Source: Crossiella sp. SN42 (GTDB taxonomy: Bacteria > Actinomycetota > Actinomycetes > Mycobacteriales > Pseudonocardiaceae). From it: DNA of 64,000 nucleotides. Every line of letters begins with the position of its first letter. Position 1 is the stretch's first letter. Positions 1-64,000 of this stretch are shown here, in pieces. The position numbers were made by a program, and so were the translations under genes. The notes beneath the pieces were generated by a model, which saw nothing but the letters and a program-made list of their open reading frames with translations, was not told the origin of the DNA and ran no database searches. Where the stretch lies: contig NZ_JAMHIV010000007.1 of assembly GCF_023897065.1 (NCBI RefSeq), positions 186,001 through 250,000 on the forward strand, written 5' to 3'.

Positions 1-528
1 GTGCCGGACTGGGCGAAGAAACCCGATCCGCAGCAGCAGGTTCAGCCGGGCACCGCGACCCCCGGGACCCCCGTGACTCCCGGGATCGGCGCGGAGGCGG
101 CCAAGCTCGGCGCGGGCGCGGCCGGGCTGGGTGCCGGACTCGGTGCGGGACTGGGCAAACTCGGCGGCGGTGGCGGCGCGGGCGGGCTGGGCAAGATCGG
201 CGCTCCTGGCGGATCCGGCACGCAGGCGCAGGCCGCGGCCGGGCTGGCCGGAGCGGCGGGCGCGGCAGCCGCCGCCAGGGGCATGGCAGGCGCGATGGGC
301 GCCGCCGCGGCGGCTGCCGGCTCCGCCCAGGGCATGGCTGGCGGCATGCCGATGATGCCCATGATGCCGATGGGCGGCGGCATGGGCGGCGACCTCGCCG
401 GTGGCCGCCGGATCCCGCCCTGGCTGGTGGAGACCGAGGACGTGTGGGGCGAGTCCGCGGTGATCACCCCGCAGGTCATCGGCGAGGAGCCTGAGGACCG
501 CCCCGAACCCCCGTCCTTCCGCTACTAG
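1..528 (+). CDS. C-terminal part of a PPE-like/ESX-associated protein (5' end outside window)
   Basis: The reading frame is open at the left edge and ends at TAG 526-528. The GTG at base 1 is probably internal and not the true start. The visible 175 residues are a low-complexity Ala/Gly/Met tail with Pro-rich flanks, followed by an ordered acidic end (PPWLVETEDVWGES then an acidic Pro-rich tail). This architecture, a long Gly/Ala-rich linker and a short conserved acidic terminus, is common at the C-terminus of PPE-like or WXG100-family T7SS substrates in Pseudonocardiaceae, and the eccB/mycP/eccE genes nearby fit that role. The next gene begins 12 nt downstream and its Shine-Dalgarno AGGAGG (526-531) overlaps this stop codon, so the two are probably co-transcribed. 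The assignment rests on composition and context because the N-terminal domain cannot be seen. Confidence 0.5.
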   Translation: MPDWAKKPDPQQQVQPGTATPGTPVTPGIGAEAAKLGAGAAGLGAGLGAGLGKLGGGGGAGGLGKIGAPGGSGTQAQAAAGLAGAAGAAAAARGMAGAMGAAAAAAGSAQGMAGGMPMMPMMPMGGGMGGDLAGGRRIPPWLVETEDVWGESAVITPQVIGEEPEDRPEPPSFRY

Positions 529-540
529 GAGGCCCCGGCC

Positions 541-1341
541 ATGGCGAGGCTCACCGACCAGGAGATCGCGCAGCTGGCCTGGGACGCCGGGTTCCGCGGC
601 GACATGCTCAACACCGCGGTCGCGGTCGCGCTGGCCGAGTCCAGCGGGCGCACCGACGCCATCGGCGACGTCGCGCTGGAGACCGGCAAGTGGGGTCCTT
701 CGGTGGGGCTGTGGCAGATCCGCTCGCTCAACCCCGGCCACGGCACCGCCCGCGAACAGGCCCAGCGCGACGAGACCGCCAACCTGGACCCGGCCACCAA
801 CGCGGCCAACGCCTACGCCATCTCCGGCAACGGCACCAGCTTCCGCCAGTGGTCCACCTACACCAACGGCGACTACCAGCGCTACCTCGACCGCGCCCGC
901 GCCGCCTCGGGCCTGGTCACCGGCAACCCGGTCCAGCCCGTCCACCAGGCCGAACCCGCACCTGTGCCCACTCCCGCACCCACTTCGGCGGCCCGCGGCA
1001 ACGGCCAGTCCTTCCACGCCGCCGGCGGCACCCTCGGCCCGCTGGCCCGCACCCTGCACACCGCCGCCGCCGACCTGAACACCGTGCGCGGCAACCTCAC
1101 CGCGAGCACCCTGCCCGGCGACGCCTTCGGTCAGATCCCGCAGTCCCGGCAGGCCGCCCAGTCCCACGCGGCCACCCTGTCCGGTCTGGCCGGCACCCTC
1201 GGCGAGGCCGCCGAGGAGATCGACCGCACCGGCGGAAACGTCACCACCGCCAGGGAGAACTACCTCCGCCAGGACCGCCACCACGCCGAGCAGTACCGCC
1301 AGATCATCCTGCGGCTGTTCACCGGCACGAACGTCAGGTGA
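541..1341 (+). CDS. Lysozyme-like (SLT-type) domain fused to an ESX/EspC-like C-terminal domain
   Basis: 266 aa. Residues about 4-115 resemble a soluble lytic transglycosylase-like fold: ALAESSG with the probable catalytic Glu33, VGLWQIRS, and a NAANAYAIS/FRQWSTY segment. A Pro/Ala linker (about 130-155) follows. Residues about 160-258 form a helical domain resembling ESX-secreted WXG100/EspC-type proteins (repeated Leu/Ala heptads, then an EEIDRTGGNVTTARENYLRQD tail motif). There is no signal peptide, as expected for a T7SS substrate. It would hydrolyse or remodel peptidoglycan outside the membrane, possibly to make room for the secretion apparatus (inference). The ATG at 541 follows AGGAGG. 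Its 3' end overlaps the convergent beta-lactamase by 8 bp. Confidence 0.7.
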   Translation: MARLTDQEIAQLAWDAGFRGDMLNTAVAVALAESSGRTDAIGDVALETGKWGPSVGLWQIRSLNPGHGTAREQAQRDETANLDPATNAANAYAISGNGTSFRQWSTYTNGDYQRYLDRARAASGLVTGNPVQPVHQAEPAPVPTPAPTSAARGNGQSFHAAGGTLGPLARTLHTAAADLNTVRGNLTASTLPGDAFGQIPQSRQAAQSHAATLSGLAGTLGEAAEEIDRTGGNVTTARENYLRQDRHHAEQYRQIILRLFTGTNVR

Positions 1342-2242
1342 GCTCGCCCAGCACGTAGCCCGCCGCCTCGGCGACCACCGCCTGCTTGTACTCCGCGTCC
1401 TTGGCCGCCTTGCTGGACATCACCGCCACCACCAGCGGCGCGCCCCCTGGCGGCCACACGATGCCGATGTCGTTGAGCGTGCCGTAGTCCCCGGTGCCGG
1501 TCTTGTCCGCCACCGTCCAGCCCGCGGGCACCTTCGCCCGGATGCGCTGACCACCGGTGGTGTTGCGCTCCAACAGGTCCCGCAGGAACGCCCGCCGATC
1601 TTCCGGCAGCGCGTCACCCAGGACGATCTTGCGGTAGTCCTCGCCCAGGGCCCGCGGCGAGGAGGTGTCGCGCGGATCGCCTGGCGTGGCCTCGGTGAGC
1701 GCGGGCTCGGTGCGGTCCATCCTGGTCACCGTGTCCCCGAGGCTCCGCACGTACTCGGTCAGCTTCGCCGGGCCGCCGACCTCGCGCAGCAGCAGGTTGC
1801 CCGCGGTGCCGTCGCTGTAGCGGACCGCGGCATCGCACAGCTGCCGCAGGCTCATCCCGGTGGCCACGTGCTTGCTGGTCACCACCGCGCTCTTGAGCAG
1901 CTCCTCCTTGCCGTAACGCACCACGGTGTCCAAATAGGACAGTGGGTGCCGCGCCAGCACCGCCGCCGCGGCCAGGCCCTTGAACGTCGAGCAGAACGCG
2001 AACCGCTCCTGGGCCCGGTGCTCGATGGTCGCGCCGGTGCCGGTGTGCAGGGCGTACACCCCGATCCGCGCGTCGAACTCCCGCTCCAGCTCCGCCAGCC
2101 GGTCGTGCCGCTGCGGCGCGGCGGCGGTCGACGGCGGCGGCGCGCTGGTGATGACGGCAGGCTTCTCCTCGATCGTGCAGGCGGCCAGTGGCAACAGCGC
2201 CGCCGCACCGAGGAACGCGCGACGGCTGAAGATCGACGACAT
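1334..2242 (-). CDS. Class A beta-lactamase, Tat/lipoprotein type, BlaC-like
   Basis: 302 aa. The N-terminus carries twin arginines (SRRAFLG) and a lipobox (LAAC, Cys22), so it is probably a Tat-exported lipoprotein on the outer face of the membrane. Class A motifs are present: nucleophile S85-x-x-K88 (STFK), S143-D144-G145 in place of SDN, E179 in the omega loop (EPALT), and KTGTGDYG. Gly at the Asn132 position is the substitution also found in Mycobacterium tuberculosis BlaC. The Asn170-equivalent position is Thr183 here. The function is beta-lactam hydrolysis. The gene sits between the ESX substrate genes and mycP but is on the opposite strand from the substrates, with no sign of co-regulation. 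The start ATG at 2242 gives a complete signal peptide. Confidence 0.9.
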   Translation of the reverse strand: MSSIFSRRAFLGAAALLPLAACTIEEKPAVITSAPPPSTAAAPQRHDRLAELEREFDARIGVYALHTGTGATIEHRAQERFAFCSTFKGLAAAAVLARHPLSYLDTVVRYGKEELLKSAVVTSKHVATGMSLRQLCDAAVRYSDGTAGNLLLREVGGPAKLTEYVRSLGDTVTRMDRTEPALTEATPGDPRDTSSPRALGEDYRKIVLGDALPEDRRAFLRDLLERNTTGGQRIRAKVPAGWTVADKTGTGDYGTLNDIGIVWPPGGAPLVVAVMSSKAAKDAEYKQAVVAEAAGYVLGELT

Positions 2243-2261
2243 GCCCCGACCCTACCCAAGA

Positions 2262-3392
2262 TCACTTGCTGGGCGCGCCCGCCCCGTCCCCGCCGATCCG
2301 CCAGCCCCGCGACCGGCCGCGCCGCACCGCCGCGGTGGCCACCACCGCCACGCCCGCGGCCAGCACTCCCAGCACCGCCAACGCGCCCGGCAGCCGGTCG
2401 TGCCGCACCGGCTCGGCCGGACCCGCCGCGATCGCCACCGTCGGCCGCGCCCCCGCTTCCGGCCGCGCCCCCGCCACCGGCGCCGACACCCCTGCCGGCA
2501 GCTCCGCGGTCACCGCCGAGTACGCGTCCAGCACACCCCAGCCCAGCACCGGATCATGCCCGCCACCAGCGCCACTGGCGGTCACCAGCAACCGGGTCCG
2601 CACCTGCTCCGCCGACAACTCGGGGCGATACCCGCGCACCAGCGCCGCCGCACCAGCCACGTAGGCCGCCGCGAACGCCGGACCGCCCACCCCCCACCGG
2701 TGCCCGCGCCCACCGGCGGACACGCTCACCAGGTCCGCCCCCGGCGCGGCCAGCCCCAGGTGCTCCCCGGACTCCGCCGACACCGCCGCACCGTTCTGGT
2801 CGATCCCGCCCACCGCCAGCACCCCCGGCAGCGCACCGGGAAAAGTCCGGGTGGACGGCTTGTCCCCCGCCGCCGCGGCCACCACGACCACGTTGCGGGA
2901 CAACGCGTTGCGCACCGCGGCCGACAGCGCGCCGCTGCTGCTCGCCGACGGGCTCACCACCGCGACCACCGTCGCGCCACCCTCCACCGCGCGGGTGATC
3001 CCCGCGGCCAGGGAGTCCGGATCGGCCTGCGGCACCCGCACCGCCAGCACCTGGCTGCCCGGCGCGATCCCGGCGAACGTGGTGTCCGGATCCGGTCGCG
3101 CCGCGATGATCCCGGCCGCGAACGTGCCCCGCCCGTCACAGTCGGCCTGCGCCTCCCGCACCCGCCCGGCCAGCTGCCCGGCCGCCTCCACCCCTGGCGC
3201 GACCACCGCGACCCGCTGCCCCGCCCCCTCGGTCAACGGCCACAACCGATCCGCGCCGATCAACCGCTGCGCCCAGTTCACCGGGCCGCCGTAGTTCCCG
3301 GCGGGCGCGGCGCACTGCTGCGCCACCGCCACCGGGGTGAAACCGAAGGCGCACAACGCGCACACCGCTACCAGGCCGGCGCGCCGCCTCAT
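2262..3392 (-). CDS. mycP: Mycosin-like (MycP) subtilisin-fold protein lacking the catalytic triad
   Basis: 376 aa. It has an N-terminal signal peptide (residues 1-24), a subtilase/mycosin core (about 35-290), a Pro/Ala-rich stretch, one C-terminal membrane helix (about 335-360) and a basic tail, which is the standard mycosin layout. The catalytic positions are all replaced. The Asp site (usual VAVIDTGV) reads VAVVAPGV, giving Ala65. The His site (usual GHGT) reads GRGT, giving Arg88. The Ser site (usual GTSF) reads GPAF, giving Ala239. The oxyanion Asn in AAGN appears as AAGD (177). The reading frame is otherwise intact, so this looks like a pseudoprotease and not a decayed gene. Mycosins also stabilise the ESX membrane complex independently of proteolysis, a role this protein could keep. 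The start ATG shares one base with the stop of the upstream response regulator (TGATG). Confidence 0.85.
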   Translation of the reverse strand: MRRRAGLVAVCALCAFGFTPVAVAQQCAAPAGNYGGPVNWAQRLIGADRLWPLTEGAGQRVAVVAPGVEAAGQLAGRVREAQADCDGRGTFAAGIIAARPDPDTTFAGIAPGSQVLAVRVPQADPDSLAAGITRAVEGGATVVAVVSPSASSSGALSAAVRNALSRNVVVVAAAAGDKPSTRTFPGALPGVLAVGGIDQNGAAVSAESGEHLGLAAPGADLVSVSAGGRGHRWGVGGPAFAAAYVAGAAALVRGYRPELSAEQVRTRLLVTASGAGGGHDPVLGWGVLDAYSAVTAELPAGVSAPVAGARPEAGARPTVAIAAGPAEPVRHDRLPGALAVLGVLAAGVAVVATAAVRRGRSRGWRIGGDGAGAPSK

Positions 3393-4054
3393 CAGGCCCG
3401 GCCCGCCCAGTCGGCGGGTGTGCTGTGCGCCAGCCCTTCCTCGATCGCGTACCGGGTCAGCTCCGGCCTGCGGCGACAGCCCGTCTTGTCCCGGATCCGG
3501 TCCAGATACGAGCGCACCGTGCGCACGCTGATCGCCATCGCCTCCGCGATGTCCTGGTCCCGCTCCCCCGCCGCCAGCAACGCCAGCACCTGCCGCTCCC
3601 GCACCGACAGCTCGATCACCGGCCCGTTGTTGCGGTCCCGCGAGGCGTTGAGCACGTAGGAGGCCAGTGTCGGCGACACATAGCTGTTCCCGGCCGCGAT
3701 CTCCCGCACCGCACGCAGGATCTCGTCCCCGTCGCTGTCCTTGGACAGATACCCCCTGGCCCCGGCCGCGATCGCGCCCAGCACCTCCGACTGCCCGGCG
3801 TGCGCCGAGACCACCAGCACCCGGTGCCCCATGCCGACCACCTCCATCACCGCGGCCGCGTCCCGCACCCCCGGCAGCTTCAGGTCCAGCACCACCACCG
3901 AACCGGACCCGCTGCGCCGCGCGGCGAACTGCGCCACCGACTCGGCCACCCCGTCCAGCTCGACATCGGGCGCGTCCGCCAGCACCCTGGCCACCGCGGC
4001 CCGGTACAGCGGATGATCCTCGATGACCCCGACCCTGATCCGCGCTCCGCTCAC
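3392..4054 (-). CDS. NarL/LuxR-family response regulator, orphan, inside the ESX operon
   Basis: 220 aa. It has a receiver domain (residues about 6-120) with the acidic pair in VIEDHP, a phospho-acceptor Asp in VVVLDLKLPG, VVSAH and the Lys of YLSKDS, so it should be phosphorylatable. A LuxR-type HTH (about 148-205: LSVRERQVLALLAAGERDQDIAEAM) follows. It is translated from a GTG that overlaps the eccB stop (GTGA) and it couples to mycP (TGATG), so the three genes form one tightly linked unit. No histidine kinase is visible in the window. A regulator placed between eccB and mycP suggests self-control of the secretion locus (inference). Confidence 0.9.
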   Translation of the reverse strand: MSGARIRVGVIEDHPLYRAAVARVLADAPDVELDGVAESVAQFAARRSGSGSVVVLDLKLPGVRDAAAVMEVVGMGHRVLVVSAHAGQSEVLGAIAAGARGYLSKDSDGDEILRAVREIAAGNSYVSPTLASYVLNASRDRNNGPVIELSVRERQVLALLAAGERDQDIAEAMAISVRTVRSYLDRIRDKTGCRRRPELTRYAIEEGLAHSTPADWAGRA

Positions 4055-5475
4055 CGCGCCACCACCTCCTGCGCCTTGGCACGGTCCAGCACCGGACCGG
4101 TCCGCAACAACGCCAGCACACTCGCGGGCACCGGCCGCCTGGCCACCGCCCCGTATCCCAGAGCCTGCACCGACTCCCCGCCCGCCACCGGGAACTTCAC
4201 CCCGGCATCGGTCACCAGGTACACCGCACCGGAGGACGCCCCCGGCGCGGGCTGATCAGCCACCAGCGCCCCGGCCCCGCCCGGCACCAGCGCCACGTCC
4301 GCCACCCGCCCCCGATCGTCCACAGTGGACGGAGAGGCCCCGGCGTCGCCATAGGTCAGCTTCGCCCCGGTGGCCCCAAAATCGCTCGCGCACACCGTGC
4401 CGGGCAACCCGCCGAGGGACACCGGTTCCGGCCGCCGCAACGGATATCCGGTCGGCTCCCGCTCCCCCGAACTCTCCGCCCTCGGCGCCTCGGCCAGCTC
4501 CGCCGCGGGCACCGGCAGCACCCGCGCCCGCCGGTCCGGATACGCCGCGGCGTTCCCGGGCGCGGCCAGCACCAGCCTGGCCTCGGTCTCGGTCACCGGC
4601 GCCACCCCGTCCGCGCGCACCACGTAAAAACCGTCCGCCACGCCCTCGGCCTGGAGCACCTGCCCCACCCGGGTGTCCACAGTGCCCAGTCGCGGACCCG
4701 GCGATCCCGCCTGCCGCAACGACACCACCGCCAGGTCCCGGCCGACCGGCACCGTGTTCAGCCAGTTCCGCGCCACCGGCAGCGCCCGCACCGGCTCATA
4801 CCCCAGCGCCACCACCGCCCGCTCATCGGCCAGCTTGAACCGGTGCCCACCGGTCAACAGGAACCGCTCCCCGGAGGCCAGCCGCACCAGCAGCCCCTCC
4901 CCCGCCCGCAGCTCCCGACCACCCGGCGCGCGCCCCACCGACACACTCGACCCCGGCTCCACATTGGCGGGCAGATCGGCCGAACCGCGCGAACAGGTCG
5001 TCCACGGCCCGCCCAGCAGCCGCCCGGTCTCCGGCAACGAGTCCGGCGCACCCTCGATCCCCACCGTCGCACCCCTCGGCAGATCAGCCAAGGTCTTGGC
5101 GGGCACGGTCACCGTGCGATCCCCGTTGCCACCGGCCAGCAGCCGCGCCGAGGCGAAGTTCAGCACCGGGTGCAGCAGGTCGCCCTCACCGAGCACGAAC
5201 CGGGCGCCGGTCTCCTTCTCCACGATCACCTGGCCGCCCTGCTTCCACTCCGCGGCCCGTGCAGGGCTGAGCACCCCGATGATCCCGAACACCGCGGTGA
5301 CCAGCAGCGCCACCGCGATCCCGAGCACCGTGCCCAGCAACAGCCGCCTGCTCGGCGAGACCGGATGGTTGGCGTCCCCGGCCACCAGCGCGGAGACCAG
5401 CCGCCTGCGCAGGAACTGGTATGCCTGCACCTGGTCCTTCTGGGTCCACACCGCCGCCCCCTCGCGCCGTCGCAC
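4051..5475 (-). CDS. eccB: EccB, type VII secretion core membrane protein
   Basis: 474 aa from GTG 5475; an alternative GTG at 5451 (VWTQKDQVQAYQFL) matches the usual EccB start better. After the N-terminal cytosolic motif QAYQFLRRRLVSALV there is one membrane helix (about residues 45-70), then a large extracytoplasmic repeat domain (about 80-460) with several short Leu/Gly repeats typical of EccB. EccB forms the periplasmic part of the ESX translocon with EccC, EccD and EccE. It is the first gene of the eccB - response regulator - mycP unit and is divergent from eccE across about 95 bp. eccC and eccD are not in the window. Confidence 0.92.
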   Translation of the reverse strand: MRRREGAAVWTQKDQVQAYQFLRRRLVSALVAGDANHPVSPSRRLLLGTVLGIAVALLVTAVFGIIGVLSPARAAEWKQGGQVIVEKETGARFVLGEGDLLHPVLNFASARLLAGGNGDRTVTVPAKTLADLPRGATVGIEGAPDSLPETGRLLGGPWTTCSRGSADLPANVEPGSSVSVGRAPGGRELRAGEGLLVRLASGERFLLTGGHRFKLADERAVVALGYEPVRALPVARNWLNTVPVGRDLAVVSLRQAGSPGPRLGTVDTRVGQVLQAEGVADGFYVVRADGVAPVTETEARLVLAAPGNAAAYPDRRARVLPVPAAELAEAPRAESSGEREPTGYPLRRPEPVSLGGLPGTVCASDFGATGAKLTYGDAGASPSTVDDRGRVADVALVPGGAGALVADQPAPGASSGAVYLVTDAGVKFPVAGGESVQALGYGAVARRPVPASVLALLRTGPVLDRAKAQEVVAR

Positions 5476-5569
5476 TGCTGCGCAATACTATCGATCACCA
5501 CGGACAGTTCCGGTCATCTGTTGACTGAAATCCTTGTGCCGCAAGGAATTCCCAAACACTCGGTGGTGC

Positions 5570-6679
5570 ATGCGGATGAGCGTTCTCTCGACCGGCCGGC
5601 GGGGACGGGTGGTGCCGTTGGGTGCGGGCACAATTGCCGTCGCGGAGATCGCGGCCCTGGGCGTGCTCGGCACCATCGTCCCCTTCGGACCGTGGAGCAT
5701 CCTCGCCCTCAGCGTCGCCACCATCACCCTCGCCGTTACCCTGCTCCGCGTTCGCGGCCTGCCCGCCTACCGCTGGGCCGCCCTCTACCTGCGCTTCCGG
5801 CACCGCCGTCGCAGGCTCGCCGCCCGCGAGGCGGCCACGCCGCTGCGCGCCCTGCTGCCCGACCTGTCCGTGCATACCCAGGTCGACCGCGCCGGCAACA
5901 GGGTAGGAGTGGCAACACTGGACTCCGACGGCAGTTTCTGCACGATGGTGCGAATCGCGCCGGCCGCACACCCTGCGCCGGATGCGCTGACCCGGTTGCT
6001 CCACCAGGCCTACGAACGCTCCGGCATCCGGCTCACCAGCGCCCAGCTCACCATCTGGGCCGTCCCCGGCCTGCCCGCCAGCACCGGCGCGGCCACCCCG
6101 ATCCGGGTGCACTGGCTGTCCCTGCGCTACCGCCCCGCCGAGGAGCCCCTGGCCGCACTGGCCCGCGGCGGCGGCGAGGAAGGCAGCCGCCGCGCCATCG
6201 CCAGCGCCGCGCACCGCCTGGTCAGCCAGCTCGCCGAAGCCGGCTACCCGGCCACCGCCCTGGACACCCTGGAACTGCACCAGGAGCTCCTGGTCGCCCT
6301 CGGCGCGGACCCGGAGGTGGTCTCCGGCCCGGTGGCCAACGACGGCACCGCCCGGCACCGGGTCACCGAGTCCTGGCGCGATGTCTCGGTGGGTCGGCTG
6401 CGCCAGGCTTGTTTCGTGCCGAAGGATCCGGCGGACGCGGTGTCGCTGCTGGGCCGGTGCGCGCCGGAGGCGATGTTCACCTGCACCTCCTACACGCTGT
6501 CCAGGGCCGCCCGCGGCGAGCTGGTGGCCAGGGCGCGGGTGCGGGTCGGGGTCGCGGCGGACGGGTTGTGGCTGAGCCCGCAGCGGGCCTCGCAAAGCCT
6601 TGGCGTGCCGGTGGTCCCGGTGGACGGCCGCCAGGACCGGCACACCATCGCGACCCTGCCGCTGGCCCTGACGCCCTGA
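5570..6679 (+). CDS. eccE: EccE, type VII secretion membrane protein
   Basis: 369 aa from ATG 5570 (a second ATG lies at 5576; an upstream TTG at 5534 is unlikely). Two N-terminal membrane helices (about residues 15-60) are followed by the cytosolic EccE domain with its conserved start (GLPAYRWAALYLRFRHRRRR). The middle has the usual Arg/Ala-rich region and the C-terminus the WLSPQRASQSLGVPVVPVDGRQDRHTIATLPL segment. EccE lies at the periphery of the ESX membrane complex. It is transcribed away from eccB. Its stop lies 4 bp from the convergent AraC-family gene. Confidence 0.85.
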   Translation: MRMSVLSTGRRGRVVPLGAGTIAVAEIAALGVLGTIVPFGPWSILALSVATITLAVTLLRVRGLPAYRWAALYLRFRHRRRRLAAREAATPLRALLPDLSVHTQVDRAGNRVGVATLDSDGSFCTMVRIAPAAHPAPDALTRLLHQAYERSGIRLTSAQLTIWAVPGLPASTGAATPIRVHWLSLRYRPAEEPLAALARGGGEEGSRRAIASAAHRLVSQLAEAGYPATALDTLELHQELLVALGADPEVVSGPVANDGTARHRVTESWRDVSVGRLRQACFVPKDPADAVSLLGRCAPEAMFTCTSYTLSRAARGELVARARVRVGVAADGLWLSPQRASQSLGVPVVPVDGRQDRHTIATLPLALTP

Positions 6680-6683
6680 CCGC

Positions 6684-7478
6684 TCAGCCCGGCCACGCCC
6701 GCTCGTCCACCGCCAGCCACGGCTCACCCGCGGCGGCCACCGGGGTGGTGCCGGTGAACGCGCGGATCTCGTGGTGCAGGTGGGACTGGTCGGCGTAACC
6801 GCCCTCCGCCGCCACCCGCGCGGCGCTGTGCCCACGCACCAGGCGGTGCACGGCGTGGTCGAAGCGGACCAGCATGGCCGCGCGCTTGGGGGTCAGGCCA
6901 ATCTGCGCGCCGAAGCGGGACCACAGTCGCTGACGACTCCACCCGGTCCGCGCCGCCAGTTCGCGCACCCGCACCCGGCCGTGGCTGCCCAGGATCTCCC
7001 GCCACACCCAGGCCACCTCGGGATCAACCGTCCGGCCCGCGTCCAGTCGCGCCGCCAGTTCGGCCTCGACCAGCGCGAACCGCGCCGGCCAGGTGCGCGC
7101 GTCGTGCAACCGCTCGCGCAGCGCCGACGTGCCCCGGCCCCACAGGTCATCGAGGGAGAGCACCTGCCCGCGCAACTCCGCCAGCGGCAGCCCGAGCACC
7201 GGGTGCGCCAGCAACGGGGACAGCCGCAACTGCACGCAATCCACCCCCTCAGCCCGCACCCGGAACACGCTGAAGCCAAGCCCCGCGACCACGCTGGTCA
7301 TCCGCCGCCCGCCCACGGCCACCGGACGGCCACTGAACTCGATGGCCACGGTGACGGCCGGATGCGGGATGGCCCGCAGCTCGGCCGGGCGGTCGCCGGG
7401 AATGCGGAACCCGGCCAGGTCCGCACCGGGCCGCGTCCGCGCCGGTCGCGCGATCTCCCAGGCGGCGGTGTCTCGCAC
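6684..7478 (-). CDS. AraC-family transcriptional regulator
   Basis: 264 aa. The N-terminal effector region (about 1-150) resembles the unnamed sensing domain of actinobacterial AraC regulators. The C-terminal AraC HTH (about 165-250) is complete: VRELAARTGWSRQRLWSRFGAQIGLTPKRAAMLVRF and the second helix-turn-helix in RVAAEGGYADQSHLHHEIRAFTGTTP. The gene is divergent from the alpha/beta hydrolase at 7545, which it may control (inference from the shared 66-bp intergenic region). Confidence 0.88.
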   Translation of the reverse strand: MRDTAAWEIARPARTRPGADLAGFRIPGDRPAELRAIPHPAVTVAIEFSGRPVAVGGRRMTSVVAGLGFSVFRVRAEGVDCVQLRLSPLLAHPVLGLPLAELRGQVLSLDDLWGRGTSALRERLHDARTWPARFALVEAELAARLDAGRTVDPEVAWVWREILGSHGRVRVRELAARTGWSRQRLWSRFGAQIGLTPKRAAMLVRFDHAVHRLVRGHSAARVAAEGGYADQSHLHHEIRAFTGTTPVAAAGEPWLAVDERAWPG

Positions 7479-7544
7479 ACCCCGACCCTAGGCCGTGGAC
7501 ATTTCTCCAAGACCCCGCGCCCCGCCCAACGCGAAGGTGTCGCC

Positions 7545-8477
7545 ATGGACCAGAAACCCACCCCACGCGGACGGCGAAGGCGGATCACCCTGCTGGCCCT
7601 CGGCGGTCTCGCCCTCCTGCTCGCGGCGAACACGGTGGCCGTACGCACCGAGACCGCCGAAGCCACCGGCGCGCGGATCGTGCGCCTACCCGGCGGGGAC
7701 ATCCACTTCGCGCGGGAGGGGCCGCCCGGCGCGCCCGCGGTAGTGCTGCTGCACGGACTGACCGGCTCGACGGCCTGGTGGGATCCGGTGCTGCCGGGTA
7801 TGCGCGACCTGCACGTGCTGCGGCTGGACCTGCTCGGCCACGGCGGATCGGCCAAACCCCTTACCGGCTACGGCATTCCCGAGCAGGCCGACCGGATCGC
7901 CGCCGTGCTGGATCACCTGGGCATCCGCCGCGCGACCATCGTCGGCCATTCCACCGGCGGCTACGTCGCCACCGCACTGGCCGAGCGGCGCCGCGACCTG
8001 GTGGCCGCGATCATGCTGATCTCCACCGGCCCCCGGCTGGACGCCTTCCTCGGCAACAGCGCCACCGCCGACCTGCTGACCACCCCGGTGCTCGGTGAGC
8101 TGCTCTGGCGACTGCGCACCGAGAGCATGATCCGCGAGGCGGTCGGCACCGCGTTCACCCGCGAGGTGCCCGTCCCCGACCGGCTCATCGCCGACATCCG
8201 CGGCATGACCTACCGCGCCCTCACCGCGACCGACGAAGCCGCCAGCACGTTCCTGACCGAACGGCCCCTTCCCGACCGGCTCACCGCGATCGGCCTGCCG
8301 ACCCTGGTGGTCTTCGGCGCGCGGGACCGGCGGTGGCAGCCGTCCTCGGCCCAGGACTACCGGCGGGTGCCCGGCGCCCGGGTCGAGATCCTCGACGGGG
8401 TCGGCCACACGCCCATGTTCGAGGACCCCGGGGCCACCGGAGCTCTCCTGCACGAGTTCGCCACCCAGGCCCGCTGA
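7545..8477 (+). CDS. Alpha/beta hydrolase, membrane-anchored or exported
   Basis: 310 aa from ATG 7545, with AAGGTG at 7534-7539 as a plausible ribosome site. A basic N-terminus and one hydrophobic helix (about residues 11-30) indicate an anchor or signal peptide. The catalytic parts of the fold are visible: oxyanion HGLTGS, nucleophile elbow GHSTGG (Ser about 127), acid in VFGARDRRW and His in GVGHTPM. A cap domain lies between. It should cleave an ester, lactone or similar bond; the substrate cannot be told from sequence. Its divergent neighbour is an AraC-family regulator. Confidence 0.85.
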   Translation: MDQKPTPRGRRRRITLLALGGLALLLAANTVAVRTETAEATGARIVRLPGGDIHFAREGPPGAPAVVLLHGLTGSTAWWDPVLPGMRDLHVLRLDLLGHGGSAKPLTGYGIPEQADRIAAVLDHLGIRRATIVGHSTGGYVATALAERRRDLVAAIMLISTGPRLDAFLGNSATADLLTTPVLGELLWRLRTESMIREAVGTAFTREVPVPDRLIADIRGMTYRALTATDEAASTFLTERPLPDRLTAIGLPTLVVFGARDRRWQPSSAQDYRRVPGARVEILDGVGHTPMFEDPGATGALLHEFATQAR

Positions 8478-8606
8478 GCCGTTCGGCCGATCTCGGCGGG
8501 GTTGTCGTTTGCCGTTTCGCGGCTTAATTTCGATCAACACTGAAATAATCACGCTGGCAAAATTCACAAGCACAACAACGGTCGACCTGCCGACAAGCAG
8601 CGTCGG
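8478..8606. other. Intergenic, locally AT-rich stretch between convergent genes
   Basis: 129 bp between the hydrolase stop and the HxlR-gene stop. About 8520-8575 is markedly AT-richer than the surroundings (runs such as TTAATTTCGATC and CAAAATTCAC). No hairpin terminator, tRNA or small ORF with a ribosome site was recognised. Confidence 0.4.
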
Positions 8607-9278
8607 CTAGCGGGAATCGGCCGCGGGCAGAGCGGTAGCCCGCCCAGCGGGAAAAGCTCCACGAAGCACTTCCACATCACCCTGGAGGCGTCCCGCCGAG
8701 ACCGCCTGGTCGACCGTGAGCGCACCGGCCGCGAGCCCGACGACAACCTCCGGCTCGGCCGCCAGGACCGTCTCCGGCCGGCGGTCGGGCTTGGTCACCG
8801 CGCGCGGACCGTTCTCATCGATGTGCAGGACAACGAGGAAGCCGTCGACCTCGAAGCCCAGCTCGAGCGCGGGAGTCGCGGTCACGCCTGGCAGCAGCGC
8901 GGGCAGCGCGACCACCAGCCAGCGCGGCTGGAACGAGTCGCCGTCACGTCCGGTCGTCATCAGCGGCGCGCCCCACCTGCCCAGCGCCTCCATCGGCTCG
9001 CGAAGCCCCGCGCCCCACGGGGTCAGGGCGTAGAGGACTCCCGCATCGCCGAGCCGCCGCTCGACGATCCCGTTCCCCTCCAGGCTCCGCAGCCGCTCCG
9101 CCAGGAGGTTGGTCGCGATCCCCGCGAGGGAGGTCTTCAGCTCGTTGTAGCGCTGTGGGCCGGGCAGCAGCTCGCGCACGATCAGCAGGTTCCAGCGGTC
9201 GCCCACCACGTCCAAGGCGCGGGCGACTCCGCAGTACTGACCGTAGGAGCGACCAGCAGAGCGCTTGACTTTTTCCAT
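8607..9278 (-). CDS. HxlR-family winged-helix regulator with C-terminal extension
   Basis: 223 aa from ATG 9278; an in-frame start 12 codons upstream is possible, but MEKVKRSAGRSYGQYCGVARALDVVGDRWNLLIVREL is the usual HxlR beginning. The winged helix-turn-helix (residues about 10-100) includes the Cys of GQYCG and the wing RLGDAGVLYALTPWG. The C-terminal half (about 110-223) resembles the small SCP2-like module often attached to actinobacterial HxlR proteins. It lies divergent from the DUF1761 gene across 51 bp and is the likely regulator of that gene. Confidence 0.88.
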   Translation of the reverse strand: MEKVKRSAGRSYGQYCGVARALDVVGDRWNLLIVRELLPGPQRYNELKTSLAGIATNLLAERLRSLEGNGIVERRLGDAGVLYALTPWGAGLREPMEALGRWGAPLMTTGRDGDSFQPRWLVVALPALLPGVTATPALELGFEVDGFLVVLHIDENGPRAVTKPDRRPETVLAAEPEVVVGLAAGALTVDQAVSAGRLQGDVEVLRGAFPAGRATALPAADSR

Positions 9279-9329
9279 TGCGGTTGATTTTATCACGCTC
9301 CGGCGTCCGGACAACCAGGGAGTTGCGCC

Positions 9330-9737
9330 ATGGAGATCAACTGGCTGGCCACCGTGCTCGCGATCGTGGTCGGCATGGCCGTGGCGGGCCTGTGGTACAG
9401 CAAGATCGGCTTTGTGTTCGTGTGGTGGAAGCTGACCGGCCTGACCCCGGAACGGTCCAAGAAGGCCAGCAGGCGGAACATGGTCCAGCTCCTCATCGCG
9501 AACAGCGTGACCGCGGTCGGACTGGCGGCCGGCATCGAGATCGCATCGGCGGCCACCGGCGACAAGTCAGTGGGCCTGGCGCTGCTGGTCGGCCTGGTGG
9601 CCTGGTTGACGTTCTCGGCGACCACACTGCTCCAGCACAACGCCTTCGAGCTGAAGCCGCCGAAGCTGACCCTCATCAACTGCGGCTACCAGCTGGTGCT
9701 CTTCCTCGCCATGTCGCTGGTGATCGGCCTGTTCTAG
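9330..9737 (+). CDS. DUF1761 membrane protein
   Basis: 135 aa with four predicted membrane helices (about 5-25, 52-72, 80-100, 112-132) and the DUF1761 features: an N-terminal INWLA helix, GLWYSKIGFVFVWWKL, and LLQHNAFELKPPKLTLINCGYQLV. The function of the family is unknown. AGGGAG at 9317-9322 precedes the ATG. The divergent HxlR-type regulator is its probable controller. Confidence 0.85.
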   Translation: MEINWLATVLAIVVGMAVAGLWYSKIGFVFVWWKLTGLTPERSKKASRRNMVQLLIANSVTAVGLAAGIEIASAATGDKSVGLALLVGLVAWLTFSATTLLQHNAFELKPPKLTLINCGYQLVLFLAMSLVIGLF

Positions 9738-9771
9738 CCCGCCGCGGGCCGGTTTGATGAATGCACTAGAT

Positions 9772-9789
9772 TTAGGTTGTGCAACCTAA
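9772..9789. promoter_or_regulatory. Perfect palindrome over the tetR start codon (candidate autoregulatory operator)
   Basis: TTAGGTTG-TG-CAACCTAA is a perfect 8-2-8 inverted repeat. The GTG start codon of the downstream TetR gene (9779-9781) lies inside it. A -10-like TAGATT (9767-9772) touches the left arm; no -35 stands out. Binding here would block initiation directly, and the mRNA would be nearly leaderless. Confidence 0.65.
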
Positions 9790-10405
9790 TCCTGGGTCGA
9801 GCGAACTGACGTTCACCGAGGCCGCCCGCCGCAAGCAGATCGTGCTCGCCGCGATCGAGACCATCGCCGAACTCGGCTACGCCAAGGCATCCTTCGCGCA
9901 GATCGCCCGGCGGGCCGGGCTGAGCAGCCCCGGACTGATCTCCTACCACTTCGACGGCAAGGACGACCTGATCGGCCAGGTGGTCGCCGAGGTCTACGCC
10001 ACCGGCGGCGCGGTGGTGCGCCCGGAAAGCGCGGAGGCCACCTCCGCCTGGCACGCCCTGCGCGGGTACCTGGAGGGCAGCATCAGGTTCTACGACACCC
10101 ACCGCACGCACATGCGGGCACTGGTGCAGATCCTCCAGGGTCATCCCGAGGCGCTGAGCCGGTGGGTCGCGGCGAACAACGCCGCCGAGCTCGCCGGCCT
10201 GGCCGAGGTGCTGGAACGCGGACAGCGCACGGGCGAGTTCCGCGAGTTCGACCCCGGCACCGTCGCGGTGATCATCCGGCAGCTGCTCTCCGGCGCGTTG
10301 CAGCACCTGCTCACCCAGCCGGACCTGGACCTGCCCGGCTACACCCGCGAACTGCTCGCCCTGTGCGAGCACGCCCTCAACCACCACGGCAAGGAGCAGC
10401 GATGA
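9779..10405 (+). CDS. TetR-family transcriptional regulator
   Basis: 208 aa. The N-terminal TetR HTH (about residues 15-65) is clear: RKQIVLAAIETIAELGYAKASFAQIARRAGLSSPGLISYHFDGKDDLI. The C-terminal ligand and dimer domain (about 80-205) is a TetR_C type. The GTG start sits inside a perfect 18-bp palindrome, which supports autoregulation. The gene overlaps the next one by 4 bp (ATGA), so both are translated together. Confidence 0.9.
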   Translation: MQPNPGSSELTFTEAARRKQIVLAAIETIAELGYAKASFAQIARRAGLSSPGLISYHFDGKDDLIGQVVAEVYATGGAVVRPESAEATSAWHALRGYLEGSIRFYDTHRTHMRALVQILQGHPEALSRWVAANNAAELAGLAEVLERGQRTGEFREFDPGTVAVIIRQLLSGALQHLLTQPDLDLPGYTRELLALCEHALNHHGKEQR

Positions 10406-10611
10406 CGAACGGTTTCACCCCGCGCGAAGACGCCGAGGACCTGGCCAAGGTGCTGCGCGAGGCCCGCGAGACCCAGGGGGTCACCGCCGCGGAACTGGCC
10501 CGGCGCACCGGGATGCGCACCACGGACGTGCTGGAGTTCGAGGCGGCGAGGGTGATTCCGGCCGGGGAACCGTTCGCGGTCTACATGCGAGCGCTGGGGT
10601 TCGAGGCCTGA
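10402..10611 (+). CDS. Small XRE-type helix-turn-helix protein
   Basis: 69 aa, starting at the ATG of an ATGA overlap with tetR, with AAGGAG at 10391-10396. Almost the whole protein is one Cro/C1-type HTH (LAKVLREARETQGVTAAELARRTGMRTTDVLEFEA) and there is no effector domain. Coupling to the TetR gene suggests a two-regulator unit; the target is not evident. Confidence 0.75.
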   Translation: MTNGFTPREDAEDLAKVLREARETQGVTAAELARRTGMRTTDVLEFEAARVIPAGEPFAVYMRALGFEA

Positions 10612-10685
10612 GCCGCGGCCGGGCTGGCAAAAAGCGTTGCGGGGCAAGGAAATCTCACCCTATCGAGCGACGCTGCGGATTTACC

Positions 10686-10700
10686 TTGCCAGCCTGGCAA
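10686..10700. promoter_or_regulatory. TTGCCA-N3-TGGCAA inverted repeat upstream of a hypothetical gene
   Basis: A perfect 6-3-6 palindrome lies 8 bp before the proposed ATG at 10709. Another TGGCAA half-site is at 10625-10630 in the same intergenic region. It could bind the XRE or TetR product just upstream; this is inference. Confidence 0.4.
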
Positions 10701-10708
10701 AGCCAACC

Positions 10709-11020
10709 ATGAAGGGCGTGACCACCGACCAGCTCCTCTACTGCATGCACTCCTGGACCTGGAGCACCCAGCGCATCCCGCTGGTCCCGCCCACCGGCCC
10801 GGCCTGGCGCGTGCAAGCCACCCCGCGTCCCTACGGCGTCACCGTCATCCTCACCGTCTTCCACCCCGGCGAGCCCTGGCAGGACTCCCGGCACATCCTC
10901 ACCGCCGAGATGCTGCGGGCCAAGGACTCCGCCGCGGTCAACCGGATGCTCAACAAGATCGTGGCCGGGCTGTTCCGGCGGGCCGGGGTCGAGGTGCCGC
11001 TGCGTTACGAGCCGGCGTGA
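10709..11020 (+). CDS. Hypothetical protein
   Basis: 103 aa from ATG 10709 (an in-frame upstream GTG/ATG-type start is less likely because it would run through the palindrome). The sequence is a compact alpha/beta pattern: MHSWTWSTQRIPLVPP, then a beta-rich WRVQATPRPYGVTVILTVFHPGEPW, and a helical basic end (LNKIVAGLFRRAGVEVPLRYEPA). No membrane segment, signal peptide or known motif was recognised. Its 3' end overlaps the convergent recD2 by 16 bp. Confidence 0.55.
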   Translation: MKGVTTDQLLYCMHSWTWSTQRIPLVPPTGPAWRVQATPRPYGVTVILTVFHPGEPWQDSRHILTAEMLRAKDSAAVNRMLNKIVAGLFRRAGVEVPLRYEPA

Positions 11021-13230
11021 TCGCGCAGTCGCCAGGCCAGCGCGGTGTGGCGGCGGCCCGCGCCCACCGTGCGCACCGCCTGACCGATCGCCCGCCGCGA
11101 CCCGACCAGCACCACGATCCGCTTCGCCCGGGTCACCGCGGTGTAGAGCAGGTTGCGTTGCAGCATCATCCAGGAGCTGGTGGTCAGGGGGATGACGACC
11201 ACCGGGTACTCGCTGCCCTGGCTGCGGTGGATGGTGACCGCGTAGGCGTGGGTCAGCTCGTCCAGCTCGCTGAACTCGTAGTCGACGTCCTCGTCCTCAT
11301 CGGTGCGCACGGTGAGCTTCTGCTCGTCGTTGTCCAGCGCGACCACCACGCCCAGGGTGCCGTTGAAGACGCCGTTGGCGCCCTTGTCGTAGTTGTTGCG
11401 GATCTGGGTGACCTTGTCCCCCACCCGGAACACCCGGCCGCCGAAGCGGCGCTCCGGCACGTCGGGGCGGCTGGGCGTCAGCGCCTCCTGCAGCACCAGG
11501 TTCAGCGCGCCCGCGCCTGCCGGGCCGCGGTGCATGGGGGCCAGCACCTGCACGTCGCGGCGGGGGTTCACGCCGAACTTCTTCGGCAGCCGGCGGGCCA
11601 CCACGTCCACGGTCAGCTCCGCGGCGGCCTCGGCCTCCTCCACCGGGAACAGGAAGAAGTCGTCCAGGCCGTCGGTCACCGGCGGCTCGCCCGCGTTGAC
11701 CCGGTGCGCGTTGGTGACCACGCCGGACTGCTGCGCCTGCCGGAACACCTGGGTCAGCCGCACGTGCGGGATCGGGCTGCCCTCGGCCAGCAGGTCGCGC
11801 AGCACCTCGCCCGCGCCCACCGACGGGAGCTGGTCCACATCTCCCACCAGCAGCAGGTGCGCGCCGGGGCCGACCGCCTTGACCAACTTGTTGGCCAGCA
11901 ACAGGTCCAGCATGGACGCCTCGTCCACCACCACCAGGTCCGCGGGCAGTGGGCGGTCCCGGTCGTAGGCGGCGTCCCCGCCGGGTCTGAGCTCCAGCAG
12001 GCGGTGCACGGTGGCCGCCGGGTGGCCGGTCAGCTCGGTGAGGCGTTTGGCGGCGCGGCCGGTGGGCGCGGCCAGCAGCACCCTGGCGTTCTTCGCCCTG
12101 GCCAGGGTCACGATCGAGCGGACGGTGAAGCTCTTGCCGCAGCCCGGTCCGCCGGTGAGCACCGCGACCTTCTTGGTCAGCGCGAGCTTGACCGCCTCCT
12201 CCTGCGCGGGCGCCAGCTCGGTCTTGTTCTGCCGGTGCAACCAGGCCAGCGCCTTGGCCCAGTCCACCGAGGCGAAGTCCGGCATCCAGTCCGCCCCCGC
12301 GCGCAGCAGCCGCAGCAGCGAGGCGGCCAGGCTGACCTCGGCGCGGTGGAAGGGCACCAGGTAGATCGCGCCCACCGGGGCGTCCGCGTCCTCGCCGGGC
12401 ACCTGCTCCCGGACCACGCCCTCCTCCTCGACCAGCTCGGCCAGGCAGTCGATCACCAGGCCGGTGTCCACCTGGAGGATCTTGATCGCCTCGCTGATCA
12501 GCTCCTGCTCCGGCAGGAAGCAGTTGCCGTTGCCGGTCGCCTCGGACAGGGTGAACTGCAACCCGGCCTTGACCCGCTGCGGGCTGTCGTGCGGGATGCC
12601 CACCGACTTGGCGATGGTGTCGGCGGTGCGGAACCCGATGCCCCACACGTCGTTGGCCAGCCGGTAGGGCTCCTGGCGGACCACCTCGATGGACTTCTCC
12701 GCGTACTGCTTGTAGATCCGCACCGCCAGCGAGGTGGACACCCCGACCCCTTGCAGGAAGACCATCACCTCCTTGATCGCCTTCTGCTCCTCCCAGGCGG
12801 CCGCGATCAGCTTGGTGCGCTTGGGGCCCAGCTTGGGCACCTCGATCAGCCGCTCGGGGTGCTGCTCGATGACGTCCAGGGAGTCCACGCCGAAGTGCTC
12901 GACGATCCGGTCGGCCAGCACCGGCCCGATGCCTTTGATCAGCCCGGAACCCAGGTAGCGCCGGATGCCCTGCACGGTGGCGGGCAGCACCGTCGTGTAG
13001 TCCTCCACGTGGAACTGCTTGCCGTACTGCGGATGCGAACCCCACCGGCCGCGCAGCCGCAGCGACTCCCCCGGTTGCGCGCCCAGCAGCGCGCCGACCA
13101 CGGTCACCAGGTCGCCGCCGCGCCCGGTGTCCACCCTGGCCACGGTGTAGCCGGTCTCCTCGTTGGCGAAGGTGATCCGCTCCAGCACCGCCTCCAGCAC
13201 CGCCTGCCGGACCGGCTCGCCCGCGTTCAT
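11005..13230 (-). CDS. recD2: RecD2-type ATP-dependent DNA helicase
   Basis: 741 aa, full length for RecD2. The order is an N-terminal OB-like domain (about 10-85), tandem helix-hairpin-helix motifs (about 95-215), then a superfamily 1B helicase: Walker A GGPGCGKSFT (about 360), motif II VVDEASM, motif III LLVGDVDQLPSVG, motif IV QVFRQA, motif V and VI TIHRSQGSEYP and YTAVTRAK. RecD2 is a 5'-3' helicase linked to DNA repair in organisms without RecBCD. The gene stands alone; its upstream neighbour (SARP regulator) is divergent. Confidence 0.93.
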   Translation of the reverse strand: MNAGEPVRQAVLEAVLERITFANEETGYTVARVDTGRGGDLVTVVGALLGAQPGESLRLRGRWGSHPQYGKQFHVEDYTTVLPATVQGIRRYLGSGLIKGIGPVLADRIVEHFGVDSLDVIEQHPERLIEVPKLGPKRTKLIAAAWEEQKAIKEVMVFLQGVGVSTSLAVRIYKQYAEKSIEVVRQEPYRLANDVWGIGFRTADTIAKSVGIPHDSPQRVKAGLQFTLSEATGNGNCFLPEQELISEAIKILQVDTGLVIDCLAELVEEEGVVREQVPGEDADAPVGAIYLVPFHRAEVSLAASLLRLLRAGADWMPDFASVDWAKALAWLHRQNKTELAPAQEEAVKLALTKKVAVLTGGPGCGKSFTVRSIVTLARAKNARVLLAAPTGRAAKRLTELTGHPAATVHRLLELRPGGDAAYDRDRPLPADLVVVDEASMLDLLLANKLVKAVGPGAHLLLVGDVDQLPSVGAGEVLRDLLAEGSPIPHVRLTQVFRQAQQSGVVTNAHRVNAGEPPVTDGLDDFFLFPVEEAEAAAELTVDVVARRLPKKFGVNPRRDVQVLAPMHRGPAGAGALNLVLQEALTPSRPDVPERRFGGRVFRVGDKVTQIRNNYDKGANGVFNGTLGVVVALDNDEQKLTVRTDEDEDVDYEFSELDELTHAYAVTIHRSQGSEYPVVVIPLTTSSWMMLQRNLLYTAVTRAKRIVVLVGSRRAIGQAVRTVGAGRRHTALAWRLRDHAGS

Positions 13231-13333
13231 CCCCGCTGCTCCTCCCCCGCGCCACCGTCAGGAGAACACCTACCACAACGCCCGGCACAGACCCGGTGTG
13301 CCAGGCCAGCTCCGGCCCAGGCAGCATTGCGGG

Positions 13334-16300
13334 GTGGCTGGCACACCGTGGGTTTCGGCGCTGCGCACCGCCCGGCTGCGCAGTGGACTCACCCAGGAGG
13401 AGCTGGCCGCGCGGGCCGGGCTGAGCGTGCGCACGGTGCGCGGAGTCGAGCAGGGCGAGGTGAAGGTCCCGCGCGGGGACACCCTGCGGCGGCTGGCCGC
13501 GGTGGTCGGCCTGCCCGATCCGGAGCTGCCCGAGCCGGGCGAGCTGCGCGTCGGCGTGCTCGGACCGCTGCTGCTCTCCCGCGGCTCGACCGTGCTGGAC
13601 TCCTCGGCGGCCATGCCCCGGCTGCTGCTCGGCCTGCTCGCGCTGCGGGCGGGGCAGCTGGTCAGCCACGGCGAGATCACCCACGCGCTGTGGGGCGACC
13701 GGCCGCCGGAGTCCCGGCAGAGCCTGGTGCACACCTACCTCAGCAGGCTGCGCAAGCAGCTGCCCGACGGCGACCGCGACCGCCTGGTCACCCTGCACGG
13801 CGGCTACCTGTTCAACCCGGGCCCCGGCCAGCTCGACCTGGCCGAGTTCGCCGATGGCCTGGACCGCGCGGAGAGCCTGGCCGGCACCGACCCGGTGGCC
13901 GCACTGGCCGAGTACGAGCAGGCGCTGAACCGGTGGCGCGGCCCGGTGCTGGCCGACCTGCCGGGCAGGCTGCGCGAGCACCCGGTGGCGGTCGCGGTGG
14001 GCAGGCGCCGGATCGAGGCCGCGCTGGCCTACGGCGCGCTGGCCGTGCGGCTGGGCCGGGCCGAGCAGGCGGTGCGCGTGCTGCGCCCGCTGGCCGCCGA
14101 GCACCCGCTGCACGAGGACCTGCACGCGGTGCTGCTGCTCGCGCTGGCCGGTTCGGGCCGTCAGGCCGCCGCGCTGGAGGTCTTCACCGGCATCCGCGAC
14201 CGCCTGGACACCGACCTCGGGGTCCGGCCCAGCGCCGCGCTGCGCGAGGCGCACCTGCGGGTGCTGCGCGGCGAGGTGCCCGCCGCGCACAGCACCTTCA
14301 CCACGGTGGTCCCGGCGGCCGTGCCCCGCCCGGCGCAGTTACCTCCCGCGATCGGCGGGTTCACCGGCCGCACCGCCGCGCTGGCCGAGCTCGACGAGCT
14401 GCAACCGGGCAGCGAACCGGTGCTGCTGACCGGCACCGCGGGGGTCGGCAAGACCGCGCTGGCCGTGCACTGGGCGCACCGGGTGCGCGCGGAGTTCCCG
14501 GACGGCCAGCTCTACCTCAACCTGCTCGGCCACACCCCCGGCCAGCCGCTGACCCCGCTGGCCGCGCTGGACCGGTTGCTGCGCGGACTCGGCGTGCCTG
14601 CCGAACGGGTGCCCGCCGAGCTGTCGGCCGCGGCGAACCTGTACCGCTCGTTGGTGGCCGAACGACAGCTGCTGGTGTTGCTGGACAACGTCTTCGACGA
14701 CGAGCAGCTCCGCCCGCTGCTGGCCGTCGGCCCCGGCGCGCAGGTCCTGGTCACCAGCCGCAACCGGCTGGCCGGGGTGCGCGCGATCGTGCTGGACGTG
14801 CTCGACGACGAGGAAGCGGGACAGCTGCTGGCGGCCACCGTCGGCGCCGAGCGGCTGGCCGCCGAACCGGACGCGGCCGCGGAGCTGATCAACGCCTGCG
14901 CCCGGCTGCCGCTGGCGCTGCGGATCACTGCGGCGAACCTGGCCGCGCACCCGTCCTGGCCGCTGTCCGGGATGGTCGGCGAGCTGCTCGACGGCGACCG
15001 GCTCAGCGCGCTGGAGATCGGCGAGCACGAGCTCAGCGGGGTCCGGGCCACCTTCGACTGCTCCTACCTGGCCCAGGAACCACCGGCCCGCGCGGTGTTC
15101 CGGCTGCTCGGCCTGGCCCCCATCGCCGAGTTCAGCGCCGAGGCGGTCGCCGCGCTGGCCGGCTGTGCACTGGCCGAGGCCGAGGACGCGCTGGCGCGGC
15201 TGAGCACCGCGCACCTCATCCGCCCGGCCGCGAACGACCGGATCACCCTGCACGACCTGCTCCGCGAGTACGCCGCCGAACGCGCCGCCCTGGAGCTCGC
15301 CCCGGCTGAGCGCACGGCGGCGGTGCTGCGGCTCTACGGCTGGTACACCCAGACCGTGGAGACCGCCTCGTGGGCGCTCTACGGCCACTGGCGGCAGGTG
15401 CCGCTGGCCCCGACCCCGCCGGTGCCGCCGGAGGTGAGTTTCGACGGTTACCGGGTGGCCACCGACTGGCTGGACGCCGAGATCGGCAACATCACCGCGC
15501 TGATCGCGCACGCCGCCGAGCACGGCCCGCGCCCGGCGACCTGGCGGCTGATGGGCGTGGTGCGCAACTACTTCCTGCTCCGCCCCAGCCCGGCCTGCCT
15601 GCCGGCCGCGCAGGCCACCCTGGCCGCGGCGCAGGCCGAGGGCGACCCGGCGGGGCAGGTGGTGGCGCTGATCAGCCTGGCGGACGCGGAACGGTACCGG
15701 GAACGCCGCGAGCAGGCCGTCGAGCTGTACCAGCGAGCGCTGGAGCGCTACGCCGAGGCCGGGCTCACCGCGGGCGCGGCCGCCATCCACACCGACATCG
15801 GCTCCTACCGGCTGCGCGAGCAGAGCCTGGCCGCGATCAAGGCCAACGAGCTGCGCGTCCTGGCGCTGCACCAGGCCGAGCGGCACGACCCGATCTCGCA
15901 CCTCACCACGCTCAACGCGCTGTTCTACGTCTGCCACCGCCTCGGCGAGCACGAGGAGGCGCTGCGTCACCGGGACGCCGCCGAAGAACTCGCCCAGCAC
16001 CCCGCGGTGCCGCCGCACAACCCGTGGGTGCTCTACCTGCTGGGCTCGCACGCCAGGGTGCTGGGCCAGAGCGGGCTGGCCGAGCGCAGGCTCCGGCACG
16101 CCCTCGCGGTGACCAGGGAAGTGCGCGCGGACTGGGCGCAGCGCTACGTGCTGGCCGAACTGGCCGAGCTGCACATGGACACCGGCAACCCGCGCGAGGC
16201 CCTGGAACTGGCCAGGGAGTCCCTTGAGCTGGCCAGGCGCTGCGCGGACACCATCGCCGAGCACCACTCGCTGATCGTGCTCGGCCAGGCGCACACCCGG

Positions 16301-16552
16301 CTCGGCCAGACCGACGAGGCCCTGCACTGCCTGCGCTGGGCACGGCAGCACTACCGCGGGGACCGCAACCACTACGGCGAGGTGGACGCGCTGCTGGCGC
16401 TGTCCCGGGCCTGGTCGGCCCGCGATCCCCGGCCGGCCCGCGCCTACGCCCGCGCCGCGGCCGGGCTGGCCCGGCGGATCCAGGACAACTTCCTGGTGGC
16501 CGAGGCCGAGTCGCTGCTGGCCACCCTGACTCCTGCCGGTGGCTGTGCGTAA
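13334..16552 (+). CDS. XRE-SARP-NB-ARC-TPR regulator (AfsR-like)
   Basis: 1072 aa from GTG 13334. Domains in order: XRE HTH (about 5-60: LRSGLTQEELAARAGLSVRTVRGVEQGE), OmpR/SARP-type winged helix (about 75-165: GVLGPLLL, HALWGDRPPESRQSLVHTYLSRLRK), bacterial transcriptional activator domain (about 170-320), NB-ARC ATPase with P-loop GTAGVGKT (about 366-373) and LLVLLDNV Walker B, a winged-helix region, then TPR repeats to the C-terminus. Such proteins act as ATP-dependent activators, often of secondary metabolism. The added N-terminal XRE domain makes a double-DNA-binding layout. The next two genes on the same strand (16620, 18557) are candidate targets or partners. Confidence 0.9.
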   Translation: MAGTPWVSALRTARLRSGLTQEELAARAGLSVRTVRGVEQGEVKVPRGDTLRRLAAVVGLPDPELPEPGELRVGVLGPLLLSRGSTVLDSSAAMPRLLLGLLALRAGQLVSHGEITHALWGDRPPESRQSLVHTYLSRLRKQLPDGDRDRLVTLHGGYLFNPGPGQLDLAEFADGLDRAESLAGTDPVAALAEYEQALNRWRGPVLADLPGRLREHPVAVAVGRRRIEAALAYGALAVRLGRAEQAVRVLRPLAAEHPLHEDLHAVLLLALAGSGRQAAALEVFTGIRDRLDTDLGVRPSAALREAHLRVLRGEVPAAHSTFTTVVPAAVPRPAQLPPAIGGFTGRTAALAELDELQPGSEPVLLTGTAGVGKTALAVHWAHRVRAEFPDGQLYLNLLGHTPGQPLTPLAALDRLLRGLGVPAERVPAELSAAANLYRSLVAERQLLVLLDNVFDDEQLRPLLAVGPGAQVLVTSRNRLAGVRAIVLDVLDDEEAGQLLAATVGAERLAAEPDAAAELINACARLPLALRITAANLAAHPSWPLSGMVGELLDGDRLSALEIGEHELSGVRATFDCSYLAQEPPARAVFRLLGLAPIAEFSAEAVAALAGCALAEAEDALARLSTAHLIRPAANDRITLHDLLREYAAERAALELAPAERTAAVLRLYGWYTQTVETASWALYGHWRQVPLAPTPPVPPEVSFDGYRVATDWLDAEIGNITALIAHAAEHGPRPATWRLMGVVRNYFLLRPSPACLPAAQATLAAAQAEGDPAGQVVALISLADAERYRERREQAVELYQRALERYAEAGLTAGAAAIHTDIGSYRLREQSLAAIKANELRVLALHQAERHDPISHLTTLNALFYVCHRLGEHEEALRHRDAAEELAQHPAVPPHNPWVLYLLGSHARVLGQSGLAERRLRHALAVTREVRADWAQRYVLAELAELHMDTGNPREALELARESLELARRCADTIAEHHSLIVLGQAHTRLGQTDEALHCLRWARQHYRGDRNHYGEVDALLALSRAWSARDPRPARAYARAAAGLARRIQDNFLVAEAESLLATLTPAGGCA

Positions 16553-16619
16553 TCGATTGACCGCATAACGTTTCAGGCACTCCGGGACCCTGCCCGAACC
16601 GCGTGGTTAACGTCGAGCC

Positions 16620-18560
16620 ATGGGCCGATCACGCAGTGCAGCCATGCGCCTGGTCCGGGAGCTGATGTCCCGGCCGGAGCAGCACGGGCGCCCGACCAGC
16701 CAGCGCTATCCGGTGCTGGTGGTCACCGGCTCCCGGGGCAGCGGCAAGACCACGCTGCTCACCGAGCTCGGCGAACGCCTGGACCAGAACGTGCCCTACG
16801 CCCGGCTGGACCTGGAGTCCAGCAGGCACGCCTCGGTCGCGCAGCTGCTCTCCGCGCTGGCCTTCCAGCTCAACCGCTGGTGCCGCGGCTACGGATACCT
16901 GCGCTTCCCCCGGCTGGCCGCGGCCAACGTGGTGATCGCGCTCGACCTCGACCAAGAGGACCGGCCTGCCGCCCGCCGCACGGTGCTGGCCACGCTGCAA
17001 CAGCGGCGCAAGCTCGACGCCCTGGCCCAGATCCTGGAGACCGCGGCCGGGGACGCGCTCAACGCCGCGCAGCTGCCCGCCGCGGTGCCCGCCGGGCTGA
17101 TCGGCAAGCTGACCGGCGCGCTGGTCGGCTGGGCCAGCGGCTGGCGGTGGACCAGGGTAACGCTGGGCCGGTTCCTGACCTGGTTCAAGCACCAGGACCG
17201 CGCGCCGGACCGGGACGAGGACCCACTGGAAGTGTTGGTGGACCTCAACTTGTGGGCGCGCGAGGGCGCCGACGACCACGACCGCTACCTGCTGGAGCAG
17301 CTGCTGTGCCGGGCGTTCCTGGCCGACCTGCGCGCGGCCTTCCGCACCCGCCGCGCGCAGGAGTGGTCGCTGAACTGCGTGGCGCTGCTGGACAACGCGG
17401 ACACCCTGCTGGGCCGCCGGTTCCTGGACCGGCTCACCGACACCCGGCAGCAGTCCGACCCCGATCCGCTGACCCTGGTGGCCACCAGCCGGGGTCTGCT
17501 GCTGGACCGGGTGGACCCGGCCGACGTGGCCGCGCTGACCGACCGCGACCGCAACTACGCCGAACTGCGCCGCAGGCTGGAACCGCGTCGCCCGCGGTGG
17601 CTGCGACTGCGGCTGCCCGACCTGACCGAGGCGGAGGTGCGCGAGCGGGTCGCCGCGCTGGGCAAGCGGATCGGCGACGACCGGCGGATCGCGCACACCG
17701 TGCACCGCTTCACCGGCGGCCACCCGGCCGCGGTCCGGCTGCTGGTGGACGCGCTGCGCGCACACGCCGAGGACCGGCCCGAGCTGGCCGAGCTGCTCAC
17801 CCGGCAGGAGCCGCACGGCCTGGGCCAGGAACAGCGGCTGTGCGTGGCCGACCGGATGCTGCACCGCCTGCTCCAGGACCAGCCGGTGGAGCTGGACTTC
17901 CCGGAGCTGACCGTGCTAGCCGACCTGATCACCTGCGCCGCGGCCCGCACCGAGGACGACGGGCTGTGGCTGGCCGGGCAGCGGCGGCTGCACGCCGGCG
18001 ACGGCACCCCGCTGACCGAGATCAAGGCCGCCCAGCTGTGGCCGGAGCACGGGAACCTGTTGCGGCGCCTGCTGTTGCGACGCCTGGCCGAACGGCCGGA
18101 GACCGACGTGGCGAGCTGGACCGGGGTCTTCGGCGCGCTGCGCGAGCACAGCCCGGCGGGCTCGGTGGCCGCCCGCTACTACGCCCTGGCCGCCGGTGAC
18201 CTGGCCGCCGTGGCCACCACCGAGGCTCAGCGACTGTCCGAAGTGGACACCCAGGTCTGGCTGGCCGAGCTGCACCAGGTGACCGCCGCGCCCAACCGCC
18301 TGCCGCACCGGGAGCCCGCGGTGGCCGAGGTGCGCGCGCTCACCAGGGACCTGCCCCTGTCCGACCGGGTGCAGTGTGCCACCGCCGGGCTGGTGGCCGC
18401 GCTGTGGCTGGACGCGGATCCGTTGCGCCGCAACACCCGGGGCGAGCTGTACCAGGAGATCGACTCCTTCTGCACCGACCTGGCCACCTCCTCCGGCGCG
18501 GCGCCCACCGTGCTGCTGGAGGAGGCCCGCCGTTACCACCGACTCGCGGAGCAGTCATGA
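16620..18560 (+). CDS. STAND-like P-loop NTPase coupled to a membrane receptor
   Basis: 646 aa. Walker A GSRGSGKTT lies at residues 37-45 and a Walker B-like LLDNAD at about 255-260, followed by a sensor strand (LTLVATSRG). This is the layout of a STAND/AAA-like ATPase. The rest is helical with many Leu/Arg/Ala repeats and no recognisable DNA-binding or catalytic effector domain. It is cytosolic with no membrane segment. The stop overlaps the start of the next gene (ATGA), so the two proteins are made together, and they probably act as one signalling module: an extracellular ligand is bound by the partner and read by this ATPase (inference). Confidence 0.7.
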   Translation: MGRSRSAAMRLVRELMSRPEQHGRPTSQRYPVLVVTGSRGSGKTTLLTELGERLDQNVPYARLDLESSRHASVAQLLSALAFQLNRWCRGYGYLRFPRLAAANVVIALDLDQEDRPAARRTVLATLQQRRKLDALAQILETAAGDALNAAQLPAAVPAGLIGKLTGALVGWASGWRWTRVTLGRFLTWFKHQDRAPDRDEDPLEVLVDLNLWAREGADDHDRYLLEQLLCRAFLADLRAAFRTRRAQEWSLNCVALLDNADTLLGRRFLDRLTDTRQQSDPDPLTLVATSRGLLLDRVDPADVAALTDRDRNYAELRRRLEPRRPRWLRLRLPDLTEAEVRERVAALGKRIGDDRRIAHTVHRFTGGHPAAVRLLVDALRAHAEDRPELAELLTRQEPHGLGQEQRLCVADRMLHRLLQDQPVELDFPELTVLADLITCAAARTEDDGLWLAGQRRLHAGDGTPLTEIKAAQLWPEHGNLLRRLLLRRLAERPETDVASWTGVFGALREHSPAGSVAARYYALAAGDLAAVATTEAQRLSEVDTQVWLAELHQVTAAPNRLPHREPAVAEVRALTRDLPLSDRVQCATAGLVAALWLDADPLRRNTRGELYQEIDSFCTDLATSSGAAPTVLLEEARRYHRLAEQS

Positions 18561-20068
18561 TCGCCGAGGTCGAGCAGGACCTGTTCACTCCCCCGCCCAC
18601 CAGGGCGCGCCGCCGACGACGGCTGGTCAGGCTGCTGGTGCTGACCGCGGTGGTGGTGCTGCTGGCCGGGGTCGGCACCTGGGCGGCCGGGCGGTTGCTG
18701 GACGCCTGCGGCGGACCGTCCTCCGGAGTGTCCGATGTGGACGGTGAGTGCGTCGGGATCACCGATGGCTCTTATGAGTTCCACCCGGACCTGGCCGAGG
18801 TGCAGCGCAAGATCCTGGCCGAGAATGAGTGGGTGCTGGCGCAGAACAAGCCCTACGTCAGCGTGGCGCTGCTGTCCCCGCTGACCTGGAACGGCTCCAG
18901 CGCGCTGGACGGGGCCAAGATCCTACGGCTGGTACAGGGCACCTTCGTCGGGCAGCAGCGGGTCAACCGCAGCTCGCTGGCCGGTGATCCGCAGCCGCTG
19001 GTCCGGCTGCTGCTGGCCAACGCCGGATCGGGGCTGCGGCACTGGGAGCCGGTGGTGGCCGAGCTGGCCAACCGGATGAGCGGAGCGGACCGGCTGGTCG
19101 CGGTGGCCGGGCTGGGCATGAGCGTGGCGCAGACCGAGACCGCGGCGAAACGGCTCTCCGCGCTGAAGCTGCCCATGATCGGCGCGCTGATCACCGCCGA
19201 CGGCCTGGACCACGAGCACATCACCGGCCTGATCCGGGCGAATGCCACCAACACCGACTACGTGGCCGCGCTGGCCCGCCACCTGGCCACCCGGCCCGAC
19301 CTGCGCGAAGGCCTGCTGGTCTACGACGCCAACCAGCCCGACCTCTACACCCGCACACTCAAGCAGGCCCTGGAACGGGAGTTCGGCAACCGCGGCGGCT
19401 ACCTGCGCTACCCGCCGCAGAGCTTCGTCGGCGCCTCCATCCCCGGCGAGGCCACGCCCAACATGTTCGACGGCATCACCAAGAACATCTGCACCGTGCA
19501 CCCGCAGCTGGTGTTCTACGCGGGCCGGGAGAGCGACCTGGTGAGCTTCGTCGAGGCGCTCAGCCACCGGGTGTGCCGGGCCGAGCCGCTCACCGTGCTG
19601 ACCGGGGCCACCGGCTTCGGCCTGGTGAAGGTGCTCATCAGCAAGCTGGTCGCGGCCAACGTGACCGCGGTCTACGCCTCCTCGGTGGATGCCGAGCGGT
19701 GGCGGGAGGGTGCGCCGGAAGCGCCGAACTACCGGGACTTCCACGCCGCGTTCACCGAGCACTTCAGCCAGGCCTCGCTGGATGACGGGTACGCGGTGAT
19801 GCACCACGACGCGATGGTGACCGCGGCCCGCGCGATCCGGCTGGCCGCCGAGCAGTCCAGGGCGGCCGACCGGCTGCCCACCCCGGCGGACGTGCTGAGC
19901 CAGCTGCTCAACCTGAACAACGCCTACCAGGTGCCCGCCGCCAGCGGTCAGCTCTCCTTCAGCGCCAAGACCAAGGGCAACCCCGGCGGCAAACCGGTGC
20001 CGGTACTCCAGGTGCCGCCACCCTCGGCCGGGCCGCCGACCACGCCGTACTTCACGCCGAGTGGCTGA
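18557..20068 (+). CDS. Membrane-anchored extracellular receptor, type-1 periplasmic-binding fold
   Basis: 503 aa. A short cytosolic N-terminus with a basic patch (RARRRRRL) is followed by one membrane helix (about 26-46), and the remainder is extracytoplasmic. The extracellular part resembles the branched-chain amino acid/receptor-type PBP family (Peripla_BP_6-like): PYVSVALLSPLTW, LVAVAGLGMS, LKLPMIGALITADGLD, PQLVFYAGRESDL, LTVLTGATGFG and HHDAMVTAARAIRLAAEQ. There is no lipobox and no ABC permease or ATPase nearby, so it looks like a fixed receptor and not a transporter subunit. It is co-translated with the NTPase. Its tail overlaps the convergent Lrp-like gene by 17 bp. Confidence 0.75.
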   Translation: MIAEVEQDLFTPPPTRARRRRRLVRLLVLTAVVVLLAGVGTWAAGRLLDACGGPSSGVSDVDGECVGITDGSYEFHPDLAEVQRKILAENEWVLAQNKPYVSVALLSPLTWNGSSALDGAKILRLVQGTFVGQQRVNRSSLAGDPQPLVRLLLANAGSGLRHWEPVVAELANRMSGADRLVAVAGLGMSVAQTETAAKRLSALKLPMIGALITADGLDHEHITGLIRANATNTDYVAALARHLATRPDLREGLLVYDANQPDLYTRTLKQALEREFGNRGGYLRYPPQSFVGASIPGEATPNMFDGITKNICTVHPQLVFYAGRESDLVSFVEALSHRVCRAEPLTVLTGATGFGLVKVLISKLVAANVTAVYASSVDAERWREGAPEAPNYRDFHAAFTEHFSQASLDDGYAVMHHDAMVTAARAIRLAAEQSRAADRLPTPADVLSQLLNLNNAYQVPAASGQLSFSAKTKGNPGGKPVPVLQVPPPSAGPPTTPYFTPSG

Positions 20069-20327
20069 CTCCGGCGCGGCGGGCCACGTGCAGCACCGGG
20101 GTGACGTCCACGCCGGTGACCTCCGGCAGCGCGCCCAGGGGGCCGGTGATCAGGTCGTAGAGGTCCTCGCCGTCCCGGCAGACGACCGAGACCAGCAGGT
20201 TGCCGGGCCTGCCGTCGGCGCGCAGCAGCGCGATGAGCCGCTGGTCCACCTCGTCCGGCACCGGCCGGGGCCGGGTGGCCGGCAACGCGGTCACCATCCT
20301 GGGGTCCAGCTCGCCGGTTCTCGTCAT
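20052..20327 (-). pseudogene. Shortened Lrp/AsnC-like protein lacking the HTH
   Basis: 91 aa, much shorter than Lrp/AsnC proteins (usually about 150 aa or more). The N-terminus (VDQRLIALLRADGR) resembles the first helix of an AsnC HTH, then the sequence jumps straight to the ligand-domain end (NLLVSVVCRDGEDLYDLITGPLGALPEV then VTPVLHVARRAGV). The remaining HTH helices and the first half of the ligand domain are absent. An in-frame internal deletion is the simplest explanation. It could still form a DNA-binding-deficient partner of other Lrp proteins. The start ATG 20327 is opposite the carboxylesterase gene. Confidence 0.55.
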
Positions 20328-20432
20328 GCCGCGACCCCTGTTCGCTGGTTTTCGGCGTCTGAGCGTTCGGGACGACCGGTTTCAGGCAGTCCCAGGTGAG
20401 CTTGCGGTCGACAACGGATACGGGAGGCTGAC

Positions 20433-21968
20433 GTGGCAGAGGTGGACAGGCGGACGGCGCTCGGACTGGCCGGGGGCGCGGCACTGGCGGCGGCGCTGCC
20501 GGGCACGGCGGCGGCCGCGGGCGGGGCCGACTCGGACGTGCTGGCGTGCACGCCGCTGGGCAAGCTGCGCGGGGTCCGGCAGGACGGGATCACGGTGTGG
20601 CGCGGCATCCGCTACGCCGAGGCGCCCACCGGCGAGCACCGGTTCACCGCGCCGAGGCCGGTGCGGCCCTGGCGCGGGGTGCGCGCGGCGACCGAGTTCG
20701 GCCCGGTGGCCCACCAGCTCCCCGGGCCGCCCCGGCCGCCGGGTCCGGAGAGCGAGGACTGCCTGTTCCTCAACGTCTACTCGCGCGGCACCCGGGGTCG
20801 CCGCCCGGTGGTGGTGTGGATCCACGGCGGCGTGTTCGTCAGCGGCGCGGGCAGCGACTACAACGGCACGGTCTTCGCCGAGCGCAACGATGTGGTGCTG
20901 GTGACCCTCAACTACCGGTTGCACGCCTTCGGTTTCCTGCACCTGCCCGGCAGGCCTGGCTCCGGCAACACGGGGCTGCTGGACCAGGTCGAGGCGCTGC
21001 GCTGGGTGCGCCGGTGCATCGGCGCCTTCGGCGGGGACCCGCGCAACGTCACGGTGATGGGCGAGTCCGCGGGCGGCATGTCCATCGGCTCGCTGCTCGG
21101 CGCGCCCGCCGCCGCCGGCCTGTTCCGGCGCGCGGTGACGCAGAGCGGCGGCGCCCGCCCGCACTTCACCCCGGCCCAGGCCCAGCGCACCACCGACTTC
21201 GTGCTGAAGCGGCTCGGCATCCCCTCCCCCGGCTCGCCCAAGCTGTTCACCGTCCCGGCCGCGGAGGTGGTGGCCGCGGCCGCCGAGGCCAGCACCGCCC
21301 CCGAGCTCGGCGGCGAGGTCTTCCACCAGGTCCTGGACGGGCACGTGCTGCCGGTGCACCCGCTGCGCCGGATCTCCGCGAAGGTGGACGTGCTGATCGG
21401 CACCTGCCGGGACGAGTCCAACCAGCTCGCCGGGGTCTTCCCGATGTTCGTCCCCGGCATGGAGAACAAGCTGAGGTCGGTGGCCGGCGCGGACCGCTTC
21501 GCCGCCATCCAGGCCGCCTACCGCCGGCACACCCCGGCCGGCCGGGATCCGCGCCTGGACCTGGCCAGCGACATCTTCGTCCAGTTCCCCTCGATCTGGC
21601 TGGCCGAGGCCGTGCACCGCGCGGGCGGCCGCGCCTGGGCCTACCGCTTCGACTACGCGCACGCCTCCCCGCTGGGCCCGGTGCACGCCAGCGACCTGCC
21701 CTTCACCTTCGGCAAGGCCGACCCGCAACGCCTGCACCCGCAAGCCGATCGCCAGGTCGCCGACCGGCTGGCCCGGCAGCTCAACGACTCGCTCAGCGCC
21801 TTCGCCCGCACCGGCGACCCGCGCCTGCCGGAGCTGCCCCGCTGGCGACCGTTCGACCCGGCCACCCGGGACACCCTGCTCTTCGCCGAACACCCGTCGA
21901 TCAGCCAGGACCGGGTGTCCACCGAGCTGCGGGCGGCCTGGGACGGGGTGCCGCCGACCGCGTTCTGA
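20433..21968 (+). CDS. Type-B carboxylesterase, exported
   Basis: 511 aa from GTG 20433. The N-terminus (DRRTALGLAGGAALAAALPGTAAAA) is a Tat-like signal peptide. The carboxylesterase core follows: GIRYAEAPTGEHRF, the SEDCLFLNVY signature, the oxyanion IHGGVF, nucleophile GESAGG (Ser about 214), an acid in the TCRDES region and a His in GPVHASDLPF. It should hydrolyse carboxylic esters outside the cell; the natural substrate is unknown. It is divergent from the shortened Lrp-like gene. Confidence 0.9.
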   Translation: MAEVDRRTALGLAGGAALAAALPGTAAAAGGADSDVLACTPLGKLRGVRQDGITVWRGIRYAEAPTGEHRFTAPRPVRPWRGVRAATEFGPVAHQLPGPPRPPGPESEDCLFLNVYSRGTRGRRPVVVWIHGGVFVSGAGSDYNGTVFAERNDVVLVTLNYRLHAFGFLHLPGRPGSGNTGLLDQVEALRWVRRCIGAFGGDPRNVTVMGESAGGMSIGSLLGAPAAAGLFRRAVTQSGGARPHFTPAQAQRTTDFVLKRLGIPSPGSPKLFTVPAAEVVAAAAEASTAPELGGEVFHQVLDGHVLPVHPLRRISAKVDVLIGTCRDESNQLAGVFPMFVPGMENKLRSVAGADRFAAIQAAYRRHTPAGRDPRLDLASDIFVQFPSIWLAEAVHRAGGRAWAYRFDYAHASPLGPVHASDLPFTFGKADPQRLHPQADRQVADRLARQLNDSLSAFARTGDPRLPELPRWRPFDPATRDTLLFAEHPSISQDRVSTELRAAWDGVPPTAF

Positions 21969-22005
21969 GCCGCGAGCCGCGCGGCCCGGCGGTAGCGTTC
22001 GGCAC

Positions 22006-22650
22006 ATGCGACTGACCAAGTACGGGCACGCCTGTGTCCGGGTCGAGCACGAGGGCGAGGCCATCGTGCTCGACCCCGGCGCGTTCACCGAGCCCGAGGC
22101 GCTCACTGGCGCCACCGCGGTGCTGATCACGCACGAGCACTTCGACCACTTCGACGGCCAGCGCCTGCGCGCGGCCCTGGAGGCCGACCCGGCGCTGCGG
22201 ATCTGGACCACCGACACGGTGGCGGCGCAGCTCACCGGGCTGGGCGGGCGGGTCACCGCGGTCGGGCACGGCGACCGGTTCGACATCGGCGCGGTCGAGG
22301 TGGAGGTGCACGGCGACTGGCACGCCGAGATCCACCCGGAGATCCCGCTGGTGCGCAACAGCGGTTTCCTGCTCGGCGGCACGGTGTTCCACCCCGGCGA
22401 CGCGCTGACCGTGCCGGAACGCCGGGTGGACACGCTGCTGCTGCCGCTGCACGCGCCCTGGTCCCGGCTGGCGCACCTGGTCGACTACCTGCGCGAGGTC
22501 AAGCCGAGGCAGGCCTACCAGGTGCACGACGTGCTGCTCAGCGAGGCGGGCCGGGGCGTCACCAGCAGCCTGCTCGGCGAACGCGGTCCCGGCACCGGCG
22601 TGCCGCTGACCCTGCTGGCCCCCGGCGAAAGCGTCGAACTCCCTGCCTGA
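22006..22650 (+). CDS. MBL-fold metallohydrolase, UlaG-like
   Basis: 214 aa. It has a single MBL domain with metal motif THEHFDHFD (about residues 44-52) and later ligands in DWHAEIHPE, HPGDAL and LPLHAPW, which fits the UlaG/DUF-type subfamily of Zn-dependent hydrolases. There is no signal peptide, so it is cytosolic. The substrate is not predictable. It lies 37 bp downstream of the carboxylesterase on the same strand and may be co-transcribed. Confidence 0.85.
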   Translation: MRLTKYGHACVRVEHEGEAIVLDPGAFTEPEALTGATAVLITHEHFDHFDGQRLRAALEADPALRIWTTDTVAAQLTGLGGRVTAVGHGDRFDIGAVEVEVHGDWHAEIHPEIPLVRNSGFLLGGTVFHPGDALTVPERRVDTLLLPLHAPWSRLAHLVDYLREVKPRQAYQVHDVLLSEAGRGVTSSLLGERGPGTGVPLTLLAPGESVELPA

Positions 22651-22656
22651 ACAGCC

Positions 22657-22668
22657 CGGTGATCACCG
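22657..22668. promoter_or_regulatory. 12-bp perfect palindrome before the exonuclease gene
   Basis: CGGTGATCACCG lies in the 63-bp gap between the MBL gene and the exonuclease gene. A related CCGGTGATC repeats at about 22686. It may be an operator; no regulator can be assigned. Confidence 0.3.
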
Positions 22669-22713
22669 CGACGGCTACGCTGCGTCCGGTGATCGCTACG
22701 GGTTGGGGGGTCG

Positions 22714-23709
22714 GTGGGTTTCGCGGTGGTGGACGTCGAGACCACGGGCTTCGCCGCTGGCCGCGACCGGATCATCGAGGTCGCCGTCGTGCAGGCCGAC
22801 GCCTCAGGCGCGGTCACCGACGAGTGGTGCACCCTGGTCAACCCCCATCGTGACCTGGGCGCCCAGCACGTCCACCGGATCACCGCCCGCGAGGTCCTGC
22901 CCGCCCCCACCTTCGACCGCATCGCAGGCGACCTGGTGGCCCGCCTCACCGGCCGCGTCCTGGTCGCGCACAACCTGACCTTCGACGCCCGCTTCCTGCA
23001 CGCCGAGCTGACCAACGCCGGCGTCCCCCTGCCGACCGGGGCCACCGAGGGCGTCTGCACCATGACCCTCGCCCCGCGCTACCTCACCACCGACCGCCGC
23101 AACCTGGCCGCCTGCTGCGCCGCCGCGGGCATCCCGCTGACCAACGCGCACTCGGCTCTGCACGACGCCCGCGCCACCGCGGCGCTGCTGGCCCACTACC
23201 TGTCCGCGGGCGACGGCAACTGGGCGCAGTTGATCGCGACGGCCCGCGCCCGCAACTGGCCCTTCGTGCCCGCCCTGGACACGCCACCGGTGCACCGGGG
23301 CGCGCCCGGCCACCCGGTCGCCCGCCGCCCCCGCCGCGAGGACGCCCCCGCCTACCGCCAGTCCCGCCGCACCTCCGCCTACTACCGCGCCCGCCACGCC
23401 CCGGACTCCTACGTGCCGGCCCCGGCCGCCGAGCCGGTCGCCCTGCCCGCCGGATTCCGTCTCGACCCCGGCGACCGGATCGCCTTCACCGGCCAGACCG
23501 AGCAGCCCCGCGAGCTCCTCCAGGCCCACGCCAGCGCCGCCGGACTCATCACCCACCCGGAGAACGTCTGCCGCTGGACCAAGGTCGTGGTCGCCGCCGA
23601 CCCGGACTCCCTGTCCGCCAAGGCGCGCAAGGCCCGCGACTACCGCATCCCGATCATCACCGAACCGGTGTTCGCACAGCTGCTCGACGAGCTGCGAACG
23701 CCACGATGA
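22714..23709 (+). CDS. DEDDh exonuclease with C-terminal BRCT-like domain
   Basis: 331 aa from GTG 22714. The exonuclease domain (residues about 2-165) shows the DEDDh residues: DVETTGF (Asp, Glu), LVAHNLTFDARFL (Asp), and HSALHDARATAALL (His, Asp). A variable Arg/Pro-rich linker follows, then a BRCT-like domain (about 245-331: GDRIAFTGQTEQPRELL, AGLITHPENVCRWTKVVVAADPDSLSAKARKARDYRIPII). It is related to the epsilon-type proofreading 3'-5' exonucleases and should act in DNA repair. Its 3' end overlaps the convergent GT87 remnant by 53 bp. Confidence 0.88.
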   Translation: MGFAVVDVETTGFAAGRDRIIEVAVVQADASGAVTDEWCTLVNPHRDLGAQHVHRITAREVLPAPTFDRIAGDLVARLTGRVLVAHNLTFDARFLHAELTNAGVPLPTGATEGVCTMTLAPRYLTTDRRNLAACCAAAGIPLTNAHSALHDARATAALLAHYLSAGDGNWAQLIATARARNWPFVPALDTPPVHRGAPGHPVARRPRREDAPAYRQSRRTSAYYRARHAPDSYVPAPAAEPVALPAGFRLDPGDRIAFTGQTEQPRELLQAHASAAGLITHPENVCRWTKVVVAADPDSLSAKARKARDYRIPIITEPVFAQLLDELRTPR

Positions 23710-24025
23710 CCAGGAACCCCAGCGGATAGGCGTTCTGGCACAACAGTTCCAGCCCACCGGCGGGTGGCAGCCCGATCGGTCCCAGCCGCGGCAGGTCCAT
23801 CCGGTGCCCGTTGAGCAAGTGCAGCGGCCAGGCGAAGCTCAGCAGCGCCGCGAACACCCCGGCCGCGCGCAACACCACCCCGTCCACCAGCAGCGGCAGC
23901 AACGCGATCAGCAGCGGTACGAACCACACCCCAGTGGTGGCTCCACGAGATCGGCGACACCATCGCCGCAGTCAGCCCCACCAGGGACACCGCGAGCAGC
24001 CGCCCGTCCAGCTGCGGTGCGCTCC
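23657..24025 (-). pseudogene. C-terminal remnant of a GT87/DUF2029 mannosyltransferase, frameshifted
   Basis: Only the last three membrane helices of a GT87-type integral membrane mannosyltransferase are left. Upstream (24025 to about 23933) the frame reads PQLDGRLLAVSLVGLTAAMVSP then ISWSHHW, and after 23930 a second frame reads VWFVPLLIALLPLLVDG through AYPLGFLVIVAFAARRAA to the stop at 23657. The CCCC run at 23929-23932 (GGGG on the coding strand) accounts for the break: removing one base restores HHWVWFVPLL. The 5' part of the gene is absent and the isonitrile synthase gene follows directly. Confidence 0.65.
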
Positions 24026-24030
24026 GGTGC

Positions 24031-24981
24031 TCAGGGCAGGACGTAGTGGCTGGGGCGGCCTGCCCGGTGCACCAGTCGCGCGCCCAGCCGTTCGGCCTCG
24101 ATCCGTTTCATCAGGGTGCATCCGCCTGGCTCGCGCACGGCCACCGCGTGCCAGGGCGTCAGCCAGGCGTCCGGGGTGCGGCCCAGCAGCAGGCCGAGCT
24201 TGGCCGAGCCGCAGGGTTGCGGGTGGATGGAGAGCCGGACCGCCGCTGGGAACCGGGCGCCGACCAGCTCGCCCCAGGCCCGGCTCCGGGCGAGCACGCC
24301 GTAGGCACGGTGCCTGCTCTCCCGTTGCAGTGCGGCACGGGTGCCGGTGTAGTCCGGGCCGTAGCGGTCCTCCAGCAGGAACCGGACCAGGCCGAGGTAC
24401 ATGGCGCGCAGGTCCGGATCGGCGCGGACCTTGGCGCGCAGGCTGGACAGCGGTTCGGTGTACTCGCGGTCGAGCAGGTCGCGCAGCGAGACCGGGCTGA
24501 CCCCTGGCGCGTAGTCGTCCAATGTGTACAGAGCCAGCCGGTCCGCACCGGTGGCGCTGATCAACGCGGCCATCTCGTGCTGGTAGGCGGTGATGTCCTC
24601 ATCCGGCACGCCGATCAGGTCGCCGAAGACCCGCCCGTCGGAGCAGATGGTCAGCCGGACGCCCGGCGGGTACACCTCGGTCAGCTCGGCGCACAGCTCG
24701 TCCAGGAAGGCGATCGCGAGCTCCTCGGCCAGGTCCGGGAGGTGCCCGAGCACCTTCTCCCGGTTGGGCGACTTGACCGGAAAGGCGGGCAGCACGAACT
24801 GGATCGGCCGGTTCGCCGAAATGGCGTCGAGCACCGACGGCAATTGCGCGGAAAGGCAGCGCGGGCACGGATCTTGCTGACAAGATCGCCCGCCGCGCGC
24901 TTTTCGTTGGTGCGCCAGCACAAGTTCGAGCACCCGCGTGGCCAGCCGCACCGGTGTCGTCGAGGACAACATGAAACTCAT
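24031..24981 (-). CDS. Isonitrile (isocyanide) synthase, PvcA/DIT1 family
   Basis: 316 aa from ATG 24981 (a second ATG at 24972 is possible). The family signature is clear: FVLPAFPVKSPNREKVLGHLPDLAEELAIAFLDELC, the YPPGVRLTICSDGRVFGDL core, GVPDEDITAYQ, and the later RESRHRAYGVLARSRAWGELV region. Known members convert L-Tyr or L-Trp plus ribulose-5-phosphate into vinyl isonitriles or related products, usually with a Fe/2-oxoglutarate oxygenase (PvcB/IsnB). No PvcB-type gene is in the window. A LysR-family gene is divergent, separated by a 6-9-6 palindrome. Confidence 0.85.
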   Translation of the reverse strand: MSFMLSSTTPVRLATRVLELVLAHQRKARGGRSCQQDPCPRCLSAQLPSVLDAISANRPIQFVLPAFPVKSPNREKVLGHLPDLAEELAIAFLDELCAELTEVYPPGVRLTICSDGRVFGDLIGVPDEDITAYQHEMAALISATGADRLALYTLDDYAPGVSPVSLRDLLDREYTEPLSSLRAKVRADPDLRAMYLGLVRFLLEDRYGPDYTGTRAALQRESRHRAYGVLARSRAWGELVGARFPAAVRLSIHPQPCGSAKLGLLLGRTPDAWLTPWHAVAVREPGGCTLMKRIEAERLGARLVHRAGRPSHYVLP

Positions 24982-25018
24982 TAGAATTTGAACAAACCGG
25001 CGGGGCCACTGACAGTTG

Positions 25019-25039
25019 ACCATGACCCGATGGCATGGT
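25019..25039. promoter_or_regulatory. ACCATG-N9-CATGGT palindrome between isonitrile synthase and LysR
   Basis: A perfect 6-9-6 dyad lies in the 122-bp divergent intergenic region. LysR-type regulators usually bind T-N11-A-like dyads in this position, so this is a candidate LysR site controlling both genes. Confidence 0.45.
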
Positions 25040-25103
25040 TCGGCCAGTCAGGGGACCTATCAGCGGCTACGGCACCGGGTCCAGGCGTCCTACCATCGGG
25101 TTC

Positions 25104-26063
25104 ATGGATGTGGAGATCCGGCATCTGCGGATGATTCGGGCGATCAGCGAGGTGGGCAGTCTCAGTGGCGCGGCCATCCAGCTCGGCCTCACCCAACCGG
25201 CGCTGACCCGTCAGCTACAGCGGCTGGAGCGGGCCTTCGGCGGCACGCTGTTCCACCGCGACCGCAACGGAACCCGCCCCACCGCACTGGGCGAGTTGGT
25301 GGTGCAACGGGCCAAAGTCCTGGTTCCCTCGGTGGACGAGCTGATCCAGGAGGCCCGCCAGCTCACCGCCCCGCTGCACACCGGTCCTGCCCGGATCCGG
25401 ATCGTCGCCCACCCGACTCCACTGCCGGGGCCGATCACCGAACGCCTGCACGAACTGGCCCCTGAGGCCAGCATCACCCTCCGGGAGGAACGCTGCGGGC
25501 AGACCGCGATGGAACTTCTGGCGGGTGGCGCCGCCGACCTGGGTGTGCTTGCCGAGCACCCGGCCATGCCGCTGGACCGCCTGCCGGGTGTGGCGGTGCA
25601 CACCATCGCCACCGAGCCGCTGTTCATCGCCGTCGCAACAGGACATTCGCTAGCGAACGAATTCGAGATCTCCCTGGCCGACCTTTCCGAGGAGAACTGG
25701 ATCCTCCCCCAGGGCCTGGAGATCCGCTGCGCCGAATACCTCCGCGGCCTGTGCGCGAATGCCGGATTCATCCCGCGCATCGCCTACCGCCTGGACAGCG
25801 CCAACGCCCGCGAATTCATTCGCACCGGCCTGGGCGTCATGCTGGCCCAGGCGACCTTCCGGCTGGAGGAGGGCATCTCGGTCCGCCCCTTCCACGGCGC
25901 CCGCCCTGACTTCCGTCACATCCTGGCCGTGCGCACCGACAGCCCGGTGGCGCGACTGGCCGACGCCCTGGTCACCAGCGCCATCCGCGCCTACTGGGCC
26001 AAGGCCGACCAGGCCCCGGTCTACCGCAGCTGGCTCTCCCGCACCGACGAGCTGGCAGGCTGA
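25104..26063 (+). CDS. LysR-family transcriptional regulator
   Basis: 319 aa from ATG 25104. The LysR HTH (residues about 5-63) is complete (AISEVGSLSGAAIQLGLTQPALTRQLQRLERAFGGTLFHRDRNG). The effector domain (about 85-300) has the PBP-like pattern including the EPLFIAVATGHSLA strand and DSANAREFIRTGLGVMLA. It is divergent from the isonitrile synthase gene and is its likely regulator. Confidence 0.9.
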   Translation: MDVEIRHLRMIRAISEVGSLSGAAIQLGLTQPALTRQLQRLERAFGGTLFHRDRNGTRPTALGELVVQRAKVLVPSVDELIQEARQLTAPLHTGPARIRIVAHPTPLPGPITERLHELAPEASITLREERCGQTAMELLAGGAADLGVLAEHPAMPLDRLPGVAVHTIATEPLFIAVATGHSLANEFEISLADLSEENWILPQGLEIRCAEYLRGLCANAGFIPRIAYRLDSANAREFIRTGLGVMLAQATFRLEEGISVRPFHGARPDFRHILAVRTDSPVARLADALVTSAIRAYWAKADQAPVYRSWLSRTDELAG

Positions 26064-26128
26064 CCCGCCGGCCACCCGGCAGCGCCTCGCCACGCCGCCG
26101 CGCCATCCCGGATGACACAATTCGCCTC

Positions 26129-27061
26129 ATGACGACGAACGGGCGCCTGTACGAGATCCGCTCCGGCCGGCACACCGCGGTGGTGGCGGGAGTCGCCGCC
26201 ACGCTGCTGTCCTGGCGGGTCGACGGCGTCGAGCGGCTGCTCACCCACGCGGCCGAGGAGCTCGGCGACAGCTACCAGGGCAAGACCATCGTGCCGTGGC
26301 CCAACCGGATCGACAACGGCGCCTACACCTTCGACGGTGTGCGGCACCAGGTGCCGATCAACGAGCCCGACCGGCGCACCGCCCTGCACGGACTGCTCAG
26401 CTGGACCGAGTGGTCGCTGGTCGAGCACACCGAGGACCGCGTCGTGCTGTCCCAGGAACAGCGGCCGCAGTACGGCTACCCGTTCCAGCTGTCCCTGCGC
26501 ATCGAACACCAGGTCGACGCCGAGGGCGTGCGGATCACCTTGCACGCCACCAACACCGGCCACACCCGGGCGCCCTTCGGCGCCGCGCACCACCCGTACC
26601 TGGCCACCGCCGGACTGGTCGAGCTGACCCTCCCTGCCGCCACCTACTACCCCACCGACAACCGCCTGCTGCCCATCGGCAAGGAGTCGGTGGCGGGCAC
26701 CGCGCTGGACTTCCGCACCACTCGCGCGCTCGGCTCAGCCGCCCTGGACACCGCGTTCACCGACCTGGTCCGCGACGAGCAGGGCCTGGCCGTGGCCAGG
26801 GTCGCCGACGCCGCGGGCACGACCACCGAGCTGTGGATGGACGGCGGCTACGACTACCTCCAGGTCTACACCGATGACTACGCCCCGGCGGCCCGCACGC
26901 CGCGTTCCGGCATCACCATCGAGCCGATGACCTGCGCGCCGAACGCCTTCAACAGCGGTGACGGGCTGATCGTGCTGGAGCCAGGTCAGGACTGGAACGG
27001 CTCCTGGGGATATCGGTCCATCGCCTCCATCTCCGCCAGCGCGGCCTCTGCCTCGGCCTGA
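26129..27061 (+). CDS. Aldose 1-epimerase family protein
   Basis: 310 aa. The GalM-like beta-sandwich pattern is visible: LTHAAEELGDSYQGKTIVPWPNRI, the substrate-binding HG in ALHGLLSW, HHPYLA (second His), and the catalytic-region acid in SGITIEPMTCAPNAFNSGDGLIVLEPGQ. It should interconvert alpha and beta sugar anomers. The last about 25 residues (SIASISASAASASA) read through the 3' end of the convergent MmyB-type gene, a 76-bp overlap, and look like a stop-codon extension. Confidence 0.85.
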   Translation: MTTNGRLYEIRSGRHTAVVAGVAATLLSWRVDGVERLLTHAAEELGDSYQGKTIVPWPNRIDNGAYTFDGVRHQVPINEPDRRTALHGLLSWTEWSLVEHTEDRVVLSQEQRPQYGYPFQLSLRIEHQVDAEGVRITLHATNTGHTRAPFGAAHHPYLATAGLVELTLPAATYYPTDNRLLPIGKESVAGTALDFRTTRALGSAALDTAFTDLVRDEQGLAVARVADAAGTTTELWMDGGYDYLQVYTDDYAPAARTPRSGITIEPMTCAPNAFNSGDGLIVLEPGQDWNGSWGYRSIASISASAASASA

Positions 27062-27894
27062 TCCTCCGGGGTCTGGTACGCCAGCATGCCGAGCAGTTGC
27101 AGGCGGTCGTGGCTCACGGTGCCCGGTTCCGCGGCGTAGAACAGCAGCCGCTGGTCGTGCTCGGGGGTCAGTAAAATCTCGCAGCGGGTCTCGATCAGTC
27201 CCATCTCGGGGTGCAGGAACCGCTTGTGGTCCGAGCGCCGGACCGCGACCTCGTGCTGGTCCCAGAGCTCGGCGAACTCCGCGCTGGCCGAGCGCAGGGC
27301 CCGGACGAACTCGCGCACGTCCTGGTCCCCGGCTCGGCGGGCCGCGGTGGCACGCAGGTCGGCGACCTGCACCCGGGAGTGCTCCGCGTGGTCCTCGGCG
27401 GGGAACAGCGCGCGGCTCTCCGGCCGGGCGAACCAGCGCCAGTGGAAGCTGCGGTCCCAGCCGTGCGCCCCCGCGAGATCACCCATTAGTGCGCGGGCCA
27501 GGGGGTTCTGGGCCAGGCAGACACCGAGGTCGGAGATCACCATGGCCGGGTAGTCCCACAGCCGGTAGATCAGCGGGAGCAGGCTGGGCCGGAGTTCGGT
27601 GGTGCGGGGCGGGGCCGGTGGCTCGTGCCCGGCGAGCAGGTACAGGTGGTCGCGTTCGTCGTCGGTCAGGCGTAACGCGCGGGCCAGCGCGGCCAGCACC
27701 TGGGTGGTCGGATGGCGGCCTCTGCCCTGCTCAAGGCGTGCGTAGGTGTCGGTGGCGATGCAGGCGAGCTTGGCCACCTCCTCCCGGCGCAGGCCGGGGG
27801 TGCGGCGGCGGGCCAGGTCGAGGCCGCCCACCTCGGCGGGTTGCAGGCGGGCTCGGCAGCGGCGGAGGAAGTCGGCGAGTTGGGTTCGGTCCAC
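26986..27894 (-). CDS. MmyB-type XRE regulator
   Basis: 302 aa from GTG 27894 (VDRTQLADFLRRCRARLQP). The XRE HTH (about 10-75) reads LARRRTPGLRREEVAKLACIATDTYARLEQGRG. The MmyB-like ligand domain (about 105-275) includes YPAMVISDLGVCLAQNPLARAL and HRWRW-type segments. These regulators typically sit next to, and control, an oxidoreductase. Here the aldo/keto reductase gene is divergent across 193 bp of palindrome-rich DNA, the probable operator. Confidence 0.88.
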   Translation of the reverse strand: MDRTQLADFLRRCRARLQPAEVGGLDLARRRTPGLRREEVAKLACIATDTYARLEQGRGRHPTTQVLAALARALRLTDDERDHLYLLAGHEPPAPPRTTELRPSLLPLIYRLWDYPAMVISDLGVCLAQNPLARALMGDLAGAHGWDRSFHWRWFARPESRALFPAEDHAEHSRVQVADLRATAARRAGDQDVREFVRALRSASAEFAELWDQHEVAVRRSDHKRFLHPEMGLIETRCEILLTPEHDQRLLFYAAEPGTVSHDRLQLLGMLAYQTPEDQAEAEAALAEMEAMDRYPQEPFQS

Positions 27895-27938
27895 GGCTCC
27901 ACCCTGCCCTGCGGCACCGACAGTTATCCAGGACCTCC

Positions 27939-28001
27939 CCGTCCCTGGATCAGGGCGTCCCTGGGACGGCCAGGTCCTGGGACGGCCAGATCCAGGGACG
28001 G
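27939..28001. promoter_or_regulatory. Nested palindrome array between MmyB-type regulator and aldo/keto reductase
   Basis: A 13-bp inverted repeat CCGTCCCTGGATC (27939-27951) / GATCCAGGGACGG (27989-28001) encloses CGTCCC-T-GGGACG (27956-27968) and CCAGG-T-CCTGG (27970-27980). The core GTCC(C/T)TGG appears repeatedly in both orientations. This is a candidate operator cluster for the MmyB-type regulator. Confidence 0.65.
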
Positions 28002-28087
28002 AGAGTCCTCTCCTCAAATCGCGGCGGGCGGGGCAGGCTCGTGGCAGCGGCACCACCGCCGCCGAACCGACCGGAGGAAGCAACACC

Positions 28088-29083
28088 ATGATCACTCGTC
28101 CCCTTGGCGCCACCGGACCGGCGGTCGGCGCGCTCGGCCTGGGCTGCATGGGCATGTCGGACCTGTACGGCCCGGCCGACCGGTCCGAGGGCATCGCCAC
28201 CATCCGCGCCGCCCTGGACGCGGGCGTGACCGTGCTGGACACCGGCGACTTCTACGGCATGGGCGACAACGAACTGCTCGTCGCCGAGGCGCTGCGCGGC
28301 CGGGACCGCGACCAGGCGGTCGTCAGCGTCAAGTTCGGCGCGCTGCGCGACGCCGACGGCGGCTGGCTCGGCTTCGACTGCCGCCCGGCCGCGGTGAAGA
28401 ACTTCGCCGCCTACTCGCTGAAGCGGCTGGGCACCGACCACATCGACGTCTACCGCCCGGCCCGGCTCGACCCCGCGGTGCCGATCGAGGACACCATCGG
28501 CGCGATCGCCGAGCTGATCCAGGCCGGGCACGTGCGGCACATCGGGCTGTCCGAGGTCGGTCCGGAGACCCTGCGCCGGGCCGCCGCGGTACACCCGATC
28601 GTGGATCTGCAGATCGAGTACTCGCTGCTCTCCCGTGGCATCGAGGCGGAGATCCTGCCGGTCTGCCGCGAGCTGGGCATCGGCATCACCGCCTACGGGG
28701 TGCTCTCCAGGGGCCTGCTGTCCGGGCGCTGGTCGGCCGACCGGTCCATCCAGGCCGGGGACTTCCGTGGGCACAGTCCGCGGTTCGCGCCGGAGAACCT
28801 CGGGCACAACCTCGGTTTGGCCGAGGCGCTGGGCGCGGTGGCCGCGGCCAGGGGCGCCAGCACCGCGCAGGTGGCCATCGCCTGGGTGGCGCACCAGGGG
28901 CAGGACATCGTGCCACTGGTGGGCGCGCGCAGCCGGGAGCGGCTGGCCGAGGCCCTTGGCGCGCTCGACCTGGAACTGTCCGATGTGGACCTCGAGGCGA
29001 TCGAGCGCGCGGTGCCCGCGGACTCCGCCGCCGGTCCCAGGTATCCGGAACCGCTGATGGCGCATCTGGACAGCGAGCGGTGA
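28088..29083 (+). CDS. Aldo/keto reductase
   Basis: 331 aa from ATG 28088, preceded by GGAGGAAG (28074-28081). It has the TIM-barrel AKR signature: LGLGCMGMSDLYGPADR, TVLDTGDFYGMGDNE (Asp, Tyr), VVSVKFG (Lys), and the NADP-binding end (IVPLVGARSRERLAEALGALDLELS). The usual catalytic His (in YQxHR) is absent: the sequence reads DVYRPARLD, as in the YakC-like subgroup. It should reduce aldehydes or ketones with NADPH. It is divergent from the MmyB-type regulator, its likely controller. Confidence 0.88.
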   Translation: MITRPLGATGPAVGALGLGCMGMSDLYGPADRSEGIATIRAALDAGVTVLDTGDFYGMGDNELLVAEALRGRDRDQAVVSVKFGALRDADGGWLGFDCRPAAVKNFAAYSLKRLGTDHIDVYRPARLDPAVPIEDTIGAIAELIQAGHVRHIGLSEVGPETLRRAAAVHPIVDLQIEYSLLSRGIEAEILPVCRELGIGITAYGVLSRGLLSGRWSADRSIQAGDFRGHSPRFAPENLGHNLGLAEALGAVAAARGASTAQVAIAWVAHQGQDIVPLVGARSRERLAEALGALDLELSDVDLEAIERAVPADSAAGPRYPEPLMAHLDSER

Positions 29084-29131
29084 CCCCGGATCGGCCCATG
29101 TCGCCCACTGGGGCGGGTGAGCGATGATGGG

Positions 29132-29150
29132 GACTCCCCCTGGAGGAGTC
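29132..29150 (+). promoter_or_regulatory. Hairpin occluding the Shine-Dalgarno of the MpaB-type gene
   Basis: GACTCC (29132-29137) pairs with GGAGTC (29145-29150), covering the ribosome site GGAGGAG (29142-29148) of the gene starting at 29155. It might tune translation; no partner signal is visible. Confidence 0.3.
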
Positions 29151-29154
29151 AGCC

Positions 29155-30039
29155 ATGACCGCACCTGGTCCCGGATCGCTGCACTGGCGTTACTCGGGTG
29201 ACCGCCGCTCGCTGCTGCTGCTCGGCCGGGTCGGCCTGCTGGAGCTGATGTTCCCGGCACTGGGCGCCGGCGTGGTGCAGCACTCGGCGTTCTACACCGA
29301 GCCGTGGGCCCGGACGCTGCGGTCGATCCCGCAGATCGCCGGGGTGGTCTACGACGGTCCGGCCGCCGAGGACACCGCGCGTGGCATCCGGGAGCTCCAC
29401 CACGGCATCACCGGCCACGACGAGCAGGGGCGGCGGTACCACGCGCTGGATCCGGAGGTGTGGTTCTGGGCGCACGCGACCATGCTCGACGTGGTGCTCC
29501 AGACCGCGGAGGTCTTCGACCGGCCGTTGACCGAGGCGGAGCGGGAGCAGCTGTACGCGGAGTCCCTGGTGGCCTATCGGCGGTACGGGGTGAGCGATCG
29601 TCCGGTGCCGAAGGACTGGGCGGAGTTCAAGGCGTACTTCGACCGGGTGTGCGCCGAGCAGCTGGAGCTGACTCCGGCGGCGCGGGCGCTGCTGCGGTTC
29701 GTGGAGCGGCCGGAGACGATGCCGCAGCCGTGGTTGCCCGCGCCGTTGTGGCGGTTGGTCGCGCCGCTGGTCGGCCGGGTGCTGTGGTTCCTCACCAGGG
29801 CGCTGCTGCCGCCGGTGGTGCGGGTGAGGATCGGCGCGTCCTGGCGGCCGGTGGACGAGCGCCGGTTTCGCCGGTTCGCGGCGGTGGTAGCCCGGCTCTG
29901 GCCGTTTCTGCCGTACCGGCTCCGCTACATCCCGAGGGCGCGGGCTGCCTTCGCCCGGGTCGGTGGACACGACCGGCAGTCTTGGCGTCGTCGCAGGTCA
30001 GCGCCGTTCGCGGATGCGCGTTCCGGAGGTGGCGGCTAG
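29155..30039 (+). CDS. Oxygenase MpaB family (DUF2236) protein
   Basis: 294 aa. DUF2236/MpaB motifs: GRVGLLELMFPALGAGVVQHSAFYTEPWAR, RGIRELHHGITG, the His-containing PEVWFWAHATMLDVVL, then the Leu/Arg-rich C-terminus. Members are haem-dependent enzymes, including MpaB-type oxygenases and latex-clearing protein relatives; the substrate here is unknown. The C-terminal about 30 residues (RRRRSAPFADARSGGGG) are low-complexity. It runs just upstream of the polyprenyl synthase gene and may be linked to isoprenoid metabolism (inference from context). Confidence 0.75.
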   Translation: MTAPGPGSLHWRYSGDRRSLLLLGRVGLLELMFPALGAGVVQHSAFYTEPWARTLRSIPQIAGVVYDGPAAEDTARGIRELHHGITGHDEQGRRYHALDPEVWFWAHATMLDVVLQTAEVFDRPLTEAEREQLYAESLVAYRRYGVSDRPVPKDWAEFKAYFDRVCAEQLELTPAARALLRFVERPETMPQPWLPAPLWRLVAPLVGRVLWFLTRALLPPVVRVRIGASWRPVDERRFRRFAAVVARLWPFLPYRLRYIPRARAAFARVGGHDRQSWRRRRSAPFADARSGGGG

Positions 30040-30079
30040 CGTCGCCAGGCGGGAGACGCGGCGAGCGGAGGAGGGGGAC

Positions 30080-31186
30080 TTGCCTGTCGAACAGGTGGTG
30101 TTCGCTGCGGAGCTCACCGAGGCCGGGCTGGAGCCGGCCATCGAGGAGTTCCTCCGAGCGCGCGGCGACAGCGATGTGCGCGGCGGTGTCGATCCGATGC
30201 TGGTGCGGGCCCTGACCGAGCTCGCGCTGGCCGGGGGCAAGCGGATCCGGCCCGCCTTCGCCTGGTGGGGCTGGCGGGCCGCCGGTGGCGACCCGGCCGG
30301 GGAGCGCGCCGACTCGGTGGTGCGGGCGCTGGTGGCGCTGGAACTGCTGCAGTGCAGCGCGCTGGTGCACGACGACGTGATGGACCGGTCCTCCACCCGG
30401 CGTGGGCGGCCCGCGGCGCACGTGGTGTTCGCGGGGCGGCACCGCTCGGCCGGGTGGTCGGGTTGTGCGGAGCGCTTCGGCGATGGCGTGGGGATCCTGA
30501 TCGGGGACCTGGCGCTGGCCTGGGCCGATGACGCGCTGGTCAGCTCAGGGGTCAGCCACGACATGTTGCGGCGGGCCTGGCAGCCGTGGCAGGCGATGCG
30601 CAGCGAGATGGTGGCCGGTCAGTACCTGGACCTGCGGGCGCATGCCAAGGGCGAGGACTCGTTGCCCGCGTTGTTGCGGGTGGCGCGGTTGAAGACGGCG
30701 AGCTACACCATCGAGCGGCCGTTGCAGCTGGGCGCCGAGCTGGCCGGGGCGCCCGCGCCGATGGTGCGGCAGCTGCGGGCGTTCGGGCGTTCGCTGGGGG
30801 TGGCCTTCCAGCTGCGTGATGACCTGCTGGGGGTCTTCGGCGATCCGGCGGTCACCGGCAAACCGGTCGGGGACGACCTGCGGGAGGGCAAGCGGACTCC
30901 GCTGCTGGTGCTGGGCGCGCAGCTGGCCGAGCGGGCCGGGCGGGCGGCGGTGGCCGAGCTACTGGGCGGAATCCTTGCCGGGGGCGGGAATGCCGTGGTG
31001 GATGAGTCCACTGTGGACCGGGTTCGGCTGGCGCTGACCGAGGTCGGCGCGGTGGCGGCGGTGGAGCGGATGATCACCGAGCACACCGCGGCCGCGCTGG
31101 CGGCGCTGGCCGCGGCGGACCTTGGTGCGGGCCCGTCCGGGCAACTGGGTACGTTGGCCAGGGTGCTGACCGGACGCGACCACTGA
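30080..31186 (+). CDS. crtE: Polyprenyl (geranylgeranyl-type) diphosphate synthase
   Basis: 368 aa from TTG 30080, chosen because GGAGGAGGGG (30068-30077) precedes it; the frame is open further upstream. Trans-isoprenyl synthase motifs: GGKRIRPAF, the first Asp-rich motif LVHDDVMD, and the second LRDDLLGVFGDPAVTGKPVGDDLREGKRT. It condenses isopentenyl units to a C15-C20 diphosphate. The nearby CrtI-like desaturase suggests GGPP for carotenoids; the gene symbol is given on that context only. It contains one exact GTCCACTGTGGAC palindrome at 31006-31018. Confidence 0.85.
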   Translation: MPVEQVVFAAELTEAGLEPAIEEFLRARGDSDVRGGVDPMLVRALTELALAGGKRIRPAFAWWGWRAAGGDPAGERADSVVRALVALELLQCSALVHDDVMDRSSTRRGRPAAHVVFAGRHRSAGWSGCAERFGDGVGILIGDLALAWADDALVSSGVSHDMLRRAWQPWQAMRSEMVAGQYLDLRAHAKGEDSLPALLRVARLKTASYTIERPLQLGAELAGAPAPMVRQLRAFGRSLGVAFQLRDDLLGVFGDPAVTGKPVGDDLREGKRTPLLVLGAQLAERAGRAAVAELLGGILAGGGNAVVDESTVDRVRLALTEVGAVAAVERMITEHTAAALAALAAADLGAGPSGQLGTLARVLTGRDH

Positions 31187-31227
31187 CCGGGTGGTGGCGG
31201 CCGGGTGAGGCGAACGGAGCGCGGACC

Positions 31228-32697
31228 ATGCGGCGGGTGACCGGACGGAGCGACCACGTCCTGGTCGTCGGCGGTGGGTTGGCCGGGTTGTCAGCGGCGT
31301 TGCACCTGCGGGGCAGCGGCCGCGAGGTGACCGTGGTGGAGCGCGAGCCGCACCCGGGCGGCCGGGCCGGACGGCTGGACGTGGACGGGTTCCGGCTGGA
31401 CACCGGGCCGACCGTGCTGACCATGCCGGAGCTGGTCGAGGAGGCGTTGCACGCGGTCGGGGACTCGCTGGAGCGGCGGCTGGAGCTGTTGCCGCTGCAC
31501 CCGGCCTACCGGGCGCGGTTCGCCGACGGCAGCAGCGTGGACGTGCACACCGGGGCCGAGGCGATGGCCGAGGAGGTGCGGCGGTTCGCCGGTCCGGCGG
31601 AGGCGCAGGGGTACCTGCGGCTGCGGGAGTGGCTGGGCCGGATGTACGCGGTGGAGCGGGACCGGTTCATCGGCGCGAACTTCGACTCCCCGCTGGACCT
31701 GGTCGGCTCCTCGCTGGCGAAGCTGGTGGCACTGGGCGGCTTCGGCAGGCTGGGCCCGGCGGTGGGCCGGTTCATCCGGGACCCGCGGCTGCAAAGGGTG
31801 TTCTCCTTCCAGTCGCTCTACGCCGGGGTGCCGCCACAGCGGGCACTGGCCGCCTACGCGGTGATCGCCTACATGGACACCGTGGCCGGGGTGTGGTTCC
31901 CGCGCGGCGGTATGCGGGCCCTGCCCCAAGCCATGGCCGAAGCCGCCGCGGCCGCCGGGGTGCGGTTCCGCTACGGCGAGACCGTGGAGTCCCTGGAGGG
32001 CAGGGCGGGCCGGGTGCTGGCCGCGCACACCGCCACCGACCGGATCACCTGTGACGCGGTGGTGCTGACCACCGACCTCACCGAGACCTACGAACTGCTC
32101 GGCCACCGCCCCCGACGACCGGTCCCGCTGCGCTGGTCCCCCTCAGCGGTGGTGGTGCACCTGGCCGCTGACAAGGCTTCCCCGGACCTCGCGCACCACA
32201 CGATCAGCTTCGGCGCGGCGTGGGAGCAGACCTTCGCCGAGATCACCGACGGCGGGCAACTGATGTCCGACCCGTCCCTGCTGCTCACCACCCCGTCCCT
32301 CACCGACCCCACCCTCGCGCCCCCCGGCCGGACCGGCCACTACCTGCTCGCCCCGTGCCCGAACCTGGCCGCCGCACCGCTGGACTGGGACCGGCTGGGC
32401 CCGCGCTACGCCGAGGAGATCGTGACCGTGCTGGCCAAGCGCGGCCTGCTACCCGACCAGGCCGCGGTGACCCGCCTGGCCCTGGTGACCCCGGCGGACT
32501 GGGCACGACAGGGCCTGTCCGCGGGCACCCCGTTCGCGCTGGCGCACACCTTCGCCCAGACCGGCCCGTTCCGGCCGGGGAACCTGCCCCGGGCGTTCGC
32601 GAACGTGGTGCTGGCCGGGGCGGGCACCACGCCGGGGGTGGGGATTCCACCGGTGCTGATCTCCGGGCGGCTGGCGGCCCAGCGGATCACGGGCTGA
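31228..32697 (+). CDS. crtI: CrtI-type phytoene desaturase
   Basis: 489 aa. The N-terminal FAD-binding motif VLVVGGGLAGLSAALHLRGSGREVTVVEREPHPGGRAG and the C-terminal carotenoid-desaturase end (NVVLAGAGTTPGVGIPPVLISGRLAA) are present, with RLDTGPTVLTMPEL and FSFQSLYAGVPPQRALAAYAVIAYMDTVAGVWFPRGGMRAL between. It should desaturate phytoene stepwise. No CrtB phytoene synthase follows, although crtE-crtI-crtB is a common order; the next 0.5 kb has no supportable gene. Confidence 0.88.
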   Translation: MRRVTGRSDHVLVVGGGLAGLSAALHLRGSGREVTVVEREPHPGGRAGRLDVDGFRLDTGPTVLTMPELVEEALHAVGDSLERRLELLPLHPAYRARFADGSSVDVHTGAEAMAEEVRRFAGPAEAQGYLRLREWLGRMYAVERDRFIGANFDSPLDLVGSSLAKLVALGGFGRLGPAVGRFIRDPRLQRVFSFQSLYAGVPPQRALAAYAVIAYMDTVAGVWFPRGGMRALPQAMAEAAAAAGVRFRYGETVESLEGRAGRVLAAHTATDRITCDAVVLTTDLTETYELLGHRPRRPVPLRWSPSAVVVHLAADKASPDLAHHTISFGAAWEQTFAEITDGGQLMSDPSLLLTTPSLTDPTLAPPGRTGHYLLAPCPNLAAAPLDWDRLGPRYAEEIVTVLAKRGLLPDQAAVTRLALVTPADWARQGLSAGTPFALAHTFAQTGPFRPGNLPRAFANVVLAGAGTTPGVGIPPVLISGRLAAQRITG

Positions 32698-32850
32698 GGC
32701 CGTCGCCGCGACACAGCGCCCAAACAGCCACCCGACGGCAGCCGGGCGGTCCCCGCGACGGGGCGACTGCACGGTGGCGGAGCGGGGCGAGGCGGCGGCG
32801 AACGGCATGCACGGCGACCGGGCGGCACAGCGACAGGGCGGCACAGCGGC

Positions 32851-32874
32851 GGGGCGGCGGGGCGGCGGGGCGGC
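32851..32874. repeat. Three tandem GGGGCGGC units
   Basis: Perfect 8-bp tandem repeats in the gene-poor region, with imperfect extensions on both sides. Probably slippage-prone DNA. Confidence 0.6.
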
Positions 32875-33158
32875 GGCGAGCAGGATGGCCGCGGCTTCAG
32901 GCCGAGGACGCGGGCGACCTGACCTGGGTTGCCAGGCGCCGGAGCGGGTGATGGGGCGGGGCGGTCGGCGGCCCGGCGGCCTGCGCGGCGATGGGGCGAC
33001 AGCGGTCGGGGTGGCGCGCCAAAGGCGGCTTGCGCGGCGGCGGCGCGGTGGGAGGACGGAGCTGGGCGGGGGCGCGGCGGCGACAACCAGGCGGCCCGAC
33101 CCTGCGACGGACGGATGGGCGGGCTGCTGGTTGGCGCGATGGCGCTGAACCCATCGCT

Positions 33159-33203
33159 TTGAGCGTTTGCTCAACTTGTGCTTAGAATTGAGCATCCGCT
33201 CAA
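33159..33203 (+). promoter_or_regulatory. Promoter with two TTGAGC-N4-GCTCAA operators
   Basis: Two perfect palindromes, 33159-33174 and 33188-33203, share arms TTGAGC/GCTCAA with 4-nt centres. The first overlaps a -35 (TTGAGC, 33159-33164); an 18-bp spacer leads to -10 TAGAAT (33183-33188), which the second touches. This is typical of TetR-type repression, but no tetR gene is adjacent. Confidence 0.6.
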
Positions 33204-33217
33204 CCCTGGGGGTCATC

Positions 33218-33580
33218 ATGGACGTGCTCGCCTGCCGGACCAGCCGGGTGCTCGCGTTGAGCCCGCCGCGCTGGCTGTGGCGGTTGACCGGGCTGGCGAT
33301 CGGGGTGTCGATGACCACTGGCGTGTTGATGTCCCTCGCCATTGGTCCGGCCAGCCCGTTCTTGCTCGGGGTCGCGTTGCTGGCGTTTCTGCCGCTGGCC
33401 GCGCGGCATACCTGGCTGCTTGGCGGGCTTTGTCTGCTGGTCGGCGTGGTTCAGGTTGTGGTGGGTCTGGTTCCGTTCCTGATCCTCTACGCCGTCAGTG
33501 GCGGGGTGCTGATCCTGGTGGGGCTGCTGGGTTTCCTGGCGCGGGGACCGGTAGCAGGAACTCCGGGCGGGTCCAGGTGA
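33218..33580 (+). CDS. Small membrane protein
   Basis: 120 aa from ATG 33218. Four hydrophobic segments (about 20-40, 45-62, 66-88, 92-112) make it an integral membrane protein of unknown family. The promoter carries two TetR-type operators, so expression is probably induced by a small molecule. The 3' end overlaps the convergent GNAT gene by 86 bp. Confidence 0.7.
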   Translation: MDVLACRTSRVLALSPPRWLWRLTGLAIGVSMTTGVLMSLAIGPASPFLLGVALLAFLPLAARHTWLLGGLCLLVGVVQVVVGLVPFLILYAVSGGVLILVGLLGFLARGPVAGTPGGSR

Positions 33581-33986
33581 CCCGGGGCGGGCTTGGGGGC
33601 AGCAGCCGGAGTTGTTGTGCGCCTTGGCGGCGGTAGAAGTCGGCGGCCGGGGGGTGGGAGACGATGCGCACCGCGGTCAGGCCCCGCTCCCCCGCCACCG
33701 CGAGCATGTGCCGGATCAGGAGTCTGCCCAAGCCCAGGCCCTGCGCGTGGTCGGCGACGAAGAGCAGGTCGAGCTCCGGTGGATCTGGGATCAGGCGGTA
33801 GAAGCCCAGGGGTTCGGTGCCGCGTCGGGCGACGTAGGTGGGGGCGGAGGTCAGGTTGGCTGGGGTGAGCTGGTAGGCGTGCAGGATTGAGGCGTACTCG
33901 CCTTGGTAGGCCGAGGAGTTGTGCATCATCGCGGTCAGCTCGTCGGCCTGGGCGGGGTCGGCGGGGTGGATGTGCGGGGTACTCAC
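33495..33986 (-). CDS. GNAT-family acetyltransferase
   Basis: 163 aa from GTG 33986, whose GTGA overlaps the stop of the upstream gene. The GNAT fold is visible: LDLLFVADHAQGLGLGRLLIRHMLAVAGERG (acetyl-CoA pyrophosphate loop GLGLGR), then HPPAADFYRRQGAQ. The N-acceptor is unknown. It is translationally coupled to the MarR-GNAT gene, so the pair probably shares a role. Confidence 0.85.
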   Translation of the reverse strand: MSTPHIHPADPAQADELTAMMHNSSAYQGEYASILHAYQLTPANLTSAPTYVARRGTEPLGFYRLIPDPPELDLLFVADHAQGLGLGRLLIRHMLAVAGERGLTAVRIVSHPPAADFYRRQGAQQLRLLPPSPPRVTWTRPEFLLPVPAPGNPAAPPGSAPRH

Positions 33987-34930
33987 CTTGGCAGGGTAGG
34001 CGTGCGGACCGGCAGGGGGCGGGTCCAGGTTTGGCCGATGAGGTCCTTGCCGAAGCTGTGGTGGGGTTCTTCGGCGACCAGCTCGAAGCCCGCGGCTTGG
34101 TAGATCTTGCGGGCGGCGCCGAGGATGTCGTTGGTCCACAAGGTGATCTGCGTGTAGCCGGCGCGTTCGGCGAAGCGCAGGCATTCCTCGACCAGGCGGG
34201 AGCCGATGCCCAGGCCGCGCGCGGAGGGCTCGACCAACAGGAGGCGCAGGCGGGCGGTTTCGGCGTTCTCGGCGACGCAGAAGACGCAGCCGACGGGCTC
34301 GCCGTTGACCTCGGCGATCCAGGCGGATTCCCTTGCTGGGTCGTGGTTTCCGGCGTAGTCGGCGACGATTTTGGCGACCAGGGTTTCGTAGGTGTGGTCC
34401 CAGCCGAACTGTTCGGCGTAGCGCACCGCGTTGCGGTTGATGACCCAGCCGTAGTCGCCGGGGTTCGGGGCGCGCAGGACCACCGTGGGCGGGCGGGAAC
34501 GCGTGGGTTCGAGGACCTCGCGGATGGTGTTCATCGCTTCGGTCAGGCGGCGCTGGTCGGGTTCGGCGAGGGTGGCGAGCAGGTCGCGGACCTGGTCGGC
34601 GGAGCGGGTGTCCAGGTCGGTGTGCACGGCGCGGCCGCGCTCGGTCAGGCGCAGCACCTGGCGGCGGGCGTCAGTCGCTGACTTCTCCTTGACCAGGAGG
34701 CCGTCGGCGGCGAAGCGGGCCACGATCCGGCTCAGGTAGCCGGCATCCAGGGCCAGGTCGCGGCGCAGGTCGGCGACGTCGGTGGCCTCCTGCTGGCCCA
34801 GCTCGAAGAGCACTCTGGCCTCGGTGAGGGTGTACGGGGTGCGCAGCAGGCCCTCGTCCAGCACGCCCAGCTGAGCCGTGTAGCACCGGGTGAAGGCCCG
34901 GATGGCGGCGATTCGCTGTTTCGTGGTCAT
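33983..34930 (-). CDS. MarR-type HTH fused to GNAT acetyltransferase
   Basis: 315 aa from ATG 34930. Residues about 1-145 are a MarR winged helix (FTRCYTAQLGVLDEGLLRTPYTLTEARVLFELG, DLALDAGYLSRIVARFAADGLL, then the DARRQVLRLTERG wing). Residues about 160-310 are a GNAT domain (LLLVEPSARGLGIGSRLVEECLRFAERAGY, then YQAAGFELVAEEPHHSFG). This is a known two-domain family that couples DNA binding to acetyl transfer. It forms an operon with the second GNAT gene through a 4-bp overlap. Confidence 0.9.
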   Translation of the reverse strand: MTTKQRIAAIRAFTRCYTAQLGVLDEGLLRTPYTLTEARVLFELGQQEATDVADLRRDLALDAGYLSRIVARFAADGLLVKEKSATDARRQVLRLTERGRAVHTDLDTRSADQVRDLLATLAEPDQRRLTEAMNTIREVLEPTRSRPPTVVLRAPNPGDYGWVINRNAVRYAEQFGWDHTYETLVAKIVADYAGNHDPARESAWIAEVNGEPVGCVFCVAENAETARLRLLLVEPSARGLGIGSRLVEECLRFAERAGYTQITLWTNDILGAARKIYQAAGFELVAEEPHHSFGKDLIGQTWTRPLPVRTPTLPR

Positions 34931-34981
34931 CGTTGCCCCAGTCTGCCAAGTCATTGACTCAGGCAAAAGTATCATGAGGGC

Positions 34982-35012
34982 TTGACCTGGAGTTCGCTCC
35001 AGCACCTAGGGT
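34982..35012 (+). promoter_or_regulatory. MerR-type promoter of an aldo/keto reductase gene
   Basis: -35 TTGACC (34982-34987), 19-bp spacer, -10 TAGGGT (35007-35012), with the perfect dyad CTGGAG-TTCG-CTCCAG (34987-35002) in the spacer. This over-long spacer with a central dyad is the hallmark of MerR-family activation. No MerR gene is adjacent; the only one in the window is at 62407. Confidence 0.75.
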
Positions 35013-35049
35013 CCGCCCCGAAGATCACCACTACTGGGGAGCAGGACTT

Positions 35050-36096
35050 ATGCGTTACCGCACGCTTGGCGGCACCGGGATCGAGGTCAGCGTCCACTGT
35101 CTGGGCGCGATGATGTTCGGCATGGTCGGCAACACCGACCACGAGGACAGCGCCCGGATCATCCACACCGCCCTGGACGCGGGCATCAACTTCGTCGACA
35201 CCGCCGACATGTACTCCAGGGGCGAGTCCGAGGAGATCGTCGGCAAGGCCCTGGCAGGCCGCCGCGACGAGGTGGTGCTGGCGACCAAGGTGCACTTCCC
35301 GATGGGCGAGGGGCCCAACCGGGGCGGCAACTCCCGGCGCTGGATCACCCGCGCGGTGGAGGACAGCCTGCGGCGGCTGCGCACCGACTGGATCGACCTC
35401 TACCAGGTGCACCGGCCCGACCACACCACCGACATCGAGGAGACCCTGGCCGCGCTGACCGACCTGGTCCGCCAGGGCAAGGTGCGCGCCATCGGCTGCT
35501 CCTCCTTCCCCGCCCAGGACATCGCCGAGGCCCACCACGTGGCCGAACGCCGGGGCCTGTACCGCTTCCGCACCGAGCAGCCGCCCTACAACCTGCTCGC
35601 CCGCGGCGTGGAGACCCACCAGCTGCCCACCGCGCAGCGCTACGGCATGGGCACGTTGACCTACAGTCCGCTGGCCAACGGCTTCCTCTCCGGCAAGGTC
35701 CGCAAGGACCAGCCGGTGGACCTGACCACCGGGCGGCCCGCGCTGACCCCGTTCCGCTTCGACGCCTCGCTGCCGGAGAACGCGGCCAAGTTCGACGCGC
35801 TGGAGAAGCTGACCGAGCTGGCCGCGGACCTCGGGGTGCCGCTGGCGCAGCTGGCGGTGGCCTTCCCGGCCGCGCACCCCGCGGTGACCTCGGTGATCAT
35901 CGGGCCGCGCACCATGGAACAGCTGACCTCGCTGCTGGCCGGCGTCGAGCTGGAGCTGGACGACGCGACGCTGGACCGGATCGACGAGATCGTGCCGCCG
36001 GGCACCGACCTGTACCGGGCGGACGGGGCCTGGCAGCCGCCGTCGCTGGCCGCGTCGCGCCGTCGCCGCCCGATCGGTGAGCGCGCGGCTGCCTGA
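35050..36096 (+). CDS. Aldo/keto reductase
   Basis: 348 aa. AKR signatures: LGGTGIEVSVHCLGAMMFG, NFVDTADMYSRGESEEIVGKAL (Asp, Tyr), VVLATKVHFPMG (Lys), IDLYQVHRPDHT (His), and the C-terminal NADP-binding GPRTMEQLTSLLAGVELELDD. The four catalytic residues are present, unlike the AKR at 28088. The C-terminus has a basic Arg-rich tail. The MerR-type promoter upstream predicts induction by a metal, oxidant or electrophile. The MarR-GNAT operon is divergent. Confidence 0.9.
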   Translation: MRYRTLGGTGIEVSVHCLGAMMFGMVGNTDHEDSARIIHTALDAGINFVDTADMYSRGESEEIVGKALAGRRDEVVLATKVHFPMGEGPNRGGNSRRWITRAVEDSLRRLRTDWIDLYQVHRPDHTTDIEETLAALTDLVRQGKVRAIGCSSFPAQDIAEAHHVAERRGLYRFRTEQPPYNLLARGVETHQLPTAQRYGMGTLTYSPLANGFLSGKVRKDQPVDLTTGRPALTPFRFDASLPENAAKFDALEKLTELAADLGVPLAQLAVAFPAAHPAVTSVIIGPRTMEQLTSLLAGVELELDDATLDRIDEIVPPGTDLYRADGAWQPPSLAASRRRRPIGERAAA

Positions 36097-36105
36097 ACGG
36101 GCGAC

Positions 36106-36154
36106 GAGGGTGGTCGCTTCAGGAACCCTGTGGTTTCACACTGCAACCACCCTC
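36106..36154. repeat. 9-bp inverted repeat between AKR and serine hydrolase genes
   Basis: GAGGGTGGT (36106-36114) and ACCACCCTC (36146-36154) are exact reverse complements with 31 nt between. A smaller GTGGTT/AACCAC pair lies inside. It may be a transcript-end structure for the AKR gene or a regulatory site; no U-run follows. Confidence 0.35.
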
Positions 36155-36176
36155 ACCCGATCGGCGTCATTCGGGC

Positions 36177-37016
36177 ATGCGAGTACGACTATGGCTGCCG
36201 TTGGCGCTGGTCGCCGTGGTGGCCACCACGGTGGTGCTGACCACCTCCTTCGGCCGGGACCCGTGGCGCACCGACTGCGCCGGGCCGCTGGTGGCGCCCA
36301 AAGCGGCCAGCGGTTCGGCCGCCGCGGTGCAGGCGGCGGTGGCGGCCTCGGCCAAGGGCGCCACGGTCGGCTACGAGGTCCTCGACCTGTCGGCCTGCCG
36401 GGTGGTGGCCGGGGTCAACGCCCAGCAGCGCTTCGCCGCGGCCTCGGTGGTCAAGCTGCTGATCGCGCTGGACGCGCTGGACCGGCAGGGCGAGCAGGCC
36501 GAGGAGCGGGTGGCGCGGATGCTCTCGGTCAGCGACGACGCCACGGCCAGCGCGCTGTGGACGGCGGGCGGCGGGCCGGAGATCGTCAAGCGGGTCGCGG
36601 GCAAGCTCCAGCTGGGCGGGGTGCGGCCGCCGGAGCGGGCCGGGCAGTGGGGCGACACCCAGGTCACCGCGCACGACGTGGCGCTGGTCTACCGGCACAT
36701 CTCCGCCACGGAGACCAAGGACCGCCGCCGGTTGCTGACCTCGGCGATGGCCGAGGCGCCGCGGACCGCCGCGGACGGGTTCGACCAGCACTTCGGCATC
36801 CCGGACGGGCTGCCGGGCAGCCGGTGGGCGATCAAGCAGGGCTGGGGCAGCAGCGGGGAGCGCACCGTGCTGCACAGCACCGGCCTGGTCGGCGGCGACC
36901 GGCAGTACGCGGTGGTGCTGCTGACCAGTTGGCCGCTGGGCATGGACCGGATGGTCGCGGGCCGGGCGTTGACCGCGGGCGCCGGACGGGTGAGCGAGCC
37001 CGCCGCGGCGCACTGA
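36177..37016 (+). CDS. Serine hydrolase, beta-lactamase class A-like
   Basis: 279 aa with an N-terminal membrane helix or signal anchor (about 5-24). The penicillin-binding fold motifs are S90-V-V-K93 (SxxK), S119-D120-D121 and K220-Q-G in place of KTG. There is no E166-type omega-loop Glu in the expected context, so hydrolysis of beta-lactams is doubtful; this is a class A-like serine hydrolase of unknown substrate that faces the outside of the membrane. It is distinct from the true beta-lactamase at 1334-2242. Confidence 0.78.
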   Translation: MRVRLWLPLALVAVVATTVVLTTSFGRDPWRTDCAGPLVAPKAASGSAAAVQAAVAASAKGATVGYEVLDLSACRVVAGVNAQQRFAAASVVKLLIALDALDRQGEQAEERVARMLSVSDDATASALWTAGGGPEIVKRVAGKLQLGGVRPPERAGQWGDTQVTAHDVALVYRHISATETKDRRRLLTSAMAEAPRTAADGFDQHFGIPDGLPGSRWAIKQGWGSSGERTVLHSTGLVGGDRQYAVVLLTSWPLGMDRMVAGRALTAGAGRVSEPAAAH

Positions 37017-37020
37017 CCTG

Positions 37021-37044
37021 GTTGCCCGGCCCGCAGGCGGGTAT
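37021..37044 (+). promoter_or_regulatory. SigB/SigF-like promoter, leaderless geometry
   Basis: GTTG (37021-37024), 14-nt spacer, GGGTAT (37039-37044), then 9 nt to the ATG at 37054. It matches the GTTT-N14-16-GGGTA consensus with one mismatch. Confidence 0.6.
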
Positions 37045-37053
37045 CTGGGGGCC

Positions 37054-38556
37054 ATGGCCAACGTCTCCTACTGGATCTCCAGCACCCCTGCCGTCGTCGC
37101 CGACCGCCCTGAGCTGCCCGAGCAGGCCGACGTGGTGGTGCTCGGCGCCGGTATCGCCGGGACCACGACCGCCTACCTGCTCAAGCAGCTGGGCCTGCGG
37201 GTCGCGCTCATCGAGGCCGGGGACCTGGCCGCGGGAGTCACCGGGCACACCACGGCCAAGGTGACCGTGCAGCACGGGCCGGTGCACCAGCGGTTGCGCC
37301 GGTCCTTCAACGCCGAGACCGCGACCTCGCACGCCCGCGCGCAGACCGCGGCGCTGGAGTGGCTGGCGGCCACCTCGGCGCGGCTGGGCATCGACTGCGA
37401 GCTCACCCGCTGCGCCAACGTGCTCTACACCGAGCAGCCGGGCAGTGTGCCGACGCTGCGCGCGGAGGCCGAGGCGGCGGTCGCGGCCGGGCTGCCCTCG
37501 GCCTTCGCCGAGGACACCGACCTGCCGTTCCCGGTGGCCGGTGCGGTGCGGCTGGCCGACCAGGCCAAGTTCCACCCGCGGAAGTGGCTGCTCGGGCTGG
37601 CCGCGCTGATTCCCGGGGACGGCTGCTCGGTGCACACCGGGGTGCGGGCGCTGGCGCTGACCGAGGGCGACCCGTGCGTGGTGACCACCACCGAGGGCCG
37701 GATCAGGGCCGAGCACGTGGTGGTGGCCACGCACTACCCGATCTTCGACCGGGGCGCCTTCTTCCCCAGGCTGCAACCGCGCCGGGACCTGGTGGTGGCC
37801 GGGCCGGGCGAAGGGCCGCCGGGGATGTACCTGGATGTGGACACCGCGCACTCGGTGCGCACCGCGCCGCTGCCCGGTGGCGGGGAGTTGCTCATCGTCG
37901 GCGGCGAGGGCCACCTGGTCGACGAGGGCGAGAACACCGGGGAGCGGTTCGAGCGGCTGGCCGAGTGGGCGCGGGAACGGTTGGGGCTCACCGAGATCCG
38001 CTACCGGTGGATGGCGCACGACCTGTCCACTCCGGACGGTCTGCCCTACATCGGCCGGTTCCACCCGTTCACCAAGAAGGTGTGGGTGGCCACCGGGTTC
38101 GGGCACTGGGGCATGACCAACGGCACCCTGGCCGGGCTGATCCTGCGCGACCTGATCTCCGGGGTGGCCAACCCGCACGCGGCGCTGTTCGACCCGCTGC
38201 GCACCACCCTGGCCCAGTCCGCGCCGAAGTTCGTCAAGACCAACGCGCACGTGGCCGCCCGGCTGGTCGGCGACCGGTTCGCCGCCGCCACCGCGGGCGG
38301 GGTGGACCAGCTGGCCGAGGGGCAGGCCGTGGTGACCACGGTCGGCACCAAGGCGGTGGCCGCCTACCGCAAGCCCGGCGGCGAGCTGTGCGCCCTCGGC
38401 GCGCGCTGCACCCACCTGGGCTGCCTGGTGGCCTTCAACGACGGCGAGCAGACCTGGGACTGCCCCTGCCACGGCTCCCGGTTCGCCCTGGACGGCTCGG
38501 TCATCCAGGGTCCGGCGGTGCGGCCCCTGCCGAAGGTGGACCTCGGGGACGGGTGA
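37054..38556 (+). CDS. FAD-dependent oxidoreductase with C-terminal Rieske domain
   Basis: 500 aa. A DAO-type FAD domain begins with VVVLGAGIAGTTTAYLLKQLGLRVALIEAGDLAAGVTGHTTAKVT. The C-terminal Rieske [2Fe-2S] domain (about 420-495) shows CTHLGC and CPCHGSRFALDG. This fusion family is typically a flavin oxidoreductase with a built-in electron-transfer centre; the substrate is unknown. It is headed by a SigB-like promoter and followed after 29 bp by NDH-2 with a promoter of identical geometry. Confidence 0.9.
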   Translation: MANVSYWISSTPAVVADRPELPEQADVVVLGAGIAGTTTAYLLKQLGLRVALIEAGDLAAGVTGHTTAKVTVQHGPVHQRLRRSFNAETATSHARAQTAALEWLAATSARLGIDCELTRCANVLYTEQPGSVPTLRAEAEAAVAAGLPSAFAEDTDLPFPVAGAVRLADQAKFHPRKWLLGLAALIPGDGCSVHTGVRALALTEGDPCVVTTTEGRIRAEHVVVATHYPIFDRGAFFPRLQPRRDLVVAGPGEGPPGMYLDVDTAHSVRTAPLPGGGELLIVGGEGHLVDEGENTGERFERLAEWARERLGLTEIRYRWMAHDLSTPDGLPYIGRFHPFTKKVWVATGFGHWGMTNGTLAGLILRDLISGVANPHAALFDPLRTTLAQSAPKFVKTNAHVAARLVGDRFAAATAGGVDQLAEGQAVVTTVGTKAVAAYRKPGGELCALGARCTHLGCLVAFNDGEQTWDCPCHGSRFALDGSVIQGPAVRPLPKVDLGDG

Positions 38557-38570
38557 AGCCGGCGGCGGGT

Positions 38571-38576
38571 GGGTAT
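38571..38576 (+). promoter_or_regulatory. SigB/SigF-like -10 element, leaderless geometry
   Basis: GGGTAT with 9 nt to the GTG start at 38586, the same geometry and flank (GGGTATC-GGGG) as the promoter at 37039. The -35 is weak, so it may depend on the upstream promoter. Confidence 0.45.
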
Positions 38577-38585
38577 CCGGGGCGG

Positions 38586-39890
38586 GTGACTGCCACCAGA
38601 CATCGAGTCGTCATCGTCGGCGGGGGCTTCGGCGGGCTGGCCGCGGCACGGACGCTGCGCAAGTCCGATGTGGACGTCATCCTCGTCGACCGGATGAACC
38701 ACCACCTGTTCCAGCCACTGCTCTACCAGGTGGCCACCGCGCTGCTCTCCCCCGGCGACATCGCCCCCGCGCTGCGCGACGTGCTGCGCTCCCAGCGCAA
38801 CGCCCGGGTCGTGCTGGGCACCGCGACCGAGCTGGACGCGCAGGCCCGCACGGTGACCGTGGAGCTGCCGGACTGCCGCCAGGAGGTCCTGGCCTACGAC
38901 AGCCTGGTGGTCGCCGCCGGGTCCGCGGACAGCTACTTCGGCCACGAGGAGTGGCGGGAGGTGGCGCTGCCGATGAAGACCCTCTCCGACGCGGTCCGGC
39001 TGCGCTCCCGGCTGCTCACCGCCTTCGAGAACGCCGCCAACGCCAAGGACCCGGCCGAGCGGGCGCGCTGGCTGACCATCGCGATCGTCGGCGCCGGGCC
39101 GACCGGGGTGGAGCTGGCCGGGCAGGTGGCCGCGATGGCCAGGCGCAGCCTGCGCAACCAGTTCCGCGACATCGACCCGGCCTCGGCCAGGGTGGTGCTG
39201 ATCGACGCGGTGGACACCGTGCTGCCACCCTTCGCCGAGCCGCTGCGCGAACACACCAAGAAGACCCTGGGCAAGCTCGGCGTCGAGATCATGCTCGGCA
39301 AGATGGTCGCCGACGTGGACCAGGAGGGCGTGTTGTTGCGCGCCAAGGACAACAGCGAGTCCCGGCTGGCCGCGCGCACGGTGATCTGGGCGGCCGGGGT
39401 GAAACCGGCGGCCTTCGCCGACCAGCTGGCCAAGGCCACCGGCGTGGAGACGGACAAGAAGGGCAAGATCAAGGTGCGGCCGGACTGCTCCCTGCCCGGC
39501 CACCCCGAGCTCTTCGCCGTCGGCGACCTGGCCAACCTGGACGACCTGCCCGGACTGGCCGCCCCCGCGATCCAGCAGGGCGAGCACGTCGGCGAAGTGA
39601 TCAAGGCCAGGCTGGGTGAGCGGACCCCGCCGCCTGCGTTCCGCTACCGGGACCGCGGCACCATGGCCACCGTCTCCCCCGGCGACGCCGTGGCCGACGT
39701 GCGCGGGCTCAAGCTGCGCGGCCTGATCGGCAAGGCGGCCTGGCTCGCGGTGCACCTGGCCTTCCTGGTCGGCTGGCGCAACCGGATCTCGGTGCTGGCC
39801 GAATGGGGCTGGCTGCTGGCCACCGGCCGCCGCTCCCAGCGGATCATCCTGGAGGCCGCCGACGAGGGCATGGTGCGGAGGAAGTGTTGA
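38586..39890 (+). CDS. ndh: Type II NADH:quinone oxidoreductase-like protein
   Basis: 434 aa from GTG 38586. Two dinucleotide-binding folds: FAD (RVVIVGGGFGGLAAARTLRKSDVDVILVDRMNHHLFQPLLYQVATALLSPGDIA) and NAD (IAIVGAGPTGVELAGQVAAMARRSL). The second FAD motif PELFAVGDLANL and the C-terminal hydrophobic helix (WLAVHLAFLVGWRNR) complete the NDH-2 pattern. It would oxidise NADH and reduce quinone at the inner face of the membrane. The stop overlaps the P450 start region. Confidence 0.88.
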   Translation: MTATRHRVVIVGGGFGGLAAARTLRKSDVDVILVDRMNHHLFQPLLYQVATALLSPGDIAPALRDVLRSQRNARVVLGTATELDAQARTVTVELPDCRQEVLAYDSLVVAAGSADSYFGHEEWREVALPMKTLSDAVRLRSRLLTAFENAANAKDPAERARWLTIAIVGAGPTGVELAGQVAAMARRSLRNQFRDIDPASARVVLIDAVDTVLPPFAEPLREHTKKTLGKLGVEIMLGKMVADVDQEGVLLRAKDNSESRLAARTVIWAAGVKPAAFADQLAKATGVETDKKGKIKVRPDCSLPGHPELFAVGDLANLDDLPGLAAPAIQQGEHVGEVIKARLGERTPPPAFRYRDRGTMATVSPGDAVADVRGLKLRGLIGKAAWLAVHLAFLVGWRNRISVLAEWGWLLATGRRSQRIILEAADEGMVRRKC

Positions 39891-41200
39891 CCACCACCGA
39901 GAAGCGCTCACTGAGCCGACTATCCACTGTGGACACCGCGAAGGTGGTCGCCAAGGTGCTGCTGCCGATCCTGGCCCGCGGCGCGGTGATCCGCCGCCCG
40001 CGCGCGGTGGCGCTGGCGCAGCGGCTGGACCTGGACCGGCGGGCGGTGCGGCTGCTGACCCGGTTGCGCGAGCGCTACGGCGACGCGCCACTGCGGCTGC
40101 GCCTGCCCGGCCGGGACCTGGTGCTGCCACTGGACTCCTCCGACGCGCACGAGGCGCTGGCCCGCTCCCCGGAGCCGTTCAGCCCGGCCAGCCTGGAGAA
40201 GCGGCACGCCCTCGGGCAGTTCCAGCCGGAGGGCCTGCTGATCTCCCCCGCCGAGCAGCGGGCGCACCGGCGGGAGTTCACCGAGGACGTGCTGGCCACG
40301 CCCTATCCGGTGCACCCGCAGGCCGCCGACTTCACCGCGATCGTGGCCCAGACGGTCAAACCCCTGCTCTCCCAGCCGGAACTGGACTGGCCTGCCTTCA
40401 CCCGGCAGTGGTGGCGGCTGGTGCGCCAGGTGGTGCTGGGCACCGCCGCCGCCGGGGACGACCTGATCACCGACCGGCTCTTCGCGTTGCGCCGGGCCGG
40501 GAACTGGGGCTGGCTGCACCCCAGGGAGACCAAGCACCGGGAGATGTTCCTGCGGCACCTGCGCGGCGCGATCGACCGGGCCCAGCCGGGCAGCCTGGCC
40601 GCGCGGATCGCGGAGAACCACCCCGGCCCGGACATCCATCCCGAGTCGCAGGTGGCGCACTGGCTGTTCGCCTTCGACGCGGCCGGGGTCGCGGTCTTCC
40701 GCACGCTGGCGCTGTTGGCCACCCACCCGGAGCAGGAGACCAAGGCGCTGGCCGAGTCCGCCGGGTCTGCCCCGGACAGCTTCTGGGAGCTGCCCTACCT
40801 GCGTGGCTGCGTGCAGGAGTCGCTGCGGCTGTGGCCGACCACACCGCTGATCCTGCGTGAGTCCACAGTGGACACCACCCTCGGTGGGCACGAGATCGGC
40901 AAGGGCGCCACGGTGATCCTGTTCGCGCCCTACCTGCACCGCAACCCGGCCGGGTTCACCCCGGAGATCTGGCAGGACGGCACCGCGCACTTCCACGGCG
41001 CGCTGGTGCCCTTCAGCGACGGCCCCGCGGTCTGCCCCGGCCGCAACCTGGTGCTGCTGCTGACCACCCAGGTGCTGGCCACCCTGCGCCGTGAGCACAA
41101 GATCGGGCTGTTGACCAGGGCGCGCCTGCGGCCGGGGCGCAGGCTGCCCAGCGTGCTGGACCACTTCGCGCTGCGCTTCGCCCTCACCCGGCGCGACTGA
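39887..41200 (+). CDS. Cytochrome P450
   Basis: 437 aa from TTG 39887, inside a TTGA overlap with the NDH-2 stop; GGAGGA at 39877-39882 fits this start better than a GTG at 39884. P450 motifs: ExxR in CVQESLRLWP (about 310), the haem loop FSDGPAVCPGRN (Cys about 380), and an I-helix FDAAGVAVFRTLALL where the usual acid-Thr pair is missing. It needs a redox partner; the upstream NDH-2 or the Rieske protein might serve (inference). It contains an exact GTCCACAGTGGAC palindrome (40861-40873) and a near copy (39922-39934). Its 3' end overlaps convergent udgX by 17 bp. Confidence 0.9.
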   Translation: MTTTEKRSLSRLSTVDTAKVVAKVLLPILARGAVIRRPRAVALAQRLDLDRRAVRLLTRLRERYGDAPLRLRLPGRDLVLPLDSSDAHEALARSPEPFSPASLEKRHALGQFQPEGLLISPAEQRAHRREFTEDVLATPYPVHPQAADFTAIVAQTVKPLLSQPELDWPAFTRQWWRLVRQVVLGTAAAGDDLITDRLFALRRAGNWGWLHPRETKHREMFLRHLRGAIDRAQPGSLAARIAENHPGPDIHPESQVAHWLFAFDAAGVAVFRTLALLATHPEQETKALAESAGSAPDSFWELPYLRGCVQESLRLWPTTPLILRESTVDTTLGGHEIGKGATVILFAPYLHRNPAGFTPEIWQDGTAHFHGALVPFSDGPAVCPGRNLVLLLTTQVLATLRREHKIGLLTRARLRPGRRLPSVLDHFALRFALTRRD

Positions 41201-41822
41201 GCGCGGCCGCGGCCACCTTCAGGTCCTGCACCAGCGCGGCGTAGGCGGCCTCGCGGTCGGGCGCGCGCAGCACCGCCGACGGGTGCTGGGTGGCCAGCAC
41301 CCGTGCGGACAGCGGGAACTCCTCGGGCAGTTCGAGCAGCTCGCCGCGGTGCGCGGTGAGCCGGAAGGCCGCGCCCAGGACCGACTGGGCGGCGGTGGCG
41401 CCCAGGCAGACCACCAGGTCCGGGCGCACCGCGCCGAGCTCGGCCACCAGCCACGGCCGGCAGGCCACCACCTCGGAGCGGGTGGGCTTCTGGTGGATGC
41501 GGCGCTTGCCGCGGGCGTCGCGCTGGAACTTGAAGTGCTTGACCGCGTTGGTGACATAGGCGGTGGCGCGGTCGATCCCGGCCTCGACGAGTGCCTTGTC
41601 CAGCAGGCGTCCGGCCGGTCCGACGAAGGGTTCGCCGGCCTTGTCCTCCTGGTCGCCGGGCTGTTCGCCGATGAACATCACCCGGCCATGGGCGGGGCCG
41701 TCGCCGAAGACGGCCTGGGTGGCCTCGCGGTAGAGGTCGCAGCCGCGGCAGCCCTGCACCGCGGTGCGCAGTTCGTCGAGTCCGGCGTCCTCGGGCGGGT
41801 TGGCTCCCGGGTGCTTGGCCAT
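41184..41822 (-). CDS. udgX: UdgX-type uracil-DNA glycosylase
   Basis: 212 aa. Motif A GEQPGDQED (about 52-60), motif B HPSAVLR, Fe-S-type Cys ligands starting with GCRGCDLY (Cys25, Cys28), and the diagnostic loop K106-R-R-I-H110. In UdgX the His of KRRIH attacks the abasic sugar and traps the enzyme as a covalent adduct on uracil-containing DNA, so it can act as a uracil sensor. The gene follows a small protein gene with only 1 bp between, so both are probably in the SigB-like unit starting at 42079-42102. Confidence 0.92.
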   Translation of the reverse strand: MAKHPGANPPEDAGLDELRTAVQGCRGCDLYREATQAVFGDGPAHGRVMFIGEQPGDQEDKAGEPFVGPAGRLLDKALVEAGIDRATAYVTNAVKHFKFQRDARGKRRIHQKPTRSEVVACRPWLVAELGAVRPDLVVCLGATAAQSVLGAAFRLTAHRGELLELPEEFPLSARVLATQHPSAVLRAPDREAAYAALVQDLKVAAAALSRAG

Positions 41823-41823
41823 C

Positions 41824-42069
41824 TCAGCTGCTCTCCCGTTTCTCCAGGCCCACCGCGAGCCGCAGCTCCCTGGCGTCCTGTGCCTGGTCCTGCCGGTTCA
41901 TCAGGTCGGAGAGGGCGTCGGCGATCGCGTTGAGCTTCTGCTGGGTGGCCTCATCGGAGCGGGTCTGGGTGTTCTGCAGCAGGGCCACCAGCTTGGTGGC
42001 GAACCGGTCGAGGAAGGAGGGGCGCGTGCCCGCCTCACTGGGCATGACCGCGCCGGCGTGCTCGCTCAT
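41824..42069 (-). CDS. Small hypothetical protein, co-transcribed with udgX
   Basis: 81 aa from ATG 42069. Residues about 18-75 are helical (FLDRFATKLVALLQNTQTRSDEATQQKLNAIADALSDLMNRQDQAQDARELRLAVG). No known domain was recognised. It is the first gene of a unit with udgX and has a SigB-like promoter with 9 nt between -10 and start codon, so it may be a stress-related partner. Confidence 0.6.
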   Translation of the reverse strand: MSEHAGAVMPSEAGTRPSFLDRFATKLVALLQNTQTRSDEATQQKLNAIADALSDLMNRQDQAQDARELRLAVGLEKRESS

Positions 42070-42078
42070 GGCCTCGGA

Positions 42079-42102
42079 TTCCCCTACTCGGGTGCCTTCA
42101 AC
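42079..42102 (-). promoter_or_regulatory. SigB/SigF-like promoter for the small protein-udgX unit
   Basis: On the minus strand: GTTG (42102-42099), 14-nt spacer, GGGGAA (42084-42079), 9 nt, ATG at 42069. One mismatch each in -35 and -10. Confidence 0.5.
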
Positions 42103-42106
42103 CGCC

Positions 42107-42130
42107 GTTTGCCGCAGGCGGCATCGGGTA
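42107..42130 (+). promoter_or_regulatory. SigB/SigF-like promoter for DUF4383 and decarboxylase
   Basis: GTTT (42107-42110), 15-nt spacer, GGGTA (42126-42130). It leaves a 41-nt leader to ATG 42172. It is back-to-back with the udgX-unit promoter. Confidence 0.65.
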
Positions 42131-42171
42131 GCCGGAGCCATTGGCGCAATCTCTCTCGCGAGGTGAGAACC

Positions 42172-42612
42172 ATGGCACAAGCGGTGACCAGCCGGCCGGT
42201 GCGCACCGCGGTGCAGGCCGCGGCGGTGCTGGTGGCGATCGTGTTCGTGGCCGTCGGCGTGCTCGGCTTCGTCCCGGGGGTGACCACCAACTTCGACGAC
42301 CTGCTGGTGGCCGGTCACCACTCGCAGGCGTTGCTGCTGGGCGTGTTCGCGGTCTCGGTGCTGCACAACATCGTGCACCTGATCTTCGGCGTGGCCGGGC
42401 TGCTGCTGGCCCGCACCCCCGGTGGCGCGCGCGGCTTCCTGATCGGCGGCGGTGTGGTCTACCTGGCGCTGTGGGTCTACGGGCTGGTGGTGGACAAGAA
42501 CAGCCCGCTGAACTTCGTGCCGCTCAACACCGCCGATGACTGGCTGCACCTGGGCCTGGGGCTGGGCATGATCGCCCTGGGCGCGCTGCTGGCCCCGAAG
42601 GTGGTGCGATGA
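42172..42612 (+). CDS. DUF4383 membrane protein
   Basis: 146 aa with four membrane helices (about 12-35, 50-78, 84-104, 115-140). The family motif VSVLHNIVHLIFGVAGLLLART is clear. Function unknown; DUF4383 genes are common in actinobacterial stress regulons. It is co-translated with the decarboxylase by an ATGA overlap and headed by a SigB-like promoter. Confidence 0.85.
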   Translation: MAQAVTSRPVRTAVQAAAVLVAIVFVAVGVLGFVPGVTTNFDDLLVAGHHSQALLLGVFAVSVLHNIVHLIFGVAGLLLARTPGGARGFLIGGGVVYLALWVYGLVVDKNSPLNFVPLNTADDWLHLGLGLGMIALGALLAPKVVR

Positions 42613-44081
42613 GCAAGCCGGACCACTCCCGCGCGCCGGTCCTGGAGGCGATGGCCGCCCACCGGGAACGCAACCCGATGACCTTCATCCCGCCCGGCCA
42701 CAAACAGGGCAGGGGCGTGGATCCCCGGGTCCTGGAGGTGATGGGCCGGGACGTCTTCGCCGCCGACATCATCATGATGAACGGCATCGACGACCGGCGG
42801 ATGAGCCAGGAGATCCTGACCCAGGCCGAGGAGCTGATGGCCGATGCGGTGGATGCCGACCTGGCCTACTTCTCCACCTGCGGCAGCTCGCTGTCGGTCA
42901 AGGCCTGCATCATCACCGTGGCCGGTCCCGGCGAGCAGCTGCTGATCTCGCGCAACGCGCACAAGTCGGTGATCGCCGGGCTGATCATCAGCGGCGTGCG
43001 CCCGGTGTGGGTGCACCCGCGCTGGGACCCGGAGTGGCAGCTGGCGCATCCGCCCGGCCCGGAGGCGGTGGCCGAAGCCTTTCGCCAGGCTCCGGATGCC
43101 AAGGGCATGCTGCTGATCACCCCGACCGACTACGGCACCTGCGCGGCGATCAAGGACACCGCGGACCTGTGCCACCAGCACGGCAAGCCGCTGATCGTGG
43201 ACGAGGCCTGGGGCGCGCACCTGCCCTTCCACCCCGACCTGCCCAGCTGGGCGATGGACGCCGGCGCGGACCTGTGCGTGACCAGCGTGCACAAGATGGG
43301 CGCGGGCCTGGAACAGGGCTCGGTGTACCACCTGCAAGGCGACCGGGTCGATCCGAAAGTCCTTGCCGCGCGGGCGGATCTGCTGAACACGACCAGCCCG
43401 TCGGCGCTGATCTTCGCTGGCTTGGACGGCTGGCGGCGGCAGATGCACGAGCACGGACACGCCTTGCTGGACAAGGCGATCACGCTGTCGGCCGAGACCA
43501 GGAAACGACTTGAGGCGTTGCGCGGGGTGCGGGTGATGGGCCGGGCGGAGTTCGTCGGCCCCGGCCGTGCCGACGACCAGGACCCGCTCAAGCTGGTCAT
43601 CGACCTGCGGGAGCTGGGCATCAGCGGCTACACCGCCTCGGAGTGGTTGCGGGAGAACCGGAACGTGGAGGTCGGGCTGGCCGACCACCGCCGGTTCGCC
43701 GCGCAGCTGACCGTGGCCGACGACCAGCGCAGCGCGGACATCCTGGTCTCCTCGGTGCGGGCGCTGGTGGAGGCCAGCGAGGACCTGCCAAGGGCCAAGC
43801 CGATCGACCTGCCCGCGCCGGGTGAGCTGGAGCTGGAACAGGTGCAGCTGCCCAGGGACGCCTTCTTCGGGCCGTGCGAGGACGTGCCCGCGGAGCAGGC
43901 GGCCGGGCGGATCGCCGCGGAGACGATCAGCCCGTACCCGCCGGGTGTGCCCGCGGTGCTGCCGGGCGAGCGGATCACCCAGGACGTGGTGGACTACCTG
44001 CGCACCGGGCTGGACGCGGGCATGTACATCCCGGACTCCGCCGACCCGGAGCTCAAGACCTTCCGGGTCACCGCGCGGTAG
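42609..44081 (+). CDS. Orn/Lys/Arg decarboxylase, PLP-dependent
   Basis: 490 aa of the major-domain decarboxylase family, shorter than the large inducible enterobacterial enzymes. PLP features: YFSTCGSSLSVKACI, VDEAWGAHLPFHPDLPSW and the Schiff-base Lys in SVHKMGAGLEQGS. The C-terminal Orn_Arg_deC_C-like part ends ISPYPPGVPAVLPGERIT. It should make a polyamine or agmatine and consume a proton. Pairing with a DUF4383 membrane protein under a SigB-like promoter suggests an acid or general stress role (inference). Confidence 0.88.
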   Translation: MSKPDHSRAPVLEAMAAHRERNPMTFIPPGHKQGRGVDPRVLEVMGRDVFAADIIMMNGIDDRRMSQEILTQAEELMADAVDADLAYFSTCGSSLSVKACIITVAGPGEQLLISRNAHKSVIAGLIISGVRPVWVHPRWDPEWQLAHPPGPEAVAEAFRQAPDAKGMLLITPTDYGTCAAIKDTADLCHQHGKPLIVDEAWGAHLPFHPDLPSWAMDAGADLCVTSVHKMGAGLEQGSVYHLQGDRVDPKVLAARADLLNTTSPSALIFAGLDGWRRQMHEHGHALLDKAITLSAETRKRLEALRGVRVMGRAEFVGPGRADDQDPLKLVIDLRELGISGYTASEWLRENRNVEVGLADHRRFAAQLTVADDQRSADILVSSVRALVEASEDLPRAKPIDLPAPGELELEQVQLPRDAFFGPCEDVPAEQAAGRIAAETISPYPPGVPAVLPGERITQDVVDYLRTGLDAGMYIPDSADPELKTFRVTAR

Positions 44082-44082
44082 G

Positions 44083-44532
44083 TCAGCGATGCCGCAGCGG
44101 GATCAGGAACCACAGTGAGCCGAAACCGATCGCGGCGGCCACGCCGAGCGCGATACCCGCCCAGCCACCCATGATCATCTCGCCGAGCAGGAGCACCGTG
44201 CCGGTCAGCGCGATCGCCAGCGCCGCCAGACCGAGCACGGTGAACCTGTTGGCGGAGTTGATGATCCGCTCTCGCTTGCCGCGCCGGAACAGCACCCGGT
44301 GCCAGGCGGCCGGTGCGGTCAGTAAAGCGACCGCGGCCCCGGCGAAGAGGATGGTGACCAGGTGGGTGACCCGGATCTCGATGCCGACCTCGGTGTAACG
44401 CTCGGTGAAGGTGATCGACAGCAGGAATCCGAACAGGATCTGCACGCCGGCCTGGGCCACGCGTAGTTCCTGGAGAAGCTCGTTGAGGTTGCGGTCCAAC
44501 CGCTCCTCGGGATCAGCCTCCGGCACGCTCAT
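44083..44532 (-). CDS. DUF6328 membrane protein
   Basis: 149 aa. An acidic N-terminal helix (DPEERLDRNLNELLQELRVAQAGVQILFGFLLSITF) leads into four membrane segments, with a central basic loop (RVLFRRGKRERIINSANRF). It resembles DUF6328; function unknown. Its promoter has SigB-like elements 9 nt before the ATG and is back-to-back with the flavodoxin promoter. The 3' end lies 2 bp from the convergent decarboxylase stop. Confidence 0.75.
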   Translation of the reverse strand: MSVPEADPEERLDRNLNELLQELRVAQAGVQILFGFLLSITFTERYTEVGIEIRVTHLVTILFAGAAVALLTAPAAWHRVLFRRGKRERIINSANRFTVLGLAALAIALTGTVLLLGEMIMGGWAGIALGVAAAIGFGSLWFLIPLRHR

Positions 44533-44541
44533 GCCAGGTCA

Positions 44542-44566
44542 GTACCCGGTTCTTGCATGGGCAAAT
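44542..44566 (-). promoter_or_regulatory. SigB/SigF-like promoter, leaderless geometry
   Basis: Minus strand ATTT (44566-44563), 15-nt spacer, GGGTAC (44547-44542), 9 nt, ATG 44532. Confidence 0.6.
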
Positions 44567-44570
44567 CCAG

Positions 44571-44594
44571 GTTTGCCCCGGTCAGCGGGGGTAC
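44571..44594 (+). promoter_or_regulatory. SigB/SigF-like promoter, leaderless geometry
   Basis: GTTT (44571-44574), 14-nt spacer, GGGTAC (44589-44594), 9 nt, ATG 44604. It faces the opposite promoter at 44542-44566, with only 4 bp between the two -35 boxes. Confidence 0.65.
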
Positions 44595-44603
44595 TCCGGG
44601 CGC

Positions 44604-45203
44604 ATGCGAGCTGTTGTCCTCAACTGCACCCTGAAGAAGTCACCGGAGACCTCCAACACCGAGCGGCTGGCCGACGTGGTGGTCAGCGCCCTGCGGGAGA
44701 AAGACGTCGAGGTCGAGGTGGTGCGGGTGGTCGACCACCGCGTCTCCCCCGGCGTCAAGACCGACATGGGTGGCGACGACGAGTGGCCGGGCATCCACGA
44801 CAAACTGCTGGCCGCCGACATCCTGGTGGTGGCCACCCCGACCTGGGTGGGCCGCCCCTCCAGCATCGCGCAGCGGGTGCTGGAGCGGATGGACGCGATG
44901 ATCTCCGAGACCGACGACCAGGAACGACCGGTGGCCTACAACCGGGTGGCCGGGGTGGTGGTGACCGGCAACGAGGACGGCGCGCACCACGTGATCAGCG
45001 AGATCAGCGGCGGGCTGGCCGACATCGGCTACACCATCCCCGGCCAGGCCTGGACCTACTGGAACCGCGGCCCCGGCCCCGGACCGTCCTATTCGGACAC
45101 CGAGGAAGGCCACCAGTGGTCGCACGACACCGCGCGCACCATGGCGGCCAACCTGGTCGCGGTGGCCAAGGCGCTGCGGGTGACGCCGATCCCGGCGGGC
45201 TGA
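44604..45203 (+). CDS. Flavodoxin/NAD(P)H-dependent FMN reductase family protein
   Basis: 199 aa from ATG 44604. The flavodoxin-like fold is visible: RAVVLNCTLKKSPETSNTERLADVVV (FMN phosphate loop), DILVVATPTWVGRPSSIAQRVLERMDAM, and GVVVTGNEDGAHHVISEISGGLADIGYTIPGQAWTYW. It should bind FMN and transfer electrons. The SigB-like promoter places it in the same presumed regulon as the other redox genes. The convergent ALDH stop is 2 bp away. Confidence 0.85.
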   Translation: MRAVVLNCTLKKSPETSNTERLADVVVSALREKDVEVEVVRVVDHRVSPGVKTDMGGDDEWPGIHDKLLAADILVVATPTWVGRPSSIAQRVLERMDAMISETDDQERPVAYNRVAGVVVTGNEDGAHHVISEISGGLADIGYTIPGQAWTYWNRGPGPGPSYSDTEEGHQWSHDTARTMAANLVAVAKALRVTPIPAG

Positions 45204-45204
45204 G

Positions 45205-46560
45205 TCAGGCCAGCCGCGCGGGCTCGGTGTGCACGACCTTCATGGTGACCAGCTCATCCAGCAGCTCCGGTCCGTAGCCGAAGCCGTCGCCGCTGGCCCC
45301 GCGCGGCTGGGCCGCCCCGCCGGGCGCGCCGCCGAAGACCGCGTTCACCTTCACCGTGCCGACCGGCAGCTCCCGCCAGGCCAGCTGGGCGTTGGCCATG
45401 TCACCGGTGAGCACGGTGGCGGCCAGGCCGTAGCGGTCGCCGGCGGCCAGGCCCACGGCCTCGGCGAAGGTGTCCACGACCCGGATCGGCGCGATGGGGC
45501 CGAAGGTCTCCTCGGTGAGCACCGCGAGCTCGTCGGCGCAGCCGGTGAGCACGGTGGCCGGGTAGAACGCGCCGGGTCCTGCGGGGATCTCGCCGCCGGT
45601 GAGCGGGGTGGCCCCGGCGTTGACCGCCTCGCTGACGTGGGCATGTACGTGGTCGCGGTGCCGCCGGTCCACCAGGGGCTGTTCCGTTGGCCAGTTCTGG
45701 GCCTGTTTGACCAGCTCGTCCTGGAAGCGGTCGGCGAGGTCCCGGTGCAGGTAGATCCGCTCCACCGAGGTGCAGATCTGGCCCTGGTTGGTGAAGGCGC
45801 CGATGGCGGCCTGTTCGGCGGCCCAGGCCGGGTCGACGTCGCGGTCCACGATCAGCGCGTCGTTGCCGCCGTTCTCCAGCAGCAACTTGGCCCCGGTGAC
45901 CGCGGCCTCGCGGGCGATCACCCGGCCCGCGGCGGTGCCGCCGACGTGGGCGATGACATCAACCCCGGCGCGCACCAGGGCCGCGCCGGTGCCGGCATCG
46001 CCGACCACGGTGGTCAGCACGCTCTCGGGCAGGCAGCCGGTGAGGAGGTCGCCGAGCAGGGCGCCGGTGTGCGGGCAGCGTTCGCTGGGCTTGTGCAGCA
46101 CCGCGTTGCCGGTGACCAGGCCCGCGCCGAGCAGGCCGCAGGCCACCGCGACCGGGTCGTTCCACGGGGTCAGGGCCAGCAGCACGCCCCGGGGTTCGGG
46201 CACGGTGAAGTCGGTGGCGCCCCACTGGCCCAGCAGGGTGCGGCCGCCGCGCAGCGGGCCCAGCTCGGCGTACTGCACCAGGGTGGCAGCCCCGGCCTCG
46301 ATGCCGCCGAGGGCCTGCTCCAGCGGGCGGCCGGTCTCGGCGCGCTGCACGGCGGCCAGTTCCTCGGCACGGGCGCGCAGGGCCGCGGCCGCGGTGTGCA
46401 GCGCGGCGCCGCGGTCGGCCGGGCTGGTGCGGGCCCAGGCGTGCTGGGCGGCGCGGGCCGCGGCGACCGCCTCGGCGACCTGCTGGGGGCCGGCGGCGGG
46501 CAGGGTGCCGACGAGGGCGTCGTCCAGGGGGCTGTGAATGCTCAGCTGGGGCGGGGTCAT
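45205..46560 (-). CDS. Aldehyde dehydrogenase
   Basis: 451 aa. ALDH motifs: ALTPWNDPVAVACGLLGAGLVTGNAVLHKPSERCP, LLLENGGNDALIV (Glu), FTNQGQICTSVERIYL (catalytic Cys), and EETFGPIAPIRVVDTF. It should oxidise aldehydes to acids with NAD(P). It is slightly short at the N-terminus compared with the usual 470-500 aa. The start ATG 46560 has a GGGTAA -10 element 9 nt upstream. Confidence 0.9.
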   Translation of the reverse strand: MTPPQLSIHSPLDDALVGTLPAAGPQQVAEAVAAARAAQHAWARTSPADRGAALHTAAAALRARAEELAAVQRAETGRPLEQALGGIEAGAATLVQYAELGPLRGGRTLLGQWGATDFTVPEPRGVLLALTPWNDPVAVACGLLGAGLVTGNAVLHKPSERCPHTGALLGDLLTGCLPESVLTTVVGDAGTGAALVRAGVDVIAHVGGTAAGRVIAREAAVTGAKLLLENGGNDALIVDRDVDPAWAAEQAAIGAFTNQGQICTSVERIYLHRDLADRFQDELVKQAQNWPTEQPLVDRRHRDHVHAHVSEAVNAGATPLTGGEIPAGPGAFYPATVLTGCADELAVLTEETFGPIAPIRVVDTFAEAVGLAAGDRYGLAATVLTGDMANAQLAWRELPVGTVKVNAVFGGAPGGAAQPRGASGDGFGYGPELLDELVTMKVVHTEPARLA

Positions 46561-46569
46561 GCGCCCCGG

Positions 46570-46575
46570 TTACCC
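46570..46575 (-). promoter_or_regulatory. SigB/SigF-like -10 element, leaderless geometry
   Basis: Minus-strand GGGTAA (46575-46570), 9 nt, ATG 46560. The -35 is weak. Confidence 0.45.
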
Positions 46576-46587
46576 GGCCGCGCGGCT

Positions 46588-46611
46588 GTTTCACCTGCAC
46601 GGGGAGGGGAA
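46588..46611 (+). promoter_or_regulatory. SigB/SigF-like promoter for chaB-like gene
   Basis: GTTT (46588-46591), 14-nt spacer, GGGGAA (46606-46611); one mismatch in -10. A 23-nt leader carries the ribosome site GGAGG (46622-46626). Confidence 0.45.
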
Positions 46612-46634
46612 TCCCCAGGGTGGAGGTGATGATC

Positions 46635-47036
46635 ATGCCCGGCAGGCAGGAGCTGCCCAGCACGCTGGAGCGATCGCCGAAGAAGGCCCAGGAGACCTGG
46701 ATCAAGGCGCACGACTCGGCGGTGGAGACCTATGGCGAGGGAGAGCGGGCGCATCGCACCGCGTTCTCGGCGCTGAAGCACTCCTTCGAGAAGGTCGGCG
46801 ACCATTGGGAGCCGAAAAAGAAGAAGGGGCCTTCGGATCAGCAGGCCAAGCGCAAGGCGGGTTCGAAGAGCGTGGGCACGCACGAGGGTGTGGATGCCAA
46901 CGCCAGCAAGGAGCACCTGTACTCGGTGGCCAAGAAGCTGGACATCGCCGGTCGGTCCAGCATGACCAAGCCGCAGCTGGTCGAGGCGATCAAGAAGGCC
47001 AACAACCGCAAGACCGCCAAGGCCCGGGGCGAGTAG
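46635..47036 (+). CDS. ChaB-family protein with C-terminal Rho-N/SAP-like motif
   Basis: 133 aa from ATG 46635 (8 nt after GGAGG; ATG 46629 is too close). The ChaB domain (about 5-65: LPSTLERSPKKAQETWIKAHDSAVETYGEGERAHRTAFSALKHSFEKVGDHWEPK) is followed by a basic linker and a helix-loop-helix end (SKEHLYSVAKKLDIAGRSSMTKPQLVEAIKKANNRKTAKAR) resembling Rho-N/SAP DNA/RNA-binding motifs. Such a fusion could bind nucleic acid. A strong terminator lies at 47056-47091. Confidence 0.8.
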   Translation: MPGRQELPSTLERSPKKAQETWIKAHDSAVETYGEGERAHRTAFSALKHSFEKVGDHWEPKKKKGPSDQQAKRKAGSKSVGTHEGVDANASKEHLYSVAKKLDIAGRSSMTKPQLVEAIKKANNRKTAKARGE

Positions 47037-47055
47037 ACCCCGGGCCTGAGCGAAG

Positions 47056-47091
47056 GAGGAGGAACCGTCACGGCCAGGACGGTTCCTCCTC
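47056..47091. terminator. Bidirectional hairpin between chaB-like and SDR genes
   Basis: GAGGAGGAACCGTC (47056-47069) and GACGGTTCCTCCTC (47078-47091) form a perfect 14-bp stem with an 8-nt loop. The right arm encodes the SDR C-terminus, so the coding end doubles as terminator. Confidence 0.7.
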
Positions 47092-47763
47092 GTGGCACAC
47101 CACCAGTTCGCGCAGCTGGCAGCCCGCGGGCTGGCGCAGCGCGAACAGCACGGTGTCGGCGACCCGTTCCGGCGGGTTGAGCTTGCTGTCATCGGCCGGG
47201 CGGTACTGCTCGGTGCGGGAGTCGAAGAACCGGGTGCGCATGCCGCCGGGCACCAGCAAGGTCACCCCGACCTGGCCCGCGGTCTCCATGGCCAGCGCGC
47301 GGGTGAAGCCGACCACGCCGAACTTCGAGGCGCAGTAGGCGGTGGCGTCACCGGCCACCCGCAGGCCGAGGGTGGAGGCCACGGTGACCACCCGGCCCCG
47401 GCTCACCTTGAGGTACGGCAGGGCCGCGCGCACCACGGCCGCGGTGCCGAACAGGTTGACCCGCACCACCCTTTCCCAGTCCATTGTGGACACCTCATCG
47501 AGCGGTCCGCAGCTGTCGATGCCGGCGGCGGTGACCACGCCGTCGAGTCCGCCCGCGCGTTCGGCGAGCTGGGTCACGGCGTGTTCGGCGGCCGCGGTGT
47601 CGGTCAGGTCCACGGTCAGGGCGTCCTTGGCCGGGATGTCCGCGGCCGGGGTGTCCTTGTCCAGCACCAGTGCGGTGCCCCCGGCCTCGTGCACGGCGCG
47701 CACCACGGCCGCGCCGAGTCCGGACGCGCCGCCGGTGACCAGGATGACGCCTACCTCGTTCAC
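47068..47763 (-). CDS. Short-chain dehydrogenase/reductase
   Basis: 231 aa. Classical SDR: TGGASGLG, AAGIDSCGP, the Ser in VASTLGLR, Y-x-x-x-K in AYCASKFG, then PGGMRTRF. It oxidises or reduces an alcohol/ketone with NAD(P). It is the last gene of the minus-strand glycan operon, 12 bp after the HldE-like gene, with GAAGGAGAACC before its ATG. It might act on a sugar intermediate (inference from context). A near copy (GTCCATTGTGGAC) of the coding palindrome lies at 47479-47491. Confidence 0.85.
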   Translation of the reverse strand: MNEVGVILVTGGASGLGAAVVRAVHEAGGTALVLDKDTPAADIPAKDALTVDLTDTAAAEHAVTQLAERAGGLDGVVTAAGIDSCGPLDEVSTMDWERVVRVNLFGTAAVVRAALPYLKVSRGRVVTVASTLGLRVAGDATAYCASKFGVVGFTRALAMETAGQVGVTLLVPGGMRTRFFDSRTEQYRPADDSKLNPPERVADTVLFALRQPAGCQLRELVVCHEEEPSWP

Positions 47764-47775
47764 TGGTTCTCCTTC

Positions 47776-49098
47776 TCAGCTCAGTCGGTCCAGGGCGGTT
47801 ACCAGCCTGCTGGTGGAGCGGCCGGGGTGGTAGGGCACGACCACGGTGCGGCCGCCCCAGCCGCGCAGCAGCCCGGCCTCGGGCAGGGTGTCGGCGTTGT
47901 AGTCGGCGCCCTTGACCCAGATGTCGGGGCGCAGCCGCCGCAGCGCGGCCTCCGGGGTGTTCTCCTCGAAGACCACCACGGCGTCCACACTGGAGAGTGC
48001 GCGCAGCAGCTCGGCGCGTTCCCTGGCCGGGTTGACCGGGCGGCCGGAGCCCTTGAGGCGGCGCACCGACTCATCGGAGTTCAGGCACACCACCAGGCAG
48101 TCGCCGAGGCGGCGGGCGGCGGCGAGCATGCGCACGTGCCCGGCGTGCAGCAGGTCGAAGCAGCCGCCGGTGGCCACCACGGTGCCGCCCTTGGCCCGCA
48201 CCGAGCGCAGCAGTCCGTCCACAGTGGACTCACGGTCCGGCGGTGGCGTGCCGAAACCGGCCGCGCCGCCCCTGGCCAGGAAGTCGGCGGCCTGCTCGAC
48301 CGCGGCGGCCACCGCCTCGTCCACCGCGGCGCCGCGCCGCAGCGCGCAGGCGGCGGTGGCGGCGAAGCGGTCGCCCGCGCCGCAGGGGTCCAGCGCGGTG
48401 ATCTCGGGGGCGGGCACGGCGACCGGGGTGCCGCCGTGCTCCAGCAGCGCGCCACCGGCGCCGAGGGTGACCACCACCGCGCCGGCCCGCCAGCGTTGGC
48501 GCAGCAGCGCGGCCGCGGCGTACTCATCCGGCGCGCCGGTGGCGGCCAGGGCCTCGGCCCGGTTGGGGGTGGCCAGGCGGACGCCGGGCACCGGATCCGG
48601 GCCACGCGGGTGCGGGTCCCAGACCACCGGGATCCGGCTGGCGCGGCTGGCCAGCAGCTCGCGCAGGCGTTCATCGGCGGCCAGGCCGCGGCCGTAGTCG
48701 GAGACCAGCACGGCGGTGGCCCCGGCGACCGCCTCCAGCATCTCCTCGGTGACCTCCGGGCGGGCGCTGTGGCCGTAGTCCAGGCGGGCCAGGGATCGGC
48801 CGTCGGCGCGCAGTCTCGCTTTCACCGTGGTGGTTCCGGGCAGTTCACCGGCCACTGTGGACACTCCGTGCAGGGCGGCGCGCAGCCGGTCGGCCTCGGC
48901 GTCGCGGGCCAGCGCGGTGACCAGGGTGACCGGTTCGCCGTCGGCGGCGGCCAGGCTGGCGGCCAGTGCCGCGCCGCCGGGGCGGTCGCGCCGGTCGTCG
49001 AGGTCGAGCACGGGTGCGGGGGCGTCGGGGCAGAGCCGGTCGGCCCGGCCGTCGAGGTCCACATCCAGCAGCGAGTCGCCGAGGACGACCAGGCTCAT
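47776..49098 (-). CDS. hldE: HldE-like bifunctional heptose-7-P kinase/heptose-1-P nucleotidyltransferase
   Basis: 440 aa from ATG 49098. The N-terminal PfkB kinase domain (about 1-295) has RPGGAALAASLA, VLVSDYGRG, ATPNRAEA and the anion-hole DPCGAGDRF (GAGD 240-243). The C-terminal cytidylyltransferase-like domain (about 305-440) has TGGCFDLLHAGHVRML (310-323) and LNSDESVRRLKGSGRPV. This is the full HldE arrangement: phosphorylation then nucleotide transfer to make ADP-heptose or a related NDP-heptose. It overlaps gmhA by 4 bp. It carries one exact GTCCACAGTGGAC palindrome (48217-48229). Confidence 0.9.
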   Translation of the reverse strand: MSLVVLGDSLLDVDLDGRADRLCPDAPAPVLDLDDRRDRPGGAALAASLAAADGEPVTLVTALARDAEADRLRAALHGVSTVAGELPGTTTVKARLRADGRSLARLDYGHSARPEVTEEMLEAVAGATAVLVSDYGRGLAADERLRELLASRASRIPVVWDPHPRGPDPVPGVRLATPNRAEALAATGAPDEYAAAALLRQRWRAGAVVVTLGAGGALLEHGGTPVAVPAPEITALDPCGAGDRFAATAACALRRGAAVDEAVAAAVEQAADFLARGGAAGFGTPPPDRESTVDGLLRSVRAKGGTVVATGGCFDLLHAGHVRMLAAARRLGDCLVVCLNSDESVRRLKGSGRPVNPARERAELLRALSSVDAVVVFEENTPEAALRRLRPDIWVKGADYNADTLPEAGLLRGWGGRTVVVPYHPGRSTSRLVTALDRLS

Positions 49099-49691
49099 GA
49101 CACCCTCCTGCGCGCAAGTGTGTCCATTGTGGACAGTTCGGCTTCGAAGGCGGTGCACAGCAGGTGCACCAGCACCAGCTGGGCCTCCTGCACGTTGGGG
49201 CTGGGCCCGTCCAGGGCCAGGGTCTCATCGGCGATTTCGGCCAGCGGGTTGGGCGCGGGGCCGGTGCAGGCCCAGCTGGTGGCGCCTGCCTCGCGGGCGG
49301 CTTCGGCGGCGCGCACCAGGTTGGGGCTGCGGCCGCTGGTGGACAGCAGCACCACGATGTCCAGTGGCCCGGCGTGCGCGCGCACCTGGCGGGCGAAGAC
49401 CTCCTCGTAGCCGTAGTCGTTGCCGATGGCGGTGACCGAGGAGGACTCCGCGCACAGCGCGATCGCGGAGAAGGGCCTGCGGTCCTCGCGGAAGCGGCCG
49501 ACCAGCTCCGCGGTGAGGTGCTGGGCCTCGGCCGCCGAGCCGCCGTTGCCCGCGGCCAGCAGCCGGTGCCCGCCGCTGAGCCGGTGCGCCAGCACCCGGC
49601 CCCAGCGGCGCAGCAGCGGTTCGTGCTGCCGCAGGTTCTCCAGGGTCTGGTGCAGGCCGTCGAGGTGGCCGCCGATCAGCTCGCCGCTCAT
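49095..49691 (-). CDS. gmhA: GmhA-like sedoheptulose-7-phosphate isomerase
   Basis: 198 aa SIS-domain protein. Motifs: [67 protein letters not shown], and the C-terminal [20 protein letters not shown]. GmhA converts sedoheptulose-7-P to D-glycero-D-manno-heptose-7-P, the first step to NDP-heptose. It is joined by ATGA overlaps to the GT4 gene upstream and hldE downstream, which supports a working pathway. Confidence 0.92.
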
Positions 49692-50908
49692 CGCCCCTCC
49701 CCCACGACCGCGCCCTCGGCCGCGCCGACCCTGGTGATCCGCTGGTAGGCGCGCACGGTGTCGGCGGCGATCCGGTCCCAGCCGTAGCGGGCGGTGACCC
49801 GGTCGTTGCCCGCCACGCCGAGAGCCTGGGCGAAGGCGGGGTCGCCGGTGACCTGGCGGATCGCCTTGGCCAGCGCCTCGGGTTCCCGCGGTGGCACCAG
49901 CACGCCGGTGACGCCGTCGACCACGGTGTCGGTGAGGCCGCCGACCGCGGTGGCGATCACCGGCCGGGCGCAGCTCATCGCCTCCAGCGGCACGATGCCG
50001 AAGGGCTCGTACCAGGGCGCGCAGACCACGGCGTCGGCCGAGCGCAGCAGCGGCGGCATGTCCTTGCGCGCCACCTGTCCCAGCAGCACCACGCGGTCGG
50101 CCACGCCGTGCCGTTGCGCGTGCGCGCGCAGCCGCCTGGCCTCCGCGTCGTGCTCCAGGTCGCCCTCGGCGGGCCCGCCCGCGATGACCAGCTCGACATC
50201 GGGGGTGGCCACCAGCGCGCTGATGATGAGGTCAAAACCCTTGCGTGGCACCAGTCTGCCCACCGAGACCAGGCGTTTGCGGTGGTTGCGCGGGGCGGCC
50301 GGGCCGAACTGGTCGAACAGGTCCAGGTCGACCCCGCAGGGCACCACCGAGATCCGGGCCCTGGGCACGCCGAGGCGGACCAGCTCGAAGACCTCGTCGG
50401 AGCAGGTGGCGATGACCCGGTCGGCGGCCCGGCCGACCACGCGTTCGATGCCGATGCGTTCCGGCGGGCTGCTGTCGGCGCTGCCCTGGTGGCGGCGCTT
50501 GACCACGCCGAGGGCGTGGAAGGTCTGGGCCAGCGGCAGTTTCAGGTCGCGGGCGGCCAGCTCACCGGCCAGGCCGGACATCCAGAAGTGCGCGTGCGCC
50601 ACCTCGGGCCGCTCGTGCGCCCAGTGCCCGCGCAGCCGCCTGGCGAAATCGCCCATGTGCGGCAGCAGCTCGTCCTTGGGCAGCTGGCGGGCCGGTCCGG
50701 CGTCGATGTGCACCACGGTGTAGCCGGGTTCGACCTCGACCCGCTCGGGCAGGTCCGGAGCGTCGCGGCGGGTGTAGACGCTCACTTCATGTCCGCGCCG
50801 GGTCAGTGCGGCCGAGAGCTCGGCCACGTGCAGGTTCTGACCGCCCGCGTCGACTTCACCGAGCACGGCCAGCGGGCTGGCGTGCTCGGAGATCATGGCG
50901 ATCTTCAT
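49688..50908 (-). CDS. GT4-family glycosyltransferase
   Basis: 406 aa from ATG 50908. The GT-B fold is clear: [48 protein letters not shown] (acceptor domain), [21 protein letters not shown], and the donor motif [36 protein letters not shown]. It transfers a sugar from a nucleotide donor; the N-terminal GGQNLHV resembles sucrose-phosphate-synthase-like GT4 enzymes. Coupled to gmhA and the next GT by 4-bp overlaps. Confidence 0.9.
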
Positions 50909-51864
50909 CGGGTCACCTCCGTCAAGATGTGGTCCCAGTGGTCGACGAAGGCCGTCAACCCGTGGTGTGCCAGAACGTGTTCGCGCGCGCCCGCGCCGAG
51001 CTCGCGGGCCATCGCCGGATCCGCGGTCAGCGCGCGCAGCGCTGCCACCAGGTCCTCGACCCTGGTGGAGAGCACCCCCGCGGTGGGTGGCACCGCGCGC
51101 GGCGCCTCGGTCACGGCCAGGGCGAGCACCGGCATACCCAGGTGCATCGCCTCCAGCATCGCCAGGCCGAGTGAGGTCCAGCGGTAGGGGTGCAGGTAGA
51201 CCCGGCGCAGGGCGAGCTGGGCGTGCAGGTCCGCGGTGGCCAGGTCGCCGCAGGCAGTGAGCCGGTCGGGGCCGAGGCCGAGGTGCTCGCCCAGGCCGTC
51301 CAGGCCCATGCCGAAGACGTCCAGGGGCGCGGCGGCGGCGAAGCGGGGCAACAGGTCGGTGCCGGCCACCCGGCCGCGCCGGATGGGTTCGTTGACCACC
51401 ACCCCGGCGTGCGGGAGCTCGCCGGTGTAGCGGTGGCCGGGGTCGGGCACGCCGTGCTCGATCACCACCGTCGGAGTGGTGCCGCAGTCCCAGATGAGGT
51501 CGTTGAAGTGGGTGACGTGCGCCAGCAGCAGTTCCGGGTGGTCGGCCAGCGGGTGCCTGGCCTCGCGCACGGCCATCGGCGGGGTGTTGTGCTCGACGTA
51601 GATCGCGGGCAGGTCCTTGCCGGGGGTGCGGCCCAGCCAGCGGCTGACCAGCTCGATCTCCTCGGCCCGTTGCAGGACAACCACATCGACCTCGGTGTTG
51701 ATCAGCTCCTGCACCGGGACCTCGGTGGCGTTGGGCCAGTCCCGCCCGGCCAGGCCGAGTCCCCATTCGCCGCCCACGGGCAGGCGCGGGATGAGGTAGT
51801 CGTGCTTGCCGCGGACGAAGGAGTTCAGCCAGCCGCCGTGCACGTGCCAGATGAGTACCCTCAC
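50905..51864 (-). CDS. Glycosyltransferase (GT-B fold)
   Basis: 319 aa from GTG 51864, overlapping the previous stop (GTGA). It begins [28 protein letters not shown]; the C-terminal half has [41 protein letters not shown], the donor-site pattern of GT-B glycosyltransferases. The acceptor domain is unusual and not matched to a named family. It lies between the GT4 and GT9 genes in the heptose operon. Confidence 0.8.
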
Positions 51865-52877
51865 ACCGTCACCCCCAGCAGGCTGCGCACCGCCTCGGCC
51901 ACCGCGGTGGCCGGCACGCCGTCCAGGCACGGGTGGCCGGGCACCGGGCACACCCTGGCCCTGCTGTCCCGGCACGGCGCCCACTGGTCGCCCAGCAGCA
52001 CGTGCGGGCCGTGCGGGGCCCAGCGGACCGCGGGCACCACCGGCGCGAACAGCGAGACCACCGGGGTGCCGACCGCGGCGGCCAGGTGCGCGGGCCCGGT
52101 GTTGCCGACCACGACCGCGGCGGCGCCGGCCAGCACCCCGGCGAGCTCGGCGAAACTGGTGCGCCCGCCCAGGTCCACCGCGTGCGCCCCGGCGACCTCG
52201 GCGGTCAGCGCGGTCTCGCCGGGCCCGCCGGTGACCACCACCCGGTGGCCGTCGCGGACCAGCTCGGCCACCGCTTCGGCGCAGCGGTGCGGCGGCCAGC
52301 TGCGGGCGGGCACCGAGGCGCCGGGGTGCAGCACGACGTAGCCGGGCGGGCCGGTCAGCTCACAGGTGTCCGGGTAGCCGGTGATCGCCGGCCGTCCGTC
52401 ATCGCCGGGTGGCAGCGGGAATCCGGCCGCGGCGGCGATGGCCAGCGCGCGGTCGGCCTCCGGCTGGTCCTCGGCCAGGTCCTGCCCTGGGCGCAGCCGG
52501 ATGTCCAGCAGCGAGCCGGGATAGTCCACCGAGGCGGCGGTGAGGTGTGCGATCCCGGCCAGCCGCAGGGCCAGCGCGGTGGGCAGCGGCGACTGGTGGA
52601 AGGAGGTCAGGATGATGCCGCGGTCGCAGCCGAGCTCGCGCACGGTGGCCACCAGCGTGCTGAAGTCCGCGGGGCGCAACGGTTCCGGCTCGGGGTCGAT
52701 CCACGGGCAGTGCCAGGTGAGCACAGTGGACACTCCCGGCAGCAGGCGGGCGGCCTGCGCGCCGCGCGGTCCGCACAGCAGCGCCACCTCCGCGGTGTGC
52801 GCGACCGCCCGGATCGCCGGTCCGGCCAGCAGCACGTCGCCCTCACTGTCCAACCGGCACACCAGCACCCTGCTCAT
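51861..52877 (-). CDS. GT9-family heptosyltransferase-like protein
   Basis: 338 aa. GT9 motifs: [57 protein letters not shown], and [28 protein letters not shown]9 members are mainly ADP-heptose-dependent LPS heptosyltransferases in Gram-negative bacteria. In an actinomycete without LPS the acceptor must be another glycan or a natural product. It is between gmhB and the GT genes, all coupled by 4-bp overlaps. Confidence 0.9.
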
Positions 52878-53422
52878 CGCCGGACCTCCGCGGGCAGCAA
52901 CAACTCCAGCGCGGCGGTCAGGTCCGGTGCGACCACCGGGGCGTTGCGGATCTCATGCGGAAGGGTGACCGGGGTGGGCACCAGGATCCCGTGCGCCCCT
53001 GCGGCTTGCGCGGCCTGCACATCGGAGCCGATGTCGCCGATCACCACGGTGGCGCAGGGCGGCACGCCGAGCTCGGCGCAGGCGGCCAGCACCATGCCCG
53101 GCCGGGGTTTGCGGCAGCGGCAGCCCGCCAGCGGCCCGTGTGGACAGACCTGCCAGGTGTCGAAGGGCCCCAGCAGCTCCACCATCCGCCGGTGCACGGC
53201 CGCGACCTGGGCCAGGGACAACAGTCCTCGTGCGACACCGGACTGGTTGGTCACCACACCGGTGCGCACGCCCCTGGCGCGCAGCGCGGCCACTGCCTCG
53301 GCGGCGCCGGGCATGGGCGTCACCAACTCGGGATCCCCGTTGTACGGGACATCCCGGACAAGAGTGCCGTCCCGGTCGAAGAGCACCAGACCGGGCCAGG
53401 CGGAGTGCACGATTCCGCTCAC
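52874..53422 (-). CDS. gmhB: GmhB-like heptose-1,7-bisphosphate phosphatase (HAD-IIIA)
   Basis: 182 aa from GTG 53422. HAD motifs: FDRDGTLV (nucleophile), VVTNQSGVARG, the Zn-type loop CPHGPLAGCRCRKPRPGM typical of GmhB, and GDIGSDVQAAQAAGA. It removes the C7 phosphate from heptose bisphosphate before nucleotide transfer. It is the first gene of the seven-gene minus operon. An upstream GTTT element exists (about 53465) but its -10 is poor, so the promoter is uncertain. Confidence 0.88.
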   Translation of the reverse strand: MSGIVHSAWPGLVLFDRDGTLVRDVPYNGDPELVTPMPGAAEAVAALRARGVRTGVVTNQSGVARGLLSLAQVAAVHRRMVELLGPFDTWQVCPHGPLAGCRCRKPRPGMVLAACAELGVPPCATVVIGDIGSDVQAAQAAGAHGILVPTPVTLPHEIRNAPVVAPDLTAALELLLPAEVRR

Positions 53423-53496
53423 GTGGCGAGGCTTGCCGGGCGAAGAGGTACTAAACACTTCTCCGAGAAACGCTACTCAGCGTGACATCGGGGGGC

Positions 53497-53521
53497 GTGT
53501 AGGGCGGTCGGACCCGGGTAC
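53497..53521 (+). promoter_or_regulatory. SigB/SigF-like promoter for SRPBCC gene
   Basis: GTGT (53497-53500), 15-nt spacer, GGGTAC (53516-53521), 36-nt leader with GAGGAGG before GTG 53558. Confidence 0.6.
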
Positions 53522-53557
53522 ACCAACCCCGAACCCCCCGTTTTGTGAGGAGGCGGC

Positions 53558-54031
53558 GTGACCACGATCGAGAAGTCGGTGGACGTCCAGGTGCCGGTGA
53601 GCACCGCGTACAACCAGTGGACCCAGTTCGAGACCTTCCCCCGGTTCATGGAGGGCGTGGAACGCATCACCCAGGTCACCCCGACCCGGACGCACTGGCA
53701 CACCAAGATCGGTGGCGTGGAACGGGAGTTCGACGCCGAGATCACCGAACAACACCCGGATGAGCGAGTGGCGTGGAAGACCATCGACGGTCCGCCGCAC
53801 GGCGGTGTGGTGACCTTCCACCGGCTCGACGACAAGACCACCAGGGTCAGCCTGCAGATGGAGTACCAGCCGGAGACGCTGACCGAGAAGGCGGGCGCGG
53901 CGCTGGGGGTGGTGGAGCACCGGGTCTCCGGGGACCTGAAGCGGTTCAAGGAGTTCATCGAGCAGCGGGGCGCGGAGACCGGCGCCTGGCGCGGTGATGT
54001 GGGCCGCTCGCCGCAGCAGGGCGAGCGGTAA
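53558..54031 (+). CDS. SRPBCC-fold protein (cyclase/dehydrase family)
   Basis: 157 aa from GTG 53558. The START-like SRPBCC fold is clear: IEKSVDVQVPVSTAYNQWTQFETFPRFMEGVERITQV, HWHTKIGGVEREFDAEI and the long C-terminal helix VSGDLKRFKEFIEQRG. It has a hydrophobic cavity for a small ligand; the activity is unknown. A close paralog lies at 62866-63336, and both have SigB-like promoters. It is convergent with the GT2/small-protein locus over a hairpin terminator. Confidence 0.85.
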   Translation: MTTIEKSVDVQVPVSTAYNQWTQFETFPRFMEGVERITQVTPTRTHWHTKIGGVEREFDAEITEQHPDERVAWKTIDGPPHGGVVTFHRLDDKTTRVSLQMEYQPETLTEKAGAALGVVEHRVSGDLKRFKEFIEQRGAETGAWRGDVGRSPQQGER

Positions 54032-54045
54032 CCGGGCGCGCGGGA

Positions 54046-54074
54046 AGGGCCGGGCACCCCAGGCGCCCGGCCCT
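54046..54074. terminator. Hairpin between SRPBCC and GT2/small-protein locus
   Basis: AGGGCCGGGC (54046-54055) and GCCCGGCCCT (54065-54074) make a perfect 10-bp stem with a 9-nt loop. It probably ends transcription from both sides. Confidence 0.65.
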
Positions 54075-54088
54075 CGCCGTGTGCGGAC

Positions 54089-54319
54089 TCAGCCGCTGAG
54101 TCGCTGCGCGAGCATGGCCTTGGCCTGCTCGGCGCCCTTGCGGCTCTCGTTCTGGGCCTTGCGGAAGAACTCGGCCAGCTCGCTGTCGCCCGCCTTCTCC
54201 GCGTCCTGGATGTAGGTCTCCAGGCGCAGCACGTTGGACAGGCAGGCCTCGGTGAACCAGATGATGTTGTAGTCCTTGTCCCGGGTTCCGGTCACGGAGC
54301 CGGTTTCGGTGGTGGACAC
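54089..54319 (-). CDS. Small conserved-looking protein with its own start inside the GT2 frame
   Basis: 76 aa from GTG 54319, preceded by GGAGGAGGAT (54330-54321) and a GGGTAG element at 54369-54364. Residues about 14-76 are helical (KDYNIIWFTEACLSNVLRLETYIQDAEKAGDSELAEFFRKAQNESRKGAEQAKAML). It has no known function. The ribosome site and promoter-like element suggest it is normally a separate gene; here it is also the C-terminus of the GT2 reading frame. Confidence 0.65.
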   Translation of the reverse strand: MSTTETGSVTGTRDKDYNIIWFTEACLSNVLRLETYIQDAEKAGDSELAEFFRKAQNESRKGAEQAKAMLAQRLSG

Positions 54320-55237
54320 GGATCCTCCTCCACTTGTCTGGGGTGTGGTGGTTCCCTGTGGGCCTACCCGGCCTGGCGCGCTCCATGCCTGGCGTTGGAG
54401 TAGCGCCAGCCGTTGTTCCACCTCCGCGGGCAGGCGTCGCCGGTCGCGCAGCACGCCGGGCAGCCGGGCCAGCGCCGCCGCCAGCACCCGGGGGCCTCCC
54501 GCGCGCAGCTGTGCCCAGGTGGCCGCGGCGATCTCCGGCCACGGCCTGCGCAGCCACACGGTGAGCAGGGCGTTGCGGGCCTGGAGGCGCCGCCGGGACG
54601 CCGAGGGCGGCCGGATCCGCGAGGGGTGGTGGTGGGAGACCAGCTCGGGCACGTGGCACTGGGCCCAGCCGGCCGCGGCCAGGTCCCAGGACAGCAGCTG
54701 CTCCTCGCCGGGGAAGAACAGCACCGGGGAGAACCCGCCGCAGGCCAGGAACGCCTCCCGGCGCACGATCGCCGCGCAGGCCAGGAATCCCAGCACCGAC
54801 ACCCCCGGCAGGCCGGGTTCCCGGCCCAGCGGGCTGGCGGCCAGCTCGGCGCTGAGCGGGTCCAGCCGCTGCTCCGGGCCGACCAGGGTGCGTGCGGAGA
54901 GCAGCCCCAGCCGGGGGCAGGCGTCGAAGAGCCGTTCGGCCTGCTGGAGGGAGCCGGGCGCCCACCAGGAGTCGTCGTCGCTGAAGGCCACGTACGGGGT
55001 GCGCGCGACCGCCACCCCGTGGTTGCGGGCGGTGGCGCCCCGGTTGCCGGACAGGGGGATCAGCCGCACCTGCGGGAACTCCGTGGGCAAACGTTGCCGG
55101 GTGCTGTCGCTGGAACCGTTGTCCACCACCACGATCGGCGGTGGCGGGTCCAGTCCGGTGAGCCGGTGCAAGGTGTGCCGCAGCTCGTCCCAGCGGTCCC
55201 TGGTGGCGATCACCACGGTGGTGCGCGCGCTTGTCAT
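54089..55237 (-). CDS. GT2-family glycosyltransferase running in frame into a downstream small protein
   Basis: 382 aa from ATG 55237. Residues about 5-215 are a GT2 domain (TVVIATRDRWDELRHTLHRL, VVDNGSSD, GNRGATARNHGVA, YVAFSDDDSWW, EEQLLSWDLAAAGW). A helical region follows (to about 290). There is no stop: the frame continues through SAPGRVGPQGTTTPQTSGGG into a separate-looking 76-aa protein, which keeps its own ribosome site and GTG. The stop codon of the GT2 seems to have been lost, giving a fusion. The promoter is SigB-like (55247-55271). Confidence 0.75.
   Translation of the reverse strand: MTSARTTVVIATRDRWDELRHTLHRLTGLDPPPPIVVVDNGSSDSTRQRLPTEFPQVRLIPLSGNRGATARNHGVAVARTPYVAFSDDDSWWAPGSLQQAERLFDACPRLGLLSARTLVGPEQRLDPLSAELAASPLGREPGLPGVSVLGFLACAAIVRREAFLACGGFSPVLFFPGEEQLLSWDLAAAGWAQCHVPELVSHHHPSRIRPPSASRRRLQARNALLTVWLRRPWPEIAAATWAQLRAGGPRVLAAALARLPGVLRDRRRLPAEVEQRLALLQRQAWSAPGRVGPQGTTTPQTSGGGSVSTTETGSVTGTRDKDYNIIWFTEACLSNVLRLETYIQDAEKAGDSELAEFFRKAQNESRKGAEQAKAMLAQRLSG
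54364..54369 (-). promoter_or_regulatory. SigB/SigF-like -10 element for the small protein
   Basis: Minus-strand GGGTAG inside the GT2 C-terminal coding DNA, 44 nt before GTG 54319. The -35 is weak. Confidence 0.35.
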
Positions 55238-55246
55238 GCCTTCGAG

Positions 55247-55271
55247 CTACCCGCCCTGGCGCGGCCGACAC
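55247..55271 (-). promoter_or_regulatory. SigB/SigF-like promoter of GT2
   Basis: Minus strand GTGT (55271-55268), 15-nt spacer, GGGTAG (55252-55247), 9 nt, ATG 55237. Confidence 0.65.
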
Positions 55272-55275
55272 CGAC

Positions 55276-55300
55276 GTTTCCCCGGCCAGGCCCCGGGTAG
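55276..55300 (+). promoter_or_regulatory. SigB/SigF-like promoter of the UXS-UGD operon
   Basis: GTTT (55276-55279), 15-nt spacer, GGGTAG (55295-55300): a full consensus match, 4 bp from the opposite -35 of the GT2 promoter. The leader carries AAAGGGG (55323-55329). Confidence 0.75.
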
Positions 55301-55335
55301 CCGCCGGGGTGGAGCGGATGAGAAAGGGGCTCGCG

Positions 55336-56295
55336 ATGCGGTTCGAACGGGTGGTGGTCACCGGGGGCGCGGGCTTCCTCGGGTCCTCCGTGTGCGAGGA
55401 GCTGGTGTTCTCCGGGGTGTCGGTGGTGTGCGTGGACGACCTGTCCACCGGACGTCTGTCCAATGTGGACGCTGTGGCGGAGCATCCGCGGTTTCACTTC
55501 CAGCACGCCGACATCACCGAGCCGCTGCGGGTGCCCGGCCCGGTGGACGCGGTGCTGCACCTGGCCTGCCCCGCCTCGCCCGCGGACTACCTGCGCGAAC
55601 CGGTGCGGACCATGCGCACCGGCTCACTGGGCACGCTGCACGCCCTGGAGCTGGCCAAGGCGCACCGGGCCCGGTTCCTGCTGGCCTCCACCAGCGAGGT
55701 CTACGGCGACCCGCTGCGGCACCCGCAGACCGAGGACTACTGGGGCAACGTCAACCCAGTAGGTCCACGCAGCGTCTACGACGAGTCCAAACGTTTCAGC
55801 GAGGCGCTGACCACCGCCTACCTCGGCCAGTACGGGCTGCGCGCCTCGATCGCCCGGATCTTCAACAGCTACGGCCCCCGGATGCGGCCCGACGACGGCC
55901 GGATGATCCCCACCTTCATCCGCCAGGGCCTGGCCGGGGAGCCGATCACCGTCTTCGGCGACGGCGCGCAGACCCGCTCGCTGTGCTACGTCAGCGACAC
56001 CGTCCGCGGCCTGATCGCCTTGGCCCGCAGCGGGATTCCCGGCCCGGTCAACCTCGGCAGCCCCGAGGAGCACCCGGTGGCCTGGATCGCCGAACGCATC
56101 CGCGAGCTCACCGGCAGCACCGCGCCGGTGGTGCACGAGCAGGCGATGACCGACGACCCGCGCCGCCGCTGCCCGGACATCACGGTGGCCACCCGGGAAC
56201 TGGACTGGGCCCCGGAGGTCTCGCTGACCGAGGGGCTGCGGCGGACCGTGGACCACTTCGCCGCGGCCTCGTTTGCCCACCGGGTCGCCGGGTAG
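55336..56295 (+). CDS. UDP-glucuronate decarboxylase-like (UDP-xylose synthase) SDR epimerase
   Basis: 319 aa from ATG 55336 (AAAGGGG 6 nt upstream; ATG 55318 is less well placed). The extended SDR fold: VVVTGGAGFLGSSVCEELV, the UXS signature HLACPASPADYLREPVRTMRTGSLGTLHALELA, STSEVYGDPLRHPQTEDYWGNVNP, YDESKR, RIFNSYGPRM. It should make UDP-xylose from UDP-glucuronate. UGD in the same operon supplies that substrate, which supports the reading over a dTDP-glucose 4,6-dehydratase. Confidence 0.85.
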   Translation: MRFERVVVTGGAGFLGSSVCEELVFSGVSVVCVDDLSTGRLSNVDAVAEHPRFHFQHADITEPLRVPGPVDAVLHLACPASPADYLREPVRTMRTGSLGTLHALELAKAHRARFLLASTSEVYGDPLRHPQTEDYWGNVNPVGPRSVYDESKRFSEALTTAYLGQYGLRASIARIFNSYGPRMRPDDGRMIPTFIRQGLAGEPITVFGDGAQTRSLCYVSDTVRGLIALARSGIPGPVNLGSPEEHPVAWIAERIRELTGSTAPVVHEQAMTDDPRRRCPDITVATRELDWAPEVSLTEGLRRTVDHFAAASFAHRVAG

Positions 56296-56304
56296 CCGAT
56301 CGCC

Positions 56305-57942
56305 ATGCGCGTCCTGGGAATCAACGCCATCTTCCACGACCCCGCCGCCGCGCTGGTGGTGGACGGCCGGGTCGTCGCCGCCGCGGAGGAGGAGCGGTTC
56401 AGCCGCCGCAAGCACGGCAAACGACCGCTGGCCTTCTCCGCCTGGGAGCTGCCCGAGCAGTCGGCCCGCTGGTGCCTGGCCAAGGCCGGGCTCACCCCGT
56501 CCGATCTGGACGCGGTGGCCTACTCCTACGACCCCGGCCTGGTCGAGCCCGGCCAGCAGGGCCTGGACGGTGACTGGGAGGAGCTGCGCACCACCTACGC
56601 GCGGCGCGCCCCCCGGTTCCTGGCCACCGCGTTACCGGGCCTGGACCCGGGCATCGTGCGCTTCGTGCCGCACCACATGGCGCACGCCGCCTCCGCCGGG
56701 CTGGCCGCCCCCTTCGGCGCGGACTCCGCGGTGCTGGTGGCCGACGGCCGCGGCGAGTGCGCTTCCCACCTGGGCGGCAGCTACCGCGACGGGCAGCTGG
56801 AAGTGCTGGCCTCGCAACGTCTTCCGCACTCACTCGGGCTGATGTACGAGTCGCTGACCGAGCACCTGGGCTTCCTGCGCTCCAGCGACGAGTACAAGGT
56901 GATGGCCCTGGCCTCCTACGGCACCCCGGTGCACGCTGACCTGTTCCGCGAGCTGGTGCGCACCACCGACGAGGGCGGTTTCCGCATCGAGCCCATCGAC
57001 TGGAACGCACTGGCCAAGCGCCGCGAGTCCGGCGAGCTCGGCCCCGAGCACGCCGACCTGGCCGCCAGCGTGCAGCTGCGGGTGGAGGAGGTGCTGCTGG
57101 AGCTGGCCGGCTGGCTGCACGAGGCCACCGGTCACCGGCGGCTCACCATGGCCGGCGGGGTGGCGCTGAACTGCGTGGCCAACACCAGGATCCACGCCGA
57201 GGGCCCGTTCGAGGAGGTCTGGGTGCAGCCCGCCGCCGGCGACGCGGGCACCGCGCTGGGCGCGGCCCTGCACGTCACCGCCACCGAGGACGCCCCCGCC
57301 GCGCCGATGCCGGGCGCGGACCTGGGCCGGGAGTTCTCCGCGCAGGAGATCCGGCAGTGCCTGGACACCGCGAACCTGGTCTACACCGAGCCCGCCGACA
57401 TCGCCGTGACGGTGGCCGAAGCGCTGGCCGATGACCAGGTGGTGGCCTGGTTCCAGGGCCGCGCCGAGTACGGGCCGCGCGCGCTGGGCCGCCGCTCGCT
57501 GCTGGCCCACCCCGGCCGGGCGGAGAACCTGGCCCGGCTCAACGACGTCAAGGGCCGCGAGCAGTTCCGGCCGGTCGCGCCGATGGTGCTGGCCGACCGC
57601 GCGGCCGAGCTGTTCGAGCGCGGCCCGATCCCCAGCCCGCACATGCTCTTCGTGCACGACGTGCGCCCGGAGTGGCGGGCGCGGATCCCGGCGGTGGTGC
57701 ACGTGGACGGCACCGCCCGGATCCAGACCGTGGACCCGGAGCAGGATCCGTTGATGGGCCGGGTGCTGCGCGAGTTCGCCGCGCGCACCGGACTGCCGGT
57801 GGTGGTCAACACCAGCCTCAACACCGCCGGCCGCCCGATGGTCGACGATCCGAGGGATGCCTTGGAGTGCTTCGGTTCCGCGCCGATCGACCTGCTCGCC
57901 ATCGGCCCGTTCGCCCTGCGCAGAAAGGGACTGGCTCGATGA
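56305..57942 (+). CDS. NodU/CmcH-family carbamoyltransferase
   Basis: 545 aa. N-terminal Kae1-like domain (RVLGINAIFHDPAAALVVDGRVVAAAEEERFSRRKHGKRPLAFSAWEL, PHHMAHAASA, VLVADGRGE, MAGGVALNCVANTRIHAEG) and C-terminal YrdC-like carbamoyl domain (YGPRALGRRSLLAHP, FRPVAPMVL, VVNTSLNTAGRPMVDDPRDAL). It transfers a carbamoyl group from carbamoyl phosphate via carbamoyl-AMP to a sugar hydroxyl. It lies 9 bp after the UXS gene and overlaps the next GT2 (ATGA). Confidence 0.93.
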   Translation: MRVLGINAIFHDPAAALVVDGRVVAAAEEERFSRRKHGKRPLAFSAWELPEQSARWCLAKAGLTPSDLDAVAYSYDPGLVEPGQQGLDGDWEELRTTYARRAPRFLATALPGLDPGIVRFVPHHMAHAASAGLAAPFGADSAVLVADGRGECASHLGGSYRDGQLEVLASQRLPHSLGLMYESLTEHLGFLRSSDEYKVMALASYGTPVHADLFRELVRTTDEGGFRIEPIDWNALAKRRESGELGPEHADLAASVQLRVEEVLLELAGWLHEATGHRRLTMAGGVALNCVANTRIHAEGPFEEVWVQPAAGDAGTALGAALHVTATEDAPAAPMPGADLGREFSAQEIRQCLDTANLVYTEPADIAVTVAEALADDQVVAWFQGRAEYGPRALGRRSLLAHPGRAENLARLNDVKGREQFRPVAPMVLADRAAELFERGPIPSPHMLFVHDVRPEWRARIPAVVHVDGTARIQTVDPEQDPLMGRVLREFAARTGLPVVVNTSLNTAGRPMVDDPRDALECFGSAPIDLLAIGPFALRRKGLAR

Positions 57943-59300
57943 GCTCCACAGTGGACTACGCCGTGGTGGTGCCCACGATCGGCCGGGCCAGCCTGTGGCG
58001 GCTGCTCAACTCCCTGGCCAACGCCCACGGCCCGCAACCGGCCGAGGTGATCGTGGTCGACGACCGCCCCAACCCCGAACCCCTGGGGCCGACCCCGATC
58101 CCGGTGCGCGTGCTCACCTCCGGCGGCCGCGGCCCGGCGGCGGCGCGCAACGTGGGCTGGCGGGCCACCGAGTGCGAGTGGATCGCCTTCCTGGACGACG
58201 ATGTGGTGGTCAGCCCCGACTGGCCGGAACGACTGGCGGCGGACCTGGCCCGGCTGGACGCGAAGGTCGCGGCCAGCAAGGCCAAGATCACCGTGCCCCT
58301 GCCGACCGACCGCGCGCCCACAGATGCCGAACTGGGCACCGCGGGCCTGGCCCAGGCGGAGTGGATCACCGCGGACATGGCCTACCGGCGCTCGGCGCTG
58401 GCCGAGGTCGGCGGCTTCGACGAGCGGTTCCCCCGGGCCTACCGGGAGGACGCCGAGCTGGCGCTGCGGGTGATGGACCAGGGCTTGGAACTGACCGAGG
58501 GTGAGCGATCGACCACTCACCCCGTGCGTGAGCAAGGATTCCTGGCCAGCGTGCGGGCGCAGCGGGGGAACACGGATGACGCGTTGTTGCGGCACCTGGT
58601 GGGGGCGGGGTGGCGGGAGCGGATCGGCGGGCAGCCGGGGCGGTTGCGGTGGCACGTGGTGACGACCGGGGCGCTGGTGGCGGCGGTGGGGTTCGGGCTG
58701 GCCGGGCTGCGGCGGGGCGGGACCGGTGCTGGGGCGCTGGCGGGACGGCGGGCGGAGGCGCTCGCCGGGCTGCGAGCCGGAGCGCTCAGTAGGAGGCGGA
58801 CCACGGCGTTTGTCGGCAGGCGGGCCGGAGTGCTCGGCAGGTCGCGGGCCACGACGCTCATCAGCAAGGCAGCGGGAGCACTCGGCGGGTCGCGGGCCAC
58901 GACGCTCATCAGCAAGGCAGCGGGAGCACTCGGCGGGACGCGGGCCACGGCGCTTGTCGGCAGGCGAGCCGGAGCGGTTGTTGGGCAACTGACCAGCGCG
59001 GTCGCCGGGCCGCGAGCTGGCGCAAACGCCCGGCGGCGCACCGCAGCGCTCGTGGGGGCGCTCGCCGCTCGCCAGACGGCGGCCGGGCCGGGAAACCCTG
59101 CCTGGCCCCGGCGGGCGGCACTGGTCGCCGGGCTGGTGTGGGCGGGGCTGACCGCGGAGTTCGCCGCCCGGCGGATCCGGCCCGGCCCCCGCACCCCGGA
59201 TGAGATCGCCCGCATGGTCGTGACCAGCGTCATCATCCCGCCCATGGCCTGTCTGCACCGGCTGCGGGGTGAACTCCGGTTCTGGCGGGTGCGCCGGTGA
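57939..59300 (+). CDS. GT2-family glycosyltransferase with tandem 16-aa repeats
   Basis: 453 aa. Residues about 6-215: GT2 domain (YAVVVPTIGRASLWRLLNSLAN, VVDDRPNP, RNVGWRATECEWIAFLDDDVVV, YREDAELALRVMDQG). Then a membrane helix (about 240-258), a repeat block (about 260-375) of units like SRATTLISKAAGALGG, a second membrane helix (about 390-405) and a basic C-terminus. Two repeats are identical at the DNA level (58842-58889 and 58890-58937). The repeat block lengthens the segment between the membrane helices. It overlaps the carbamoyltransferase (ATGA) and GT9 (GTGA). Confidence 0.85.
   Translation: MSSTVDYAVVVPTIGRASLWRLLNSLANAHGPQPAEVIVVDDRPNPEPLGPTPIPVRVLTSGGRGPAAARNVGWRATECEWIAFLDDDVVVSPDWPERLAADLARLDAKVAASKAKITVPLPTDRAPTDAELGTAGLAQAEWITADMAYRRSALAEVGGFDERFPRAYREDAELALRVMDQGLELTEGERSTTHPVREQGFLASVRAQRGNTDDALLRHLVGAGWRERIGGQPGRLRWHVVTTGALVAAVGFGLAGLRRGGTGAGALAGRRAEALAGLRAGALSRRRTTAFVGRRAGVLGRSRATTLISKAAGALGGSRATTLISKAAGALGGTRATALVGRRAGAVVGQLTSAVAGPRAGANARRRTAALVGALAARQTAAGPGNPAWPRRAALVAGLVWAGLTAEFAARRIRPGPRTPDEIARMVVTSVIIPPMACLHRLRGELRFWRVRR
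58794..58985 (+). repeat. Tandem 48-bp repeat within the GT2 gene
   Basis: Four 48-bp units, 58794-58841 (degenerate), 58842-58889, 58890-58937 (identical to the previous one) and 58938-58985 (degenerate). Each keeps the frame (16 aa). Further diverged copies extend on both sides. Confidence 0.85.
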
Positions 59301-60229
59301 GCGCGCCCGAAGTCCTCGTGCTGCGCGCGCTGGGACTGGGCGACCTGCTCACCGCGGTGCCCGCACTCCGCGCGTTGCGCCGGGCGCACTTCGACGTCCG
59401 GATCACCCTGGCCGCGCCGGAATGGCTGGCCGAGCTGGTCGGTGACATCGGTGCGGTGGACCGGCTGCTCACCACCGACGGCCTGGACGAACCGCTGCGC
59501 TGGCGTGCCCGGCCGCCCGATCTCGCGGTCAACCTGCACGGCCACGGGCCGCAGAGCACCGCGCTGCTGCGTGAGCTCGAACCGCAACGGCTGATCACTT
59601 TCGACCGGGACAGCTGGCGGGAGCAGGAGCACGAGGTGCACCGCTGGTGCCGGTTGCTCAGCGAGCACGGCATCCCGGCGGATCCGACCGACCTGCGGCT
59701 GCCCAAGCCGTGGTGTCCGGCGCCGGTGCGCGGGGCGGTGGTGGTGCACATCGGCGCCAGCCACGGGTCCCGGCGCTGGCCGGTGGACCGCTTCGCCGAG
59801 CTGGCCCGGTGGTTGCCCGGGCACGTGGTGCTCACCGGCAGCCTGCCGGAACGGCCGCGCGCCAAGGAGGTCGCCGAGCTGGCCGGGCTGCCGCCGGAGC
59901 GGGTGCTGGCCGGGCACACCTCGCTGGCCGAGCTGGCCCCGCTGGTGGCCACCGCGCGGCTGGTCGTCTGCGGCGACACCGGGGTGGCGCACCTGGCCAC
60001 CGCGTACGGCACCCCCTCGGTGGTGCTGTTCGGGCCGGTCTCCCCCGAGCTGTGGGGCCCGCCGCCGGAGCGGCCGGAACACCTGGCGCTGTGGGCCGGG
60101 ATCAGTAGTGACACCTTCGCCGACACCCCAGCCCCTGGCCTGTTGCGCATCTCGGTGGACGAGGTGCTCGACGCGGCCCGGCGGCTGCTCCCCGGAAAGG
60201 GCTCCCTGGCATGGGCGCGCAGCGGATAG
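59297..60229 (+). CDS. GT9-family heptosyltransferase-like protein
   Basis: 310 aa from GTG 59297 (GTGA). GT9 pattern: EVLVLRALGLGDLLTAVPALRALRRA, PDLAVNLHGHGPQS, VVHIGASHGSRRWPVDRFAELARWL, GDTGVAHLATAYGTPSVVLFGPVSPELWGPP. It is the second GT9 of the cluster and lies in the plus arm, so both arms use the same kind of donor. It overlaps ugd by 19 bp. Confidence 0.9.
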   Translation: MSAPEVLVLRALGLGDLLTAVPALRALRRAHFDVRITLAAPEWLAELVGDIGAVDRLLTTDGLDEPLRWRARPPDLAVNLHGHGPQSTALLRELEPQRLITFDRDSWREQEHEVHRWCRLLSEHGIPADPTDLRLPKPWCPAPVRGAVVVHIGASHGSRRWPVDRFAELARWLPGHVVLTGSLPERPRAKEVAELAGLPPERVLAGHTSLAELAPLVATARLVVCGDTGVAHLATAYGTPSVVLFGPVSPELWGPPPERPEHLALWAGISSDTFADTPAPGLLRISVDEVLDAARRLLPGKGSLAWARSG

Positions 60230-61500
60230 GCGTCATCGGCGCCGGTTATGTCGGGCTGACCACCTCGGCCTGCCTGTCCCAGCTGGGGCACCGGGTGGTC
60301 TGCTCGGATGTGGATCAGTCCACTGTGGACGATCTGCGGCACGGCCTGGTGGGCCTGCACGAGCCGGGGCTGGCCGAGCTGGTCTCCACCGGGCTGGCCG
60401 CGGGCACCCTGGACTTCACCACCGACAACCTGGCCGCGGTGCGCGGTGCGGAGTTCGTCTTCCTGTGCCTGCCCACCCCCGCGTCCGAGTCGGGTGCCGC
60501 CGACCTGGGCGCGGTGCACGCGGTGCTGGCCCAGATCGGCCCCGAGCTGCGGCCCGGCAGTGTGCTGGTGGTCAAGTCCACCGTGCCGCCGGGCACCACC
60601 GACGATCTGCGGGCCAGGCTGGGCCGCGCCGACGTCGCGGTGTCGGGCAACCCGGAGTTCCTGCGGGAGGGGCACGCGGTGGCCGACTTCCTGCACCCGC
60701 AGCGGGTGGTGGTCGGGGCGAGCGAAGAGGAGACCGCGCGCCGGGTGCTGGCCCTCTACCGGGACACCGGCGCGCCGACCCTGGTCACCGACCCGGCCAG
60801 TGCCGAGCTGGTCAAGTACGCCAGCAACAGCTTCCTGGCGATGAAGCTCTCCTACGTCAACACCCTGGCCGAGCTGTGCGAGCGCACCGGTGCCGACATC
60901 GCCGCGGTCACCGAGGGCCTGGGCCAGGACGAGCGCATCGGCCCCGCGTTTCTGGCCCCTGGACCGGGCTGGGGCGGGTCCTGCCTGCCCAAGGACACCA
61001 GGGCGCTGCTGCACACCGCCCGGCAGGCCGAGGTCGAGTTCCCGTTGCTCTCGGCCGCGATCGAGACCAACGACCGTCAACCGGCCCGGATCATCGAGGC
61101 CCTGGCCGGGTTGCTGGCCCGCCCGCTGCGCGAGGCCCGGATCGGCTTGCTGGGCCTGACCTTCAAGGCGGGCACCGATGACCTGCGCGACTCCCCCGCG
61201 CTGGCGGTGGCCGAGGCGCTGGCCGGGGCCGGTGCCCGGCTGCGCGGCTACGACCCGTGCGTGCCCGCCGAGCGGGGCCGGCTCGGACCGGTCTCCCTGG
61301 TCTCCCGGGCGGCGCTGGCGGCCGAGGGCGCGGACGCGGTGCTGCTGCTGACCGAGTGGCCGGAGTTCACCGAGCTGGACTTCCCCGACCTGGCCGCGCG
61401 CATGCGCTCCCCGGTGCTGGTGGACACCCGCGACCACCTGCCGGTGAAGGTGCTGGCCGCCGCGGGCTTCCGCCACCACCGGCTGGGACACGCCAGCTAG
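60211..61500 (+). CDS. ugd: UDP-glucose 6-dehydrogenase
   Basis: 429 aa. NAD-binding RIGVIGAGYVGLTTSACLSQLGHRVVCSDVD, VVKSTVPPGTTDDL, NPEFLREGHAVADFLHPQRVVVG, KYASNSFLAMKLSYVNTLAELCERTGAD, catalytic Cys in GPGWGGSCLPKDTRALLH, and LGLTFKAGTDDLRDSPAL. It oxidises UDP-glucose twice to UDP-glucuronate, the precursor for the UXS encoded in the same operon. It carries an exact GTCCACTGTGGAC palindrome (60318-60330). It overlaps the convergent deacetylase stop by 4 bp. Confidence 0.93.
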   Translation: MGAQRIGVIGAGYVGLTTSACLSQLGHRVVCSDVDQSTVDDLRHGLVGLHEPGLAELVSTGLAAGTLDFTTDNLAAVRGAEFVFLCLPTPASESGAADLGAVHAVLAQIGPELRPGSVLVVKSTVPPGTTDDLRARLGRADVAVSGNPEFLREGHAVADFLHPQRVVVGASEEETARRVLALYRDTGAPTLVTDPASAELVKYASNSFLAMKLSYVNTLAELCERTGADIAAVTEGLGQDERIGPAFLAPGPGWGGSCLPKDTRALLHTARQAEVEFPLLSAAIETNDRQPARIIEALAGLLARPLREARIGLLGLTFKAGTDDLRDSPALAVAEALAGAGARLRGYDPCVPAERGRLGPVSLVSRAALAAEGADAVLLLTEWPEFTELDFPDLAARMRSPVLVDTRDHLPVKVLAAAGFRHHRLGHAS

Positions 61501-62354
61501 CCGGGCATGCTCGCCCGGTAGTGCTCGGCGATCTCGTCGCTGGTGGTCAGCCACACATCCGGTTGCGCGGCCAGGAAAGCCAGGGCCTCGTCCAGGTACT
61601 TGGCCCGGAACGGCTGGCCGATCACGAACGGGTGCAGGGCCAGGGGCAGCACCCGGCCGCTGTGCTCGGACTCGGCGTGCAGCACCTCGTAGGTGTCTTG
61701 CACCATGCGGGTGAACTCCGGGCCGGTGTGCTTGGCGAAGACCATCAGGTCGTTGAGCTCCACCGTGTAGGGCACGCTGAGCATGCCGGGCACGGTCAGC
61801 GGGTAGGGCTGGTCGTCGTTGGTCCAGTCCAGCACGTAGCTCAGGCCCAGTTCGGCCAGCAGGGCCGGGGTGTTGGCGGTCTCGGTGAGGCCGGGGCCCA
61901 TCCAGCCGCGCGGGCGCTGCCCGGTGGCGGTGGTGATGGTGTCCACGATGCCGGTGAGCACCCGGCGTTCCTCCGCCAGGTCCAGGCCGGTGTGCAGGAT
62001 GGAGTTGGTGCTGCCGTGGGCCAGCCAGGCCCAGTCGCGGGCGTTGCCGGCCTCGATGATCTGCGGGTAGTGCTCGGGCACGGTGGAGTTGAGCAGCACG
62101 CTGGCGCGCAGGCCGTGCCGGTCCAGGATGTCGGTGATCCGCCAGATGCCGACCCGGTTGCCGTAGTCCCGCCAGCCGTGGTTGAGCGGGTCGGGGGTGA
62201 GCTCGGCGGTGCCGGGCCAGATGCTGGTGGAGGGGTGGCCGGGCAGGAAGTGCTCGATGTTGAGGCCGACGTAGACGGCGATCCGCTTGCCCTGCGGCCA
62301 GTGCAGGGCCGGGCGGTCGATGATCGGGCTGTACTCGTAAGGCGGGTTCGTCAT
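61497..62354 (-). CDS. Polysaccharide deacetylase-fold amidohydrolase (PuuE/allantoinase-like)
   Basis: 285 aa. The NodB-like barrel is visible: KRIAVYVGLNIEHFLPG, RVGIWRITDILDRHGLRASVLLNSTVPEHYPQIIEAGNARDWAWLAHGSTNSILH, RGWMGPGLTETANTPALLAELGLSYVLDW and LPLALHPFVIGQPFRAKYLDEAL. The NodB Asp-His-His triad is only partly conserved, as in allantoinase/purine-type relatives. A cell-wall glycan target cannot be excluded. It is divergent from MerR with a MerR-type promoter facing it. Confidence 0.8.
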   Translation of the reverse strand: MTNPPYEYSPIIDRPALHWPQGKRIAVYVGLNIEHFLPGHPSTSIWPGTAELTPDPLNHGWRDYGNRVGIWRITDILDRHGLRASVLLNSTVPEHYPQIIEAGNARDWAWLAHGSTNSILHTGLDLAEERRVLTGIVDTITTATGQRPRGWMGPGLTETANTPALLAELGLSYVLDWTNDDQPYPLTVPGMLSVPYTVELNDLMVFAKHTGPEFTRMVQDTYEVLHAESEHSGRVLPLALHPFVIGQPFRAKYLDEALAFLAAQPDVWLTTSDEIAEHYRASMPG

Positions 62355-62360
62355 GCCGGT

Positions 62361-62392
62361 ACGGTAGAACCTGACACCAGTGTGAAGTTCAA
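62361..62392 (-). promoter_or_regulatory. MerR-type promoter between deacetylase and merR
   Basis: Minus strand: -35 TTGAAC (62392-62387), 19-20-nt spacer, -10 TACCGT/CTACCG (62366-62361 region). The spacer holds an imperfect dyad AACcTgACAC/GTGTgAaGTT (62368-62389). It fits activation of the deacetylase gene by the divergent MerR. Confidence 0.6.
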
Positions 62393-62406
62393 GTCGCGGA
62401 GGGCCG

Positions 62407-62766
62407 ATGCGGATCGGGGAGCTGGCGCGCCGGACCGGGGTCAGCGAGCGCTCGCTGCGCTACTACGAGGAGCAGGGCCTGCTGATCCCCGAGCGCACGC
62501 CGGGCGGGCAGCGGGAGTACCCGGAGTTCGCGGTGGACCGGGTGATCCGCATCCAGGAGCTGTTCGCCGCGGGCCTGCACAGCAGGAAGATCGCCCGGCT
62601 GCTGCCCTGCATGCGCGATGCTGACGGCGGCCCCTCCGCGCGGGCCACGCCGAAGCTGGTGGCCGAGCTGACCGAGGAGAAGGCCCGCATCGAGCGCACC
62701 ATGAAGGAGCTGGCCAGCTCCCGCGACCTCCTGGACGAGGTCATCAACGCCGCCGCGAAACCCTGA
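62407..62766 (+). CDS. MerR-family transcriptional regulator
   Basis: 119 aa. The winged HTH is intact (MRIGELARRTGVSERSLRYYEEQGLLIPERTPGGQREYPEFAVDRVIRIQELFAAGLHSRKIARLLPCM) and is followed by a dimerisation helix (EEKARIERTMKELASSRDLLDEVINA). There is no metal-binding Cys cluster at the C-terminus, so the effector is unknown; a single Cys sits in LLPCMRD. The next element is a strong terminator. Confidence 0.92.
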   Translation: MRIGELARRTGVSERSLRYYEEQGLLIPERTPGGQREYPEFAVDRVIRIQELFAAGLHSRKIARLLPCMRDADGGPSARATPKLVAELTEEKARIERTMKELASSRDLLDEVINAAAKP

Positions 62767-62771
62767 CGCCG

Positions 62772-62821
62772 AAAAAGGCTGTGCCGCCCCCGGTGGCGAA
62801 TGGGGGCGGCACAGCCTTTTT
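62772..62821. terminator. Strong bidirectional rho-independent terminator
   Basis: AAAAAGGCTGTGCCGCCCCC (62772-62791) and its exact complement (62802-62821) make a 20-bp stem with a 10-nt loop and A/T runs at both sides, between merR and the SRPBCC gene. Confidence 0.95.
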
Positions 62822-62865
62822 TCCGTGCGGCGAGGCGGGCCCTGCTTCCCGCTCGCGCGCTCTTC

Positions 62866-63336
62866 CTATCTGTTGGTCGGGTCGTCGACCGGGCGGACCT
62901 GGCCGCGCCAGCCACCGGTCTCGTGGCCGCGCCGTTCGATGAACTCCTTGAACCGGCTCAGGTCACCACGGACCCTGGTCTGGACGAAGCCGAGGGTGTC
63001 GCCGATCTTCTCGGCCGCGCCTTCGGGCTCGAACTCGATCCGCAGCGACACCTTGGTCTCGGTGCCCTGCGGGGTGAAGGACACGGTCCCGCGGTGCTTC
63101 GGCCCGGACACGACGGTCCAGGAGATCCGCTCGTCGGGGACCTGGTGCATGATCTCGGCGTCGAACTCGCGTTCCACACCGGCGATGCTGGTCTTCCAGT
63201 GGGTCAGCGTGTTCGACACCTGGTCGACCTGCTCGACGCCCTTCATGAACTCCGGGAAGGTCTCGAACTGGGTCCACTGGTCATAGACGGCGCGTACCGG
63301 GGCATGGACTTCCACGCGTTCCTCGATAACGCTCAC
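62866..63336 (-). CDS. SRPBCC-fold protein, paralog of 53558-54031
   Basis: 156 aa from GTG 63336. It shares VEVHAPVRAVYDQWTQFETFPEFMKGVEQVDQV, GVEREFDAEI and the C-terminal GDLSRFKEFIERRG helix with the paralog. Ligand unknown. Its promoter (63379-63403) is a full SigB-like match, so both paralogs appear to belong to one stress regulon. Confidence 0.85.
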   Translation of the reverse strand: MSVIEERVEVHAPVRAVYDQWTQFETFPEFMKGVEQVDQVSNTLTHWKTSIAGVEREFDAEIMHQVPDERISWTVVSGPKHRGTVSFTPQGTETKVSLRIEFEPEGAAEKIGDTLGFVQTRVRGDLSRFKEFIERRGHETGGWRGQVRPVDDPTNR

Positions 63337-63378
63337 TGTCCAACCATCTCCTCTCTGTGTCGGTCACGCACTCTTCGG

Positions 63379-63403
63379 CTACCCACCGTCTCCGGGCGGA
63401 AAC
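63379..63403 (-). promoter_or_regulatory. SigB/SigF-like promoter of the SRPBCC paralog
   Basis: Minus strand GTTT (63403-63400), 15-nt spacer, GGGTAG (63384-63379): full consensus. The leader is 42 nt. Confidence 0.75.
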
Positions 63404-63429
63404 GTGTGGCGAGCGAGGAATTCGGGAAA
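63404..63429 (+). promoter_or_regulatory. Possible SigB/SigF-like promoter of the phosphoketolase gene
   Basis: GTGT (63404-63407), 16-nt spacer, GGGAAA (63424-63429), then 10 nt to GTG 63440. Two mismatches to consensus, similar geometry to the others. Confidence 0.35.
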
Positions 63430-63439
63430 CCCGGTTTCT

Positions 63440-64000
63440 GTGATCGACACCGCGGCTGCCCGCCGCTACCGCCGAGCCGCGGACTACCTGGCCGCGGCCC
63501 AGATCTATCTGCGGGACAACGTGCTGTTGCGCGAGCCGTTGCGCCCGCAGCACCTCAAACCGCGCCTGCTCGGGCACTGGGGCACCTGTCCAGGTATCAC
63601 GTTTGTCTACAGTGGACTCAACGCGCTGGCCAAGGCCACCGGTCAGCGCACGTTGTTCGTGGTCGGGCCTGGTCACGGCGCGCCCGCGGTGCACGCGAAC
63701 CTGTGGCTGGAGGGCACGCACCTCCGGCACGATCCCGCGCTGTCGCTGGATGAGGCCGGGCTGGCCGAGCTGGTGCGGCGGTTCTCCTGGCCCGGCGGGT
63801 TTCCCAGTCACCTCTCCCCCGAGGTGCCCGGGGTGATCCACGAGGGCGGCGAGCTCGGCTACGCGCTGGCCACCGCGTTCGGGGCCGCGCTGGATGACCC
63901 AGAGCTGCTGGTGGCCTGCCTGGTCGGCGATGGGGAGGCCGAGACCGGGCCGACCGCGGGGTCCTGGCACGGCGGCAAGTTCCTCGATCCGGCGCACGAC
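63440..64000 (+). CDS. xfp: Phosphoketolase, N-terminal part (runs off the right edge)
   Basis: 187 codons without a stop, from GTG 63440 to the end of the window. The beginning matches phosphoketolases: RRAADYLAAAQIYLRDNVLLREPLRPQHLKPRLLGHWGTCPG, VVGPGHGAPAVHANLWLEG, GGFPSHLSPEVPGVIHEGGELGYALATAFGAALD, and the thiamine diphosphate motif VGDGEAETGPTAGSWHGGKFLDPAHD. The usual extra N-terminal residues are few. It cleaves xylulose-5-P or fructose-6-P with phosphate to acetyl phosphate. The promoter resembles the SigB-type ones of neighbouring genes. Confidence 0.9.
   Translation, partial: MIDTAAARRYRRAADYLAAAQIYLRDNVLLREPLRPQHLKPRLLGHWGTCPGITFVYSGLNALAKATGQRTLFVVGPGHGAPAVHANLWLEGTHLRHDPALSLDEAGLAELVRRFSWPGGFPSHLSPEVPGVIHEGGELGYALATAFGAALDDPELLVACLVGDGEAETGPTAGSWHGGKFLDPAHD

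What the first reader, a model, noticed from the sequence alone, without database searches (positions are those of the whole stretch)
47068..61500. NDP-heptose plus UDP-xylose/glucuronate and carbamoyl glycan cluster in an actinomycete
One arm has GmhA, HldE-like and GmhB (a near-complete NDP-heptose pathway) with GT4, GT-B and GT9 genes; the other has UGD and UXS, a carbamoyltransferase, GT2 and a second GT9. Heptose glycosylation is a feature of Gram-negative LPS, so this organism probably uses the sugars in an unusual, perhaps carbamoylated, glycan or glycoconjugate. HldD is absent, so the D,D-heptose form may be used or the epimerase lies elsewhere.
Basis: partly seen in the sequence, partly recalled or inferred. 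Interest (0 to 1): 0.8.

Follow-up and report, generated by a model that had tools for sequence, protein, structure and literature searches.

The report
Actinomycete cell-wall heptose glycan cluster
This actinomycete carries a rearranged copy of a gene cluster, already known from Streptomyces as the cwg "cell wall glycan" operon, that very probably builds a surface sugar chain containing heptose, xylose and a carbamoyl group; related clusters are common in actinobacteria, but I found no report of what the sugar chain is.

Summary
The stretch encodes SDR, HldE, GmhA, two GT-B transferases, GT9 and GmhB on one strand, and GT2 | UXS, carbamoyltransferase, GT2, GT9 and UGD around a divergent point. 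It is not unusual. So the two arms are one cwg-type cluster, split and extended by SDR, UGD and perhaps ALDH. HldE relatives occur in 60 of 296 sampled class genomes. Catalytic motifs are conserved. No HldD reaches its cut-off here or in 46 other HldE-bearing genomes, so D,D-heptose is likely. Best explanation: ADP-D,D-heptose and UDP-xylose are made in the cytoplasm, six transferases assemble an envelope oligosaccharide, and one sugar is carbamoylated. The envelope role leans on cwg being vancomycin-induced and partly sigma-E dependent. Heptose, carbamoylation and location are inferred; product and export are open. New member of a known kind.

The parts
45205..46560 (-). aldehyde dehydrogenase, possible accessory member
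   Evidence: Pfam Aldedh 2.7e-100; a relative at 56% or more identity in 40 of 73 loci; membership in the cluster inferred
47068..47763 (-). short-chain dehydrogenase/reductase, role unknown; no match in the S. coelicolor-type locus L108
   Evidence: Pfam adh_short 7e-41; 64 of 73 loci; no hit in L108
47776..49098 (-). HldE: heptose-7-phosphate kinase plus heptose-1-phosphate nucleotidyltransferase
   Evidence: TIGR02199 184.3 bits (cut-off 181.5), TIGR02198 119.6 bits (cut-off 345); tallied residues of GAGD, HxGH and WVKGADY (G, D, H, K) invariant in 72 rows
49095..49691 (-). GmhA: sedoheptulose-7-phosphate isomerase
   Evidence: TIGR00441 138 bits (below cut-off 209); solved phosphoheptose isomerases E 1e-33; H58, E62, Q168, H176 invariant in 69 rows
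49688..50908 (-). GT4-type glycosyltransferase (MshA-like)
   Evidence: Pfam Glycos_transf_1 2.9e-37; nearest NCBIfam model MshA, below its cut-off; 70 of 73 loci
50905..51864 (-). GT-B glycosyltransferase (group 1 type)
   Evidence: Pfam Glyco_trans_1_4 35.5 bits (cut-off 27); 69 of 73 loci
51861..52877 (-). GT9a, heptosyltransferase family
   Evidence: PF01075 2.4e-21; G13, D14, N259, T260, H264 invariant in 71 rows
52874..53458 (-). GmhB-type HAD phosphatase (heptose-1,7-bisphosphate 7-phosphatase)
   Evidence: PRK08942 114.8 bits (below cut-off 178); best solved relative a D,D-heptose 1,7-bisphosphate phosphatase; D28, D30, C105, H107, C113, C115 invariant in 62 rows
54089..55237 (-). GT2a glycosyltransferase with a 77-residue C-terminal tail
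   Evidence: PF00535 1.9e-19; tail:
55336..56295 (+). UXS, UDP-glucuronate decarboxylase (UDP-xylose synthase)
   Evidence: solved UXS E 5e-97; Y148 and K152 of YxxxK invariant in 25 rows
56305..57942 (+). O-carbamoyltransferase (NodU/TobZ/GdmN family)
   Evidence: PF02543 and PF16861; solved carbamoyltransferases E 1e-93; H123, H124, H127, D147, G284, G285, N289 invariant in 33 rows
57939..59300 (+). GT2b glycosyltransferase with an in-frame tandem repeat
   Evidence: PF00535 7.8e-16; repeat 58772-58976
59297..60229 (+). GT9b, heptosyltransferase family
   Evidence: PF01075 1.4e-23; D227, T228, H232 in all 55 rows, G229 in 54, D16 in 54
60211..61500 (+). UGD, UDP-glucose 6-dehydrogenase
   Evidence: TIGR03026 424.9 bits (cut-off 189.8); tallied residues of GGSCLPKD (G, C, K, D) invariant in 18 rows

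Best explanation
This is the cwg-type glycan cluster of actinobacteria, split into two divergent arms. GmhA isomerises sedoheptulose-7-phosphate, HldE phosphorylates it, GmhB removes the 7-phosphate and HldE activates the product as ADP-D-glycero-D-manno-heptose (CDP- or UDP-heptose are also possible). With no HldD, the D,D form is used as it is. UGD and UXS supply UDP-glucuronate and UDP-xylose. Two GT9 enzymes add heptose; the GT4, GT-B and two GT2 enzymes add xylose and other sugars to an unknown carrier. The carbamoyltransferase places a carbamoyl group on one sugar. The finished oligosaccharide goes to the cell envelope. Shown here: gene set, conservation, conserved catalytic motifs, orthology to cwg. 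Inferred: the reactions, the order of assembly, carbamoylation of the glycan, the envelope location.
For: Gene content. The published cwg promoter was found exactly in one of 392 genomes of a genus I take to be Streptomyces (G582; three more with one mismatch); its HldE pairs with that of a named Streptomyces. The start of the longest first open frame lies 147 bp downstream, as printed for SCO6179. The 12 genes matched there are UXS, CarbT, GT2b, GmhB, GT9a, GTB, GT4, GmhA, HldE, GT9b and two GT2a. This agrees with the cwg annotation lines seen (B, C, E, G, J transferases, H phosphoheptose isomerase, I bifunctional synthase/transferase), except that cwgD, in the GmhB place, is named 'putative dehydratase'. 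Identities to the window are 47-71%. cwg transcription is partly sigma-E dependent and vancomycin-induced (PMC6767563, passages). Carbamoyl and heptose genes go together across 60 genomes, own included: 17 of 18 with CarbT also have HldE, against 12 of 42 without (Fisher p 2e-6, kinship not corrected). Catalytic motifs conserved. No HldD over cut-off in this genome or in 46 others with HldE. GmhA and HldE overlap by 4 bases in 60 of 69 loci. HldE has the arginine at motif position 5 that is tied to CTP/UTP use (window R427; R in 55 of 72 rows; motif from PMC11461863).
Against: GmhA, GmhB and the HldE kinase domain miss their curated cut-offs, so the substrates are not certain. No flippase, polymerase or ligase was recognised in the cluster. 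Passages read on Streptomyces wall polymers name no heptose: PMC11481543 gives teichulosonic acid and a poly(diglycosyl phosphate), and the word does not occur in the main text of PMC13274773. In 40 of 73 loci no CarbT was counted near the heptose arm (an upper bound, since in G010, G027 and G050 it lies outside the stretch), so carbamoylation may not be obligatory. One genome, G043 (460 contigs), has CarbT but no HldE. None of 3 other same-genus genomes has HldE or CarbT at the limits used.
Confidence: 0.72

Rival explanations
1. The cluster makes a diffusible heptose-containing natural product (as for septacidin or hygromycin B), with the carbamoyltransferase acting as a tailoring enzyme.
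For: Solved relatives of the carbamoyltransferase include natural-product enzymes (TobZ, GdmN, the novobiocin one); septacidin uses ADP-heptose (passages); possible secondary-metabolite genes lie upstream in the window.
Against: No core-scaffold gene in the cluster; six glycosyltransferases; the gene set recurs across many genera; the Streptomyces orthologue belongs to the sigma-E envelope-stress regulon.
Confidence: 0.1
2. The GmhA/HldE/GmhB homologues have drifted to another phosphosugar, so the activated sugar is not heptose.
For: Three of four domains score below curated cut-offs; no biochemistry for these proteins was read.
Against: Heptose models or structures are the best matches for GmhA, HldE and GmhB; metal and catalytic motifs conserved; two GT9 heptosyltransferase-family genes in the same cluster; the adenylyltransferase domain passes its cut-off.
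Confidence: 0.13
3. Two unrelated clusters (a heptose arm, and a UXS/carbamoyl arm) lie side by side by chance.
For: The arms diverge and a cyclase-like gene lies between them; the heptose arm was counted without CarbT in 40 of 73 loci.
Against: One 12-gene run in L108; a 10-gene core from both arms within the fetched stretch in 17 of 73 loci; genome-level association.
Confidence: 0.03

Closest known systems
cwg operon of Streptomyces coelicolor (SCO6179-SCO6190)
   Same: All 12 genes of the cwg-type locus L108 have window homologues, its two GT2a copies matching one window gene; phosphoheptose isomerase and bifunctional enzyme at cwgH and cwgI.
   Different: The window cluster is in two divergent arms, has one GT2a instead of two, and adds SDR, UGD and perhaps ALDH. 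Regulation in this genus is unknown; sigE-cseABC is said to appear absent outside Streptomyces.
Gram-negative ADP-heptose pathway of LPS (GmhA, HldE, GmhB, HldD, WaaC/WaaF)
   Same: Same enzyme families for the first four reactions and GT9 transferases.
   Different: No HldD over cut-off, and no lipid A or Kdo gene among the cluster's families.
Actinobacterial NDP-heptose synthetases (Tang and colleagues 2022; seen as a title in reference lists only, not read)
   Same: NDP-heptose enzymes in actinobacteria.
   Different: That title concerns tridomain fusions; here GmhA and HldE are in different frames, hence separate genes, in all 69 loci tested.
Septacidin and hygromycin B heptose pathways
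   Same: Sedoheptulose-7-phosphate as heptose source in actinomycetes (reference titles and passages).
   Different: Those are antibiotics; this cluster is transferase-rich and without a scaffold gene.

Membership tests
cwg-type cell wall glycan cluster | the 12-gene set UXS, CarbT, GT2, GmhB, GT9, GTB, GT4, GmhA, HldE, GT9, GT2, GT2 | tested here: met
   All 11 gene kinds present at 47-71% identity to L108; one of the two GT2a copies lacking
cwg-type cell wall glycan cluster | single operon in that order | tested here: not met
   Two divergent arms in the window; order varies among relatives too, so I do not treat order as defining
cwg-type cell wall glycan cluster | sigma-E dependence and vancomycin induction | not testable with these tools
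   Reported for S. coelicolor
cwg-type cell wall glycan cluster | product is a cell wall glycan | not testable with these tools
   Described as predicted or tentative in the passages seen
ADP-heptose pathway (beta branch) | isomerase, kinase, phosphatase and nucleotidyltransferase present | tested here: met
   motifs
ADP-heptose pathway (beta branch) | each enzyme over its curated cut-off | tested here: not met
   Only TIGR02199 passes
LPS-type ADP-L,D-heptose pathway | HldD epimerase | tested here: not met
   0 of 46 other genomes over cut-off and none in the own genome; over cut-off in 2 of 14 control genomes
NTP-promiscuous heptose nucleotidyltransferase (STTR5) | arginine at position 5 of (F/L)XXGXSTT | tested here: inconclusive
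   Window reads YHPGRSTS: arginine present, first and last positions differ
O-carbamoyltransferase family | both domains and the conserved histidines | tested here: met
UXS | nearest to solved UDP-glucuronate decarboxylases, with YxxxK | tested here: met

The most novel reading that the evidence does not exclude
The cwg-type clusters of actinobacteria make a carbamoylated envelope oligosaccharide built on D,D-heptose: a heptose-based 'core' in Gram-positive bacteria, raised under cell-wall antibiotic stress, with a second, carbamoyl-free form (second HldE plus ALDH) that may carry an oxidised heptose.
Probability: 0.4. Interest if true: 0.65.

Novelty: new member of a known kind. Interest (0 to 1): 0.36.

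Why it matters
It turns a long-known but, as far as I could see, chemically undefined envelope-stress operon into a testable prediction: D,D-heptose, xylose and a carbamoyl group on one glycan, with named genes for each step. It also gives a likely use for NDP-heptose in many actinobacteria.

Tried and rejected
Rejected: that the heptose genes are peculiar to this organism. HldE relatives occur in 29 of 60 relatives, own genome included (E up to 1e-30), and in 60 of 296 sampled class genomes, own included (E up to 1e-80, at least 90% completeness asked). Whether this copy came by descent or by transfer is not settled: the window HldE lies nearest Pseudonocardiaceae in the tree but with no well-supported placement.

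Rejected: that the UXS-like gene is a dTDP-glucose dehydratase.

Led nowhere: Rfam on 42000-64000 found nothing at gathering cut-offs. Paper searches gave no listed paper that I recognised as reporting heptose in an actinobacterial wall glycan: 1 paper; none; 3 papers; 25 of 60 listed; 8 of 32,449 listed. led to the cwg literature. The original cwg paper (Hong 2002) and Tang 2022 are not held, so nothing in them was read. No structure prediction was run.

Rows dropped: the synteny counts use 73 of 133 fetched stretches. Left out were L058, L061 and L063-L066, which matched few cluster genes, L062 (own genome, no hit), and 53 of the 80 named loci, by my choice and without looking at most of them. 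L060 was in the 73 but not in the GmhA/HldE frame counts. Identity limits for counting differ by gene and were set by me. In one search the HldE start taken was the candidate nearest the GmhA stop, which favours short overlaps. In one search some genomes had more first-look candidates than were scored.
Full report
WHAT IS THERE. The window lies in a 9.72 Mb, 82-contig actinomycete genome; window GC is 73%. Two runs of closely packed genes diverge near 55.2-55.3 kb. Minus side: GT2a (54089-55237), then, beyond a cyclase-like gene of the other strand (53558-54031), GmhB, GT9a, GT-B, GT4, GmhA, HldE and SDR (53458 down to 47068), packed or overlapping, and an ALDH 0.5 kb further on. Plus side: UXS, carbamoyltransferase, GT2b, GT9b and UGD (55336-61500). 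Families come from Pfam, NCBIfam and solved structures.

ARE THE ENZYMES WHAT THEY SEEM. UXS is firm. The carbamoyltransferase has both domains and matches carbamoyltransferases of known structure, including TobZ and GdmN. GmhB matches heptose-bisphosphate phosphatases best, and GmhA matches phosphoheptose isomerases better than DiaA. Among the heptose models only the adenylyltransferase domain passes its curated NCBIfam cut-off. Across relatives, the tallied residues at the expected metal, phosphate and catalytic sites are invariant: GmhA 69 rows, HldE 72, GmhB 62, UGD 18, UXS 25, CarbT 33. The G-D and (D/N)-T-G-x-x-H motifs of both GT9s hold with few exceptions (71 and 55 rows). The roles of these motifs are recalled, not looked up.

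IT IS THE cwg CLUSTER. A paper on the sigma-E regulon prints the cwg promoter and its distance to the start codon, 147 bp (PMC6767563, passages). That 29-base sequence was found exactly in one of 392 genomes of one genus and with one mismatch in three more. I take the genus to be Streptomyces because the HldE of that genome pairs with a named Streptomyces (100/98). In the exact one (L108) the longest first open frame starts 147 bp downstream. The 12 genes matched in L108 are 47-71% identical to window genes; an unmatched 0.6 kb lies between its HldE and GT9b. The order agrees with the cwg lines I could see in PMC5839063 (cwgH phosphoheptose isomerase, cwgI bifunctional synthase/transferase, B, C, E, G and J transferases), except that cwgD, in the GmhB place, is named a putative dehydratase; the lines for cwgA, F, K and L were not seen in full. 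The window cluster is therefore orthologous in content, rearranged in order, and extended by SDR and UGD.

HOW WIDESPREAD. HldE relatives: 29 of 60 relatives at E up to 1e-30 and 60 of 296 class genomes at E up to 1e-80, own genome included in both. None of the 3 other same-genus genomes has it. Named holders include Saccharothrix, Lentzea, Arthrobacter, Curtobacterium, Micromonospora and Streptomyces (the best 80 of 459). In 73 loci chosen for HldE the companions are GT9a 71, GmhA 70, GT4 70, GTB 69, GmhB 67, SDR 64, GT9b 61, ALDH 40, GT2b 35, CarbT 33, UXS 25, GT2a 21 and UGD 17. The stretches are about 20 kb, so distant companions are under-counted: in G010, G027 and G050 the carbamoyltransferase lies outside the stretch. 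Two forms stand out: with CarbT (33 loci), and without a counted CarbT but with ALDH (30 in the commonest class). Some of the second form have another HldE that falls in a separate clade (10 rows). The window has CarbT and, 0.5 kb from SDR, an ALDH. At genome level 17 of 18 CarbT genomes have HldE, against 12 of 42 others; the exception, G043, is in 460 contigs.

WHICH HEPTOSE. No HldD over cut-off in the own genome (best 118.8 bits, cut-off 274.6). None of 46 other HldE-bearing genomes has a match at E up to 1e-40 or over the cut-off (2 of 14 control genomes exceed it; in some genomes not every first-look candidate was scored). The D,D form is therefore likely, unless the SDR or another enzyme does the epimerisation. 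GmhA and HldE overlap by 4 bases in 60 of 69 loci, which suggests coupled translation. The nucleotidyltransferase motif reads YHPGRSTS. The arginine at the fifth place, which the commentary PMC11461863 ties to CTP and UTP use (passages), is there and in 55 of 72 rows, but the rest is not a perfect match, so CDP- and UDP-heptose are possible only.

HOW IT MOST LIKELY WORKS. Activated heptose and UDP-xylose are made in the cytoplasm; two GT9, one GT4, one other GT-B and two GT2 enzymes build an oligosaccharide; the carbamoyltransferase modifies one sugar. No flippase, polymerase or ligase gene was recognised in the cluster. Of the recurrent neighbour families listed that have no window member, 15 went to Pfam, one representative each: a sigma factor, dehydrogenases and oxidases, more GTs, a luciferase-like oxidoreductase, a phosphoesterase, a topoisomerase, a catalase, a PAP2 phosphatase, a pyruvyl-transferase-like frame, a family of unknown function and one without match. 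None is an obvious glycan exporter, but the list was not exhausted. A short oligosaccharide on an existing lipid or polymer fits better than a long polymer; this is inference. The envelope assignment rests on the sigma-E and vancomycin data for cwg in S. coelicolor and on the transferase-rich content.

WHAT IS KNOWN AND WHAT IS NOT. The passages seen call cwg 'predicted' or 'tentatively involved' in a cell wall glycan. A 2024 commentary by authors of the cross-kingdom heptose study says that only limited studies show what manno-heptose does in its producers (PMC11573728, passages). Passages of two papers on Streptomyces wall polymers name no heptose. My searches for heptose in actinobacterial wall glycans listed no report that I recognised; one search listed 25 of 60. 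Most subscription papers are not held, among them Hong 2002; Tang 2022 is not held either.

Noticed in passing
54092-54322: GT2a carries a 77-residue tail, in frame, that matches small open frames in L156 (73%), L174 and L054 (42-44%); it has no Pfam match. It may be a fusion or a lost stop.
   Followed up: partly
58772-58976: A 48-base, 4.3-copy tandem repeat in frame inside GT2b; the repeat stretch has no match in the loci fetched by then.
   Followed up: partly
L111, L116, L135, L140, L143 and similar loci: A carbamoyl-free form of the cluster with a second HldE (about 36-42% identity to the window HldE) and an ALDH; second HldEs form their own clade.
   Followed up: partly
L108:1214-3799: Next to the cwg-type run, on the other strand, an open frame with a short polysaccharide pyruvyl transferase match, recurring in 6 loci: possibly a further glycan modification.
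   Followed up: no
24031-25023, 29963-32697, 39803-41200: A PvcA/DIT1-like gene, a polyprenyl synthetase beside an amine-oxidase family gene, and a P450 lie upstream in the window: possible secondary-metabolite genes.
   Followed up: no
61497-62354: A polysaccharide-deacetylase family gene resembling PuuE allantoinase meets the end of UGD on the other strand; no match was counted in the relatives, and it is not taken as part of the cluster.
   Followed up: partly
53558-54031 and 62866-63336: Two polyketide-cyclase-like genes, one between the arms and one beyond the cluster.
   Followed up: no
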